Source: Procambarus clarkii (taxonomy: Eukaryota > Arthropoda > Malacostraca > Decapoda > Cambaridae). Taken from it: DNA of 64,000 bases. The stretch is taken from contig NC_091175.1 of assembly GCF_040958095.1 (NCBI RefSeq), positions 20,560,003-20,624,002 of the forward strand, written 5' to 3'. Below are positions 1-64,000 of this stretch, piece after piece (the stretch's first letter is position 1; each line of letters starts with the position of its first letter). The notes beneath the pieces are model-generated. The model saw nothing but the letters and a program-made list of their open reading frames with translations. It was not told where the DNA came from and made no database searches. The position numbers and the translations under genes were made by a program.

Positions 1-50
1 ACTGTGTACCTAAGCCATAGAAATAGTAAATACTGATTGATTGATTGATG

Positions 51-199
51 AAGATTAAGCCACCCAAAAGGTGGCACGGGCATGAATAGCCCGTAAGTGG
101 TGGCCCTTTTGAGCCATTACCAGTATCAAGAGCTGATACTGGAGATCTGTGGAGGTGCGACTGCACCCTGCGTGACGGGAGATGTCTCCCGTCAGTAAA
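51..199 (+). mobile_element. SINE-like repeat, hairpin-rich (family S1)
   Basis: A compact stretch of short hairpins (GGTGGC/GCCACC, CAGTATCA/TGATACTG, GACGGGAGA/TCTCCCGTC). A reverse-complement copy lies at 10884-11030, so this is a dispersed repeat. No A and B boxes are clear, so the SINE label is tentative. Confidence 0.6.
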
Positions 200-1062
200 T
201 ACTGTTTATCTAAGTCATATAAATAGTCAGTACTGCGTATTTAGGTAATATAAATAGTAAATGCTGTTTATCTAAACAATAGAAATAATAAATACTGTAT
301 ATTTAAGCCACAAAAATAGTAATACTGTGTGTTTATGCCATAAAAATAGTAATTGTATTTAAGCCATATAAATAGTAAATACTCTAAACGTATACCATAC
401 AGCTAGTAAATATTGTGTTACAGCCATACTAATAGTAAATACTGTAAAAGTATACCATACAGCTAGTAAATATTGTGTTACAGCCATACTAATAATAAAT
501 ACTGTAAATTTATGACAGAAATAATAAATGCTCTATATTTAAGCATAGTAATAGTAAATAGTATATCTGCCCGAAATGCTATGAGTGTTAGTGGATTTAC
601 AAAAATGTAAGAATTGTATATATAACAAAAATTTAATAATTACTGTGTATCTAAGCCACAGAAATAGTCAATACTGAGTTTTTATACCATAGTAATAGTA
701 AATACTGTGTATTTATGCCATAGTAGCAGTAAATACTGTGTATTTATGACATAGTAACAGTAAATACTGTGTATTTATGCCAAAGTAACAGTAAATACTG
801 TGTATTTATGCCAAAGTAACAGTAAATACTGTGTATTTATGCCATAGTAGCAATAAATACTGTGTATTTATGCCATAGTAACAGCAAATACTGTGTATTT
901 ATGCCATAGTAGCAATAAATACTGTGTATTTATGCCATAGTAACAGTAAATACTGTATATTTATGCCATAGTAACTGTAAATACTGTGTATTTATGCCAT
1001 AGTAACAGTAAATACTGTGTATTTATGCCGCCACAGTAACAGTAAATACTATGTACTTATGT
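200..1062. repeat. 31-bp minisatellite
   Basis: About 25 imperfect copies of a unit containing AAATACTGTGTATTTATGCC and then a CATAGTAACAGT-like part. From 731 onward the period is a regular 31 bp (731, 762, 793 and so on). Copies at 200-700 are more diverged and include shortened units, which suggests the younger expansion is on the right. No coding potential. Confidence 0.85.
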
Positions 1063-1947
1063 CATAGAAATTAATTCGTGGCAGCCCTTAAGATGCCATA
1101 CTCATTCGCCGTCACACGTGACAACATAAACAACACGTACTAGTTAATGGCGACGTTGTTCTTTACTTAAGGCAGACTATTTTCTGTGATAGTCACGCCA
1201 ATCGTTGACTATTGCCTCAAAACAGATTATTCTACTGGAGTAGTGAGGGTAGGATATGTTAATCAGAGGAGGATAAATTCAACTAAGGATTGACATTTAA
1301 GACATTAAAAGTCTAGACATTTAAATCTGTGGGAAGTAATTAGGTCAGCAGAGCCACAAGCACTGCATGGTTGCGTGCAACTGAAAGCTAAGCACAGTAA
1401 TATAGAATCTGTATTAAATAATTTGTCTAAATCATCAGTTTTAACATGTATGCGTAGATCAATATGAGATGGAATTTACATGAAATGCTAATTAAATAGG
1501 GACGCTATTTACCACGCGAGCAATGTCGGCTGCGGGGAATGGGAGTAAATGGAATACATAAGAAAACTCACCTCAGGGCTTCAGTCTCAGGGGTACAGCT
1601 TCATGTGGATATCAGGCCCAAGGGCGAGGTCGATTGCTTCGGCTGTAGAAACACAGAGGATGATGTCCTGGGGATTTAATGCCCCAGTGGTCTCAAACGC
1701 CTAAAGTCAACAATGCTCTCCTCTCGCGGGGTAGTCCTCGATCCTTCGAGTGTGACTTCAGATAAGTCAGCTGGTAATCTGAGGGTTGCGAGGTCCTTTT
1801 CTTGTGCTCCGCCAGGGGTACAGGGTGCGGAGTAGGTCAAGGAACAGCTTCTCTGTCCATGGTCTTTCTCACACTGACAGGGCGGGGAGTCGTCCCTTAG
1901 TATCCAACCAATCACAGACGCAGTTCCGTGCTGCGGGGAACCTCCCG
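1063..1947. other. Intergenic, no supported gene
   Basis: No conserved protein, splice-framed exon or RNA gene was seen. The stretch at about 1590-1945 is GC-richer and looks like old SINE or promoter-like sequence, without a family match. Short open frames here have no recognisable domain. Confidence 0.5.
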
Positions 1948-2075
1948 GGATTCGGTTGGGCACCATTCCTTTCCCCGATCCCATCCCATATCCTGACCCT
2001 TTCCAAGTGCTATATAGTCGTATTGGCTTGGTGCTTTCCCCTGATAATCCCTCCCCTTCCCTCGGCTACGAGCCA
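1948..2075 (+). mobile_element. SINE tail (family S2)
   Basis: The run from GGTTGGGCACCATTCC through AGTGCTATATAGTCGTATTGG to the CCCTCCCCTTCCC end recurs at 6440-6550 (+), 10620-10760 (-) and 7690-7780 (-). The head of this copy is not clear. Confidence 0.6.
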
Positions 2076-2374
2076 ATTATAGTCCCTATAGGCAGGCCGT
2101 TAAATGATTCTGATGAATGGCCAATGACACGAAATCTTAATTAACCAAATATCCAAAATTTGCTTACATATTCACGTGATTGTAGAATTTCCACCGCTTC
2201 ATTCACCATTCACAATGGTGAATGTGGGGGTGCTGGTTAGTAAATATGTAACTGGCTCACCTCACCACAGATGTAAATTGATAGGCTTTAGATTTTGGAT
2301 TGTTGCCGCCGGTGGCTATAGTGGTCCTTTTCTTGAACCATTGCTATAAAATACAATTGATAAATACATTAAAC

Positions 2375-2520
2375 TGTGTGACTAGCTTATCAAGATTGTT
2401 GCTTTGCTAAATAAATTTTGGGAATTCATGGGCCCATTATATGTACCTCTGTAACCTTTCTCACTACCACCCACGATCGAGATGGGTATAGGGTGCTTAA
2501 TAATTAAACAAAATCAATCA
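2375..2520 (+). mobile_element. LINE-A 3' end fragment
   Basis: Matches the 3' untranslated end shared with 3828-4176, 14100-14383 and 50100-50423: the AGCTTATCAAGATTG part, the ACTACCACCCAC part and a GGGTATAGGGTGC end followed by an A-rich tail. It is diverged and 5'-truncated. Confidence 0.65.
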
Positions 2521-2970
2521 ACCGGTAGGCAAGTTAAATAGGGCTCTCACTATAGTACAATATTTTGTCTTGTATATGTGCCTAACTGCATAGACAATCA
2601 TGTTATAATTCTGTCAAGACGTTTAGCACAATTAAGGATACGAACTGTTCGTAAACAATACAACCTACGCTTGACCACATTTTTGCGAGGTTTGGGCTGT
2701 AAACATATTATCATTTGGCCAGAGTACATTATAAAAGCAGGTATACGTGATCTATCTTATATACTATACGGTCTCACGCTGGTCATGCCCACAAATTAAA
2801 TATACAATAATCAAATTGTGTTGAATCATATATTATGAAATTTTCAGCAATCAATTTCTCAAACATTTTACCCAGAAGCCTATCTCAAAGCCTACTGTAG
2901 ACGTAAATAGTTACCTCTTACTGAGCTCGGTATGTGAACTAGCATATCCTTTCTACTGAAAGGTTTAACC
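2521..2970. other. No feature seen
   Basis: AT-rich unique-looking sequence between two LINE ends. A 73-codon open frame at 2578-2799 has no recognisable domain or splice context and is treated as chance. Confidence 0.4.
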
Positions 2971-2975
2971 TTAAT

Positions 2976-3415
2976 TTACCTGAGGGCCACCATCAATAGT
3001 GGCCACGACAGGGGACAAGAAACCGAAGGTTTCTTAAACCGTACCTGCCCATTGATCCTGAGGATTTTTTCCAAATGGATTTTGAACTGGAGTTTTGCCT
3101 TGGCCTTTACATCTTCGGCGGGTAAGCGGTTCCACGGGTTTTTAATTCTATGAGTAAGAAAGCATGTGTTTTCTATCCTACACCGTGGCTTGTTGAACTT
3201 CAAGTTGTTACCCCTTGAATGCTTTACATTTGACCTTATAAAGAAGTGGTTTGGATTAATATTCTACAAATTTATTTTCGAAGAAATCAGTCCTATGATG
3301 TCTCATTTGAAGTGTTGTTACTCATGTGGCCCTCAATCGTTTCTGGTATGAGAGTTGACGTAGTGCTGGGATGATTTTTGTTGCTCTGAGATGAACTTTC
3401 TCTAAAGCAGATATA
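2976..3415 (-). mobile_element. CR1-like LINE 3' end (family C)
   Basis: Minus-strand translation gives the C-terminal tail typical of CR1-group reverse transcriptases: a FLTHRIKNPWNRLPAEDV block followed by a basic helix. Further upstream is an ALEKVHLRATKIIPALR-like thumb motif near 3415-3365, with breaks between. The plus-strand copies at 30425-30720, 31010-31175 and 44690-44860 carry the same block. 5'-truncated and decayed. Confidence 0.7.
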
Positions 3416-3439
3416 ATTAAGATATAATTAATAATAATA

Positions 3440-3827
3440 AGGGACTCCTGGTTCAACCTTGACGACAAGAGGACAAGGGAGCCTCCGGATTCCGTTCTGT
3501 TTCGCGATTTTGGATATTGATACTGCTGTTTGGCATTTCTATTCTACGGTCCGGATTGTTACTACGCCTGGCGCATATCGCCTTGGGTCACAGGAAAGTA
3601 GATTTATTTTGAACGTTTTTTGGCTAGTTCTGCAGGCAGGGTGACCGTGGCCGGCGCCGGCTTGGCCGGAAGTTGGTGGGCTCCTGGTGTGCCCTCAGAT
3701 GTGGTGGGCGGCTGGCTTATGCTCTGCCAGAGGGCACTGGATGAGATTTTGCGTTTTAGTTGAGGGCCGAGTTTTTTGTTTTGCTACCCAGTGTTCTCTG
3801 TGTGGAGTGGAGCCAGTGCTTGTCAAT
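3440..3827 (+). mobile_element. 5' part of CAA-tailed retroposon, fused to LINE-A end
   Basis: Parallels 12789-13145: both start with a CTGGTTCAACCTTGA element and share TTTCGCGATTTTGG-like, GGTGTGCCCTCAG and GTGTTCTCTGTGTGG blocks. Here the similarity stops after CAGTGCTTGTCA, and the sequence passes without a spacer into the LINE-A 3' end at 3828. Confidence 0.65.
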
Positions 3828-4176
3828 ATCCCCAGTTTGCTAACGTTCAAAAAACGGTAGTAACTGAGTGACTGTAACCTACCCACCGCTGCCCACTGGA
3901 TGGGGGGCGGTGTGCAGGATAAACATCAATGGTAACACTAGCTCTCCACATATGTTGGTTGCTTAATTTAGAAACTGTACTTGTGGTCGGTCTCGAGCCC
4001 ATTGTTGATGTGACGATGTGTACAGAATTTTGTAACTAGCTCATCAAGATTGTAACTTGCTTAGCTAAATGAATTGTAGGGTTCAGTCCCGGAGCCCATT
4101 ATGTACCTCTATAACCCTTTCCACTACCGCCCACAGGATGGGTATGGGGTGCATAATAAATAAACTAAACTAACTG
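3828..4176 (+). mobile_element. LINE-A 3' end
   Basis: Begins inside the last codons of LINE-A ORF2 (ATATCCCCAGTTTGCTAAC, as at 50086-50104). It continues through the 3' UTR with the GGATGGGGGGCGGTGTGCAGG block and the GGGTATGGGGTGC end, finishing in an AATAAATAAACTAAACT tail. It sits directly behind a different retroposon head, giving a chimeric unit of about 740 bp. Confidence 0.8.
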
Positions 4177-4687
4177 CTCCTCCTCCCTTTTGCCCATTAA
4201 CTATTTATTTCCAACGTTCCATCTGTTTCTTGAAATTGTATATAATTATAGCCTAATCTATTGATAGACTTTGCATTTGTTGTGATGTAATCAATATATG
4301 AGCTCAAGAAGGGTATGCACGACTTTCGACAATAGTCAAATATATATAGTTTACCATGAGCAAAGATATGGGGACAAATTGTTATTTATTTAGTTTCATT
4401 TTATTTAGCCAATACTTCAACTTTACAACAGGCGTAGTTATAAATAAATCGATAAATAATAGAACATGGACAAAGGTGTATATTTACCGCCTTGCAGGGT
4501 TCAAACTAACAATAAGATTAAGTGTAACATTCCCCCATCACCTCAACTTCACACACTCCCGAAACACTAGCTTGTTAAGGATTGTTAACTACCCAAACAT
4601 TATAGCCAAGACTACGCTTCCTCTTGAGTGGTCCAGCCTTCTGTCCCGGGGACGCCTTTGGCCGGCTGGCTACACACTCATCTTGCC
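4177..4687. other. Downstream flank / probable 3' UTR of the PhnX gene
   Basis: Immediately follows the PhnX stop codon on the minus strand. Several TTTATT motifs on the plus strand (AATAAA on the gene strand) lie at about 4385-4460 and could serve as polyadenylation signals. No second gene was seen. Confidence 0.45.
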
Positions 4688-4876
4688 TCAAGGTCTCTCC
4701 CCAGCAGCCAGTCTTCTGTTGATGTCCCTGACGACGGCTGGCACGTTACGAACGGAGTCGACGACGTAGTGGCTCCCAGCGTCCTGGAGCAGCTCGTAGG
4801 CTCGCGATAGCCTCCTCTCCAGGTCGTCTTTGGCCATCGTATCCAACTCCTGCTGTGTGGCTGCTACATAATTTCC
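4688..4876 (-). CDS. phnX: phnX exon 7 (terminal exon)
   Basis: Acceptor TTTTTGTTTTGCAG with a good pyrimidine tract; 189 bases including TGA. Encodes [20 protein letters not shown] to the C-terminus [11 protein letters not shown]. The [19 protein letters not shown] segment matches the conserved end of proteobacterial PhnX. It lies 3.3 kb from exon 6, across an intron filled with MITEs and SINEs. Confidence 0.93.
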
Positions 4877-5039
4877 CTGCAAAACAAAAAAATATACTTA
4901 AAATTTCACATCATATATAAAAAAATGAAATAATGCTTCTTAACATTTTGGGGGATATAAATTAAGTTGAGATTTTTTAGCTGAATTTGCCTGCCAGTCA
5001 CCTGCTAGAGTGCCTCGCTGGAGACATCAAGCCCTCGAC

Positions 5040-5082
<43 letters not shown>

Positions 5083-8000
5083 AATATTGTAATTTTTATT
5101 CACAAGAAGGTACAATGGGATTGTGAGACTACATAAGATTGATATTTTTACATTCTTGCAAAGCCACTAACACTCATACCGTTTTGGGCAGGTAAATAGG
5201 GGAGAACCCCATTACAAGTCGAGAGCTACCCCTATTTTGTTAAAGTTTCTCCAGGTATGGTCAAATGTAGAACTGTTTTTGCATCCACGGCTTTAATGAG
5301 TAGATTTCATAGGTATATTATTCTCTGAGAGAAGTATTTCTTGTATGTTTTTGAGTGATACTTGTGAAGTTTGAAGGTGTCTCGCATATGTGTCAATTGT
5401 CAGACTAATGTAATTAAACTTACTCAGTATTTTAAATGTCGCCGTGAAAACGGTTTAGTCGCGCCTTGTTTGAAAGTAAAACGAAAAAGAAACTAAATAT
5501 ACAACAAAGTACCAACCGGGTATGGCTATAGAACACTGTGCATGTCTAAGAGGGCTGGTCGAGGACCGGGCCGCGGGGACACTAAGCCCCCGAACTCATC
5601 TCAAGGTAATCTCAAGGCATATGTCACATAAGACTGAAGAGTATACCACTGAGACCCGTTCCTTCCCACCGCCTTGTCTCACACCCTCAACCCGTTCTCG
5701 CAAATTCGTAAAGTCAATATTGAGTTATTAACTACGTGCATAGGTGATATACTAAACATAACAGATACCCCTGAAAAGATTCATAGAAAACACCGACCTT
5801 ACCTAACCTTGTTAGTATATTAAGATAAGCATCTTATTGCTTAGTAATTACAATTATTACTTAACCTATACCTATTATAGGTTAGGTAATAATTGTAATT
5901 ACGAAGCAATAAGATGCTTATCTTAAGATACTAACAAGGTTAGGTAAGGTCGGTGTTTTCTATGAATCTTTTTAAGGGTATCTATTATGTTAAGTATGTC
6001 ACCTATGCACATATTTAATAAGTCAATATTGACTTATTAAATTTGCGAGAACGGGTTGCACACCCTTGTCTTCACATTGTTTACAAGTGCTTTGTAGTCG
6101 TACTCGCTTATCACTTTCTCCTTATAATTACCGTACCTAAATAGTACGGTATTTATGTACTAAATTTATTGATGTACTAAATAGTACAACAAACGTAAAG
6201 TACGTTTGATGGTAATTTTTTCCCCATGAACAACAAGGAAGATTTTGTAGTAAGAACTGTTGAGTATTGAAAGATTTTAGGCTATATGCAGTATTTTGGA
6301 TTGTTCTACAATAAATGGTATTTGATATTGCGAAAATCTTTGGTTTGATTCCACTGCCTTGCTCCAGAGTCTCAGACCACTCCATCGTCCATTGAACTGG
6401 TTGGTTGAGCGACAGCGTTCGATCCCCCTATGCCCCAAGTGGTTGGGCACCCTTCGTCCACTGTCATATCCCAGCTCCTATCCTGTCCTCATATCCCTGC
6501 CTAGTGCTATATAGACACATTGGCATACCACTTTCTCATAATTACCGTCCTGCTCTAAAGATTGTCCCATAGCTATATAAGGCAACTGTGATCTCATTGT
6601 GTATTTGATATTCTTTTGACAATGTGTAAAGCTTTTGTAGGTCGTATTGCATTGAGGTAAGGTCTCCTCTTGCTAGAAGCCCCGTTGTTGCTAGTGACTG
6701 TAGTACTAGTATTTGTACTAGCAAATGGCCACTAGAACTAGACCTCTGGGACTAACAGTACAGGTTGTAAATATTACTGGCGCCATTATTACCAATGTTG
6801 TTACCACTGTTCTCCTTAATGGTACTGATATTATGTGTATCTTATTATGACCTGTTCTACCAATCCTTGTACAATTCGTATTATAAATATTGGTACTAGA
6901 AATACTAGTATTCGTACTAGAACCACTAGTATTGAATAAATCCAGAGGAGTCTTGATGAGGGTTCGAACCTGTGTCCTGGGTGTTCCCAGGCGCGCTCTA
7001 ATCAACTACACCATGACATGGTCAAAAGAATTGCAACCTGGGGGTACTAATACACTTCATGGTCGAAATTCTTTTGACCATGTCGTGGCACAGTGGACTA
7101 GAGCGCGCCTGGGAACACCCAGCGCACAGGTTCGAATCCTCATCAAGGCTCCTGTGGATTCGTTCATTGATATATCACGTTACTGTGACTTCTCTGACTA
7201 CTAGTATTGGTACTAGGATCCAGTGTCACCGCGGCCCGGCCTCTATCAGGCTCCCTAGTTGATGGTCTGGTTAGTTGTTCGTGCGCTTTGCTCGCAGGCT
7301 GACGTGCGCACCACAGCCTGGTTGATCACGCACCAACTGGAGGCGTTTGTTATTCCCTCTTGTGTTATTGTCTTTGTTACTGGGTCTGCCCAGTGCCCTG
7401 GGTATGATAAGCCTAAGGAACCTAGGTGCCTTAGGGTCTTTGAGACCTGGTATTTGGTACCTGAGACCTGGGTACTAGTACACACCTGGCTGGGGTACTA
7501 GTACTAGGTATCTAGGGATACCTCCTCTACACAGGGGAGTATACCTTAGGGATACTGGTGACAAGGTGAATGACGGCGCCCTGAGAACCAGCCTTCAGCA
7601 CAGTGGTCTACGTCCTCGACTCGCAATCGAGGGAACCCTGGTTCAATCCCCGGGCAGGGCAAAATGAGCATTCGAGCACGTTTTTTTTCACCAAGGGAAG
7701 GGGACTTATCAGGAGAGAGCCCCAAGCGATTACTACAATACAGCACTTGGAAAGGATCAGGATAAGGATTCGGGATGGGACTCCAGCCAGATTCACGAAG
7801 CAGTTACGCAAGCACGTACGAAGCTGTCCATCTTTTCTCAATCTTTGGCGGCTTTGTTTACAATTATTAAACAGTTAATGAGCTCCGAAGCACCAGGAGG
7901 CTGTTTATAACAATAACAACAGTTGATTGGCAAGTTTTCATGCTTGTAAACAGTTTAATAAATGTAACCAAAGCCGTCAAAGATTGAGGAAAGATGTACA

Positions 8001-11000
8001 CGTTCGTAAGTGCTTGCGTAACTGCTTCGTGAATCCTGGTCCAGGTCCACCCCTAGGTTTATTGAGGTCCCCCCTAGATCAACTATTATATAGTTGATCT
8101 AGGGGAAGACCTCAATAAATCTAACAGATTTCCGGTCACCGACAACGGGAATAATTTACGCACCGTTTTGGCAATAGCGATTGTCCAGCACCCGGCGGCG
8201 AGTCCTTCCCGGATGCCATCCACCGAGTCATCCACCTTCACCAGGGCCTCCACGGGGCTGGCATCCAGGCGGATGGCATTCAACCAGACCTGTGTGGGAG
8301 ACGCTAAAACTAGTGAGGAGGGAAGAGTGTCTGGGCACCTTGGTGACGCTGTTACCGGTGTTGGGGTGGCTTGGTGCTTCCTGGTGCTGCTGCAACACTT
8401 GCTCCTCACTCACCTACTCACCATGCCTCGGTTGGGTCTACTCTGAATCAGGTTCCAGAGTCGTTGTTGTTGTTGTTATAGATTCAGCTGCTCGGAACAA
8501 GTTCCAAGTAGCACGGGCTATGGTGAGCCTATAACTTACCTGGCACAGGAGCGGGGCAAGTAGCACAGGCTATGGTGAGCCCGTAGTGGACTTACCTCGC
8601 ACAGGAGCGGTGCGAACCAGAGACTCACTGGACTCACTTAATCACCATGCTCAGTTATTCACCATATAGGGCATGGGTCTGGCCTGGGGCACCTTAGTCA
8701 CTCACCATATAGGGCATGGGTCTGGCCTGGGGCACCTTAGTCACTCACCATATAGGGCATGGGTCTGGCCTGGGGCACCTCGTCTGCAGCAACATAGGCA
8801 TCAGGGATGTACCCCTGGGCAGCAGCGAGGACCTTGAGCTCCTCCACAATGGGTGATGGGTAACCAGTACATGAACCAATCTTGATACCCATTTCTCGTA
8901 GTTGACTCACAGTCTCCACTGTACCTGTTGGCAAGATCCACGTTAACCACGGTTCATTAAACCTTTACTCATCCATATATGAAACCTGTACAACATGGCG
9001 GCTCTGTTTACATTTAATAAACTGTTTACGAGTTTGGAAATTTCACAACTCAAGGTTATTATTGTTATAAACGACCTCGTGGTGCTTCGGGGCTCATCAG
9101 CTGTTTAAGAAATGTAAACAACGCCGCCATGATTGCTGGAAGATGATCAGGTCTTGTAAATGGATGAATAAGTGATGAGTCTTGGCCCTGCGGCTGTGTA
9201 CTACCTGTGTTAATAATGGTCCTATGGTGCAGTGGTAAGCAATGACCAGTCACAGCCGAGTCACGGGTTCGATTATCGCGCCGGGACAGAAGTGTTTGGA
9301 CAACATTTCCTTTCACCTGATGACGCTGCTCACCTGGCAGTAAATAGTTACCCACCGGAGATAGTCAAGTGTTGGGGGTTGCATCCTGGAGGTCAGCTGT
9401 AGGCCGAGGGAGGACCTCGATAGTGGGAAGCCATCAGTGACATGAACTTCCCAAAGATGGCGTTCCTTCCTACAGATGTGTTGGAAGCCAGCAAATTTAT
9501 CATTAGATTAGATTTTTTATTTAGGTAAGGGGTACATACATTGAGTTACATACATAATGTTGGATTTAAAGATATAGTACATACAATACCTAAAGCCACT
9601 AGTACGCATAGCGTTTCGGCCAATCATGTCCTGTCATCTAGTAGCTCATCTTGCCCTGAATGTGCAGTTCCTCAGCAGGTAACACATTTAGTAGCCAGGG
9701 CCACAACTGGTCCCCTTGGCTCAGTCATATGGTCATTCTGAGCTCTCGTTGTCGGGGACAGGATGTCTGTACTTAGCCTTATCGAGGTCCGCCTAGGCCG
9801 ACTACTACTGACCTTCCCCAGGATGCAACCCACAATGGTTGCCTAACTCCCGGGTACCTATTGACTGCTAGCCCTGGAATCGGACCCAAGATCCCCCTGA
9901 TTGTGAGTCAAGACCGAAGCCAACTATGCTAGGAGACCTTGGGGTGTACACCTTGTAAAACTTACCATCGATCAAGGAGGAGTAGTTATGGAGGGCAGCA
10001 ATGTTCTTGGGGACAAACTTGGCGTACATGCGGTCGACGTCGTCTGGGGAGGGCGGGGCGCCCTTGGCCTCACACCAGCGGGCGCGGAGCCCCTCTGCCT
10101 CCACCATCTTCCCTATGTGTGCCTGATACAGTGTACTCACATGTTTTATCTCCATACTAAATCAACTCAATCATCCATGACATACAGCTTTCAATATAAA
10201 ATTTCATAATAATTAATAATAGCAACAACAATAAATAATAATTTTAGCATGAGGTGTGAGCCCGTAGTGGACTTACCTGGCACAGGAGCGGGGCTCTAAC
10301 TGTTGAAAAGCCTGGGTGTATTCATACACCTTAGGCTTATATCAACCCTTCCCCGGATACAGCCCCACAACAGTTGCCTAACTCCCAGGGACCTATTTAT
10401 TGCAATGTGAATAGAGACATTAGGTGAAAGGAAACGTGCCCAACCATTTTTGTCCCCCACGTTAATCAAGCCCGGGATCCTCGTTAATGAGTCGAGAACA
10501 AAGCCATGGCGGCTTAGTCTGTATTTAGTAATCAGTTTACGTGCTTCAGAGCTCGTAAACTTTAATAAATACATATCAGCCGGCATGGTCGAGGCAAGAG
10601 GAGAATATATCGTAAATGGAGAAAGGAAGGGGAAGGGAACTATCGGGATAAAGCGCCAAGGCATTACGACTATATAGCACTGGGAAGGGGACAGGAAAAG
10701 GATTTGGGGATGGGACGGGGGGAAGGAATGGTGCCCAACCATTTGGACGGTCGGGGATTGAACTCCGACCTGCATGGCGTGAGACCGTCGCTCTACAGTC
10801 CATCCCCAAGTGACGGAACGGACAAATAATGTGCGGGTTCTCAAGTAGGTTAATAGCCATCGTGAGCGAGAGATGTACAACACCACGGGAGACATCTCCC
10901 GTCACGCAGGGTGCAGTTGCACCTCCACAGATCTCCAGTATCATCTACTGATACTGGTTATGGCTCAAAAGGGCCACCGCTTACGGGCTATTCATGCCCG

Positions 11001-14000
11001 TGCCACCTTTTGGATGGATTAATGTTCATCATTCATTCATCGAGATGTACAATGGTTACCCGCTTGTGGATGCCCATGGGAGCCCTGGCCTCGTCGCTGG
11101 TCACCGGCACACCCTCCTCCAGGAACAGCTCCATGAAGGTCCCGGCCGGACACATCACGCCGCAGTCCACCACCGTCCCTGTCACAGGTTAAACACACGC
11201 CCCCCGGTTATGACAACTTTCTTTTTATTTTATTTGTTTATTTATTTATATACAATTAATTACATTGGGTTTATGAGAGTACCTATCATGATGTGTTTAC
11301 ATACTTGTAAAGCCGCTAGTACGCACAGCGTTTCGGGCAGATTCTTAACAAGCTTAGGTATACGCAACAATGTGCTGCTTCCTTATTCTATATGGAGGAT
11401 TATAGAAGCTCAAGAGCTAGCTGTGAGTTCATCTAATATTCCCATGAGAAAATTCCCTAGGAGTATGAGGTGGGCGCGAACCTACGATGTTGGCATTGCC
11501 CAGCCGCATACTCTACCACTAGACCACCGCTGACTAGTAAAGTCATGCAACCGGATTTTTAATGAAATTACAGGTAATCTGAAGGCTACTGAAGCCAGTC
11601 CAGCTTTTACGTATGACCCACAAGCACTCGGTCATATGGCCCATATTTACGTATGACCCACAAGCACTCGGTCATATGGCCCATATTTACGTATGACCCA
11701 CAAGCACTCGGTCATATGGCCCATATTTACGTATGACCCACAAGCACTCGGTCATATGGCCCATATTTGATATATATCACATGAATATGATTTATGTGTG
11801 TTTAATATCCCCCATCTCGCAAGTTGGTCATAGGCGGAATCAGGAGAAAACACAAGATGGAAATCTAGCCTACATTAGCCTGCAGTAGCAAACTCTGGGT
11901 AGAACACAAGAATAATTTCCAATGCAATATTTGTGAGTGTTTAAAGTAATTACAGAGCTCAAAGTATCTCATGCCACTGGGTTGAAAATAATTGATAACA
12001 AGGCACTCACAAATATAACAACAGAAATCGAAATTGAAATTGAAAAAAGTTTATTGAGGTAAAATACACACAAAGGGATGAGATAGCTCAAGCTATGCTC
12101 ACCCCGTTCAGTACATCGTGTTAATACATACATAGACACACATCACAAGCAATAAACGTATTACCGAACATTCTGAGAGATAAACATATACATTTCCTCC
12201 TTTACACAAGTATATATAACAACAGAAGTACACTTACATCGCATCAGGCTTGGATACCCATGTGCATGGGAAATAGGCTTACAGGTTCAGGAAGATGAGG
12301 GGAAATGCCCGACAGACCACTGGAACATTATCTAACACTGCACTGTTACAAACCCATTAAGATTTCAACTTAGATTCAACAGAGCAGAAGTTATTTAAAC
12401 ACATAGAACAAAAATCTTACTGAAGCGACCATACGAGTCATAAATACTCATACTCCGCCTAAGTAAAACAGAAACAAGCAACACTTAGTGGGCCAGCCAG
12501 AGGCTTAGGGCCCGCGCAGGAATATCCCTGCAAAAAAAAAAAAAAGGTGACATACTGACCTGCCCAATCGAAGATGACTGCCTTGACCTTGCCACGGTAT
12601 CGCCTGGTAACCTGGTATTCACTCCGCGGGTTGACCAGCACTTCGTCTGTAGAGAGGGAAACAATGGCTATTACTTCCAGTTAATGCTTCTCCGTATATT
12701 ACATCAATGTCAATGAAGAAATAATGTGTTCATATTAGACCTAGAAGTGATCTACACATCCCTTATACTGACGTCACACAGTCATCTGGTTTCTGGTTCA
12801 ACCTTGAAGCCGAGCGGACGTCTGGACACCTCCTCCGCCTGGGAGCCGCCGGATCACGTCTTGTTTTCGCGTTTTGGCTTTGCTACTGCCGTTTGGCATC
12901 CCTTTTCAACGGTCCGGTTGTACGACGGACCGTTGTATGACGGACCGACCCACCAACCCCCGGCTTGGCCGAGAGGTGCCGGGGGTTGGCGGGTCTTGAT
13001 GGGCTCTGGTGTGCCCTCAGCCGTGGTGGGCGGCCGGCTTCTGCTCTGCCGGAGGACACTGGATGACTTTTGCGTTTTGGTTGGGGTCCGAGTTTTGGTT
13101 TTGCTACCTGGTGTTCTCTGTGTGGGGCGGGGCCGGTGCTTGTCACCCTACGGGACTCCTGGGACTCCCCAATCATCTGCCCGTATGTGCGTTTATTTGC
13201 CGTATGGCATATTAGTTTCTAGTGATTGGCGTCACTCGTTTCGCGTTTTGCCTTGGCGTTTCACCTTTCCGGGCTTCGCGATTCACCCATCACGGGTACG
13301 CCGGGGCGCATCCGATCCCACGATCGTCGTCGCCCCTAAATCAACAACAACAACAACACAGTCATCTGTTAGTATTTACGTCGCCTTTTTGCAGGCGGGT
13401 CTAAAACCCGTGCCAGTGAAAATTATGACGTCATAATGACGACACATTCCTCATACACAGCGTATATAAAACACAATTCCTTATCTTTTACTTTCGTTAG
13501 ATTGTGTTGGGTTAGAATTGGTGTGATTAAAAATTCGGGTTGGCGTAAAGGGGTACATACATTTCTCGTGTTTTAGACTCTAAACCCCAGACAATAAGGG
13601 AACCATATACGTCATCCCTCTCTTTTAAACAAACGTAACCTAACCGACCACAACTCCTGAGTCCTGACTACCTTAATGATAGTTCTGTTACTCATTGGCC
13701 ATGCGGCCCAGTCTCTAACTAGGCCTTCTGGGTAGTGGTCTGGTCAACCAAGTTGTTAGACACAGTTGTTGTTGTTTAAGATTCAGCTACTGGGAACAAA
13801 AAGTTGCAAGTAGCACGGGCTATAGTGAGCCCGTAGTGGACTTCCTACGTTCCCACCCACCGAACAAGTCTATGTGGGTGGGAACGAGGACAGGTTGACT
13901 AGTTTAGCAGTTACCAGGGATGATGTTATTAAACAAATAGAGAAACTCAAACCAAACAAATCCCCAGGGCCGGACGAAGTGTTTGCCAGGGTGCTTAAAG

Positions 14001-15840
14001 AATGCAAAGAGGAGTTTGCGAGCCATTGTCTACCATATTTAATAAATCATTAGAGTCAGGCTGAGTGCCAGAGTCGTGGAAGGTTGCTAATGTGGTACCA
14101 ATTGGATGGAGGGGGGGGCAGTGTGCAGGATAAACACATCAATTGTGACACTTGCTCTCCACATATGTCAGTTGCTTAATTTAGAAACTGTACTTGTGGT
14201 CGATCTCGAACCCATTGATGATGTGACGACTTATACTGAATTTTGTAAGTAGCTCAAGATTTGTATCTTGTTCAGCTAAATTAATTGTGAGGTTCAGTCT
14301 CTGAGCCCACTATGTGCCTCTGTAACCCTTTCCACTACCGCCCACAAGATGGGTATGGGGTGCATAATAAATAAACTAAACCAAAAACTAACAGCTAACT
14401 TCTTAATCTAACTGATAAAAGTAAGAGTATTAATAGGTACATTGTAGCAGAATTGGAATTTAACATAATAACTATAATATAAATCGATAGCATTACTTAT
14501 ATTGGTGACATTTTGCACGTCTTAAGTACTAATATTGAGGAATTGGGTAGTACAAGATACAGTGTGAGTTTAAAGCACAAGGTAGGAAACTATGAGGATG
14601 AAATTAGGTAATTTTTGGTTTTACTTTTGAATAAGCATAGATTGGAATTTTGTTTAATTCATTAGAGAGAAAGAGATCCATACACTTGGTCCTTTTAGTT
14701 GCAATGAGCGTTTGCACAGATTTAGCCTGACTCTAGGAATATTAAAGATATATTTATTTCTGGTGTGGTGGTCATGGGTTCTATTATATCTATCACGGAA
14801 TCAGTTTCATCTCAAGAGTAGCATTCAGGAACAAGGTATTGTACATGTAAATAGCACAAGAGAATGTGTGGAGAGAGTGTATGTTTAGCATGTTTAGGGA
14901 CTTAAACAGAGGGGCTGTGTGTTGTCTGAAGACAGTTTGTTATAGTTGCTATAAATGACTTGATATCAACATTAAACTGTGTAACTAGCTTATCAAGACT
15001 GGAACTTGCTTAACTAAATGAATTTTGGGGTTCAGTTCTGTATATGTGCCTCCGTAACGTTTTCCAATACCACCCACCGAATGGGTCTACTGCTACTCAC
15101 AGGTTGGGTATGGGGTCTACTGCTACTCACAGGTTGGGTATGGGATCTACTGCTACTCACAGAATGGGGTATGGAGTCTACTGATACTAAATGCATCAGA
15201 ATTATTGTAAATCTGATACGATATTTACCTTAAAAATGCAGAACTGCCCGGGGGAAGCCTATGCTACATAACCTTGCATGTTTAATTCACCACGAAAGCC
15301 ATAATAACTGCATCATCTCAATAGGAAGCGTCTTTTCCATGTGAGTGGCACCAAATTTGTTATAAAATGCTTGTGCACGGTTTATGAAGGAGGCAGCCAT
15401 ATAGAGCGCACAGCCCCCGGGAGAGGCTATGTAGCCAGCCCGTCCCCTCCAGCGTCACTTATTAACTGATGTACTAAACTGCCCAAACTTAACCCGATTA
15501 TGGACACACGAATAAAAAACTGGGCATTACGTCAATTTTGTGTGGCGCTATGGACTAAGTACAAAATGTGACGTTCTACTCATGAAGACGAGTTGCCAAT
15601 GTACCGTCTGTGTCACAGATAATTATAGCTTTAATATATCGTGCATAATTACATTTTTACTAATATCACTATTATTATGATGTCTGCAAGTGCCTGTCAA
15701 CTAAAGAATGTACTGAAAGCGGGATTAGGAGCTGATGCACGAGGCAATGTTCACAAAACTGGCGCACTATATGCTCAGATGACTCGTCTTGCAGTAAATT
15801 GGTGACATGTATACTTACCCTTTATATGGTGCATCTCCAT
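4688..15840 (-). CDS. phnX: Phosphonoacetaldehyde hydrolase (phosphonatase), complete 7-exon gene
   Basis: Seven exons join in frame to a 300-residue HAD-superfamily protein. Family chemistry: a Schiff-base lysine and an aspartate nucleophile hydrolyse phosphonoacetaldehyde to acetaldehyde and phosphate, the last step of 2-aminoethylphosphonate breakdown. Visible motifs: nucleophile loop FDWAGTVVDCG (Asp34); cap-domain MGIHK (Lys75, expected Schiff-base residue) with a nearby His79; KIGSCTGYP (152-160) in core motif [11 protein letters not shown] (184-192); [12 protein letters not shown] acidic loop (214-225); C-terminal HYVVDS and [14 protein letters not shown]. Length fits bacterial PhnX (about 270) plus an N-terminal extension of about 25 residues. 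The ATG at 15840 is the first after an in-frame stop. No signal peptide is evident, so it is probably cytosolic. The closest recalled resemblance is to proteobacterial PhnX. No partner gene, such as the AEP transaminase, is seen here. Function is inferred from motifs. Confidence 0.9.
5040..5091. repeat. (AAT)n/(ATT)n microsatellite, palindromic
   Basis: About ten AAT units run straight into about seven ATT units, forming an inverted microsatellite at the poly(A)-side end of the neighbouring minus-strand LINE fragment. Confidence 0.85.
5092..5215 (-). mobile_element. LINE-B 3' end
   Basis: Minus-strand 3' end with the conserved module that reads, on its sense strand, GCCCAAAACGGTATGAG then TAGTGGCTTTGCAAGAATG and a GGTACAATG/CTTCTTGTG end. 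Same end as the LINE-B copy at 49385-49523; 5'-truncated. Confidence 0.75.
5547..5622 (+). mobile_element. Fragment of tRNA-derived SINE (S3) 3' end
   Basis: Contains GGTCGAGGACCGGGCCGC, GGGGACACTAAGCCCCC and the AATCTCAAGG end, the last quarter of the SINE complete at 28464-28715. Confidence 0.8.
5688..6058. mobile_element. Palindromic MITE, hAT-like, with 8-bp target duplication
   Basis: A 371-bp foldback. The ends CAACCCGTTCTCGCAAATT and its complement extend into arms of about 150 bp each, matching for most of their length, around an AT-rich centre with CCTAACCT motifs. The flanks carry the same 8-mer CACACCCT (5680-5687 and 6059-6066). An 8-bp duplication with CA/TG ends points to hAT transposase mobilisation. 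It sits in the last phnX intron; no coding capacity. Confidence 0.88.
6395..6550 (+). mobile_element. tRNA-derived SINE (S2), decayed
   Basis: A tRNA-like head with a GGTTGGTTGAGCGACAG D-arm/A-box region and GTTCGATCCCC (B box), followed by the S2 tail with GGTTGGGCACC and TAGTGCTATATAGAC. Confidence 0.7.
6935..7175. mobile_element. Head-to-head inverted pair of tRNA-derived SINEs
   Basis: A minus-strand copy (6935-7025; GGTTCGAACCTGTG, CTGGGTGTTCCCAGG) faces a plus-strand copy (7065-7175; CACAGGTTCGAATCC). The shared outer parts GACATGGTCAAAAGAATT and AATTCTTTTGACCATGTC give a hairpin of about 90-bp arms around a 30-bp loop. Both heads have recognisable A and B boxes. Confidence 0.75.
7225..7340 (-). 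mobile_element. SINE tail fragment (S4)
   Basis: GCGGCCCGGCCTC, GGTCTGGTTAGTTG and GCTCGCAGGCTGACGT match the tail at 17095-17180 and, more weakly, 13695-13760. Confidence 0.55.
7560..7786 (+). mobile_element. Composite tRNA-like SINE head plus reversed S2 tail
   Basis: A tRNA-like head (CAGTGGTCTACG A-box region, CCTCGACTCGCAATCGAGG anticodon arm, GGTTCAATCCCCGGG T-arm) is followed by sequence that matches the S2 tail only when read on the minus strand. The two halves are opposed, suggesting either two insertions or an inversion. Confidence 0.65.
7787..8039. mobile_element. 253-bp foldback MITE, copy 1
   Basis: Ends CCAGATTCACGAAGCAGTT and the complement of CCAGGATTCACGAAGCAG form long arms that continue through AAGATTGAGGAAAGATG and GTAAACAGTTTAATAA. 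A possible 5-bp repeat TCCAG flanks it. The copy at 15963-16215 has exactly the same length. Confidence 0.85.
8164..8289 (-). CDS. phnX: phnX exon 6 (acidic loop)
   Basis: Acceptor TCCCACACAG, donor GTGCGT; 126 bases in phase 0. Encodes [20 protein letters not shown] through CWTIAIAKT. It includes the KVDD loop that binds Mg2+ in HAD enzymes and the GLAAGCWT segment shared with bacterial PhnX. Confidence 0.93.
8464..8630 (-). mobile_element. CAA-tailed SINE-like repeat, two partial units
   Basis: (GTT)n then GATTCAGCTGCTCGGAACAA, a CAAGTAGCACGGGCTATGG block and GAGCCCGTAGTGGACTTACC. The CAAGTAGCAC to CAGGAGCGG part occurs twice in tandem. Related copies at 10243-10300 and 13764-13845. Confidence 0.7.
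8659..8788. repeat. 43-bp triplication of the exon 5 splice-donor end
   Basis: TCACCATATAGGGCATGGGT begins at 8659, 8702 and 8745, an exact 43-bp period. The third copy is the real 3' end of phnX exon 5 with its donor; the other two are intronic duplicates that keep the GTGAGT donor. The copies look identical, so the event is recent. Confidence 0.92.
8749..8924 (-). CDS. phnX: phnX exon 5 (core motif II)
   Basis: Acceptor TTGCCAACAG, donor GTGAGT; 176 bases, phase 1 to phase 0. Encodes [20 protein letters not shown] to [11 protein letters not shown]. The exon end with its donor is repeated twice more downstream (see the 43-bp triplication), so three identical donors compete. Use of either extra donor would add VSD and a stop. 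Confidence 0.93.
8985..9150. mobile_element. Foldback MITE related to the 253-bp family
   Basis: ATGGCGGCTCTGTTTACATT and its near complement AATGTAAACAACGCCGCCAT flank a centre that includes CGTGGTGCTTCGGGGCTCAT, the same central motif as in the 253-bp MITEs. The outer ends are lost or different. A further decayed piece is visible at about 10500-10590. Confidence 0.7.
9215..9440 (+). mobile_element. tRNA-derived SINE
   Basis: Head GGTCCTATGGTGCAGTGGTA with a GGTTCGATTATCGCG T-arm, then the common decapod SINE body: TTTCCTTTCACCTGATG, CACCTGGCAGTAAATAG and a GAGGACCTCGATAG end. Confidence 0.75.
9515..9640 (-). mobile_element. LINE-B 3' end
   Basis: Minus-strand LINE end: on the plus strand a TTTTTTATTTAGG start, GGGGTACATACA, then AAAGCCACTAGTACGCATAG and CGTTTCGGCC. 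Strongly 5'-truncated. Confidence 0.75.
9765..9940 (-). mobile_element. tRNA-derived SINE, minus copy
   Basis: Reads on the minus strand as a tRNA-like head (decayed) followed by TAGGTACCCGGGAGTTAGGC-like and GGATGCAACC blocks. It abuts exon 4 of phnX on the intron side. Confidence 0.6.
9966..10149 (-). CDS. phnX: phnX exon 4 (cap domain)
   Basis: 184 bases encoding [20 protein letters not shown] through NYSSLIDG. It carries the helical cap segment with the family-typical sequence around [15 protein letters not shown]. The donor GTAAGT is strong. The acceptor TATGGAG is pyrimidine-poor and is the least certain boundary of the gene. Confidence 0.85.
10243..10500 (-). mobile_element. SINE cluster, minus copies
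   Basis: A fragment of the GAGCCCGTAGTGGACTTACC repeat (10255-10300) is followed by a decayed SINE (10310-10500) with CAGTTGCCTAACTCCCAGG, GGTGAAAGGAAACGTGCC and CCCGGGATCCTCG. Confidence 0.6.
10615..10815 (-). mobile_element. tRNA-derived SINE (S2), near-complete
   Basis: On the minus strand: head GGGGATGGACTGTAGAGCGA (A box) and GGAGTTCAATCCCCGACC (B box), then GGTTGGGCACCATTCC and the tail with CAGTGCTATATAGTCGTAA. It is the clearest full copy of the S2 family in the window. Confidence 0.8.
10884..11030 (-). mobile_element. SINE-like repeat S1, minus copy
   Basis: Reverse complement of 51-199, ending only 30 bp from phnX exon 3. Hairpin blocks are conserved, including ACGGGAGACATCTCCCGT. 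Confidence 0.75.
11060..11178 (-). CDS. phnX: phnX exon 3 (cap domain, Schiff-base lysine)
   Basis: Acceptor CCTGTGACAG, donor GTAACC; 119 bases, phase 1 in and phase 0 out. Encodes [19 protein letters not shown] through [13 protein letters not shown]-two residues-K is the PhnX cap-domain signature. The alignment suggests one residue more than bacterial enzymes at the exon 3/4 joint. Confidence 0.92.
11220..11342 (-). mobile_element. LINE-B 3' end
   Basis: T-rich start (poly(A) side), ATTACATTGGGTTTATGAGA, then TTGTAAAGCCGCTAGTACGC and AGCGTTTCGGGCAG. 5'-truncated copy within phnX intron 2. Confidence 0.8.
11606..11769. repeat. 40-bp tandem repeat, 4 copies
   Basis: TTTACGTATGACCCACAAGC plus CACTCGGTCATATGGCCCATA repeated at 11606, 11646, 11686 and 11726 with no visible differences, a recent local expansion inside phnX intron 2. 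The unit holds the dyad GGCCATATGACC. Confidence 0.93.
12026..12225 (-). mobile_element. LINE 3' end (family D)
   Basis: A GAAATTGAAATTGAAA tail (poly-TTCAAT on the sense strand), AGTTTATTGAGGTAAAATAC, CACCCCGTTCAGTACA and GAGAGATAAACATATAC are shared with 53253-53440. Confidence 0.75.
12560..12646 (-). CDS. phnX: phnX exon 2 (nucleophile motif)
   Basis: Acceptor CTCTCTACAG and donor GTCAGTATG frame an 87-base exon that enters and leaves in phase 1. It encodes residues 8-37, ending in VKAVIFDWA with the catalytic aspartate of HAD motif I; the glycine after it is split over the intron. Confidence 0.92.
12789..13355 (+). mobile_element. 567-bp CAA-tailed retroposon with 13-bp target duplication
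   Basis: Flanked by exact 13-mers ACACAGTCATCTG at 12776-12788 and 13356-13368. The right end is a (CAA)n tail preceded by CGCCCCTAAAT. GC-rich interior with several TTCGCGTTTTGG-like motifs and no conserved protein. The first part recurs at 3440-3827. The exact duplication and tail show reverse-transcribed insertion; whether it is a LINE 5' UTR piece or a SINE is open. Confidence 0.85.
13422..13470 (+). promoter_or_regulatory. CRE palindrome plus TATA box
   Basis: The 16-bp perfect palindrome ATTATGACGTCATAAT (13422-13437) contains the CREB/ATF site TGACGTCA. A TATATAAA box follows at 13463-13470, in promoter-like spacing. A second TGACGTCA is at 12769-12776. It lies in phnX intron 1 and faces the opposite way to the gene. 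No plus-strand gene was recognised downstream, so activity is only a possibility. Confidence 0.4.
13471..13695. other. Intron sequence, nothing recognised
   Basis: AT-rich sequence downstream of the CRE/TATA pair; no conserved open frame or RNA gene. Confidence 0.4.
13696..13860 (-). mobile_element. SINE fragments (S4 tail and CAA-tailed repeat)
   Basis: Matches 17095-17180 (GGCCCAGTC, CTGGTCAACCAAG, GTTGTTAGAC) and then 8464-8600 (GTTGTTGTTTAAGATTCAGC, AGCACGGGCTATAGTGAG). Confidence 0.65.
13895..14099 (+). mobile_element. CR1-like reverse transcriptase fragment
   Basis: The plus frame reads [20 protein letters not shown], then a decayed stretch ending in a WKVANVVPI-like block, the N-terminal fingers of CR1-group reverse transcriptases. 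It contains an in-frame stop and a frame slip near 14030-14060, then stops abruptly at the LINE-A end. Confidence 0.8.
14100..14383 (+). mobile_element. LINE-A 3' end, joined to a CR1 fragment
   Basis: Starts at ATTGGATGGAGGGGGGGGCA, equivalent to the block at 50148, and runs to GGGTATGGGGTGCATAATAA plus an A-rich tail. The upstream partner differs from that at 3828, so this 3' end has been captured with different 5' parts. Confidence 0.8.
14384..14640. other. Intron sequence, nothing recognised
   Basis: AT-rich; short poly(A)-like continuations of the LINE-A tail, no gene. Confidence 0.4.
14641..14935 (-). mobile_element. LINE-B C-terminal fragment
   Basis: The minus strand carries the decayed LINE-B tail: an [14 protein letters not shown]-like block (plus-strand GACTCTAGGAATATT and TTATTTCTGGTGTGGTGG) and an FNSLNMLNI-like stretch, as in 29777-30127 and 48600-48890. 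Internally damaged. Confidence 0.65.
14965..15190 (+). mobile_element. LINE-A 3' end with internal 34-bp tandem expansion
   Basis: AACTAGCTTATCAAGACTGG and a TAAATGAATTTTGGGG block lead into the final GGGTATGGGG motif. That motif is expanded with CTACTGCTACTCACAGG into about three units of 34 bp (15085-15180). Decayed. Confidence 0.65.
15191..15818. other. phnX intron 1, 5' part; nothing recognised
   Basis: No transposon or conserved exon seen. A GC-richer patch at 15405-15465 could be regulatory but has no clear motif set. Confidence 0.4.
15819..15840 (-). CDS. phnX: phnX exon 1 (start codon)
   Basis: Codes MEMHHIK plus one base. The donor GTAAGTATAC follows at once (gene strand) and is near consensus. 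An in-frame stop lies upstream with no ATG between, which fixes the start. The split codon joins exon 2 to give Asp8. Confidence 0.75.
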
Positions 15841-15962
15841 ATACCTCGGAGAGAGTGAGTTGACGACCCGTACAAGAGCGATGACCCTGAGCCACAGGTG
15901 TTCTCTCACACACTATACTCCCAGGAGACACTCAGAGCGTGGCGACAGCCGCAGATATGAGG

Positions 15963-16215
15963 CCAGAATCACGAAGCAGTTACGCAGGTACTTACGAACG
16001 TGAACATCTTTCCTCGATCTTTGACGGCTTTTGTTACATATATTAAACAGTTTACAAGCCTGAAAGCTTGCCAATCAACTGTTGTTATTATTATAAACAG
16101 CCTCCTGGTGCTTCGGAGCTCATTAACCGTTTAATAATTGTAAACAAAGCCGCCAAAGATTGAGAAAAGATGTATAGGTTCGTAAGTGTTTGAGTAACTG
16201 CTTCGCCAGCGCTGG
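15963..16215. mobile_element. 253-bp foldback MITE, copy 2
   Basis: Ends CCAGAATCACGAAGCAGTTA and the complement of a diverged right end. The same centre (CCTGGTGCTTCGGAGCTCAT) and the same total length as 7787-8039. It lies just upstream of the phnX first exon, within possible promoter sequence. Confidence 0.83.
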
Positions 16216-16329
16216 GGAACTGAGCCCGATACTCGTAGCTGCGGGAGAGGCGATCAACGGCCTTGTGAACAATGATGGCACGAGGTGGCGCTGCCTCTCC
16301 TTGCACCTCATTGGTTTTTACTCCTGTCG

Positions 16330-16640
16330 CCAGCGACGGCTGTATAGTTTATTGTGCACTCCATATTCATCCTGTGGGGGTAGTTTATTGTGCACTTCAT
16401 ACTCATCGTTTGGGAGGTTGTTTATTGTACACTCCATACTCATTACTCATTCTGTGGGGGGGGGGGTTAGTTTATTGTGCACTTCATACTCATCCTGTGG
16501 GGGGTAGTTTATTGTGCACTCCATACTCATCTTGTGAGGGCCCCACAAATTACCCCCTCCCCCACCTATAGGTGGGAGGGTAATTTATTGTGCACGTCAT
16601 ATTCTTGTGGGCGGTAGTTTATTGTACACCCTATACTCGT
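16330..16640. repeat. Minisatellite, unit about 36-40 bp
   Basis: About seven units of TTTATTGTGCACTCCATACT plus CATCCTGTGGGGG with G-run length changes. An internal dyad (CCCCCTCCCCCACCTATAGG and its complement) breaks the array at 16550-16580. Confidence 0.85.
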
Positions 16641-16756
16641 GTGAGTGATAGCACAAAAGGTCTTAAAAATCACTTCCCAGTGGATGTTTACAACTTTTAT
16701 GAATCGTCTTCACATCCAATATCACTAACAAATGATTTACTTTGGTTCCAGGGGTG

Positions 16757-17572
16757 TTATTTTCTAATTGGTTATGCCTCCAAAGTGTAAAAAGAGCTAG
16801 CTATTCCCCTTAAATTTTTCCTCGACATTTGCCCCCAGACAGCTTAGAGAAGACGTCTTGAAGGTACCTAAAGGTTGCCGACTTGTGAAACAATGTCAAC
16901 TCAAACAAATCCACAAGGGCTGTGACAAGGATTCAAACCTGCGTCCGGGAGCATCCCAGACATTGCCTTAATCGACTGAGCTACGACAGGGTTAAAAAAA
17001 AAAAAAAAAGTTGAAACCGAAGTTCTACTTGACTTACTGGATCCTGCAGCCTCTCCGAGGCATCTTACCTTGAGGTGCTTCCGGGGCTTAGTGTCCCCGT
17101 GGCCCGGTCGTCGACCAGGCCTCCTGGTTGCTGGACTGATCAACCAGGCTGTTGGACGCGGCTGCTCGCAGCCTGACGTATGAAAATCCTGGCACAAACC
17201 AGGATTTTACACAACTCTCCCCTGCACTCGAGCTATGTCAATAAGCCGTTCTGCCTCTTCGCCCATACATCATTACACACAGAAATCACACTAACGTGAT
17301 GTATCCAATGAACAAATTCACAAGGGCCGTGATTAGGATTCGAACCTGCGTCCGGGAGCATCCCAGACACTGCCTTAATACATCACTCATCACATTAGTG
17401 TGATTTCTGTGTGTAATGTCAACTCTAGGTAAGGAGTTGGCAGCCTTCTGCTACCTTCAAGACGTCTTTCCCAAGCTCTACGAGGCCAAGAGCAAAGCAA
17501 AGTTTGGGGGAGTATAAATAGCCATTTTCTATTCTGTTGGAGGCATAAGCAATCAGAAAATAACACTATTCA
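16757..17572. mobile_element. Foldback element with nested SINEs
   Basis: Arms 16757-16905 and 17415-17572 are complementary (TGTTATTTTCTAATTGGTTA against its partner, AAGACGTCTTGAAGGTA, TGCCTCCAA). Between them lie two copies of a tRNA-like SINE head on the minus strand (16915-16990 and 17320-17375, each with GATTCAAACCTGCGTCC-type B boxes) and an S4 tail (17040-17180). The arms are about 80 percent similar by eye, so the element is old. Confidence 0.7.
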
Positions 17573-17604
17573 GGAAAATAAACTTTCCTTATTAAGACTA
17601 CTCA

Positions 17605-17690
17605 TAGCCCAGTCAATTGAGCGTCGGTCTAACACCCGTGGGGTCCAGGTTCGAGACTCCTACAGCCCAGGTGAATGGAATGGACTATCC
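17605..17690 (+). mobile_element. tRNA-Val-like SINE head
   Basis: AGCCCAGTCAATTGAGCGTC (A box), TCTAACACCCG (AAC anticodon loop) and GGTTCGAGACTCC (B box). It lacks a paired acceptor stem, so it is read as a SINE head and not a tRNA gene. Confidence 0.6.
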
Positions 17691-17821
17691 AGGAGCAAAA
17701 ATTGTTTCATTGTATAATTAATAAATTTAGCTAGTAACAACAATTTTTGCACTGGAACTCCCGAGACTATATTACACACAGACGACGAGTCATTTTGGCA
17801 ATTCTTATTTTATTGAATATT

Positions 17822-17886
17822 ACATTGTATAGTAGTGTTACCGCCCACAGGATGAGTATGGGGTGCATAATAAATGAACTAAACTA
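17822..17886 (+). mobile_element. LINE-A terminal fragment
   Basis: Only the last 65 bases: ACCGCCCACAGGATGAGTAT, GGGGTGCATAATAAATGAAC. Confidence 0.7.
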
Positions 17887-18700
17887 ATAGTAGTATTGCT
17901 GTTTATAATTTTAGGCTACTCGGCTTATATTTTTATCACGTACTGTATTTACCCGTGTTTCTTAGAAGCAAGATTTGAAGGACCAATAATTTTAGATATA
18001 ACTTGCAATAAAATTATGTCATTTCATACAACATAAATTTAGACATTTAAATTATTAAAATTCACACAGTGTAAGATATAATGTTCCAGTGTACAGTATC
18101 TGGTTTTGTCCAGACACTAACATTTTTTATCAACTAAATCCCCATACAAACTAAACTGCCAGATATACCTGTAGTAATATTGCATTCAAGCTGCGACATT
18201 TGTTAATTTATTGATTATGTTAGTTGCCTCCATGTTTTGTTTGACATTTCATTGTGATTAGAACTAATAAATCATTTGTCAGTCAAATTGTTATGAAATC
18301 CCTTTTACTGAACTCCAAAAGTAATATTAAGTTTAAATCCTTGCCAAGCTTACAGTAAGTAAAGACAATGTTGAACAATCTTGGGCCATCAAAAAAGGAT
18401 CCTAGGTGTCAGCCAAGAATTGTCAACTGAATTTGAAGTAAAATCAAGGGGTGGCACTGTGTGCCAGCAAAATATTTGTGTGTGCCAACTTTGGCATGCA
18501 TGCTATACATTTCCCACCTTTGATCTAGGGAGACCTCAATAAGTTTAAGACTTCCTGTCCCCAACAATGGGAATGCCATATATAATTGGGTTAGATAAAA
18601 TCATATTTTCTATATACTGTACAGCATTTAATTCTTAAAAAGCAACATTTACACCATTTTTATCTAATAAATCCATAGAATTTCTTGCTATAGAAACAGC
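17887..18700. other. 3' flank of the NDUFA3-like gene
   Basis: AT-rich. On the gene (minus) strand an ATTAAA motif at about 18630, 80 bases past the stop, may be a poly(A) signal. A SINE end fragment lies at 18520-18575. Confidence 0.45.
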
Positions 18701-18708
18701 GAAGTGAA

Positions 18709-18752
18709 TCAATCCCTCATTGTCTTGACGAATGGATCATCAGGACGGTAAA
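18709..18752 (-). CDS. NDUFA3-like, last exon
   Basis: Acceptor TCTTTTTCAG; 44 bases encoding YRPDDPFVKTMRD and a TGA stop. The frame fits exon n-1 through a split valine codon. Confidence 0.8.
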
Positions 18753-21700
18753 CTGAAAAAGAAAGTAACATGAGAAGATAAAACTAAGTACAGGGTAAAA
18801 AAATTTGCAAAAAAAAAAAAAAAAAAATACAATTAATTTTACACTTTCGCACTTTAGATTAGAGATAACTCGTCACCGTTTTTTCTTACGATTCCGCATA
18901 ACAGACTACTTTTGTAGTCCATCGAAAAAATATTTCTATAAATTCCATTTTCTAACCGAAATGGATGGGGATACTCTCAGATTTTTCTCCATGAAATTCC
19001 CGTTCTCCCTCACCGAACACATGGCATCTCGGCATAATTTTGATCACATGGTCAAATATTATGAGTTTGCAAGAAAAACCCACAAATGGACCAAGAAGAT
19101 CACTTTCTATTTTCTGCAAATGGCCATGCACAATGCATACGCATTGTATAACCACTTCTCAACAGATACAAAAAAACTAACACTATTAGAGTTTCACGCA
19201 GTAGGAATAAAAGCCTTATTGGCGTGGAACAGCGAGGAATGGCCAACAACAACAAGCATACCACATGTTCCCGACATAGATGCCAGCGCAGCTCCTCCTG
19301 CTGACGCAGCAGTTTCAACACCCGGCCCATCTGGTGCAAGGCGTCCTCTGTTCACCTCAACACCTCAAGCCCACTCATCAACCACAAATTCTGAAATGGA
19401 CATTGAGGACATAGAACCACTTGATGTTTCTGATTTCATAGAAGATTCTACTACAAGTTTGGTGGTTCCTGTAGAAGACAATATTCCTCCAGTGCATCCA
19501 AGAAATACAAGAATTATAGATTCAGAACAACGTCTCAACTACAAGTTGACGCATGAACTCGTGCACTTGGCTAAAAAAAGAAGATGCCGTGTTTGTTTCA
19601 AGTCTGGCAAAAGGAGGGACGTGATATATGGATGTAAAACTTGTGATGTGGCACTGTGCGCTGCGCCTTGCTACACAAGGTACCACCGAAGAAAGATATT
19701 TTGGGTGGAGAAAAAATAACCACCGGCAACAGCTTCACTCCACCTAAGAAACACCAGATGAGCAACTTCAGGATCAGAAGCCTGAAGATGGTGGAGTGAA
19801 GAAAAAATGCTCAACTGTTGATCTTCAATCAACATAGACAGGGTAAGTACACCTATTTGGAATTTATCATCTATAAGAAGTTATATTATATACGTTTTGT
19901 AGAGAATTTATTTGCGAATTTTTTGGTACCAGAATGAATATTATATCACATAAACTTCTATGAGTAAAAAAAAAAAAACACAAAGTATGTTTGGGGGTGT
20001 GGCGGGTGTGGCTCTGGGTGTGGCGGGCATGTGGCAGTGGGTTCCCTTTAGCCGTTGATATATCCAACACGTGGGAAATATTTGTATGTGTTATGTATAT
20101 GTCTGTGTAGGGAATTTTACTGCGATCACTGTCATACAAATTATAAAATGTTTCAACAAGTAAATTATAAAATGTTTCAACAAGTATAAACATGACAAAC
20201 ATCAAACGAACAAAAACAATGCGTTCGTTTCTGCCGCGAACGCATACTGAGCGACGTGGTTCTATATTTGGCGCTTCTCATACACATGCTTTGTACAATT
20301 GTTATACATTTCATCTTATAGAAAATTTTATTGCGAACACATTGGTATAAAAAAGAAATACGTACATAGAAAAGTAGGGTCAGGAAACGTATAAATGTAT
20401 AAACTTTCCAAGCATGATTTCCCCCCTGTGTTTTCGCCAGTGCGCTCGCGGCTAACTACTCTCCACTTCACACACTCTTGCGGGTGGGCAATTACCTATA
20501 TTAAACATTCATATGCATATGTCCGTGTAGAGAATTTTATTGCGATTCCAATGATACCAAAATTAGCGATGTAGGACAACTGTAGGCTTCGCAACCATTA
20601 AGAGAGTGGAAACATTTTGTTGCTGTTTGGCGCTCTCGGCAAGTGATCTGCATAGTTTTTTATTTGGTGTTGATACTCCTTATGCTTGGGCGGCATTTTA
20701 TAGGTATGCTCTTATAGACAATTTCATTGCGAACACAGTGATACCAAATTTAAATACGTGCGCCTTCAATTATTGTCAGGACAGTCAAAAGAATGTACAC
20801 TTTTTCGGTCTTACCGCGTAGGCGCGCAAAGTGCTGAAAGCATCTGGGGTATTGTTTTTTTTTGAGCGCCGAGAGCGCGAAAGTGTTAACTTCTGTACCT
20901 GAACCCATCTTCTAATCTACCTAGTGTACTGTACAGTACTACAATTTCAACACTGCCGAAACCACATTAAAATCAACACACTTTCTTGGACGGATGGTTA
21001 TCAGCCATGATAGATTGGGTGGGTTGCTTAGGTTCGAATACTTATGGCTCAGTAAATCCATTTTACAATTTATACTCGTGAAATCATGAGGACAGGCAGA
21101 GTATCTCAATTTTTCAGTATTTTGAGTACTTAATAAGTAGCAAGTGGCAGAAAAGTTAAGACAATGCAATCACAATATGGGGGTTAGATGCTTTCCTGGA
21201 AGGCTTCAGTTGTACCCACAAGGATAAAACCTCAATTCATAGCTTGGATCAAAACAAGGTGGTAAGTGTCATACATGTTATTCTGCCACCCTTGAGATGA
21301 ACTGGGGTGAGCAGGATCAAATCTAGCAGCAACAAAGCCTTAACCTTATTAGTCCTCACTCCACATATTGTCTGACATTCTCAAACCACTAACAAGTGTG
21401 TCATACCAGTTTAAAAACATTGCCCGAGTAAATTGTGCAGTCTTACTGCTGTAGCAGGGTAGTGGTAGTGTGTTCATACAATATTTTATTGATTCTAGAC
21501 TTTGCAGCCTTATCCACAACTACACACTTTGCCCTATTAGAGGCATTAGCACAGTAAAGCAAAGACTCTTCCCTTGCCATACTGGATTTTCATATGTAGT
21601 GTAGCAGGTGACTTTTGAGAGTTAATTTTCCTGTCTAGAAACATATGTAATTTTCTTCACTGGTCTTCAGATATATCATATTATATGTAGCAGTACCCTA

Positions 21701-24700
21701 CCTAGGTGTCTACTTGTCAGCCTAAGCTTCAGATACCTTAAATATGCCTGAAGAAAGAAAAAAAAAGAAAGAAAACCCAAAAATCTTAATTTTGAAACTT
21801 TTTTTTTATTGACGACCATAATGTTATTTTCCTGATAATTCTTATAAGAAATGTGCACCTAGATGTAAAAAATATTGATCATATACTCACCTGAATTTTT
21901 ATTTGTAGTTATTAACTATATTAATGCCATTGATACAGAGTAGAAAGTGAAGGGACGACGACGTTTCGGTCCGTCCTGGACCCTTCTCAAGTCGATTATG
22001 AATGGTCGATTCACAATTGACTTGAGACTGGTCCAGGACAGACAAACATCGTCGTCCCTTCACTTTCTAGTGTGTGGTTTGGTCGACGTATTTCAGCCAC
22101 GTTATTGTGACTCCTCGTCTGCATTGATACACAGTATATAACAATTAATAATTCATTATGTCGGGGGACAGGAAGCCAGGTTATACAAACAGTACATGTT
22201 GGGCTTATACCGACGTGCCCTTCCCCCACCCCTCCCCAGTTTCGAATTACAGCACTGACCCCACCCAGGATGCAAACCCACAAGCTCCTGGGTACCTATT
22301 TACTGGTAGGTGGACAGGGGCATGCGGTGAAAGGAAACACACCCATCCATTTCTGTGCCGCCTGGTATTCGAAACCTAGAATTCTCTATTGGGAGTCGAG
22401 AATGAACCCGACTGTACTACCACGACCCTCAATATGGAACATATGTATATGTTTTGGAGATTTCATTGAAGTCATTTCACTGAATGATGCAAAAGAACTG
22501 AGCCCCCATCCGCCCTTTTTTTTTAACCACCAAGATTAGAGACTACCAAGAGTCCAGATACAGCCGACTTTACCAACTAATGAAAAATACTGAAACGTAC
22601 AAATCAATTACCACAAAACTTCATAATTTACAATTTACATGTTAATAATATTTACCTGTATAATGATAACGATAGCGTTTTCTGTCTCCATCGTACTTAA
22701 TATATAGATAAGAGCCTATGCCCATAAATCCAATACCTGAAATAAAGGAGCCTTATTAATTATACTGTACATGTATTTTGTAACCATTAAAAGCATTAAA
22801 ATATAATTGTATATATCGTTTATTATTTAGTATGGTTGAAGTCCATAATGGGGGCCAATGGAAGTGCTTAATGAAAAAATGAATGCCTGTTATTCAGACA
22901 ATTAAGAGCTGGGGTTCAGTGTTAAAACCTTGAGCAAGAATGTTAATGCTGTCGGTGCTAAAACAGCTACTGTAACTCCAACTATGGCCCTTAACTGTTC
23001 CTGATATGCGAGTTGACTTAGCTCTGGAATTATTTTTTGTTGCCCAATGTTGCACTTTCTCCAGAGCAGCTATATCCTTCTGCAGATGAGGTCTCCATGC
23101 TTGGATATACAGTAATATATGACACCACAAGTCCCAAGAAAGTCAGTGGTAATGTTCAACCTAAGAAAATAGTTGTGAGGATGTCGATAAACAAATCTAT
23201 GTCAATAAGCATCTTAATTGCCAAGAAAAATTAAATTATGAGTGCTAATGTGGCAAAAGGTGAAACAGTTAACGAAGCAAAAAACACAAACACTTGAGGA
23301 TGTCGACGTTATTGTTAATTTGGATACATGCAAAGAGTTAGTGGGTAACAGCGTTTCAGAGGCCATCATTTGTGAAAAGCTAGGCTATCTCATGATGATC
23401 TTAAAGAAAATGAGTGTTTCAGATATGAAAGTTTAATTAAGGCGAGCAGAAGGATAGTTCAAGAGAGAAAAAAAGTGGTATTCAGTGTTGTGAGGCATGG
23501 AAAGGCTGCCAGCTTAGATAAAGAAAAGGCAGAAAGATTTATTGCCGATATTAAAGAATTTGTAGATATCGAGGGATACCTACCACAATAAGTGTTTCTC
23601 CCTTCTTCATTAAGAAAATGTGTGCAGTATGGGAAGAACTGCAAGGTTTTGCTAAACAGACTCACCCAGATACAACTGTAGCAGGCCATTGTGTTAAAAC
23701 TTTTTTAATGACAATGGGATGTCTCACTACAGACAAGTGTTAAACCTAGGGAAAGACAAAGTGCCTTTAGACAGATTATTAGCAAGATAAACAAGCAGTG
23801 AGCCACAACCAGGTGATAGTGGTATACCTTCAAAATGTAGGAGAGAGAGTACCCCAGAAATGTCATCACTGCCTGATGTTATAAAGGAAAGGGACTCCCT
23901 TTCCAAACAGTAACACCCCCCCCCCCTCCCCCAACAGTACAGTAAAAAAATGTACAGTAAAAAACAGTACAGTAAAGCAGTACAGTAAAAAATATGAGTA
24001 GTATTCTGTATAAAATGTATTTTAAGGTTAATATTTTTGGGTGTGTGGAACAGTTTAATTCAATTTACATTATTTCTCATGGGAAAATTTAACTTGAACG
24101 AATACTCAGTTTACGTTCTACCTCTTGAAACGGATTAAATTCATTGGCCGAGGTTCCATTGTATATCGATTCATTTTGTTCCATTGTTTAAATGCAGATG
24201 AAAATGTTAAGGATACCGGTGCTTTGAATGAATGTTCCATGGTTTCATGGGCTAATTTTGGTCATTGCACCATGGAGGACATTACAATATTGGTACTGAA
24301 AGCCCACCACACCTGCTCTTTACTGAAAATATATTGCATTAAATACTAATCATTAATACTTTATTTTTCCATGCAAGCTTTATTTGCATCACCTGATTTA
24401 GTGGTTCTTTACTTTTTTAAACATACAGTACCTTATTAAGTCTATTATAAAGCTAGAATACTGTACTTATATTTGAAACATAGGAAATATCTACACAAAG
24501 TATAAACTACATTTTTTGACAAATGAATTCTACACCAAGTTTAATACAAATCAAGTTTAAAGTTCAGAGAATAACTGGTAGATGTAATATCGTCTACCAT
24601 TTCCTTAGGGTAGGCCAATTACCCAACAATTTTGACACTATACAAGAATAAAAATGTGATAATGTGAATGTTATTCACTTACACAAGGTGCAGAGCTCTC

Positions 24701-24786
24701 AAGACACTATTTCATTACTTACCAACTAGTGCAACAACCGAGGAAGCCATCACCTCGGGGATCTCTGCCCAGCCTTGGCGATACAG
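18709..24786 (-). CDS. Small one-helix mitochondrial protein, NDUFA3 (complex I B9)-like; 5' exon(s) not certain
   Basis: Three exons join in frame to 61 residues: LYRQGWAEIPEVMASSVVAL, then VGIGFMGIGSYLYIKYDGDR, then KRYRYHYTVYRPDDPFVKTM and RD. One membrane helix spans about residues 12-33 of this stretch, followed by a basic then aromatic segment and the terminal YRPDDP motif. The layout (short N-terminus, one helix, YRPDDP end) recalls arthropod counterparts of the complex I accessory subunit NDUFA3/B9, which lies in the inner mitochondrial membrane. That family call is from memory of the family and is moderate. Both internal introns are phase 1. The start codon is missing from these exons; a candidate first exon is listed at 54117-54210. 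An intact piggyBac fragment, SINEs and Tiggers fill the introns and flanks. Confidence 0.7.
18961..19719 (+). CDS. piggyBac transposase C-terminal fragment, open frame
   Basis: About 252 residues from the ATG at 18961; the frame is open a further 52 codons upstream, but that part does not look like transposase. FDHMVKYYEFARKTHKWTKK (near residues 77-96 of the longest frame) is the conserved piggyBac DDE_Tnp_1_7 block, followed by LLEFHAVGIKALL. An acidic low-complexity linker leads to a C-terminal cysteine-rich finger (CRVCFKSGKRRDVIYGCKTC, then CAAPCYTRYH) that binds transposon ends in the family. It ends with a normal stop. The catalytic aspartates of the N-terminal core are not in this fragment. 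An undamaged frame over 250 codons could reflect youth or selection; which one is not decidable here. Confidence 0.8.
   Translation: MDGDTLRFFSMKFPFSLTEHMASRHNFDHMVKYYEFARKTHKWTKKITFYFLQMAMHNAYALYNHFSTDTKKLTLLEFHAVGIKALLAWNSEEWPTTTSIPHVPDIDASAAPPADAAVSTPGPSGARRPLFTSTPQAHSSTTNSEMDIEDIEPLDVSDFIEDSTTSLVVPVEDNIPPVHPRNTRIIDSEQRLNYKLTHELVHLAKKRRCRVCFKSGKRRDVIYGCKTCDVALCAAPCYTRYHRRKIFWVEKK
19890..20740. repeat. Degenerate ~210-bp (about 400-bp dimer) repeats in the piggyBac right half
   Basis: The motif TAGAGAATTTTATTGCGAAC with a following GGTACC/ATACCAAA occurs near 19896, 20105, 20318, 20527 and 20711. Copies 2 and 4 share an upstream ATATGTCCGTG-like part; copies 3 and 5 share TTTGGCGCTTCTC. 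This points to an alternating A-B arrangement. Confidence 0.7.
20890..21935. other. Intron of the NDUFA3-like gene, nothing recognised
   Basis: Unique-looking AT-rich sequence, no conserved exon or clear transposon. Confidence 0.4.
21940..22115. mobile_element. Palindromic transposon end (foldback)
   Basis: AGAAAGTGAAGGGACGACGA and its complement TCGTCGTCCCTTCACTTTCT (ending about 22070) enclose GACTTGAG-rich arms of about 65 bp. The right flank GTCGACGTATTTCAGCCACG looks like continuing element sequence. Confidence 0.7.
22215..22440 (-). mobile_element. tRNA-derived SINE, minus copy
   Basis: CACCCAGGATGCAAACCCAC, CCTGGGTACCTATTTACTGG and GGTGAAAGGAAACAC are the reversed body; a decayed tRNA-like head with TATTCGAAACC ends it. 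Confidence 0.7.
22656..22736 (-). CDS. NDUFA3-like, exon n-1
   Basis: Acceptor CTTTATTTCAG, donor GTAAAT; 81 bases, phase 1 in and out. Encodes most of the membrane helix and the basic DGDRKRYRYHYT segment. Confidence 0.8.
22915..23125 (-). mobile_element. CR1-like LINE fragment (thumb region)
   Basis: The minus frame reads YIQAWRPHLQKDIAALEKVQ then HWATK, the conserved block after the palm domain of CR1-group reverse transcriptases. About 70 codons, open. Confidence 0.7.
23128..24165 (+). mobile_element. Tigger (pogo/CENP-B-like) transposon remnant 1
   Basis: Plus-strand pieces in changing frames: SPKKVSGNVQPKKIVVRMSI (N-terminal helix-turn-helix), a GNSVSEAIICEK-like block, VVRHGKAASLDKEKAERFIA plus EGYLPQ (start of the DDE domain), then a long deletion to the serine-rich tail. 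The right end (24045-24165) shows the Tigger 3' terminal region with TTATTTCTCATGGGAAAATT and GAGGTTCCATTGTA. Several frameshifts and stops; the catalytic core is missing. Confidence 0.8.
24166..24720. other. Intron sequence, nothing recognised
   Basis: AT-rich between the Tigger end and the NDUFA3-like exon n-2. Confidence 0.4.
24723..24786 (-). CDS. NDUFA3-like, exon n-2
   Basis: Acceptor AGTATCTCAG, donor GTAAGTAATG; 64 bases, phase 0 in if the near acceptor is used, phase 1 out. An alternative AG 8 bases upstream would change the entry phase. Confidence 0.75.
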
Positions 24787-25214
24787 CTGAGATACTGAAA
24801 TATACAATGAACATTCATTGAAGCCCCAATGATTCTTGACAAAATTATTCACTATGAAAATCATATTTAACAAAAATATAATTTGCATAACAAAGCACAG
24901 TTAAAAAACATTATGTAATCCATGAGGTACTGTATATCCAATCCAATTTTTTTGTTTAAGGTGAAGGAATAAATTAAATGTCGTCCACATCCCACATTAT
25001 TCTGCTCTCGTGATTGCTTACCAAGGAATGCAAGCCAATTTTACTAAAACAATAACCATGAAATATTAGATTTAAAAGTAACAACATGTGGAAAAAATGC
25101 AAGCAAACACCTTAAAATACTAAAGCCCAAATGGGATAACATTGTACACTCAGTTCTAAAGCAGCTACTTAAATGTATATATAAAAAAAAAAAAAATAGG
25201 AACAAGTGATGCAG

Positions 25215-25998
25215 ATATGAAAGCATTTAAGGCGAGCAGGGGATACTGTAGTTTGAGAAATTTAGAAAAAGAATTGGTATTCATAGTGTTGTGAGGAATG
25301 GGGAAATCAAATGTCTATAGACAGATTCTTAGCAAGATGAATAAGCAGTGATCCACGACCAGGTTCTAGTGGTATGCTTAAAAAATATAGGACAGGGAGT
25401 ACCCCAGAAATGTCATCACTGCCTGATGTTATAATGGAAGGGGACCCCCCCCTCCGAAACACTAACACCTCTCCTTCTCCACCCCCTCCTCACTGTCTTC
25501 CACACGCCAACAAGATTCCTCAATAAAGCCAAGACATACTTGTACATACTGTAGTACAAAATATGAATACTGTAGTTATCTTGAGGTTATCTCGAGATGA
25601 TTTCGGGGCTTAGTGTCCCCGCGGCCCAGTCCTCAACTAGGCTTCCACCCCCAGGAAGCAGCCCGTGAAAGCTGACTAACTCCCAGATACCTATTTACTG
25701 CTAGGTAACAGGGGCATCAGGGTGAAAGAAACTGTCCATTGTTTCTCGCCGACGCCCGGGATCGATCCCGGGACCACAGGATCATGCGTCCAGTGTTCTG
25801 TCTGCTCGGCTGCCGGCTTCCCTTTTGTATGTGTAACATGTATTTTTAAGAATATTTTTGGGCGTGTGGAACGGATTAATTAAATTTACAGTAGTACATT
25901 ACTTCTTATGGGAAAATTTGTTTCAATTTTAAAATTTTCGGTTGTCGAACCGTCTCTGGGAATGGGTAAAATTTGAAAACAAAGGTACAGTACCACTG
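25215..25998 (+). mobile_element. Tigger remnant 2, shorter, split by a SINE
   Basis: Parallels 23440-24165 with a further internal deletion: FKASR-like start, the GTACCCCAGAAATGTCATCA tail block (also at 23850) and the 3' terminal region at 25840-25998. A minus-strand SINE (25572-25822) interrupts it, so the SINE came later. Confidence 0.78.
25572..25822 (-). mobile_element. tRNA-derived SINE (S3), minus copy nested in Tigger
   Basis: Full-length reverse copy of the 28464-28715 family: AGGTTATCTCGAGATGATTT end, GGTAACAGGGGCATCAGGG middle, and a CCCGGGATCGATCCCGGG T-arm with the tRNA-like head. Confidence 0.88.
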
Positions 25999-25999
25999 T

Positions 26000-26620
26000 A
26001 CTTGAAAGTTACTTCATCTGATAATCCAGCGGTAACCTTGGGGGGGGGGGCACGGGGATCCAGAGGAATAAAAAGGACAAGAACAAGTTGATGGAATGAA
26101 AGACAGTAAGAACAGAGTAATGAGAGAAACTACAGTAGAGATTGAGAATCACCAGTGTGTGTGCTGTGGTCTCAGATCGGACAGGTGTCTGGGTACCTTG
26201 ATGGGCAGAATCTTGACAGTAACGACGAGAAGAGATTACAAAGCAGAGGAGAAATCATTAAGAGTTCTCAAACGGGAGAGAAAATTGTGTGGACACAGAG
26301 CGAGCCCAGGCTCCAGGCAAGATACTGAGAGCCGAGTCTTCAGACCCGTACAAGTTGGTATCATCCACGAAGTTCATTCTACTTGGATATTGAACCTGTT
26401 AACTTTAGCATGTAAATTAGTATTCAAAATGTCTAGCAATCAGAAAATAAATGTCAATTTCCAAGTGTTAAATGTCTGTGAATCTAATATCTTAATATCA
26501 TAAGAGGTATTATTCTCTATGGTTAATGGTTGTATGTTATTGCATGTTATCATCAATGTGATAAAGTCTTTGGACAAGAGACGAGTTACATTTCTAGTCT
26601 TAAAATATATTTAAATGAAT
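26000..26620. other. No supported gene
   Basis: A 135-codon open frame at 26096-26503 has a CVCCGL start but no recognisable domain, splice context or homologous copy in the window; left as unknown. Confidence 0.35.
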
Positions 26621-26880
26621 AGTGGTAGCTCTACCACCTCCTCTCTCACTCTCTCTCTCTCCTACTAATCCTCTCATTTCATCCCTAATACTATCTTATA
26701 AACCGTTCTTTTCAACACTAATTCTATCATATCTTTTCCTTTTCACCAAATATTTCATCCCACCTTCCTTCTACTTTTCCTCTTTCACCCTCCCTTCTTC
26801 TGTCCTCTTTTAACTTCTCCCTCTATGTTATTCTTCTCTATTCCTCCTCTGTCCATCCATTTTATGTATTTATTTTTTCC
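26621..26880. repeat. Pyrimidine-rich low-complexity tract
   Basis: CTCTCTCTC-rich then mixed C/T/A sequence with TCTTTTC and CCTTCTTC patches. Confidence 0.7.
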
Positions 26881-27174
26881 TACCCCCTGCCCCCCATTAC
26901 AAAATGAACTCCCCCAAACCATGTAAACAAATGAGCAACTCTCTCAAAACAAGCACAAGCTTGATAGCTTCCCTTCCCCCCAGCTGAAGGACCCAGAGAT
27001 CCCAGCCTCCCCCAGCCCTCCACCCCAGTTCTGTCACTGATGTCCGAACCTGGGTGTATTTCTGTGGCTCCTTTCAGAAGATCAGCCCAGTGACATAACA
27101 CTTTTTCACACTTTTCCTCAGCTCTTCTCATCTGGTCTTTCTAACATCTTTATTCTCATATCTATGGCAAGCAG

Positions 27175-28010
27175 GTGGCTATATTGATGGTGTCCCACCT
27201 GCACTTGTCTTACCAGCAGCGCTCTTTGCCACTTCCTTTCAATTCATTGTCATTCTTCTGTCTTCATTTGTGTGGTGCTTCCATTCCTTCTTGGTTGTTA
27301 CTTGTTCGGCATCTCGTGCCAAATACTGTCGCCTCTTATCATTCGGCACTGGTAGAGCCGCTACTGCTTGTGTTCGATATCGATACTTCCTTGGTGCCAT
27401 TTCAGAAACCGTATTGTGCAGTGTTTCACCTCCAGCGTGTTTATGCACTGCCCAAGCCCTTGTCTTCTTTCTTCTCCTTGGTTTACAGTTTCCTTTCGGT
27501 CCATAACTTTTTCCTAATGAGGTTTTCTTCTTGGTTCTCATCTCCGATTATAGGGTCGGGGAGATTCATGCTCTTCTCCAGTGTGGTTTTTGTTCTTTTG
27601 ACCCTGGTGGGCATTTTGTTTCTCTGCAGCTGTGTCCTTTTCTAGCAAAGAATGAGCCAGTCAGCTTCCAGGGAGGACCATTAGTTATTGATAGTTGATT
27701 CATTCAGCTGGGGTGCATCATGTTCTGTGCTGGTTGTGGCTCTAAAACAGCTGTCTTTGTACCAACAATTCTGCCTCTGTGGATGCTTTGTGGGTTTTGT
27801 GTCCTTAGTTCCTTGTTTTAGGGCTTGTGATTTCAAGGTCACCCACAATGTCAAGTCCAGCTGGCCTGCAGTCTACACTTATGCCCATGATGTTTGTAAA
27901 TATGGTGCAATTTTACCTAACATGTCCTGGCCTGATTTTCAGGAAAGGGGATTATGGCGTGCTAACAGGGTGTACAAGAAATTGTATATGAACTCCAGCT
28001 TTATACATTT
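27175..28010 (+). mobile_element. Tyrosine-recombinase retroelement fossil (DIRS-like), fragment
   Basis: Plus-strand similarity to the tyrosine recombinase of DIRS-type elements: an N-terminal SYHSAL helix, a YRVGEIHALL block with the first catalytic arginine, and an AHDVCKYG-like block near the end that corresponds to AHDVRKFA at 62868. Fossil with several breaks. The second copy at 61935-63757 keeps terminal repeats. A Crypton origin is the main alternative. Confidence 0.65.
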
Positions 28011-28460
28011 CTAAAGAAGAGGGTGTGGAGGAGTTAAAAATGTAAATATCATTGAACCATCCTAACATCTCATATTATCCACTCTAGAAATATCAGAGCG
28101 AGACTCGACCAAAGCAGAAATGTTATGCAAATCAAGGGTCCCAAATTGTGGAATAACTTCCCAAATGTAATTAAAATCTGTAAGTTTCCCAACCATAACC
28201 AAAGATACAAAAAGAAATGTTTACTTAATATCACGCAATTAGCATCATATAATCAATATCATTAATAATTCATATATGCATCATATAATTAATAATGTTA
28301 CTAATTTCCCTGACATTTTCCCTTGTAACAAGTTATTTGTGTTAATCCTATAAATTTTATTTACTAATAATGTATTTTTCCATTAAGAGACATCTAATTA
28401 TTCAACCCATCCTCCTGTTTTGGTAGTACTGTACTGTATTTATAGTAACGATGAGGACCA
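28011..28460. other. Mixed, includes a faint LINE-B tail
   Basis: At 28085-28190 the plus strand has RARLDQSRNVMQIKGPKLWN-like codons, the LINE-B C-terminal block, very decayed. The rest is AT-rich. Confidence 0.5.
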
Positions 28461-28463
28461 TCA

Positions 28464-28715
28464 CCATCAGGGAGCCGGTCGGCCGAGCGGACAGCACGCT
28501 GGACTTGTGATCCTGTGGTCCTGGGTTCGATCCCAGGCGCCGGCGAGAAACAATGGGCAGAGTTTCTTTCACCCTATGCCCCTGTTACCTAGCAGTAAAA
28601 TAGGTACCTGGGGTGTTAGTCAGCTGTCACGGGCTGCTTCCTGGGGGTGGAGGCCTGGTCGAGGACCGGGCCGCGGGGACACTAAAAAGCCCCGAAATCA
28701 TCTCAAGATAACCAT
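28464..28715 (+). mobile_element. tRNA-derived SINE (S3), full length
   Basis: Head GGGAGCCGGTCGGCCGAGCG (A-box region), GGACTTGTGATCC anticodon arm and GGGTTCGATCCCAGG T-arm. Body with TTTCTTTCACCCTATGCCCC, TTACCTAGCAGTAAAATAGG, TCACGGGCTGCTTCC and GGTCGAGGACCGGGCC. It ends in ATCTCAAGATAACC. Other copies: 25572-25822, 49545-49785 and 59101-59358. Confidence 0.92.
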
Positions 28716-28719
28716 AGTA

Positions 28720-29390
28720 TATACAGTATATCAACGTACAACACAATTAGAAAGTAGAAATCGGCACTATTTAGATGAACAAACCGGAAAACTTTTTTTT
28801 AACTTGTGTTGCTTTGACAAACTAAATTAACCTAACCTAACTTTCCTAGACCTAATATCGTACACGTGCGCTATACTAGGCCTAGGAACATTTAAATTGT
28901 CTTTTTAGCTTCATTTTTCATAAAAGAATTCCTTACGAGTCAGTATCCAGTACTACTATTTAAAAGTACCTATGAATTTGTGACTATTGACGATCTCCAC
29001 AAGAGATACTATCAAAACAGGAGGATGAGTTGAATTACTGTATTGCATTTCATTTACAGTGTTAACTCACGTCTTCCATGATCCTCATTTATTTGCAAGT
29101 GTTGTCCTCTTTAAACTTGTACTATATTACTCTATGTTTTGTTACATTTCAGTTGCTTTTCTAAATTAAATCTTAGTATTGACATTTTGTTATTAATGTA
29201 AATAAACTGCTGTACTGTTGCTAGAACTACCAACTCAATAATGTAATGATCTATGCCTGTCATCATCAAGTATTATCTTTTTATTGTATTCATTTTTTAT
29301 TTACCTTTCTCAATTTCGTTAGCTTATTTCTCTTTTAGGATTAAGTGTTTACCCCTTCACAACTTTAAATAATTATTTTTTCTAAATTAT
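28720..29390. other. No feature seen
   Basis: AT-rich, short CCTAACCTAAC motif at 28828; no conserved coding. Confidence 0.4.
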
Positions 29391-29394
29391 TTAG

Positions 29395-30127
29395 GTTTTG
29401 CCCCAAACAATTTGCATTATAGTGGCTTCATTATTATGTGCAATTCCTGTCCCCACAATTGTACATTATTACTATGTTCTTTGTACATACATTCTTTTAA
29501 ATACAAATTTGAAATGTAATTTAAATTTTGATTTGAAGTGTATGCACCTAACACAGTCAACTCATGGATCAACTCATGGATCAACTCAACTATTACGCAA
29601 AGCGTTTCGGGCATGAAAAACTTAAATGACAAGCTTAATACTAATTGAGCATAAAGAGTAGAATGAAAACAAGAAATGAAAACATAGCTGAAAAAGCAGC
29701 ACAAATACAATTCTGTCGACAAACAGCGCTCTTTAAAAAAAACAGACATTGGTTGACAATAGAAGGGTAAGGTAGGTTACAGGGAATTTATTAGGTACAG
29801 CTTCGCTTTTAACTTAAACTGGTTGAGAGAGGTACAGTCTTTAACATGGTTGGGAAGGTCATTCCACATTCTGGGCCCCTTGATTTGTAGAGCATTTCTA
29901 GTTTGATTAAGTCGTACTCTAGGAATATCAAAACTGTATTTATTTCTGGTGTAGTGCTCATGGGTTCTGTTACAACCTTCTATGAAGCTTTTGAGATCAG
30001 GATTGGCATTATAGTTTAGCGTTTTATATATGTATAATACACATAAGAGAATGTGCAGTGACTTAATGTCTAACATATTCAGAGATTTGAGTAGGGGTAC
30101 CGAGTGATGTCTGGGGCCAGACATCAT
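29395..30127 (-). mobile_element. LINE-B 3' end with C-terminal coding part
   Basis: The minus strand encodes 116 open codons with NRTHEHYTRNKYSFDIPRVR, then LNQTRNALQIKGPRMWNDLP and FKLKAKLYLI, the C-terminal tail of a CR1/L2-group ORF2. The 3' UTR follows with the CATGCCCGAAACGCTTTGCG module (29590-29613) and ends in T-rich sequence. 5'-truncated. Confidence 0.85.
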
Positions 30128-30420
30128 TGCCTTTACGGGTTTTATTGTATATCATAATTACTAAGCTATTTCACATACACTACAGAGGAAAACACGTGAA
30201 ATTATACTAATTTTGGCGAGTCTATGTTCTGTAACAGTAAACAAATCTAAATATAATTACAAGTTCTACGTCCTGCACCAGCCGCCGACATCTTGCCTCG
30301 TCCTCAGCCGGTGAACGCTTCTAGCAATCAACTGATGACAGCAAACGCCAGTAGCGCACACATTGACTTTACGACACATAACCGAATCCTACTCATATAC
30401 ATGTCCAACCCACGATTGAA
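30128..30420. other. No feature seen
   Basis: Spacer between opposed LINE ends. Confidence 0.35.
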
Positions 30421-30424
30421 ACAA

Positions 30425-30720
30425 TCAAGGGACCCCCACCTCCACCACTTTACGTGGTAATTGGTTCCACAAATCAACAACCCATGTAACACAAACAAGG
30501 ATCAATGGTTTCAAACTCAACAAGCCACAATGTAGGACTGAAAATAGGAGATACTTTTTTCACCCACAAGGCTATAAATCCATAGAACTGCCTACCCGCC
30601 GAAATCGTAAATGCCAAAACTCTGTTAAATTTTAAAGTCCAACTGGAAAAGATCAAGGCAAATGGGAGGACCTTCAACAAGCCGCCGGCTTCCTGTCCTT
30701 GTCGAGGTCATTAGTGTTAG
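30425..30720 (+). mobile_element. CR1-like LINE 3' end (family C)
   Basis: The plus frame reads NGFKLNKPQCRTENRRYFFT, then HKAINP and LPAEIVNAKTLLNFKVQLEK, the family-C C-terminus, with one stop inside; then GGCTTCCTGTCCTTGTCGAG. Confidence 0.75.
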
Positions 30721-31009
30721 TGGCTCTCTGGTAAATGAGGTAAAGATAATCCCAAAGTCTGCCCTCCGTAACCTTCTGGACATTTGCACCAAGATGCCCC
30801 CTTTCACAACCCCTTGGTGAGACATGTATTCGCAGATAGGAGTAGCCATGGGTTTTATATTTTGATTACAACAATAAATTAATTATTATAATGTTTCGAT
30901 TATTTCTGAGGCCCATTATTTCTGAGTGTGCCCAGAAATTTATTCCCCTAAATATATAAACATTATTATCATTATGATTGACTAAATCACATTTTTGGAA
31001 ACCCACTTG

Positions 31010-31190
31010 GGTTTATACCCCATAGGGTTAAAAACCCAGGGAATCACCTACCCGATGAAAGCGTAAATGCCAAAACGTTTATAAATTTTAATGTCAAACT
31101 GGAAAAGATCATCAGGACAAATGGGGGGACCTTCGACAAGCCGCCGGCTTCCTGTCCTCGTCGAGGCCACTAGTGTTAGGGGGCTCTAAA
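31010..31190 (+). mobile_element. CR1-like LINE 3' end, shorter copy
   Basis: Same TACCCGATGAAAGCGTAAAT to GGCTTCCTGTCCTCGTCGAG end as 30585-30710; truncated further. Confidence 0.72.
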
Positions 31191-31246
31191 TCTAATCCTA
31201 GAGGGCGAGACCAGTTGTGAACGCCAGTTAGCGTACAAGTTAAGCG

Positions 31247-31277
<31 letters not shown>

Positions 31278-31321
31278 GGTAGCCATAGGTACCTATATAC
31301 CATAGGTACATAGGTAGCCAT

Positions 31322-32549
<1,228 letters not shown>

Positions 32550-32553
<4 letters not shown>

Positions 32554-32936
32554 GTACCTAGTAGCCAGAACTCACTTCTCAGCCTACTATTCAAGGCCCG
32601 ATTTGCCTAATAAGCCAAGTTTTTCTGAATTAATATATTTACAATAATTTTTTTCTTATGAAATGATAAAGCAACCCTTTTCTCTATGTATGAGGTCATT
32701 TTTTTTTATTGGAGTTAAAATTAACGTAGATATATGACCGAACCTAACCAACCCTACCTAACCTAACCTAACCTATATATATAGGTAAGGTTAGGTTAGG
32801 TAGCCGAAAAAAGCTAGGTTCGGTTAGGTTAGGTAGGTTAGGTAGACTAAAAAACATTAATTCATGAAAACTTGGCTTATTAGGCAAATCGGGCCTTGAA
32901 TAGTAGGCTGAGAAGTGCGTTCTGGCTGTTAGGTAC

Positions 32937-32940
<4 letters not shown>
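32550..32940 (-). mobile_element. TA-flanked telomere-motif MITE, unit 3
   Basis: 391 bp, same orientation as unit 2 and very similar to it. Confidence 0.88.
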
Positions 32941-33020
<80 letters not shown>

Positions 33021-33024
<4 letters not shown>

Positions 33025-33407
33025 GTACCTAGTAGCCAGAACTCACTTCTCAGCCTACTATGCAAGGCCCGATTTGCCTAATAAGCCAAGTTTTCATGAA
33101 TTAATTGTTTTTCGACTACCTAACCTACCTAACCTAACCTAACCTAACTTTTTCGGCTACCTAACCTAACCTAACCTATAAAGATAGGTTAGGTTAGGTT
33201 AGGTAGGGTTGGTTAGGTTCGGTCATATATCTACGTTAATTTTAACTCCAATGAAAAAAAATTGACCTAATACATAATGAAATGGGTAGATTTATCATTT
33301 CATAAGAAAAAAATTAGAGAAAATATATTAATTCAGGAAAACTTGGCTTATTAGGCAAATCGGGCCTTGCATAGTAGACTGAGAAGTGAGTTCTGGCTAC
33401 TAGGTAC

Positions 33408-33411
<4 letters not shown>
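33021..33411 (+). mobile_element. TA-flanked telomere-motif MITE, unit 4
   Basis: 391 bp, orientation of unit 1, with centre ATAAAGATAGG. Confidence 0.88.
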
Positions 33412-33488
<77 letters not shown>

Positions 33489-33492
33489 CTCT

Positions 33493-33580
<88 letters not shown>

Positions 33581-33584
<4 letters not shown>

Positions 33585-33967
33585 GTACCTAGTAGCCAGA
33601 ACGCACTTCTCAGCCTACTATGCGAGGCCCGATTTGCCTAATAATCAAATTTTTCATGAATTAATTGCTTTTCGACTACCTAACCTACCTAACCTAACCT
33701 AACCTAACTTTTTCGGCTACCTAACCTAACCTAACCTATAAAGATAGGTTAGGTTAGGTTAGGTAGGGTTGGTTAGGTTCGGTCATATATCTACGTTAAT
33801 TTTCACTCAAATAAAAAAAAATTGACCTCTTACATAATGAAATGGGTAGCTTTATCATTTCATAAGAAAAAAATTATAGAAAATATATTAATTCATGAAA
33901 ACTTGGCTTATTAGGCAAATCGGGCCTTGCATATTAGGCTGAGAAGTGAGTTCTGGCTACTAGGTAC

Positions 33968-33971
<4 letters not shown>
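33581..33971 (+). mobile_element. TA-flanked telomere-motif MITE, unit 5
   Basis: 391 bp, shares the ATAAAGATAGG centre and GACCTCTTACATAATGAAAT part with unit 4; probably a duplicate of it. Confidence 0.88.
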
Positions 33972-34037
<66 letters not shown>

Positions 34038-34057
34038 AGAGTTGTTACATTCTTGTA

Positions 34058-34325
34058 CAACCGAGTACGCGTAGCGTACGTATAGCGAGTATACGCGTAG
34101 CGTTTCGGGCAGGTCCCTGGAATACGACCCCCACGAAGAATCGTTTTTACAATCAAGTACCCATTTTACTGTTGAGTTAAACAGAGGCTGCAGTTAAGGA
34201 TTTGTGCCCAGTAAATCCTCCCCGACCGGGATACGAACCCATGACAAAGCGCTCGCGGAACGCCAAGTGAGTGTCTTACCACTACACCATGGAGACTGCT
34301 GGATTTTAACACAAAAGACACGTAG
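34058..34325 (-). mobile_element. tRNA-derived SINE, minus copy
   Basis: Minus-strand head TCTCCATGGTGTAGTGGTAA (A box), GGGTTCGTATCCCGGTCGGG (B box), body with GATTTACTGGGCACAAATCC and ending in CCTGCCCGAAACGCTACGCG, the same terminal module as LINE-B. That suggests the SINE borrows the LINE-B 3' end for mobilisation. Confidence 0.82.
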
Positions 34326-34412
34326 AGACAGGGGTGTAGCTTCTGACTTTGTTTTTATTAAAAAAACATTACATGTTAGGCGTTCACCTTTATGCATATT
34401 ATTATATATAAG

Positions 34413-34747
34413 TGTAGCGAGTAGATTATCCCAATAATATACTCGCTCCAAATGCATTGTTAATATTCCTGTCACCCTTTGGAGATGAATGAGGTGAGGC
34501 GTTGCCCGGGCAACACGGTGAGGTGTTGCCCGAGCATATAAGCAGCAGAATAGCAAACATTAACTAGTCTACTTTCAAGTGTGGTCTAGAGCAGACACTT
34601 GCGAGATACTGCACCGACGCTCAGTGCGCTCAACTCACACCAAAGTATCACCTGTGTACTTCTGTATATTCGACCAAATATATATATAGTATCTTAGTGT
34701 CTGTGTTTATTTGTCACCATACTTTACGTAACAATAGAACCGTTACA
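34413..34747 (+). mobile_element. LTR copy, opposite orientation to the Gypsy element
   Basis: 335 bp, TGTAGCGAGTAG to ACCGTTACA. It matches the LTR at 43825-44135 only as reverse complement. No primer site follows it, so it looks like a lone LTR or one displaced by inversion. Confidence 0.8.
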
Positions 34748-35049
34748 CAAGTATAACTATCACATAGTAAATGTAATAAGAGTTTACCCAGTGTTTTGTG
34801 CGTTCGATCATGTTCGTGGCCTTTCAGATGTGTAGTGTTTACACCGGCGGGTCGTACTCACCTAGTTGTGCTTGATTCCCGCCCGAAGGTCGGCCATCTT
34901 GGCGCGCGGATTGAACGCTCCTGGCTGGACTTTCTTTCCACACTTTACCTGGAGCTCATCTTTGAATTCAGCTGGCTTCTTTGGGCCAGTGTGTGCTCAC
35001 TACAGCTACCCAGGGGCTCACAGCACCGGGGGAGGCCGGAGCCTCCCTA

Positions 35050-36551
35050 ATGGACGCCTTCCCGAGCGGGGGCGCCATGGATGTTGACAGCAAGTCCCAG
35101 AGAGGAAAACGTCTGCTAGAAAATGAGTCAGCTGATGCTGCCCCAGAGCGAGATGCTAAGAGGATGTCTTCCCCTTCAGAAGACCGTAGTCTTGTGGTAC
35201 CCCATTCCTCGTTTGTGGTTGTCCTAATCCAGTCAGAATCAGGTCAGTGCGTGTTTGCTAATCCTCGTACCTTAGGTGCAGCAATTGAGGCTTCGGTATT
35301 GTGGCAATATTGCCTGCCCGAGACCATACGTACCCTGGGTAGGAGTACAGCACTGAAGCTACACATCAGAAAGGAGGCTCTATCACACATCTGTGTATCC
35401 GACATTATTAAGTTGGGGGACTGGCCTGTCAGGTGCCGACAGGTATATTGTCGCAGGAAGAGGAGTCTCGGGCCCGGTATGGGAAGAGTGGCCCAATTGA
35501 CCAGAGTGTTGATGTGCTCTGCAGGTGTTAGGGGGTGCATCAGCGGGATTATTGGAAGTTACCAGGATTCGCGGAGCAGCAGGGCCGACATCCATGGTCC
35601 GTGTAAAGTTCGATGGGCACCTCCCTGACCGGGTGGCACTACACAGGGCCTCGTATCAGGTTCAGCCCTACAATTTCCTTGTGTTACGATGTTACGCTTG
35701 TCATCTATTGGGCCACAGTCGCCTGACCTGCCGTAATGCAGCACGTTGTGCAAACTGCGGTAAAACAGGCCATTCAGACAGAAATAACGGTGAAAACAGC
35801 GAGGTGCTCTGCTGCACCTCGCTGCTTTTTATGCCATGGCCATCATAAGGTTACGTCCAAGAGTTGCCCTGTATATCTTGAGGCCCTCCAGTTGGACATC
35901 GATCATAAAACAGCTGGGACCCCTCGACAAGAGCTGTTCCAGAAGTTGCGCGCCCTCAATCAGCCTATCGCTTCTTCTCGCCTCCAGGTTCCCCCTGGTC
36001 GGGCCTCTTCACAAGTAGGAACTAGCAGACGCTCTTGCCTGTCCCAGTCACATGTCTCATACGCCCAGGCTGCTAATCGATTTTCCCTCCTGGGTAGCCT
36101 TGACACTGACGGAAACTCATCCACGGATACAGACATAGACGCTCAGTCTCGGCCGGAGCCCGGTACTCGTCACCCTCCTGCCTCTCCCCAAAGAAGCCAA
36201 CACCTGCGTCGTCGACACACCCATCGATCAGGAGGTACTGCTCCAACAGATAGCCCTGATGATCCTCTGGTCCCCCAGGGACTTTCCCAGGGGATTATGA
36301 CACCAGTGGAACACGAGGCTCAGAGTGAAGCACCCACCAGTCGCAGGCGCCGTCAAGAGAGTTCACGAGCCGATCACTGCTTCCGTCAGGCAAAGAGAAG
36401 CATTGATCAACATCCTCTGGACTGGCTGACATTGATACCACACATTTTACTTACTTTGTATGAGGGTTTTATGGCTTTTTCTAGTGGTTTCCCTTTTGGT
36501 GACGTCTGTGCACAGATGGTCAAAAAGTTAGCTGTTGTATTTCAGAGATAA
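35050..36551 (+). pseudogene. LINE ORF1 (gag-like, CCHC zinc knuckles)
   Basis: Starts MDAFPSGGAMDVDSKSQRGK; the middle carries an RRM-like part, then three knuckles: CYACHLLGHSRLTC, CANCGKTGHSD and CFLCHGHHKVTSKSC, and a proline/serine-rich tail ending near 36551. The frame changes twice (about 35525-35630 and 35740-35850). This is the nucleic-acid-binding ORF1 of an I-group LINE. The ATG at 35050 opens the conserved part; an upstream in-frame ATG exists at 34981. Confidence 0.82.
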
Positions 36552-39500
36552 TGGCGCCCCACCCTGAGAATACTGTGGTGTTTTGGAATGCCCGCTCCCT
36601 TTTTAAGAATACGCAATTTTATCGCCAGCGCACCACCGTTGATCGTGGGACTCTGTGAGACTTGGCTTACTGACAATCTTTCCTTCACAGTGCTGCGGTA
36701 TTCGGTCTATAGACAAGATCGGCCAGTACGGGGTGGAGGGGGACTTGCCCTCTTGGTCAGGGACTCAGTTCCCAGCTCCTTGCTCCGAATTCACTCCTTC
36801 CCGGGTGGGCATTTAGAATTCATGGCAGTGAAGGTGCCCCTCTCCCATGGGTGGGGCACCTTTGGAGTTCTGTATAACCCCTGTCTACCAGTAACGAAGA
36901 AGGAACTAGAACACTATTTTCGTCAGATCACAGACACCTGCCTCGTCATGGGTGACTTTAACGCTCGGGACTCATCATGGCAACCTATGCTATCGGATCG
37001 CCACCACAACATTGCTGGCCGAGCCCTATTTCAGTTTCTCCTTGACTCCCCAGACCTCTCCTTACTGACGCCGCCAGGAACTAGGATAGACCCGCTAAAT
37101 GGACATACTTCAATGCTCGATCTTTGCATTGGAAGAGGCCCCTTCACGATGGCGCAGATATGGACCGGGCCATACCTGGGTAGTGATCACCTGCCCATCG
37201 TCATCTCCTTCGGGGGTACTGTTCGTCCTGCTGTGACCTCCCGAAGATCCAAATGGATCTTCTCGGAAGGGGGGAGGCATGGCTATGAGGCGGATGACTG
37301 GTCGACCCTTCCCGCAGTTACTGCAGATCTGCATGGGTCAGCGGATGCTCTCTCTGAGTCCCTCTTCAGTGTAGGCTCTCGGCATTTCAGGAGGACTAGT
37401 GGCCAGACAACCAATCCTTCCCGCCGTGGGGCACCGTGGTGGAATCCTGAATGTCGGCAGGCAGTACTGGACCGGCGACGTGCGCGGCGCCACCCTACTC
37501 CACTGCAGCGGCAGACCTTCCGCAGGGCGGACGCCAGGTGTAGACGAACAGTCCTCCTTGCCAAACGCAAGGCCTGGGCTGATTACCGTGCCACTCTCCG
37601 ATTCGACTCCTCTGCGGGAGCCTGGGCCTTTGTTCGCAAGATGACAGGTAGGTACTCCCAGCCTTCCATCCCACTCAGAGACCCCAGGGGTAATGGGGAC
37701 CTGGGGGAAGTACAAATAGCCGAACTCTTGGCTGACCACTTTGAAGATGTTTACCGTTCCCCGCTCCTTTCTGTGAGTTCTATAGGATGGGACAGGGTAT
37801 AGGACTAGCTCAGGACCTGGATCGTCCATTTACATCTGTTGAGCTGAAGGACGCTCTGTCACTCTCTAGGTCGGGCACTATGCCAGGGATAGACAACGTC
37901 CCATATGAATTTGTTCGGAGGGCACCCAAGATCCTTCAGTCCCACCTCCTTCACTTCTACAGCGCCTGCTGGACTCCTGGTGTCTTCCCTGACCCGTGGA
38001 AACACGCCATTCTTCTACCATTGGCCAAGTCAGGGAAGGATCCGTCTGTCCCGAGTTCATATCGGCCCATAAGTCTGTTTCCATGTCTCCGGAAACTGAT
38101 GGAACGCCTTGTTCACACCCGGCTACAATGGGTGGTGGAAACCTCAGGTCTTCTACCAGAGGGTATCAGTGGATTTCGGCCGGGAAGAAGCACGATGGAC
38201 TGCCTCCTCTCCTTGGAACATCGAATAATGGACACTTATCGCCGGAGAAGTGTTCCTTGCAGCATTCTTCGACATCAAGAGTGCATTTGACTCTGCTTCT
38301 CATTCTGCTGTCCTTCAGAGTCTGGCTCGAGTAGGTCTCTCGGGTCCGGCGTTGAGGTGGTTCCAAAACTATCTACAGGGCCGCTCATTCAAAGTGGCGG
38401 TTGGTGGAGTCTTCTCTACGTCCCGCCCTGTCTCGAGTGGTGTTCCCCAGGGAGCGATTCTGAGCCCACTATTATTCTCTATTCTTCTGTCTGATCTCCC
38501 TGTATTCCGGGGGGTCCAGGTTTTAGCCTATGCCGACGATGTAACCCTCGTGGCGGATAGTGCCACTCTCCTAGAGGCACAACGCTTCCTGCAAAATGCC
38601 GTGACTGTGTTCTCAGCAACTGTGCTGGGGAAGGGGCTCTCCATTAACCCTGTGAAAAGTTGCGTCATGAGTTTCACCTGGACCCGCTTACCAGACCAGC
38701 CAGTGGTGACCGTCGGGGGCTGTCGTCTCCCGATCGCTACGGAACACAGGTGGCTGGGGGTCGTTCTAGATAGCCCTCGGCTGACGTGGAGGCATCATAT
38801 GGACTACCTTCGGGCCTCATGCCTTCGTCGCTTGAACATCTTGAAACGGCTCTCTGGTGCGGCATGGGGGCTTCACGGGAGTCGCTCCTAGCTCTCTATA
38901 AGACCTTCATTCGTAGCAAGATCATGTATGCGAGTGAAGTCTATGGCTCAGCAGCAGCATCTGTCTTGGCAAGGCTGGATCCCATTCAAAATGATGCCCT
39001 TCGATCAGCGCTAGGAGCTATGCCCTCCTCGCCAGTTCTTTCTCTCCATGCCGAGTCGGGGCTATGGCCCCTGAGCTTTGAACGTCTTCTCGCCCACTGC
39101 CGCCAATTTCAACGGATAGTGCGTCTCCCTGCTACCCATCCACTTACTCGCCTCCAGCTCGAGGCTAACTGGTGGACGTGCCGGCGTCCAGCCGGCACGG
39201 CTGGACGCTCCCGACGTCGTCAGTTGCCTTTCGTCGTCCGGGCCTTGGCTGCATATTCACAGTTTTCCCTTCCCGTCCCTGTACTCACCCCTGGCCCGAT
39301 CATCTCATCGGTGCCTCCGTGGGCAGAAGAGCTCATTCGGGTTTCTGTCGACTTTTCCAAGCCTCCTCGTCGGAAGAGAGATTTAGAGGGTTTGGCCCCT
39401 TTAATTTTTGCAGACCTACGAGCCTCCTTATACTCTGGATACTTGGAGGTTTACACGGATGGGTCCCGCAAAGATCAGCCACCATCTACATCTGCGGCAG

Positions 39501-40346
39501 CATACTTTGCTCCTTTTTCCTTCTGTCAGACGTGGAAACTCTCCCCTGCTCATTCGTGCCTGGCTGAGGAACTGTTTGCAATCTTACTAGCCTTACGACT
39601 CCTTCGACAAGTTTCAGGGCCCTCTGCAGTCGTTTTCTACGTGGACTCAGTTACAGCCCTACATCTCATATCATCTCGGCGTCCACGAGTCCATCGTCAT
39701 ACTGTGTTACAGATCCGCGGAGAACTGCTGTCATACTCTGGTACTCCGGGTTGGTCCTTCTATCTCCAATGGGTTCCGTCACATGTCGGTATTAATGGCA
39801 ATGAGGTGGCCGACGCAGCAGCAGGGATGGCGCATGCCCTCCACGACTCTACAAATGTGCCTCTAGACCTTTCCGAAATTCTCCCGCAACTCCGGGCGGC
39901 TTGCCTCGCGAGCTAGGAGGCAATGATGGAGCCAGCACTCAGGTCCTCCTCTCTGTCGGGTCTCCGGGAGGACTTCTCCCCGCGTCCATGGACTCGTCAT
40001 CATTCTCGACACTGCCATCACTCGTCTCCGGATTGGGCACACCTGCCTGGCCGCACATCTCCATTGTCTACGGCTGATAGATTCCCCATACTGCCAGTGG
40101 TGTTCGACCCCGGAGGATACAGTGGAGCACCTTCTTCTTCACTGCCCTCGATTTCATAGCGCTCGCGTCAGACTACAGAGTGCCGTTCGTAGGCTGAATA
40201 TTCCCCGCCTCACTGTTCCAGTTCTCCTTGACGGGGCAGGTGCGAGAGACGAAGACGTCTGTCATGACATCCTTCGCCATACCTTCCGCTTCATCCGTCA
40301 TGTCCGTGGCCTGAAGATAATACAGATTACTACTCGCCGCCCGTAA
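36552..40346 (+). pseudogene. LINE ORF2: endonuclease - reverse transcriptase - RNase H
   Basis: Domains in order: apurinic-type endonuclease (36588-37250; LCETWLTD, MGDFNARDSSW, GSDHLPIV), linker with reverse transcriptase fingers (37787-38250; SYRPISL, GFRPGRSTMDCL), palm (38250-38890; FFDIKSAFDSASH, SSGVPQGAILSPLLF, YADDVTLVADS), thumb, RNase H (39440-39860; YTDGSRK, SCLAEELFAILLAL, YVDSVTALHLI, WVPSHVGINGNEVADAAAG) and a CQWCSTPEDTVEHLLLHC finger near the end. About four frame changes (near 36590, 37800, 38270 and 38800-38890) and a break after 39916. Domain order and RNase H put it in the I/R1 group. The 3' end (CGCCGCCCGTAA, 40335-40346) abuts the Gypsy integrase. Confidence 0.9.
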
Positions 40347-43300
40347 TTTCTGGACAAAAGTGGGGTCTGGGGGTGTGATAAGTGGCGTTGGGGTTAAGAA
40401 TTCGCCCGGAAGCCGCAGGCTAGATCCGTATACTAAGTCTGCTGCCGAGAATCCACTGCCCTCCTTCGTGGCCGAACGGATGCCAAGCAAGACTAATGGA
40501 AGGTTGTCGATCCAATCATCAGGGCGTGCTTGAGCTCTTAGGGCAGCTTTTAGTTGTCTATGCAAGCGTTCTACCATTCCGTTCGACTCAGGGTGGTATG
40601 CTGTGGTTCGGTTATGTGTGGTGCCGAGGAATTCCATAAGTTCCTTCCATAGATATGATTCGAACTGTCGTCCTTGGTCGGTGATGATGACAGAGGGGCT
40701 GCCAAAACGGGCGACCCATCCAGAGAGGAAAGCCTGGACCACTGACTCAGCTGAGATGTTGATTAATGGGATTGCTTCCGGCCATCTGGAGAATCGATCG
40801 ATGCAGGTGAGTAGATAAGAATATCCTCTTGCCGACGGTAATGGTCCAACGATGTCTACATGCACCACCTCGAAACGGTCAGAAGGTAACGGAAACTGTT
40901 GAAGAGGGCTCTTTGTGTGACGATGTGTTTTCGCTCGCTGGCACTGGAGACATGAGCGAGTCCATCGTCGAACATCGGCATTGATTCCTGGCCATACAAC
41001 ACGCTCCATTAGTAGTTTCTGGGAAGCACGTACTCCTGGGTGTGCTAGGGAGTGAAATACTGAGAACGTTTTCCAGCGAAACTGGGCAGGAATGTAGGGC
41101 CTAAGTGCTCCCGTCCGTGAGGTGTCACAGATTATCCTTCCGCCACCTTCCATGGGAATCTCGATGAACCGGAGAGCTGTGTCAGATGTTCGTAATCGCT
41201 GCAGATCAGGGTCTTCCCGTTGGGCCTTACTGATTACACAAGTCCACCTGAGCTGGGTTTGTCACGACGTGGTTTATGGTGGGTCGAGACAGTGCATCGG
41301 CTATGACATTATTAGTTCCTTTGACATGACGGATATCCGAGGTAAATTGGGAAATAAATCCCAGGTGGTTGGCTACTCGAGGAGAGTGAGCATCACCCTT
41401 GGCCGCCAGCGCATAAGTGAGAGGTTTGTGGTCTGTGAGGATGTGGAAGTTCCGCCCCTCGAGAGAGTGCCGGAAATGTTGTATGACTGAGTAGATGGCG
41501 AGCAGTTCCCTATCAAAAGTGCTGTACTTCTCTTCAGTGGGTGACAGGCGCGCTGAAAAGAATGCAATTGGGCGCCATTCTCCTTCAACGAGCTGTTGTA
41601 GTACAGCACTAATTGCTGTGTTTGAAGCGTCGGTAGATAGATTGGTGGGAGCGTCAGACACTGGGTGTGCGAGCAAGGTGAATTCCGCCAGCTTGTGTTT
41701 TATGTCGGTGAATGCTGTCTCTGCCTGGGGAGTCCACTCCAACGGAAGACGGGACGTGAGTTTCCGACCACGTAAGAGGTCGTATAAGTGTCGCAAGATG
41801 TCCGAACAATGTGGGATGAATCGATGATAAAAATTCACTACACCAAGAAATTCTTGCAACTTCTTTGGAGTAGATGGGCGCGGGAATTCCTTGATTGCCT
41901 CGATTTTCTTCTCTAGTGGTTGGACCCCTGCTGCTGACACACGGTGTCCCAAGAAATCCAGCTCTGGAACATGGAAAATACACTTCTCGGAGTTGAGCTG
42001 CAAGCCGAAGTTGCGCAGACGGGTGAGAAGGAGTCGGAGGTGTAGCAGATGTTCTGTTGGTGATGTACTGGCCACCAGCAGATCGTCAATGTAGGCGTAG
42101 CAAAAAGGAAGGTCCTTAACTACTTGGTCGATGAAGCGTTGGAATGTCTGGGCTGCATTCCGTAGACCAAAAAGGCATCCGGACGAATTCAAACAGTCCA
42201 AAAGGTGTTGTGATCGCTGTTTTCGGAATGTCTGCCGGTTCCACAGGGATCTGGTGAAATGCCCGCACAAGGTCAATTTTCGAAAAAAACGGTTGCGTTG
42301 CTCAATCCCTGTGAGAAATCCTGGATGTGTGGTATTGGGTAGCGATCCGGCAGAGTGCGAACGTTGAGAGCCCTGTAGTCTCCGCAAGGGCGCCATTCCC
42401 CTGGGGCTGTTTTCGGGACCATATGGAGAGGTGAAGCCCATGGACTGCTCGAAGGGCGGATTATTCCCGCCTCTTGTAGCTTATTGAATTCAGCACGTGC
42501 TACCGCCAGTCGTTCCGGTGCCAGGCGGCGTGGTCTGGCGAAGGTAGGTGCTCCCGTTGTAGTAATGTGATGCGTAATCGTATGCTGCACCTCTGGTCGA
42601 GGGCTGGCAGGTTGGGTCACATCTTTGAATTCATCCAGGAGTGCTTGAAGTTCCGTAGATGCGACTGGGGTGACGATGTTAACTTGTGTAGAGGTACTAG
42701 GAGAGGCTCGAAGTACTGCACCTGCGGGATCCACCATAAGTCGATGGTGTTGCAGGAAATCCCATCCAAGAATGGGTTGTTCCACATCCGCTATGAGGAA
42801 AGTCCACGTAAAGCGACCCAGAGAGGCGAACTCGAGAACCAGGGCGCGGGTCCCATATGTACGGACGGACGTACCATTGGCGGCTCGTAAGTCCAAACCA
42901 GGAGTACGGGTTGGTTTGACCAGTGGGGGAGGCAACACGCTAGCTGCTGCACCTGTGTCAACGAGGAAACGGCGTTTGGTTATGACGTCAGATATGTAGA
43001 GCAGTGTAGTGTTTGAAATGGCGGGGTCACTGGCCGTTAACAGTCCCCGCCGAAGTAGTTTCCCGACCAGGAACAAGGAGCCCTACAGTTGCGGGCTTGG
43101 TGTCCGAACTTCTGGTGGTAAGAACAAAGCTTTCCCCGACGTTCTCGCTGTCGCCTAGAGACCGATACTGGATTCGCATGGTACGTTTTCCCTGGGTGGA
43201 CGAAACGCCGGTTCTGGAGGACGTCGAGTTGTTGGGTGTCTGTAGTCTGCTGTGTATCACTGAGGTGGGACAATATAGTGTTATCAGACGTCGTATGAAG

Positions 43301-43771
43301 CCGGTCTGCCAGTGTAGCCAGCTGGGCTAATGGGGTGTCGTCAGCCATACTGAATAGGGCCGGTTGAATGTGTTTTGGACAGAGTTGTATCCACAGTGAT
43401 CTCACAATCTCGCTGGGGGCTGGGCCAGTTGCAGTATGCATCACATACTTAATATGCCGCAGAAGCTGAGCTGGTGTTTTGTCTGCTAATCTTTTGTCAG
43501 TGAGGAGTTGGTCCCTTTGTTGAATGCGGCGTTTCATTGCTGCCTGTAGAAGAGCGGCCTTCAATGCAGTGTACGTCCTGGTGTCCGGTGATGGCGCGGT
43601 GATGACAGCGGAGGCAGTGTGCATAGCCTCCGAGGGAAGTGTTGGCAGGGTACAGGCATATCGGGCTTTCTCAGTCGAAATTTCGTGAAGGTCGAAAATA
43701 GCCTCCATCTGCATGAACCAAGATTCTGGCTCATCTGCGTTGTATGCTGGAAACCTGGTAGATAAATCCAT
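40347..43771 (-). mobile_element. Ty3/Gypsy LTR retrotransposon, internal region (fossil)
   Basis: Minus-strand parts in order: gag with a CCHC-type knuckle (about 43771-43037), aspartic protease with the DTGA motif (about 43000-42900), reverse transcriptase with YIDDLL (about 42500-41850), RNase H (about 41750-41300) and integrase with the HHCC and DDE core (about 41150-40350). Broken in a small number of places and cut off at the integrase end by the LINE. One LTR (43825-44135) adjoins gag in the expected place; the other in-order LTR is missing. Confidence 0.88.
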
Positions 43772-43824
43772 GGCGAAGATCTAGTTTGTGACTAGGTGTT
43801 CTTTTTCACTCACTGGGTCACCAA

Positions 43825-44135
43825 TGTAACGGTTCTATTGTTACGTAAAGTATGGTGACAAATAAACACAGACACTAAGATACTATATATATATTTGGTC
43901 GAATATACAGAAGTACACAGGTGATACTTTGGTGTGAGTTGAGCGCACTGAGCGTCGGTACAGTATCTCGCAAGTGTCTGCTCTAGACCACACTTGAAAG
44001 TAGACTAGCCAATGTTCGCTACACCGCTGCTTATATGCCCGGGCAACGCCTCACCTCATTCATCTCCAAAGGTTGACAGGAATATTAACAATGCATTTGG
44101 AGCGAGTATATTATTGGGATAATCTACTCGCTACA
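43825..44135 (-). mobile_element. 5' LTR of the Gypsy element
   Basis: 311 bp with TG...CA ends. On the element strand it ends in ACCGTTACA and is followed by TTGGTGACCCAGTGAG, the probable primer-binding site, 50 bases before gag. Similarity to the inverted copy at 34413-34747 is high, suggesting modest age. Confidence 0.85.
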
Positions 44136-44204
44136 ATATATACGAAACGTACAAAATTTGTGTCCGAAATGGTAAAAATGTGTGCGATCCGTCTTCTACA
44201 AATA

Positions 44205-44325
44205 CAAATATTTATTCAGGTAAAGTACATACATAGATACAAAACGTTGATGGATTTATAGATAGAGCTAGTACATACAATGCTTAAAGCCACTATTACG
44301 CAATGCGTTTCGGGCAGGAAAGTAC
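44205..44325 (-). mobile_element. LINE-B 3' end
   Basis: TATTTATTCAGGTAAAGTAC, then AAAGCCACTATTACGCAATG and CGTTTCGGGCAGG. Confidence 0.78.
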
Positions 44326-44369
44326 TTTTCTGTAGTGTTCTGTAGTACTAGTAGTCAGTCTAACGTGTA

Positions 44370-44500
44370 CTCACCTATTTGTACTTGCGGGGGTTGAGCT
44401 TTGGCTCTTTGGTCCAGCCTCTCAACTGTCAATGTCAACTGTCAGAGTATACGAATACACTCTGGCTACCTGTCCCCCGATACCATGAATTATTATAAGA
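44370..44500 (+). mobile_element. Dispersed repeat fragment (GTACTCACCTATTTGTACTT type)
   Basis: GCGGGGGTTGAGCTTTGGCT, CTCTTTGGTCCAGCCTCTCA and TACCATGAATTATTATAAG. Pieces recur at 59545-59590 and 55885-55955. Family not identified. Confidence 0.5.
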
Positions 44501-44689
44501 CCAGACGCGCACTAGCAAATCTGAGTACACCACAAGGATATCTTCCAATATTCGTGAGTGCTGCAGTTAGTTCTTCACAATTCACTATCCATACTTTCTC
44601 CTGGTTCAACAGTTTTCATATTTATTTTTATATTTCAAATTTTCAACGCGTTTCCTTTCATTTACCTGAGGACCAATATGTCTAGTTGC

Positions 44690-44865
44690 CTCAACGAGGA
44701 CTGGAAACCCACGGAACCGCCTACCCGCCGAAACCCTTAATGCCAAAACTGCTGAACTTTAAAATCCAATTGGAAAAAAATCCTCATGGCAAATGTGGGG
44801 GGACCTTTGACAAGCCACCTGCTTCCTGTCCTCGTCGAGGCCACTAGAGTTATAATGACCCTCAG
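44690..44865 (+). mobile_element. CR1-like LINE 3' end (family C)
   Basis: CCGCCTACCCGCCGAAACCC, TTAATGCCAAAACTGC, and GCTTCCTGTCCTCGTCGAGG; same end as 30585-30710. Confidence 0.72.
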
Positions 44866-44959
44866 GTACATTCAGGTAAATATGTTGCAAGTATACTGTC
44901 AGCCCCGTAACACAGAGTAGTAGTAGGCATCCATCAGTCTCAGGAGACTATGGTGTTGT

Positions 44960-45705
44960 GCTCTGGTTCAAGTTCAATTATGTTTATTGAGACAAGAAAA
45001 AATACATCTCAAAATGATAGAGTAGCTTAGGCTATTTCAACCCCCCTCTACTTCAAGTCCCTCAAGGGACGCACAATTCAGTGAGTACAAATACACAAAT
45101 CACAATACAAGAATCCCATTTAACATTGCAGGTTAATATAGTAAGCACAGCATTTAAGTGTTACACTCTTGGGGCAAAATTCTTGTAGCTCCTAAGTATA
45201 CTGTCTATCATACCATTATCACACATCCAAACAATTTTATGTGGTACCCTACTTATTTCCTTATTTCTATAGTTATCAATAAGTTGACACACTAATACAT
45301 AATGTTCTAAGGTGTGGGCGTGCGGCATACTACATAATTTACACTCCTTATCTTTTTCACTGACATCAACACCGTATTGCCAGATATATTTGTATCCTAC
45401 TCTTGATCTCATGTAAATTGAATCCTTCCAAGTAGACTTTCCTCTACCATAGACGAAGGACGAATTTGTTTTTATTATTGAATAATTCTTAAGTGTGTTA
45501 CTACTGTTCACCATTGCCATTCTTTTTACCATTTCTTCATCTTCTTGGATCATCTTGATTCTTGTTTTTATTTATTGCAAGGTTAACTGACATATAACAT
45601 CAACAAGAGTTTTTTCCGTGGCTCTCTTCGCTATCTCATCAACTACCTCATTCAACAGTATTCCCACATGTGAAGGAATCCACATGAATCTGGTTGTTGG
45701 TCTGG
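44960..45705 (-). mobile_element. LINE-A-type fragment: RNase H end and C-terminal domain
   Basis: The minus strand reads FMWIPSHVGI and EVVDEIAKRATEK (RNase H end, about 45700-45610), then the open frame 45553-45161 with SRVGYKYIWQYG and CKLCSMPHAHTLEHYVLVC, the zinc-finger-like tail of this LINE family. Its 3' UTR differs from LINE-A (45155-44965, ATGTTTATTGAGACAAGA). One stop separates the RNase H part from the tail. Confidence 0.78.
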
Positions 45706-45896
45706 AGTGGCCTCACCAGGGCGCAAAGCCAGAGTAGGTTGATATGGAGGAGAAGCTGTTACCCATGCAACAGAGTAGTGGTAGGGTTATTGGTAGTTCA
45801 CACAAACTATTATTATTATCACCATTTACCACGGTACATAAAGGAACGACCTATTACCCATATCTGTATTTGATCCCTCATGCTCTCTTCTGATGT

Positions 45897-45899
<3 letters not shown>

Positions 45900-45930
<31 letters not shown>

Positions 45931-46480
45931 TTTTTATTTAAGCAAAAATACATACATGCATACATTGGATATAAGAATATTGTATGAATCATAAGTAGGG
46001 GCAAGTACAATGCCTGAAGCCACTAATACGCACAGCATTTCAGGCATCAAACTGAAAACAAAATATAAGACTTAAAACTAAATGAGATAAAAAAATAATG
46101 AATTGAAGTATATGAATAGAAATAAAATGCCAATTTCTACACGATGATTGGAACAGCAAAAATTGCAACAGAACACATTAATTTTACAACAAAAATAGAA
46201 GGAATACAATATTTTATTAATTTTTTACATGACAGAAACAGCAGTAGTAGTACAGGTTCAGTAATTAATATTCAATAACAGTAAAACATAGTTTGGCATT
46301 TAGGAAGTAAGGTAGATTACATAGCGTTTATAAGTTTCTCCTTTAAACTGGTTGAGAGAAGGACAGTCTTTTGATGTAGTTAGGAAGGTCATTCCACGTT
46401 TTGGGACCCTTGATTTGCCGAGTAGATAAGGAATGTTATTGTCTCTGGTAGGTTCTGTCACATGCTCTATGAGAAAAGAG
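45900..46480 (-). mobile_element. LINE-B 3' end, minus copy
   Basis: (AAT)n at the tail side (45902-45930), TGATTTTTATTTAAGC, GCCACTAATACGCACAGCAT, and the decayed C-terminal coding block (GGAAGGTCATTCCACGTTTT at 46387, encoding KTWNDLP). Confidence 0.75.
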
Positions 46481-46814
46481 TTCTGTACCAGGTCATTGTT
46501 CTTCCGCTTATGATGTTAGATTCAGCTAGTCTCTTGTAAAGACTTGGGCTTCCTCTGCTGCATTGATCACCTTGTGCAGATCAGTAATTTCTGCTGTGGC
46601 CGTGTCAGCCCTATAGTATACTCCCATTGTTAGTTTGCTTCCGTTTTAAGCTAGTATATTGCGCAATACAGATTCTGGGGATCCCATGGTGTTTAATTCT
46701 TAAATGCTAGTTGCATTCAAGCCCTGTTTAATTTATACGAATACAGTGGATACAGCATCACACCACCTGCAACCGATGTTCTGTCCTCTCTGAAAGGCGC
46801 TAATTAAGCCAGTA
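46481..46814. other. Possibly old LINE sequence
   Basis: The minus strand has an open patch (MGVYYRADTATAEITDLHKV) without a firm match. Confidence 0.35.
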
Positions 46815-47089
46815 TGACAATATTTTATTATTTTTTATTTTTTTTACATGCAAACATGCAATTTAAATACAATAAAAACAAGAAAAGTACATAGAAAACA
46901 TAACAAAACAAAACAATAAAGCACCGGCCAGAAGGGCCGACAGCACAGGACAACAAATAAACACGAGAAATGCAAGAGCATACATCAAAATAGAAAACAA
47001 TGTCAAACAAGCAAGCACAGTAACATTATAAAACAAAACAGTATAAAACAAAACAAACATCAAGAGGTATAACATGAAACAGAACAAGA
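46815..47089 (-). mobile_element. Element X, 3' terminal piece
   Basis: AC-rich on the plus strand, with CACCGGCCAGAAGGGCCGAC (46922) matching CACCGGCCTGAAGGACCGAG (50660). The minus strand ends in an A-rich tail. It is the far part of element X, separated from 50424-52950 by the LINE-A insertion. Confidence 0.72.
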
Positions 47090-47287
47090 CCTCCGAATGC
47101 ATGATAGAGCTGATAAGTTAGCCAAAGAATCTGCCTTTAAAGTAGGCGTTGAGTGTAACCTTGGATTGTCAATGAGCAATCTGAGAGCAGCAGTACACCG
47201 AGAACTTCAAGATCTTGTAGATCTGAGGCAAAGTGAAATTGACACTAGTAATTCCCTCTATCATCATACTATGGGATCTACATACTA
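47090..47287 (+). mobile_element. LINE-A, 5' piece (RNase H end)
   Basis: MHDRADKLAKESAFKVGVEC then LGLSMSNLRAAVHRELQDL, the end of RNase H and the linker. It begins right after AACAAGA (47083-47089), repeated at 50424-50430 beyond the LINE-A tail: a 7-bp target duplication. Confidence 0.82.
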
Positions 47288-49523
47288 TGTAGATGTCATC
47301 TGACTTAGAAATGGCGAATGAATTTAATAGCTTCTTTTCATCGGTTGGTGCTAACCTTGCAAGTAAAATCCCACAGACTCAGACACATATCAACACATAT
47401 CTCTCAGGCAGCTATCCAAACTCTCTTCTCCTCTCACCAGTCAGCCCGTCAGATGTTGTGTCCATCATACACTCACTAAAAACCAAAGCTGGGAACATCA
47501 GTGAAATCCCATCCATTGTATACAAGAGCGCCTCCCATGCCCTTGCACCACCTATAGCTCTGCTGTTCAACAAATCCCTTGAGTGTCATACTTCCCTGAT
47601 ATCCTTAAAAACGCAAGAGTAACGCCAGTTCATAAAGGAGGTAATCCGTCAGACATAAACAACTACAGACCAATATCGAACCTACCCATACTATCAAAAA
47701 TATTTGAAAAAATTATCTACAAACAGCTCTACTGCTATCTCGTAAAATTCGACATTCTTAGCCCCTGTCAGTTTGGCTTCCGCTCTCAAAAGAGTACCAA
47801 CGATGCAATTATTAGTCTCCTTGATATAATTTACTCAGCCCTTGACAAAAATGAGTTTCCAATTGGACTCTTCATTGACCTGAGAAAGGCCTTTGATACT
47901 GTTAATCACGATTACCTCTTATGTAAACTCCATCATTATGGAATCCGAGGCCATGCACTGGACTATATCCAATCCTATCTTAGTGATAGACACCAATGTG
48001 TAGCCATCAATAATATAATCTCTCCCATTCTACCAATAACCGTTGGAGTGCCACAGGGCAGCATCTTGGGACCCCTACTATTTCTTATATACATTAATGA
48101 TCTGCCTAATGTCTCTAACATTCTGAAACCTATTTTGTTTGCTGATGATACTACCCTCATTTACTCCAACCCCAACCCACATACACTAAATGATGATGTT
48201 AATAATGAACTAAAATAAGTCCACTTATGGATGTCAACCAACAAACTAACACTTAACATAGAAAAGACCTACTACATCCTATTTGGAAGCAAATCTACAA
48301 ATGCAATTCAGCTTCAGATTGACAATGTAAACATTAGCAATAAAAATGATGGAAAGTTTCTTGGCATATTCCTAGACAAGAGACTCAACTTCAGTACCCA
48401 CATACAACACATAACTAAGAAAGTCTCTAAAACAGTTGGTATACTCTCCAAAATCAGATATTATGTTCCTAACTCTGCTCTCATCTCTCTATATTATGCA
48501 CTAATCTATCCCTATCTCAACTATGGTATCTGTGCATGGGGTTCAACCACTGCAAACCACCTCAAGTCCAACATCACCCAGCAAAAATCTGCTATCAGAA
48601 TAATATAAAATTCTGCTTTCAGACAACACACAGCCCCCTTGTTTAACTCCCTAAACATGCTAAACATAATCTCACTCCACAAATTCTCCTGTGTCAACGT
48701 ACTACATTTACAAAACCCTGTTCTTAAATGCAAATCCTTGTCTGAAACTCTTCCTGGACAGATGTAATAGGACCCATTATCACCACACCAGAAATAAATA
48801 TCTCTTCGATATCCCCAGAGTTAAACTTAATCTGTGTAAACACTCTATGCAAATAAAGGGACCCCAGTTTATGGAACTCACTCCCTACTGAATTGAAAAG
48901 CTGTCCAACTTTTACATCATTCAAAATCAATACTAAAAAGTACCTAATTTCATCTTCATAGTTTTTTCACTTTTTGCCTTAAAATTGCACTGTATCTATT
49001 GCTACCCAATCTCCCAACCTTTATGTTCCCAATTTGAACATATTTACCATTGAGATCATTGCTGTTTTCTTATATGTGCTGCCAATCTGTTGTATGGTGT
49101 TTATAAATCTTGTTATCTGTATCTTTTGCTACCCAGTCTCCCAATCTTTATGTACCCATTCTGAACATCTTTACCATTGTGATCATGGCTGTCTTATATG
49201 TGCTGTCAATCTGCTGTATGGTGTCTATTAATCTTGTTTAAATTACTAATCAAGCTGTCAATGTAATCAATCAGAGCTTTAATATAATGTGCTTTAATAT
49301 ACTTATCTCTCTCATCTCATTTTTCTCTTGTAATGTATCTTTCATTTATCAATTCTGATTGAAATTACCTACTTAAAATTATCTGCTAGATTAAAGACCT
49401 GCCCGAAACGCTGCGCGTACTAGTGGCTTTACAAGAGTGTAAATACTGTACTATCCAATGTATTCTCACAAACCCAATGTACCTTCTTGTATATATATAA
49501 ATAAAATAAAATAAAATGTAGAT
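47288..49523 (+). mobile_element. LINE-B (CR1/L2 group), 5'-truncated, nested in LINE-A
   Basis: Reverse transcriptase with [68 protein letters not shown] and FADDTTLIY, then thumb and the TRNKYLFDIPRVKLN tail. Frame breaks near 47600 and 48690 and stops at 48216 and 48606. The 3' UTR contains two copies of a GCTACCCAATCTCCCAACCT / TATGTACCC / ACCATTGTGATCAT unit (about 48995-49230), then GCCCGAAACGCTGCGCGTAC and (AAATA)n. ACATACTA flanks it (47280-47287, 49524-49531). Confidence 0.88.
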
Positions 49524-49544
49524 ACATACTACATCATATCATAG

Positions 49545-49785
49545 GGAGCCGAGCGGACAGCACGCTGGACTTGTGATCCTGTGGTCCTGGGTTCGATCCC
49601 AGGCGCCGGCGAGAAACATTGGGCAGAGTTTCTTTCACCCAATGCCCCTGTTACCTAGCAGTAAAATAGGTACCTGTGTGTTAGTCAGCTGTCACGGGCT
49701 GCTTCCTGGGGGTGGAGGCCTGGTCGAGGACCGGGCCGCGGGGACACTAAAAAGCCCCGAAATCATCAAGATAACCTCAAGATAA
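49545..49785 (+). mobile_element. tRNA-derived SINE (S3), nested beside LINE-B
   Basis: GGGAGCCGAGCGGACAGCAC (head lacks a few bases versus 28464), TTCGATCCCAGG T-arm, TTACCTAGCAGTAAAATAGG and the ATCAAGATAACCTCAAG end. Flanked by ATCAT-type repeats. Confidence 0.9.
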
Positions 49786-49789
49786 GATA

Positions 49790-50423
49790 CTATCATGCAA
49801 GAGGAGCCACACATCTATGGATCATCCAATAAAATCAGCAGACTTCTAGATGTTACTACTGCTCGGCTTAGACTCGGTTACAAGTATCTCTGGGAATTCT
49901 CATTATCTGCTGATGTAGACCTGACCAAATGTAAACTGTATCAACAAAATTATTCGCACACCCTCCGTCACTATGTGATGGAGTGCGAAAAGATACGTGA
50001 ATTTAGAGAGAATTCTATAACCAATGTTCCAGCGATGTGTAAATATTTCATTCAAAATGATCTGCTACCAGAAATTTTAGCCAAATATCCCCAGTTTGCT
50101 AACTGTAGGTAGTAACCGAGTGATTGTAACCTATCCACCGCTGCCCACTGGATGGGGGGCGGTGTGCAGGACAAACATAAATTGTGACACTAGCTCTCCA
50201 CATATGTCAGTTGCTTAATTTAGAACCTGTACTTGAGGTCGATCTCGAACCCATTGTTGATGTGACGACTTATATTGAATTTTGTAACTAGCTCATCAAG
50301 ATTGTAACTTGCTTAGCTAAATGAATTGTGGGGTTCAGTCCCTGAGCCCATTATGTGCCTCTGTAACCCTTTCCACTACCGCCCACAGGATGGGTATGGG
50401 GTGCATAATAAATGAACTAAACT
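49790..50423 (+). mobile_element. LINE-A, 3' piece
   Basis: 105 open codons: ISRLLDVTTARLRLGYKYLW, CKLYQQNYSHTLRHYVMECE and the PQFANCR end, then the full 3' UTR to GGGTATGGGGTGCATAATAA and an A-rich tail. This is the master copy for recognising the 3' ends listed elsewhere. Confidence 0.88.
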
Positions 50424-51000
50424 AACAAGAAAATCACAATAAACAACAAAACAAAAATAACAAACAAGTACAACATGTAATGCAATAATAAAACACCAGC
50501 GCAAGATACATCACAGAAACAAGACATGAATAAAAACACACACAAAACCAACAGCCTCGCAACAAACAAAGGGAGAGACCAAAATATACAATACTAATAA
50601 ACAAGCAATCCATGCAATCAAGAAAACAAAACATAGTAACATACACAACAACAAACAAGCACCGGCCTGAAGGACCGAGAACAAAACACAACATAAAGGA
50701 CATCATGAAATAGAACAAGAAAATCGCACAGCACACAAGCCAAAAATAAAAACAAAAAAATAATAATAAAAAAATAAAAATAAAAACAAAAAACAACACA
50801 GTCTAGCAATGCATAAGTAAAACACACATGGCAAAGTAACAACACAAAAGCAAATACAGGAATAAAAACACCCTCACCAAAACACCGGCCTCGCAACAAA
50901 GAAGGGAGAGGCACGGGTACACAATACAAAAGGCCATAGGGGCACACAACACTACAGTAACATGAAATCAGCTTACATATTTGCCCGGGAACAAGATCCG
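50424..51000 (-). mobile_element. Element X, 3' untranslated region with internal repeats
   Basis: AC-rich on the plus strand; repeated CACCGGCC and GCCTCGCAACAAA units at 50552, 50660 and 50882. ATCATGAAATAGAACAAGAA (50703) is an unoccupied copy of the LINE-A target site. Confidence 0.7.
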
Positions 51001-52946
51001 GGGGAACAGCACACTGAACGCCTCCCAATGCAACCACCTCCCCAAAGAGGCTTGACCCTCCACCGGGGAAGCCATGTCATCCGGAACCCCGGCAACAAAC
51101 ACCCTTAAACAGGGAACCCAGACGGTGTCACTCCGGAGGTGAGTAACCGCCACCCTACTCCATACACCGGGAACCCGCCCACCATGAAAGTCCTCCGGCC
51201 TTTCAGACAGCAGGGACTCGGCAACCACAGCCTCCAGGTCCCCAAGGCGCAACCCCGCAGGAGAGAGCCGGACAGAGGGCATCAGCGGTCACGGGCACAC
51301 CACCAGACGACTGCAGGGAACCAGGGCGGCGCGCATCCTTTCGTAGTCACTACCAGGCCACGCCCAACACCAGCATCCGCACTATCCCTGGCAGCGGAAG
51401 CCACCACACCCCACTGCGGAGAGCCCCCTGGCGGGGAAGGAACAGAAGGCACACCCGAGACACGGGCACCAGCAGGCACATGTACCTCCGCCACCACCAA
51501 CCGCGGAGACAACGACGCATCCGGATCCACACTGTCAACACCCGAAGACCCACAGTCACTGAAGTCCCCAACATCGGCCCAGGCAGTAGACGAACGCCTG
51601 GAACGTTTGGACTCCGGCCAGATATCGTCAGAGCCGGAAGCGGACCCAGAAACACGGGCACCACTAGCCGGACGAACCGACGGCCGACTGCAGAACGGCA
51701 GCAGCCTCTACCACAGGGGAAACCGGACCACCCACAGCAGGATGCTCCGCAGCCACCCTAGCACCCAGCACAGTAGGGATCTGAGGTGAGGATGCAGGGC
51801 CAGACTCAGCAGCCGAAGACGAGGGAGCAGACGGCGATGCCTCACATATATCACATATATGGGGCCTCGTAGCCTTGTGGATAGCGCGCAGGATTCGTAA
51901 TTCTGTGGCGCGGGTTCGATTCCCGCACGAGGCAGAAACAAATGGGCAAAGTTTCTTTCACCCTAAGTGCCCCTGTTACCTAGCAGTAAATAGGTACCTG
52001 GGAGTTAGTCAGCTGTCACGGGCTGCTTCCTGGGGTGTGTGTGTGTGTGGTGTGGGAAAAAAAAAGAAAGTAGTTAGTAAACAGTTGATTGACAGTTGAG
52101 AGGCGGGCCCAAAGAGCAAAGCTCAACCCCCGTAAAAACACAACTAGTAAACACAGGGAGCACCAGGAAGGCCCACTGGAGCAGCAGGGCCAATGACAGG
52201 AGCAGGAGTAGCAACCGACGGCACCACAACATCCGGAGGAGGGTCTGCGACAACCGGGGAAACGTCGGGCGACGCTGGGGGAGCCTCATCAGCTAGCTGG
52301 ACGTTCACCTCCTCAACCCCCAGAGTCGTCCTCCAGAGGGAGCGGCGGGAAATCCTCTTCTCGGAACAAGTTGATGGGGGCAACCGGAGCCGCAACGCAC
52401 CCGTCAGCCTGATGCCCCATCAAGCCACACCGGAAACAGGTACGGGGTTGCCGGGCATAGTACACACGGACGTAGTACCCCATAAGCCGGACCGAAGATG
52501 GAATATCCGACCGCAGGCGCATCCCCAAGGTGCGAATGTTCGTCCGCCTACCTGCATACCGCCCTGAGGAGAGCGTGTTCACCCGCACACTGACGACTAC
52601 TCCATACCTCTGAAAGTAACGTCGGAGGAGGTCCTCGGGAAACTCCAGGGGCGCCCCATGCACTCTGACTTAAGTCAGAGCACCACTACGGTCCGAGATG
52701 GACACAGAGCCGGCAATGGCAACGAACGCCCCGATCGTAACGACGGAGGAAGTCACGGTACTACTCCTCCATCACAAACTTGATAACAACCCGGTGGGAA
52801 GTTACCAGCTCAACACCGTAGACGGCCATCACAGGAACACGGAGCATGTCGCACATAACCATTTCAATGTCCGCATACCCAGCACGACCAGTAAACTCCA
52901 GACCCACGGAGTTTACCCGTACAATAGGAGGAAGATGTCCTCCCAT
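51001..52946 (-). pseudogene. Element X ORF1: CCHC-knuckle gag-like protein, no ORF2
   Basis: Minus-strand pieces: an N-terminal part with VTSHRVVIKFVMEE (52946-52761), then a frame shift to PLEFPEDLLRRYFQRYGVVV, the ARQPRTCFRCGLMGHQADGC knuckle and NLFREEDFPPLP (52663-52313). A Pro/Val-rich stretch follows, then a C-terminal block LSPAGLRLGDLEAVVAESLL to GKYVS near 51000. Such RRM-like plus single-knuckle proteins are ORF1 of LINEs. No endonuclease or reverse transcriptase follows before the 3' UTR, as in half-LINE elements. A SINE at 51862-52045 interrupts it. Confidence 0.7.
51862..52045 (+). mobile_element. tRNA-Thr-like SINE nested in element X
   Basis: Head GCCTCGTAGCCTTGTGGATA to CGCACGAGGCA forms a full cloverleaf: 7-bp acceptor stem, CAGGA/TTCTG anticodon stem with TTCGTAA loop (CGT) and a CGGGTTCGATTCCCG T-arm. 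The S3 body then follows (TTACCTAGCAGTAAATAGG, GGGCTGCTTCC). The attached body and A-rich end make it a SINE, not a tRNA gene. Confidence 0.85.
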
Positions 52947-53252
52947 AGCAAGCTCGCCACGTCAACACCCAGCCAGTCAGCAACAGCAGGGGAGGGGCAG
53001 AGATGTCGCCCACACCTCCTGGCGACGAAAACGGCAAACAGCCCAAACCACCAGAGGCCAGGCGATACGTCTGTACCTCACGGCAGCTCCAGGTGGACTC
53101 AATTTTAGGTAGAGTATGAGAATATCTTATAATGTCCGCGAGAGAATGAAATAGTTACTAAGCTTATCAATAATTTCAGTTGTTTGTAAACAACAGAGAA
53201 AACGTTTCTTCGCTTGATAACGACTTGTGACCACTTTTACGAAATTGAAAGT

Positions 53253-53445
53253 GGAATTGAAATTGAAATAAGTTTATTGAGGTAAAATACACACAAAGGG
53301 ATGAGGAAGCTCAAGCTATTCTCACCCCGTTCAGTACAACTTATTTATACATATATAGACACACATCACAAACAATAAACATATTGCCGAACATTTTGAG
53401 AGATAAACATATACAATTCCTACTTAACACAAGTAGTATGGTATA
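53253..53445 (-). mobile_element. LINE 3' end (family D)
   Basis: GGAATTGAAATTGAAATAAG, TTTATTGAGGTAAAATACAC and CACCCCGTTCAGTACAACTT; same end as 12026-12225. Confidence 0.75.
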
Positions 53446-53958
53446 CTTTTACGAATACTAACGGTCCCATTCATTGTTATGGATCCATAGGCCCAACCAT
53501 GGTTCTATTGTCCCTACCATAGTTATAGTGATCTATTGTTCCAACCATAGCTAGAGTTCTATTATTATTTATGGTCATTTAAACATTACCCTCAATACGT
53601 ACTCGGTTAAGTTGCCTAAGAATTCATTCAATCCCAATGTAAGTCTGATAAGATTCTGAGTTTTATCTGGAGTCCTTCATATAAATATATGCATTAAGTT
53701 TGCTGTATCAAATCTATTCATCATCGTAGTTAAATGTAATTTATTTTAAATAATTTTTATTAATTTTATTGCCATTTATGAATGACATATTTGTTTTGAT
53801 AAACATTAAGCTCTCACCCGCAAAAAAAACTCGTTGCCTCTCAACACCTGCAAAATATACGTTACCCTTAAAATACCAATTTAAAAACGGTACACAGTTT
53901 GTAAATGTCAATTTTTTTGTAAATAAAGTCAGTATTAATGGATAAATTCAAGGTTGTT
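53446..53958. other. No feature seen
   Basis: AT-rich sequence before the GC-rich island. Confidence 0.4.
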
Positions 53959-54290
53959 ATTGTGGAGTGGAGATGTGGAGAGGACGGGCGGTAGTGGTGG
54001 GTAAGCGACCGGGAGCTGTTGTCTGCCGAGTGGTCGTGGAGGGTCCGTGTGGCCTTCGTGAGTCATCCCCCCTGAGTCATCTGTGAGTCAGCCTCGCCAC
54101 AGGTGAGTCTGCCTCCACTTGCCTCATGACGCGCGCTGCCTTGTGTACTACTACTGCTGCTGCTGCTGCTGCAGGGGGGGTGGTGGAGCCCGCGGCGGCC
54201 GACATTTTCCCCCGCCAGGGTTCACATTTGTGGCCGCCAGCGAGGCTTGGCATGGGGTATGTGGCACTCTTATAACTAGTAAGTGCCTCG
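53959..54290. promoter_or_regulatory. GC-rich island, possible promoter
   Basis: CpG- and GC-rich compared with its AT-rich surroundings. On the plus strand CGCCACAG|GTGAGTCTG (about 54096-54110) is a consensus donor. On the minus strand AAAATGTCGGCC resembles the start context of many nuclear mitochondrial genes. This could be a divergent promoter. Confidence 0.4.
54117..54210 (-). CDS. Candidate first exon of the NDUFA3-like gene
   Basis: Minus-strand ATG at 54210 opens MSAAAGSTTPPAAAAAAVVV, then HKAARVMRQ, within a GC-rich island. The end KAARVMRQ joined in phase 0 to LYRQGWAEIPEV recalls the NDUFA3 N-terminus (RVGAFLKNAWDKEPV). The donor after CAA (GTGGAG) is weak; a GC-type donor nearby would be out of phase. 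The intron would be 29 kb. A (GCA)n run codes the alanines. It may instead belong to another gene. Confidence 0.3.
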
Positions 54291-54295
54291 CCCCG

Positions 54296-54785
54296 GGTGC
54301 CAGGGTGAGTGGTTAGGGCCGTGCTGAGTGGTGTTGGGTGCAAGGGTGAGTGGTTAGGGCCGTGCTGAGTGCCAGGATGAGTGGTTAGGGCCGTGCTGAG
54401 TGTCAGGATGAGTGGTTAGGGCCGTGCTGAGTGCCAGGATGAGTGGTTAGGGCCGTACTGAGTGCCAGGATGAGTGGTTAGGGCCGTGCTGAGTGCCAGG
54501 ATGAGTGGTTAGGGCCGTGCTGAGTGCCAGGATGAGTGGTTAGGGCCGTGCTGAGTGCCAGGATGAGTGGTTAGGGCCGTGCTGAGTGCCAGGATGAGTG
54601 GTTAGGGCCGTGCTGAGTGCCAGGATGAGTGGTTAGGGCCGTGCTGAGTGCCAGGATGAGTGGTTAGGGCCGTGCTGAGTGCCAGGATGAGTGGTTAGGG
54701 CCGTGCTGAGTACCAGGATGAGTGGTTAGGGCCGTGCTGAGTGCCAGAATGAGTGGTTAGGGCCGTACTGAGTTACGTCCTGAGT
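54296..54785. repeat. 31-bp minisatellite
   Basis: About 15 copies of GCCAGGATGAGTGGTTAGGG plus CCGTGCTGAGT, nearly identical, exact 31-bp period. Confidence 0.95.
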
Positions 54786-55165
54786 GTTTGGTGCCAGGAT
54801 GAGTGGTTACGGTGGTGCTGAGTGCCAGGATAAGTTGTTACGACAGTGCTGAGTGGCATCCTGAGTGTTGGGTGCTAAGATGAGTGGTTAGGGACGTGCT
54901 GAGTGGTGTCCTGAGTGTTGGGTGCCAGGATGAGTTATTACGGGGTGCTGAGTGGCATCCTGAGTGTTTGGTGCCAGGTTGAGTTGTTATGGGGTGCCAA
55001 GTGCTAGGATGAGTTGTTACAGCAGTGCTGAGTGGCATCTTGAGTGTTGGGTGCCAGGATGAGTTGTTACAGTGGTGCTGGTTGCCAGGATGAGTTATGG
55101 CAGTGCTGAGTGCCAGGATGAATTATGGCAGTGCTGAGTGCCAGGATGAGTTGTTACAGCAGTGG
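54786..55165. repeat. Degenerate continuation of the 31-bp minisatellite
   Basis: Longer compound units with GAGTGGCATCCTGAGTGTTG inserted; more diverged than the left block. Confidence 0.85.
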
Positions 55166-55505
55166 CCGTGAGTGTAAGGTGTCATGATAGTGTGGTGGTC
55201 GTGATGAGTTAGTGCGGTGGTCGTGAGTGTAAGGTGTCGTGACAAGTTAGTGTGGTGGTCGTGATGAGTTAGTGCGGTGGTCGTGAGTGTAAGGTGTCGT
55301 GACAAGTTAGTGTGGTGGTCGTGATGAGTTAGTGCGGTGGTCGTGAGTGTAAGGTGTCAGGACAAGTTAGTGTGGTGGTCGTGATGAGTTAGTGCGGTGG
55401 TCGTGTGTGTAAGGTGTCGTGACAAGTTAGTGTGGTGGTCGTGATGAGTTAGTGCGGTGGTCGTGAGTGTAAGGTGTCGGGACAAGTTAGTGCAGTGGTT
55501 ATGTG
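55166..55505. repeat. 60-bp minisatellite
   Basis: Five to six units of GTGTGGTGGTCGTGATGAGT, TAGTGCGGTGGTCGTGAGTG and TAAGGTGTCGTGACAAGTTA; period exactly 60 bp, few differences. Confidence 0.95.
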
Positions 55506-56390
55506 TGTAAAGTGTCGGGATCAGTTGGTGCAGTGGGGCCTAGTGTCAGGTGATGGCCACCAATGTAACTGATGAGCATGTAGTACTAAATACTGTACTG
55601 TACATGTCCTGGCCCAGGCTAGGGTGGGCAGTCAGTCCTTATTATCCACCCAAAGATTTTCTTTGGCTTCTCTTCTCTGAAGTGTTTGGGGCTGGCTTCC
55701 CTTGAGGGCTTCCTTGCTTGTGGTTTTCACCCAAGGTAGGTCTGTTTGTTTTTTGGCTTTTAGTCTTCCCTGGTGTTGGGAGTACATTTTGGCTGGGAGA
55801 GCACACTGGAGATTGAGCGTCCTAACCGTCCAAGTTTGTTGTGGAGTTGCATCCTGGGAAGGTCAATTTGACCTTGTGAAGGGAACCTCAGTATAACCCT
55901 AATGTGTATAAATACACTCAAGCTGCCTGTCCCTTGACACCATGAATTAAATATTAAAATTCACATTATACCCAAGGTAATATTGGCTGTGTTCATTACT
56001 AGCTTTTTCTCTGCAACATGTCAGCCACAAGGCAGATTTCCTGATTTACACTAGGTTGTAAATATCATGCCCACAACTATACCATGTAACACGGAACACA
56101 CACACAGTCAATAAAAGCTGCGCTTGAGTTGTCATGTGGTTAGATTCCTAGATTAATGCTATGCAGGTCATTCTTAAAAGTTCTGTATTATAGATGAAAA
56201 TAGGGTGCAAAAGATTTTGCAAAAAGCTTGCAAAAGTTCACTTCTTACCAAGCTCTTGCTCAACAAGATATCTTTTAACATTAATATTTAATTTTCTTGT
56301 ACTTTTCAGCTTCAAATTTAAAACATAATCCAAAAAGTTCATAAGACACAAGAATGTAGGTAAATTTGAGCCTGATTTAGACTGCATATA
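55506..56390. other. No supported gene
   Basis: A short dispersed-repeat piece (CTGCCTGTCCCTTGACACCA at 55923) shared with 44465. Otherwise unique-looking. Confidence 0.4.
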
Positions 56391-56394
56391 ACCC

Positions 56395-56522
56395 ATTCTG
56401 CCCGAAATGCTATGCGTGCTAGTGGCTTTACAAGAATGTAAACCTCTGTAAACAAGTCTCTGTACTTTCATGAACCCAATGTACTGTACCTTCTTGTATA
56501 TAAATAAATAAATATATATTAG
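56395..56522 (+). mobile_element. LINE-B 3' end
   Basis: CTGCCCGAAATGCTATGCGT, GCTAGTGGCTTTACAAGAAT, CCCAATGTACTGTACCTTCT and an AAATAAATAAATA tail. Confidence 0.82.
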
Positions 56523-57220
56523 CAATTTTCAGTGATAACCAATGGGAATCTGAGATCAGATCACATTACAAAATACAGTACTGTAATTTTAAAGTATTAT
56601 AGGAATGATTTTTAAACTAATTTTGTAGGCCTTATGTAAGTTGAAGATGGAGTGTACCAACCTGTTGGATGCAGTAGGGTGGTATGTCATCCAAATCAGA
56701 CTTGTTTGCTGTCTTTTTTTATATTATTTTGTACCACAGATGTGGCCACACATTTACAATGCTAACCACCATATATACATTTTCTTCTGTCCTCCATGGA
56801 CAGGGTGAGAGATTTGTCAAACATACAGTTCAGGGATTTATTGAACAATCGACCACAGAAGGTGATTGTAGTGCTTTTAGAATGCTAGGCTAGGCTACAT
56901 ATGTAAATACATAGATACACAGATTTATGTATGCTACATAAAGTGTTTGATGTATCTTTTACATAGTGTCATTAATGTGCATTTACAAAGGTGAAACGTA
57001 ACTCTGATCAGCTTCCACATATACTTTATACACATACAGTACATACACACACATATACATATATACACACACATACATTTGTCTGATTTTACTCTGACAG
57101 GGTGAGATAGCTGGTAGAGAAACTAGTGTGCAATTAACAACTTAACCACTGAAGGTGATTAAGATGCTTTTACGAGCTCAGGTTATATAGTTACATCACA
57201 TACATACATTGTATAATTGA
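56523..57220. other. No supported gene
   Basis: AT-rich, with TATACACACACATAC-type low complexity near 57030-57080. Confidence 0.4.
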
Positions 57221-57224
57221 TACA

Positions 57225-57602
57225 TTACTTGGTCAATCTAGGGTACAAGTCCAATATATCAAGTGTTCCAGTACTCATATAGTAGTTACAGAGTTCAGCA
57301 TACCTCAGCCCAGGAGGGCAAAAGTTACTCAATATGGGATATTCTACAATATAATGTTCAAGGGAGTGCATGTTTTCTCTTTCACGAAGTTGACACATTG
57401 TGCACTCAACATTTGGGGTTTGAGAAAGCTGCCAGATACGTTTATATTCCAGGTGAATTCTAGCAACTATAACATCACATTGCCGAGTTCTTGCTCTATT
57501 AGTCCCATATGTGAATGTCTCGCAATATCTATCATAATATTTAATTGAAACGCCCATATCAATTTCTACTACTGGTTTTCTACAGACTGTCTTTGCAAGC
57601 AT
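57225..57602 (-). mobile_element. LINE-A-type C-terminal fragment
   Basis: 125 open codons: RIHLEYKRIWQLSQTPNVEC, TMCQLRERENMHSLEHYIVE and ILDLYPRLTK, the zinc-finger-like tail of the same LINE group as 49795-50112 and 45161-45553. Open though diverged. Confidence 0.75.
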
Positions 57603-57834
57603 ATCAGTGTCATTGTCATCTACTGACTGGCTGGGAAAGTGATACCTTTAGGGATAAAAGATTGTTCTGGGCTATCATTCCACATTTTCTTTCAACATCT
57701 GATCAACTGTGTCAACCACACGTGTTGCTGTATAGAAGGCAGCAATAGAAGTTAATGTGCCTTTAACTGGTGTGATGGGCTTAAAATAATCTTTAATGCT
57801 AGTTTACCTTGCTAGACTCTTGCTTCACCCGGAA

Positions 57835-58835
57835 AATTTCATAGCAAAGAGCCGCAGCATTCTTTTTTACCATCCCAGTTTGCAAACTACCTTCATAATT
57901 TGGATCCATTTCTGTTGCAGTTTGCATCACCCTGTTGACTTCTGCAAATAACTTCTGTTATCTGTTTATCTTAAAAGTGGTCCCATTCTGTTCTGCTTTC
58001 TCTGCCAGCTGCACCAAATTCTCCACAGACATTGTTCTCATGGGGTCATTGACTAGTTTATGTACTCTCCTTGCAAATCATTGAAACCTTCTCCAAACCT
58101 TTGACCAAGTCTCACAATCTTTGCAATTTTGGAGGCTGTAACACACCTCAGGAGTCATGCATGCACTCCTTCCACATTTTCCACCAAAAGCCATTCATGG
58201 TCATGCTTTTCACTTCATCTCGTGCTTTGCTGGTGCCCATCATAGCATTCATGATGCAATTCTTCCAAAATTCTGATGTATTAGTAACTCGTCTGTAGCA
58301 TGTACACACTGGGCAAATGTCATCCTAATCAATTTTATTGTGGTGGTGTTGATGTAGCAAAAACAAGACCTTAACATTTGGGTGAAGGTCTGGTAAGTCA
58401 ACTCAAAGTCATTGGGCACAATACAAAATGAGCTATGCCTTAAAATGAAGGCTCATTTCATGGCAATAGCTTTTGATCTCGATGCCGAACTCATGGACAA
58501 GGTGGTCATCAAAGAATACTTTTATCATCCAAGCTTTATTTCTTTTCACTGCACTGGAAAAATAGTATGACAATGACATTCAAGAAACTGGAATTAAGAG
58601 TGGTAATTCAGCGGAGACTTAAACTTAAATGCCCCTCTGCATTCCATCAAAGGAGAATAGTTACACTATTTGTTGACACTTTGTAACTTGGGAACTTTAT
58701 CTCTTGAGATTGCTTCCAGTTTAACCCAGTTTTTATGAGCATTAAACACTTGCTGCAGTGTGTAGCCACCAGCTTCAATAGTATCCTTCAGCTCCTCAGG
58801 GTATGATACTTGGTCATGGCTGCTACATCAGCACT
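57835..58835 (-). mobile_element. Tigger-like transposon remnant 3 (minus)
   Basis: Minus-strand pieces: PEELKDTIEAGGYTLQQVFN (start of the DDE domain, about 58800-58740), SEFWKNCIMNAMMGTSKARD and EVKSMTMNGFWWKMWKECMH (about 58290-58150), then a VCGEFGAA-like C-terminal part. Many stops and frame slips; older than copies 1 and 2. Confidence 0.72.
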
Positions 58836-59100
58836 TGCAGGTTAAACAGTGAACTTAACATCACAAAACTGTTGGTGCTTTGTAAACTGATGACACCAAC
58901 TGTTGCTGGTGTAAAAATAATTTACTTATGTTTGTGAACCACCTTCATGCATTGGTGTTGTGTCTTTAAGGCCTTGGTAAAGATAATACTAAAATTAAAT
59001 GGTACCCCTCTGTCGAATCTACATTTTCAGCCAAGTTGCTAGTAATTTTTCCATTTTCTCAGGACTTCTCACACTTAAGTCAGTTGAACATTGCAATCAT

Positions 59101-59358
59101 TGGGAGCCGGTCGGTCGAGCGGGACAGCACGCTGGACTTGTGATCCTGTGGTCCCGGGTTCGATCTCGGGCGCCGGCGAGAAACAATGGGGAGAGTTTCT
59201 TTCACCCTATGCCCCTGTTACCGAGCAGTAAAATAGGTACCTGGGTGTTAGTCAGCTGTCACGGGCTGCTTCCTGGGGGTGGAGGCCTGGTCGAGGACCG
59301 GGCCGCGGGAACACTAAAAAAAAAAAAAAGCCCCGAAATCATCTCGAGATAACCTCAA
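59101..59358 (+). mobile_element. tRNA-derived SINE (S3)
   Basis: GGGAGCCGGTCGGTCGAGCG head, GGGTTCGATCTCGGGCGCCG T-arm and the full body, ending in ATCTCGAGATAACCTCAAG after an A13 run. ATTGCA on both sides may be the target duplication. Confidence 0.9.
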
Positions 59359-59639
59359 GATATTGCACTGTATTTGACTTGGATGCTTTAATTCTTCCTG
59401 CATCCTTCTTGGTGGTACAAATACTAGACTTGCTCTTGCTGTGATAGCAAAGGGGGTGCAGCAGACTCTTCATTTCCCATTGTAACATCACCCAGTCATC
59501 TATTGGGAAACAGCTCAGCAGGCATGGATAATTATCACCATGCACTCACCTAGATGTCCTTGCAGGGGTGGAGCTTTGGCTCTTTGATCTCTTTGATGTA
59601 TGTATTCACATATACAAACAAATATATATTTTTTTAAGC

Positions 59640-59775
59640 CAAAAAAAGAGGTTGAATCTTGCCCTCTTTCTCTTGGTAACCCCCCCCCCCCTCTTTCTCT
59701 TGGTAACCCCCCCCCCTCTTTCTCTTGGTAACCCCCCCCCCCCCTCTTTCTCTTGGTAACCCCCCCACCCTTTCT
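59640..59775. repeat. 26-bp tandem repeat with C runs
   Basis: Four units of CTCTTTCTCTTGGTAACCCC with 9-14 C in a row (59670-59765). C-run lengths are prone to sequencing error. Confidence 0.9.
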
Positions 59776-60042
59776 TCCATCCACCAATCTACCTGTGTTC
59801 CCTACCTTCTGATCACTCTTTCTTCCTCCCTTCTCTCTATTCCCCCCCCCCCACGCCTCTTCTTTCCTTCTCCCTTCTCTCGCTGTCTCTTCTCTTTCTT
59901 CCTCCCCATATCTTCTTTCTTTCTCCCTCCCTCATCTCTTTCTGTCTCTTTTGCCCTCTCTTTTTCTCTTCCTCTTCTCTTTCTCTCTTCTCTTTCTCTT
60001 CGTCCTCTCTCTTCTCATTCTCTTTAGTTTTTTTCTCTCTCT

Positions 60043-60082
<40 letters not shown>

Positions 60083-60287
60083 CTCTCTCTCTCTCTCTCG
60101 CTCTCTTTTTTCTCTCTCTCTCTCTCGCTCTCTTTTTTCTCTCTCTCTCTCTCGCTCTCTTTTTTCTCTCTCTCTCTCGCTCTCTTTTTTCTCTCTCTCT
60201 CTCTCTCTCTCTTTTTTCTCTCTCTCTCTCTCGCTCTCTTTTTTCTCTCTCTCTCTCTTTTTTCTCTCTCTCTCTCTCTCTCTCTCT

Positions 60288-60327
<40 letters not shown>

Positions 60328-60405
60328 CTCTCTCTCTCTCTCTCTTTTTTTTCTCTCTCTCTCTCTCTCTCTCTTTATCTTTCTTTATCTCTTTCTTTAA
60401 AACTT
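59776..60405. repeat. Long polypyrimidine (CT)n/(T6) tract
   Basis: Over 600 bases almost wholly C and T on the plus strand. From 60033, blocks of (CT)5-14 alternate with TTTTTT at about 25-bp spacing. Long open frames in both directions are compositional, not genes. Confidence 0.93.
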
Positions 60406-60834
60406 GGTGCACAAAGCAACTATCTATTATTAATCTCCCAAATAGCTGGACTAGTAGGGGGGACAGGATGTACTTAAGGCATGTATGTATGCCTCACGTG
60501 ACATACAGGATGCAAGTATTTGGATAAGAAGTGAGTATTTATATCACACTTAAAAATGTCAGAATTGTGACGACCATTATGCTGCCTAGCAGCAAGCTTC
60601 CAGAGACTTGAAGGCTGATATCTTTTCTTGTGGAATTTAAGTGTTCTGTATTATTTCTTTGTATGTGTGTGCTCAGCTGCTCTAATGTGTGTTTTATATC
60701 AGCAACCACTATTAAACATGCCTTTAAACTCCTTAAGTACTTTATGTATACAGTACTCAAAGCTTGTCATAATTTGCAGGGGTTTGTGAAGTACTGTACT
60801 TTCGTCCCTTAGATGGCATAAAGCCAATAAAGGA
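60406..60834. other. No supported gene
   Basis: Unique-looking sequence between the CT tract and a terminal-repeat fragment. Confidence 0.35.
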
Positions 60835-60910
60835 TCCCTCCTAGAAAACCAACATTGAATGAAATGCTCCTTTCTGGTGGGGTCCAGGGAACTTCCTGGG
60901 ACTCTCACTT
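60835..60910 (-). mobile_element. Terminal-repeat fragment of the tyrosine-recombinase element
   Basis: AAAACCAACATTGAATGAAA and TTTCTGGTGGGGTCC match the end motif at 63140-63205, diverged. Confidence 0.6.
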
Positions 60911-61329
60911 CCCACAATTTAGGGAATTTTTGTTTTCCATGCTACTGTATATCACTGGGTTGGGGAAGGGGGGGGGAGGAGGAGGAGGAGGTTTTGTCAA
61001 CATTGATTCAAGATAAAAAGTGCACAATTCCTGGTGGTTCAGAGGTGGAACTAATGTTAGAATTGCTTCATCATCAAGTGATTTGTGAATCTTGTGGCTT
61101 TGCTATTACATTTTCTATGATTTGTTTACCTTTTTGTCAACTGTTTTGACTTCCCCAGTCCTTTCTGGTGGCTGCTTCTGGTTAGGATGATTCACATTTC
61201 CCTGCTCTTTACACCTCTATAGAGAGGGGACAGAATTTGGCTCTAGTGCCCTGGTAGATTTATTTATGACTGACTAGGGCCTAGCATAAATCAAATTGGG
61301 TGGAGCTTGCCAGGCAGTAAGCACTAGGG

Positions 61330-61930
61330 AGCCACCAGAACCAATCAGAAAGAGGCGTTTCATTACATTTAACTGTGATTTTTTGATGTGGTGAAGCATT
61401 TGGTGGTGCTTGCTTATTCCAAGTTTGCTCCCCAGTCTCATTCTTATTCAGGTCCAGGTGGTGTTGTCCACCAGGTTTCTTTTTCCCTTCCATTGGTCTA
61501 CGCTCTGAAGCATCTTTGGGCTTCGGAGTCCAGGATTGGTACTGGTGTGTGGGTGACAGGGTCATCTCCAGGGGTGGCACCCCTTCCATGACAGTAACAG
61601 ATGCAGTTGAGCTGGTGCTTCCCATCAGGGATCTGCTGTCTACTGTTCTGGGGTTTCTCTTGGAAGGGATTCCTCCTTGAAAGGGGGTGGGGGGAAATTC
61701 AAGTCTGTCTTCTCTGGCATGGTTTCTGGTCCTGTGTCGAAGCTGGAGCTTCCCTAGGTAGACCTCTTTCTTGGGTCGGTGTGGAACTGGTGGCATCCTT
61801 ATTATGTGGCCCCATTCACAGTGGATGGCTTTCCGCTGGATTGGGGTCAATGGGGGGTTCCTATATCTCTTCACTCTAGTTTTTGCTCTAGGTTGGCATT
61901 GTTTTCTGACAAGATTCTCCTGCTATCTCA
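61330..61930 (+). mobile_element. Older flank of the tyrosine-recombinase element
   Basis: Starts with the end motif (GAGGCGTTTCATTACATTTA, 61354) and continues as a diverged stretch of about 550 bp without a firm domain. Probably internal sequence of an older copy. Confidence 0.45.
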
Positions 61931-61934
61931 TTTT

Positions 61935-63757
61935 CTGGGGGGAGCCCCGTCGGCTCCCCGGAGCTATCCCAGGCTGATATACTAATGTCAGACTTTGGCA
62001 TCAGTCATGTGTATGGAGTTCTTAGGCCTACCGGGGACCACTGCCAGAACCGGGCCCCCTCAGAGAGGCAAGGGGAGCAATGGCCTATAGAAGCCCCCGT
62101 GTAGTTGGAAGCATTCTATGTCTGCCATCGACCGGAACAGGCACCCAGAAAGGTAAGCGCCCCAAAACAAACCCCTATTCTGGTTAAAATTGCTACCTAA
62201 AACCGAACTAGTGGATAGAACTCCCCAACCGAAAACAAGCAAACTAGTGTGACGTCACACGCTGCCGCGCCGCTGTCTGCGCAGCTCCCCCCTCCCCGGG
62301 AGGGGGAAGGGGGAGCCCCAGACCCCCGCGCCGGCTACCCACACCTCAGTTCTTGAGGCTGATGCTATAGGCGATGGTCGTGTGCTCTGGCTCCGGTGTC
62401 GCTACTGCACTGTGCTTTGCGTGTGGTGTTAGTTTTGTGGGTGCGAGAGCCAGGAGTTATCTTCAGTACTCGGGCTGCATGCGCCTAGGGCTGCCTTCCC
62501 TAGGTGCCCTGTAAGTACTGCCCTTGGGGCTTGGGGCCACCTTCCACAGGCTCCTCGGGGTCTGCCTCTGCTGGTCCGTTTTACCTTTCGGTTTTTCGGC
62601 CGCCTGTTGGGCTCTTGGGTGTTCTGTTCTCCCTTGTTACCGGCAGGTAAGAGGCAGTTTGCACTGGTAGGGGTGCAGGGTGCTGCTCAGCTTGTATTTC
62701 CCGACATCGCGGCGCTTCGCCGTTATTTGCGCGCCACAGCTTCTGTGTCCGGGGACGCGCTGTGGGTTGATCCGGTTTCCCTTCTTCCCTGTTCGCGGGT
62801 TCGGGTCTCTCAGGTCGTCCGCAGGGTTATTAGGTCCAGCCAGCCTGCGGTCTATCCCCGTGCCCATGACGTTCGTAAGTTCGCGGCTCTTGCTGCCGTC
62901 TTTGGGAATATGTCTTGGTCTGATATTCGGGCGCGGGGATAATGGCGGTCGAACAGGGTCCTGGCTGCTCGTTACCTTGTGAATGTCCCTGGGCCTCGTC
63001 GGGCCTGTGTTGCTTTGGGTCGGCGGTTGCAGCCAGTTGTCTCGGCTTCGAGTTGAGGGGTGAGCGACGACCGCCTCCCGGGTAAGTCCCTCTTTTTCTG
63101 TCTGTGGGTAGTTAGCTCCGGGGAGCCGACGGGGCTCCCCCCAGAAAACCAGCGTTGAATGTAATGAAACGCCATTTTCTGGGTGAGTCCCGGAGGCTCC
63201 CCGGCATCCCTCCCTCCCTCCGGTCGGCGGTTTTTCGCGTTTTTGACATCCAGCCTCAAGAACTGAGGTGTGGGTAGCCGGCGCGGGGGGTCTGGGGCTC
63301 CCCCTTCCCCCTCCCGGGGAGGGGGGTCTGGGGCTCCCCCTTCCCCCTCCCGGGGAGGGGGGTCTGGGGCTCCCCCTTCCCCCTCCCGGGGAGGGGGGAG
63401 CTGCGCAGACAGCGGCGCGGCAGTGTGTGACGTCACACTAGTTTGCTTGTTTTCGGTTGGGGAGTTCTATCCACTAGTTCGGTTTTAGGTAGCAATTTTA
63501 ACCAGAATAGGGGTTTGTTTTGGGGCGCTTACCTTTCTGGGTGCCTGTTCCGGTCGATGGCAGACATAGACTGCTTCCAACTTCACGGGGGCTTCTATAG
63601 GCCATTGCTCCCCTTGCCTCTCTGAGGGGGCCCGGTTCTGGCCGTGGTCCCCGGTAGGCCTAAGAACTCCATACACATGACTGATGCCAAAGTCTGACAT
63701 TAGCATATCAGCCTGGGATAGCTCCGGGGAGCCTCCGGGACTCACCCAGAAAATGGC
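61935..63757 (+). mobile_element. Tyrosine-recombinase retroelement fossil with long inverted repeats (DIRS-like)
   Basis: Left arm 61937-62372 and right arm 63246-63757 are inverted copies. Shared landmarks: AGCTATCCCAGGCTGATAT, GTAAGCGCCCCAAAACAAAC, GTGTGACGTCACAC and CTCAGTTCTTGAGGCTG. Between them the plus strand carries the C-terminal tyrosine recombinase part with AHDVRKFAALAAVFGNMSWS and the ARYLVN tyrosine. In the right arm a 50-bp GGGGGTCTGGGGCTCCCCCT unit is tandemly tripled. No reverse transcriptase is visible, so this is a shortened fossil with a few breaks. Confidence 0.7.
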
Positions 63758-64000
63758 GTTTCATTACATTCAACGCTGGTTTTTTGCTAGCCATGCTATG
63801 GTTTTTGGCCCTTTGATATTTATGTCTAAACTTTTGCATTAACTTGCAGCTCTCCCTCTTTCAGCAGTTTGGTTCACTAATCAAAGTTTAGTGTGGTATT
63901 GGATAGTTACCCATCACTAAATCTCCCTCCTACAGAGGTTATTGGCTTCTGCTTTTTCCTGCCACTGGTGAGTTTCCTTCTGTATTTTGGTCTCTGATGA
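63758..64000. other. Window end, nothing recognised
   Basis: Begins with the TTACATTCAACGCTGGTTTT end motif and continues as unique-looking sequence. Confidence 0.4.

Follow-up and report, generated by a model that had tools for sequence, protein, structure and literature searches.

Among animals, the closest described systems are the few in which a gene for PhnX (phosphonoacetaldehyde hydrolase, also called phosphonatase; EC 3.11.1.1) has already been reported. An anthozoan PhnX, Seriatopora_14494, was scored as a horizontal transfer from a dinoflagellate source with a support of 100 (PMC4878875). The hemocyte proteome of the snail Biomphalaria glabrata includes a PhnX-like protein (XP_013069854.1) together with a 2-aminoethylphosphonate (2-AEP) transaminase-like protein (XP_013069189.1) (PMC6281880), and bdelloid rotifers are reported to carry foreign PhnX transcripts (PMC3499245). 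A 2023 review describes phosphonates as more cryptic in eukaryotes than in prokaryotes (PMC10574752). In the open-access literature that we searched, there was no report of a crustacean PhnX, and automatic PhnX annotations are likely to be present in public crustacean genomes.

We analyzed a 64-kb stretch of DNA (here called the window) on contig C26 of a 4.03-Gb crayfish assembly and conclude, with a probability of roughly 0.8, that a malacostracan crustacean has here, at a single locus of its nuclear genome, an intact gene for a bacterial-type PhnX. Because animal PhnX was already known from anthozoans, a snail, and bdelloid rotifers, the crayfish gene is a useful further example and no surprise. 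It is likened to the anthozoan gene by description, both being PhnX in an animal genome, but the latter is cnidarian and has a stated dinoflagellate source (PMC4878875). An annotated animal PhnX is likewise common to the snail and the crayfish; however, the snail has the transaminase XP_013069189.1, and none was found in the crayfish genome. The rotifers resemble the crayfish in having a foreign PhnX in an animal but also have foreign transcripts for PhnW and phosphonopyruvate decarboxylase (PMC3499245).

The exons were tested with a profile that was compiled from 82 rows of bacterial PhnX (80 loci plus two PDB chains) and run on the 2075 stop-free six-frame segments of at least 20 residues in the window. 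The profile recovered exons 2 to 7 in collinear order at 20.4 to 75.5 bits each (Table 1), compared with 5.3 bits for the best non-exon segment of the window and no more than 5.1 bits in six control sequences (one reversed window and five 3-base-block shuffles), which disposes of a chance open frame. The seven exons run along the minus strand from 15840 to 4688, and the introns between them measure 3172, 1381, 937, 1041, 459, and 3287 nt, in phases 1, 1, 0, 1, 0, and 0. As the original prediction had it, all six introns have GT-AG borders, the exons join without a frame error or internal stop, and the motifs DWAG and PMGxx[21 protein letters not shown] are present in the spliced protein. The predicted length of 300 residues needs correcting, since the coding sequence of 876 nt gives 291. 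Scored against the 82-row profile, the spliced protein reaches 359.9 bits, with residues 18 to 291 on profile positions 3 to 276.

Table 1. Exons of the crayfish PhnX gene, in window coordinates, with their scores against the bacterial PhnX profile
Feature	Position	Strand	Content	Score or basis
Exon 1	15819..15840	-	ATG, 7 codons + 1 base (22 nt), donor GTAAGT	Rests on ATG, donor, and frame
Exon 2	12560..12646	-	N-terminal tail and nucleophile loop DWAG; Asp34 = B. cereus Asp12	20.4 bits
Exon 3	11060..11178	-	Cap start, PMGxxK; Lys75 = Lys53 (Schiff base)	50.6 bits
Exon 4	9966..10122	-	Cap domain; His78 = His56	45.8 bits
Exon 5	8749..8924	-	KIGSCTGYP (Thr148, Tyr150); Arg182 = Arg160	75.5 bits
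Exon 6	8164..8289	-	KVDD loop; Asp208 = Asp186 (Mg ligand)	49.8 bits
Exon 7	4688..4876	-	C-terminal block [15 protein letters not shown] and stop	57.8 bits

Apart from exon 1, the gene structure is established, and the exons are presumably spliced in this way in vivo. Exon 2 offers no ATG ahead of DWAG, and its frame runs into a stop upstream at 12683, so some 5' coding exon is required. Where we place that exon is a guess guided by an ATG, a good GTAAGT donor, and the frame; its 7 residues have no homology support and are too short for a homology test. A 43-bp tandem repeat (8659..8780, plus strand; 2.8 copies, 100% identical) spans the 3' end of exon 5 and its donor. The frame is kept by the first donor (8748) only, the second leading to a stop, and the repeat is either a recent expansion or an assembly error.

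The gene is part of the host genome because a segment of intron 3 (10850..11040, plus strand) carries a dispersed host repeat with close copies on 27 other contigs (at least 59 matches on 28 contigs, the query itself included, with 40 of 2029 first-look candidates scored). The assembly contains one PhnX locus: six genome matches were obtained at E ≤ 10, and all are exons of this gene. The same genome has hemocyanin clusters (31 matches), and the one cluster tested against the PDB matched 1hc1 (664.6 bits) and 6l8s (646.3 bits), which we take to be spiny-lobster and shrimp proteins, far above 3ixv (287.5 bits), presumably from a horseshoe crab; the host is therefore probably a malacostracan crustacean. 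Together with the six introns, the intron 3 repeat and the hemocyanin bear out the earlier proposal of an animal gene with introns.

The window also holds several mobile elements and repeats. Overlapping frames at 36552-39913 (plus strand) encode the endonuclease, reverse transcriptase, and RNase H of a non-LTR-type retroelement, and another non-LTR-type reverse transcriptase fragment lies at 47583-48215 (plus strand). Facing the first of these is an LTR-type retroelement in pieces (40176-43780, minus strand), with integrase, reverse transcriptase/RNase H, and a DUF7041 frame. A 306-residue open frame at 18799-19716 (plus strand) ends in a DDE_Tnp_1-like zinc finger (26.9 bits) and is perhaps, we assume, a piggyBac-type remnant. 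At 31250-34033, a 441-bp tandem unit and short tracts resembling TTAGG (ACCTA/TAGGT) are mixed in with long AT arrays. Both ARAGORN and Rfam call a tRNA-Thr (CGT) at 51864-51934 (plus strand), which may be a genuine gene or may belong to a tRNA-derived repeat.

Assignment to the PhnX family is clear. The spliced protein scores 296.8 bits against TIGR01422, the NCBIfam model for PhnX (cut-off 220), over the whole profile (positions 1 to 251 of 251). The runner-up NCBIfam models are PhnX-like (75.9 bits; cut-off 218.9), PcrP (57.6 bits; cut-off 240), and bacterial phosphoglycolate phosphatase (47.6 bits; cut-off 180); since each of these scores falls below the model's own cut-off and far under that of TIGR01422, we reject all three identities. 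A better match to another HAD family was sought and none was found, and the PhnX identity first proposed for the gene is thereby upheld. The Pfam matches are to general HAD models only. In the PDB, the top seven of 11 matches are PhnX or PhnX-like, the best being 3iru (205.1 bits) and Bacillus cereus 1rql (186.2 bits). The PhnX-like 3iru we take to come from Oleispira. The crayfish protein aligns with these bacterial enzymes (B. cereus 1rql/1fez and 3iru) over their full length, has the catalytic residues in common with them, and ends at its C terminus as 3iru does; it differs in its identity of 36 to 39%, in being encoded by a spliced gene, and in having Val44 for Cys22.

The active site is largely that of the bacterial enzyme. 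The crayfish protein is the same as B. cereus PhnX at Asp12, Ala14, Met49, Gly50, Lys53, His56, Thr126, Tyr128, Arg160, and Asp186, and roles in the B. cereus mechanism have been described for most of the residues named here (PMC7916636). The nucleophile Asp34 and the Mg ligand Asp208 are kept and occur in 82 of 82 bacterial rows, as do the Schiff base Lys75 of the cap and its neighbors Met71 and Gly72, while His78 occurs in 81 of 82. Arg182, Thr148, and Tyr150, equivalent to B. cereus Arg160, Thr126, and Tyr128, are all kept as well. Among the columns that are at least 95% conserved in the 82 bacterial rows, the crayfish protein agrees at 38 of 42, the departures being Cys46, Ala181, Ser209, and Ala234. 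Asp207 and Gly212 replace B. cereus Gly185 and Asp190; at either site, 61 of the 82 bacterial rows have the letter of the crayfish protein.

A further difference lies at the position of B. cereus Cys22, a residue that holds the Mg water and whose replacement by Ser lowers the activity of that enzyme (PMC7916636, PMC11203657). Achromobacter enzymes with Cys22Ser, Gly185Asp, and Asp190Gly are functional, although less efficient than the B. cereus enzyme (PMC11203657). The crayfish protein has Val44 here, where the bacterial rows have Ser (67 of 82) or Cys (15 of 82) and never Val (0 of 82). In our reading, Ser or Cys at this site is usual for PhnX and does not define it, and the change bears more on activity than on kinship. 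Val44 is the sole real doubt about the enzyme activity predicted from the sequence.

We infer that the crayfish protein acts on phosphonoacetaldehyde. Lys75 would form a Schiff base with the aldehyde of this substrate, most likely as in bacteria; Asp34, binding Mg together with Asp208, would attack the phosphorus; and the C-P bond would be cleaved, with release of acetaldehyde and phosphate. In bacteria, a PhnW-like open reading frame adjoins PhnX in at least 52 of 80 loci (within a fetched flank of at most 3 kb, some loci being short), from which the usual role of the family is seen to lie in the 2-AEP pathway; the figure is 11 of 22 for the bacterial loci of the 24-row tree set described below. 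In two Myxococcota bins (L043 1750-3801 and L045 1123-3801), PhnW and PhnX lie in one open frame, whose identity with the queries is 48 to 51% in the PhnW part and about 48% in the PhnX part; this is likely a natural fusion of two pathway steps.

PhnW, for which a search of the same genome had been proposed, was not found there with three queries. TIGR02326 gave 0 matches at E ≤ 0.001, a Planctomycetota PhnW protein (L004) gave 0 at E ≤ 10, and TIGR03301 gave four weak matches at E ≤ 10, of which three are collinear on contig C6 (the best of the four scoring 30.8 bits) and the fourth is on C46 (16.9 bits). A search of the 64-kb window alone returned nothing better than E 0.9. As a candidate PhnW, the C6 gene was rejected: the one 64-residue exon tested reached up to 77.7 bits with serine-pyruvate/alanine-glyoxylate aminotransferases and 3-hydroxykynurenine transaminase, and 0 of its 21 matches was a PhnW entry, whereas bacterial PhnW matches PhnW structures first. 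Judged by these similarities, the nearest PhnW relative in the crayfish genome is an AGXT-like gene on C6. For a sensitivity control, 52 bacterial PhnW rows were cut into 55-residue pieces and searched with models from rows less than 50% identical. For every one of the 52 rows the best piece scored between 63.2 and 88.6 bits, and the third best scored at least 55.6 bits, so a PhnW of such divergence with ordinary exons should be detected. The control makes the absence firmer, although a PhnW could still escape such searches if its exons were shorter, if it had diverged more strongly, or if it fell in gaps of the assembly.

The genome also gave 0 matches at E ≤ 0.001 to the models for PepM and for phosphonopyruvate decarboxylase (Ppd), each searched without a sensitivity control of its own. 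The original argument from phosphonate head groups in marine invertebrates thus finds no backing here, and because the two models found nothing, the phosphonates used would be dietary or microbial. We consider that the enzyme would serve the salvage or detoxification of phosphonates from food or microbes, and of these uses we favor salvage, whatever step may lie upstream of it. Of the proposed recycling of phosphonate, the general idea remains plausible, but the pathway is incomplete because PhnW was found neither by the three queries nor at the sensitivity shown by the control.

PhnX may have work to do even where PhnW is missing, because bacterial enzymes other than PhnW can make phosphonoacetaldehyde as well (PMC12366243). 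Class III aminotransferase exons gave 17 matches in the crayfish genome, including some on contigs C17, C40, C66, C80, and C89, and two of these exons were typed by PDB search. For the exon on C89 (L106), the top match is ethanolamine-phosphate phospho-lyase 6tor (79.7 bits, the next match scoring 57.3), and the exon on C66 (L095) likewise has 6tor as its first match (82.4 versus 69.8 bits). Contig C89 apparently carries two class III aminotransferase genes (L103, L106; C89:9424693-9430628) on opposite strands about 50 kb apart. A hybrid C-P cleavage pathway, in which PhnX operates without PhnW and an animal PLP enzyme (from the AGXT-like gene on C6 or the ethanolamine-phosphate phospho-lyase-like genes on C89) supplies the phosphonoacetaldehyde, is a speculative idea with rather low odds. 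An active protein of the PhnX fold with a changed substrate or a reduced phosphonatase activity is improbable: Val44 in place of Ser or Cys, the four departures from conserved columns, and the failure to find a PhnW that would supply the substrate are in keeping with it, but the protein retains the Schiff base Lys75 along with the rest of the named catalytic residues, and the score lies far above the TIGR01422 equivalog cut-off.

The foreign ancestry of the gene is plausible, and it was probably acquired long ago from a non-animal source. Its bacterial relatives (the best 80 of at least 580 from a genome collection) are 38 to 48% identical to it in the best segment, and its identity to the 82 bacterial rows is 36 to 47%. 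A scan of IMG/VR gave 471 pattern matches with no relative among them. We built a tree of 83 rows, made up solely of the crayfish protein and the bacterial rows, with a sample biased toward query-like rows. In the free tree, the crayfish PhnX falls in a 24-row set of Chloroflexota, Planctomycetota, Acidobacteriota, Myxococcota, and others (99/96), on an end branch of 2.11. When it is made to group with 57 Pseudomonadota, one Actinomycetota, and 3iru, the tree is worse by 0.65 log units (p-AU 0.5). Because the end branch is long and the Pseudomonadota grouping is not rejected, no donor is shown; the suggested gain from proteobacteria lacks support, and a donor of that kind is neither supported nor excluded by this tree.

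Two other accounts of the origin have to be weighed. Bacterial contamination or a chance open frame might be suspected in that the family is mainly bacterial and at least 580 bacterial relatives are in the genome collection, yet the gene has six introns, a host repeat in intron 3, and retroelements in the same window, its identity never exceeds 48% in the best 80 of those relatives, and none of the 53 plasmid records with a match reaches 60% identity; we regard this account as negligible. Far more serious, although we hold it at somewhat under even odds, is that PhnX is an old animal-wide gene, common to corals and molluscs and lost in many lineages, with no transfer into crustaceans. The reports of PhnX in anthozoans (PMC4878875) and in the snail proteome (PMC6281880) favor such an old gene, as do the six introns and the distance of the crayfish protein from all compared bacterial rows, but the coral PhnX was itself scored as a transfer from a dinoflagellate source with support 100 (PMC4878875). 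Acquisition from a non-animal source, our preferred reading, is compatible with an event in crustaceans and with one in an earlier animal ancestor.

A proteobacterial donor therefore cannot be assumed. With this gene, a crustacean joins the few animal groups reported to have the C-P bond-cleaving PhnX. The locus makes it possible to test whether an arthropod can free phosphate from the phosphonates in its food and, should PhnW truly be lacking, where the phosphonoacetaldehyde comes from.
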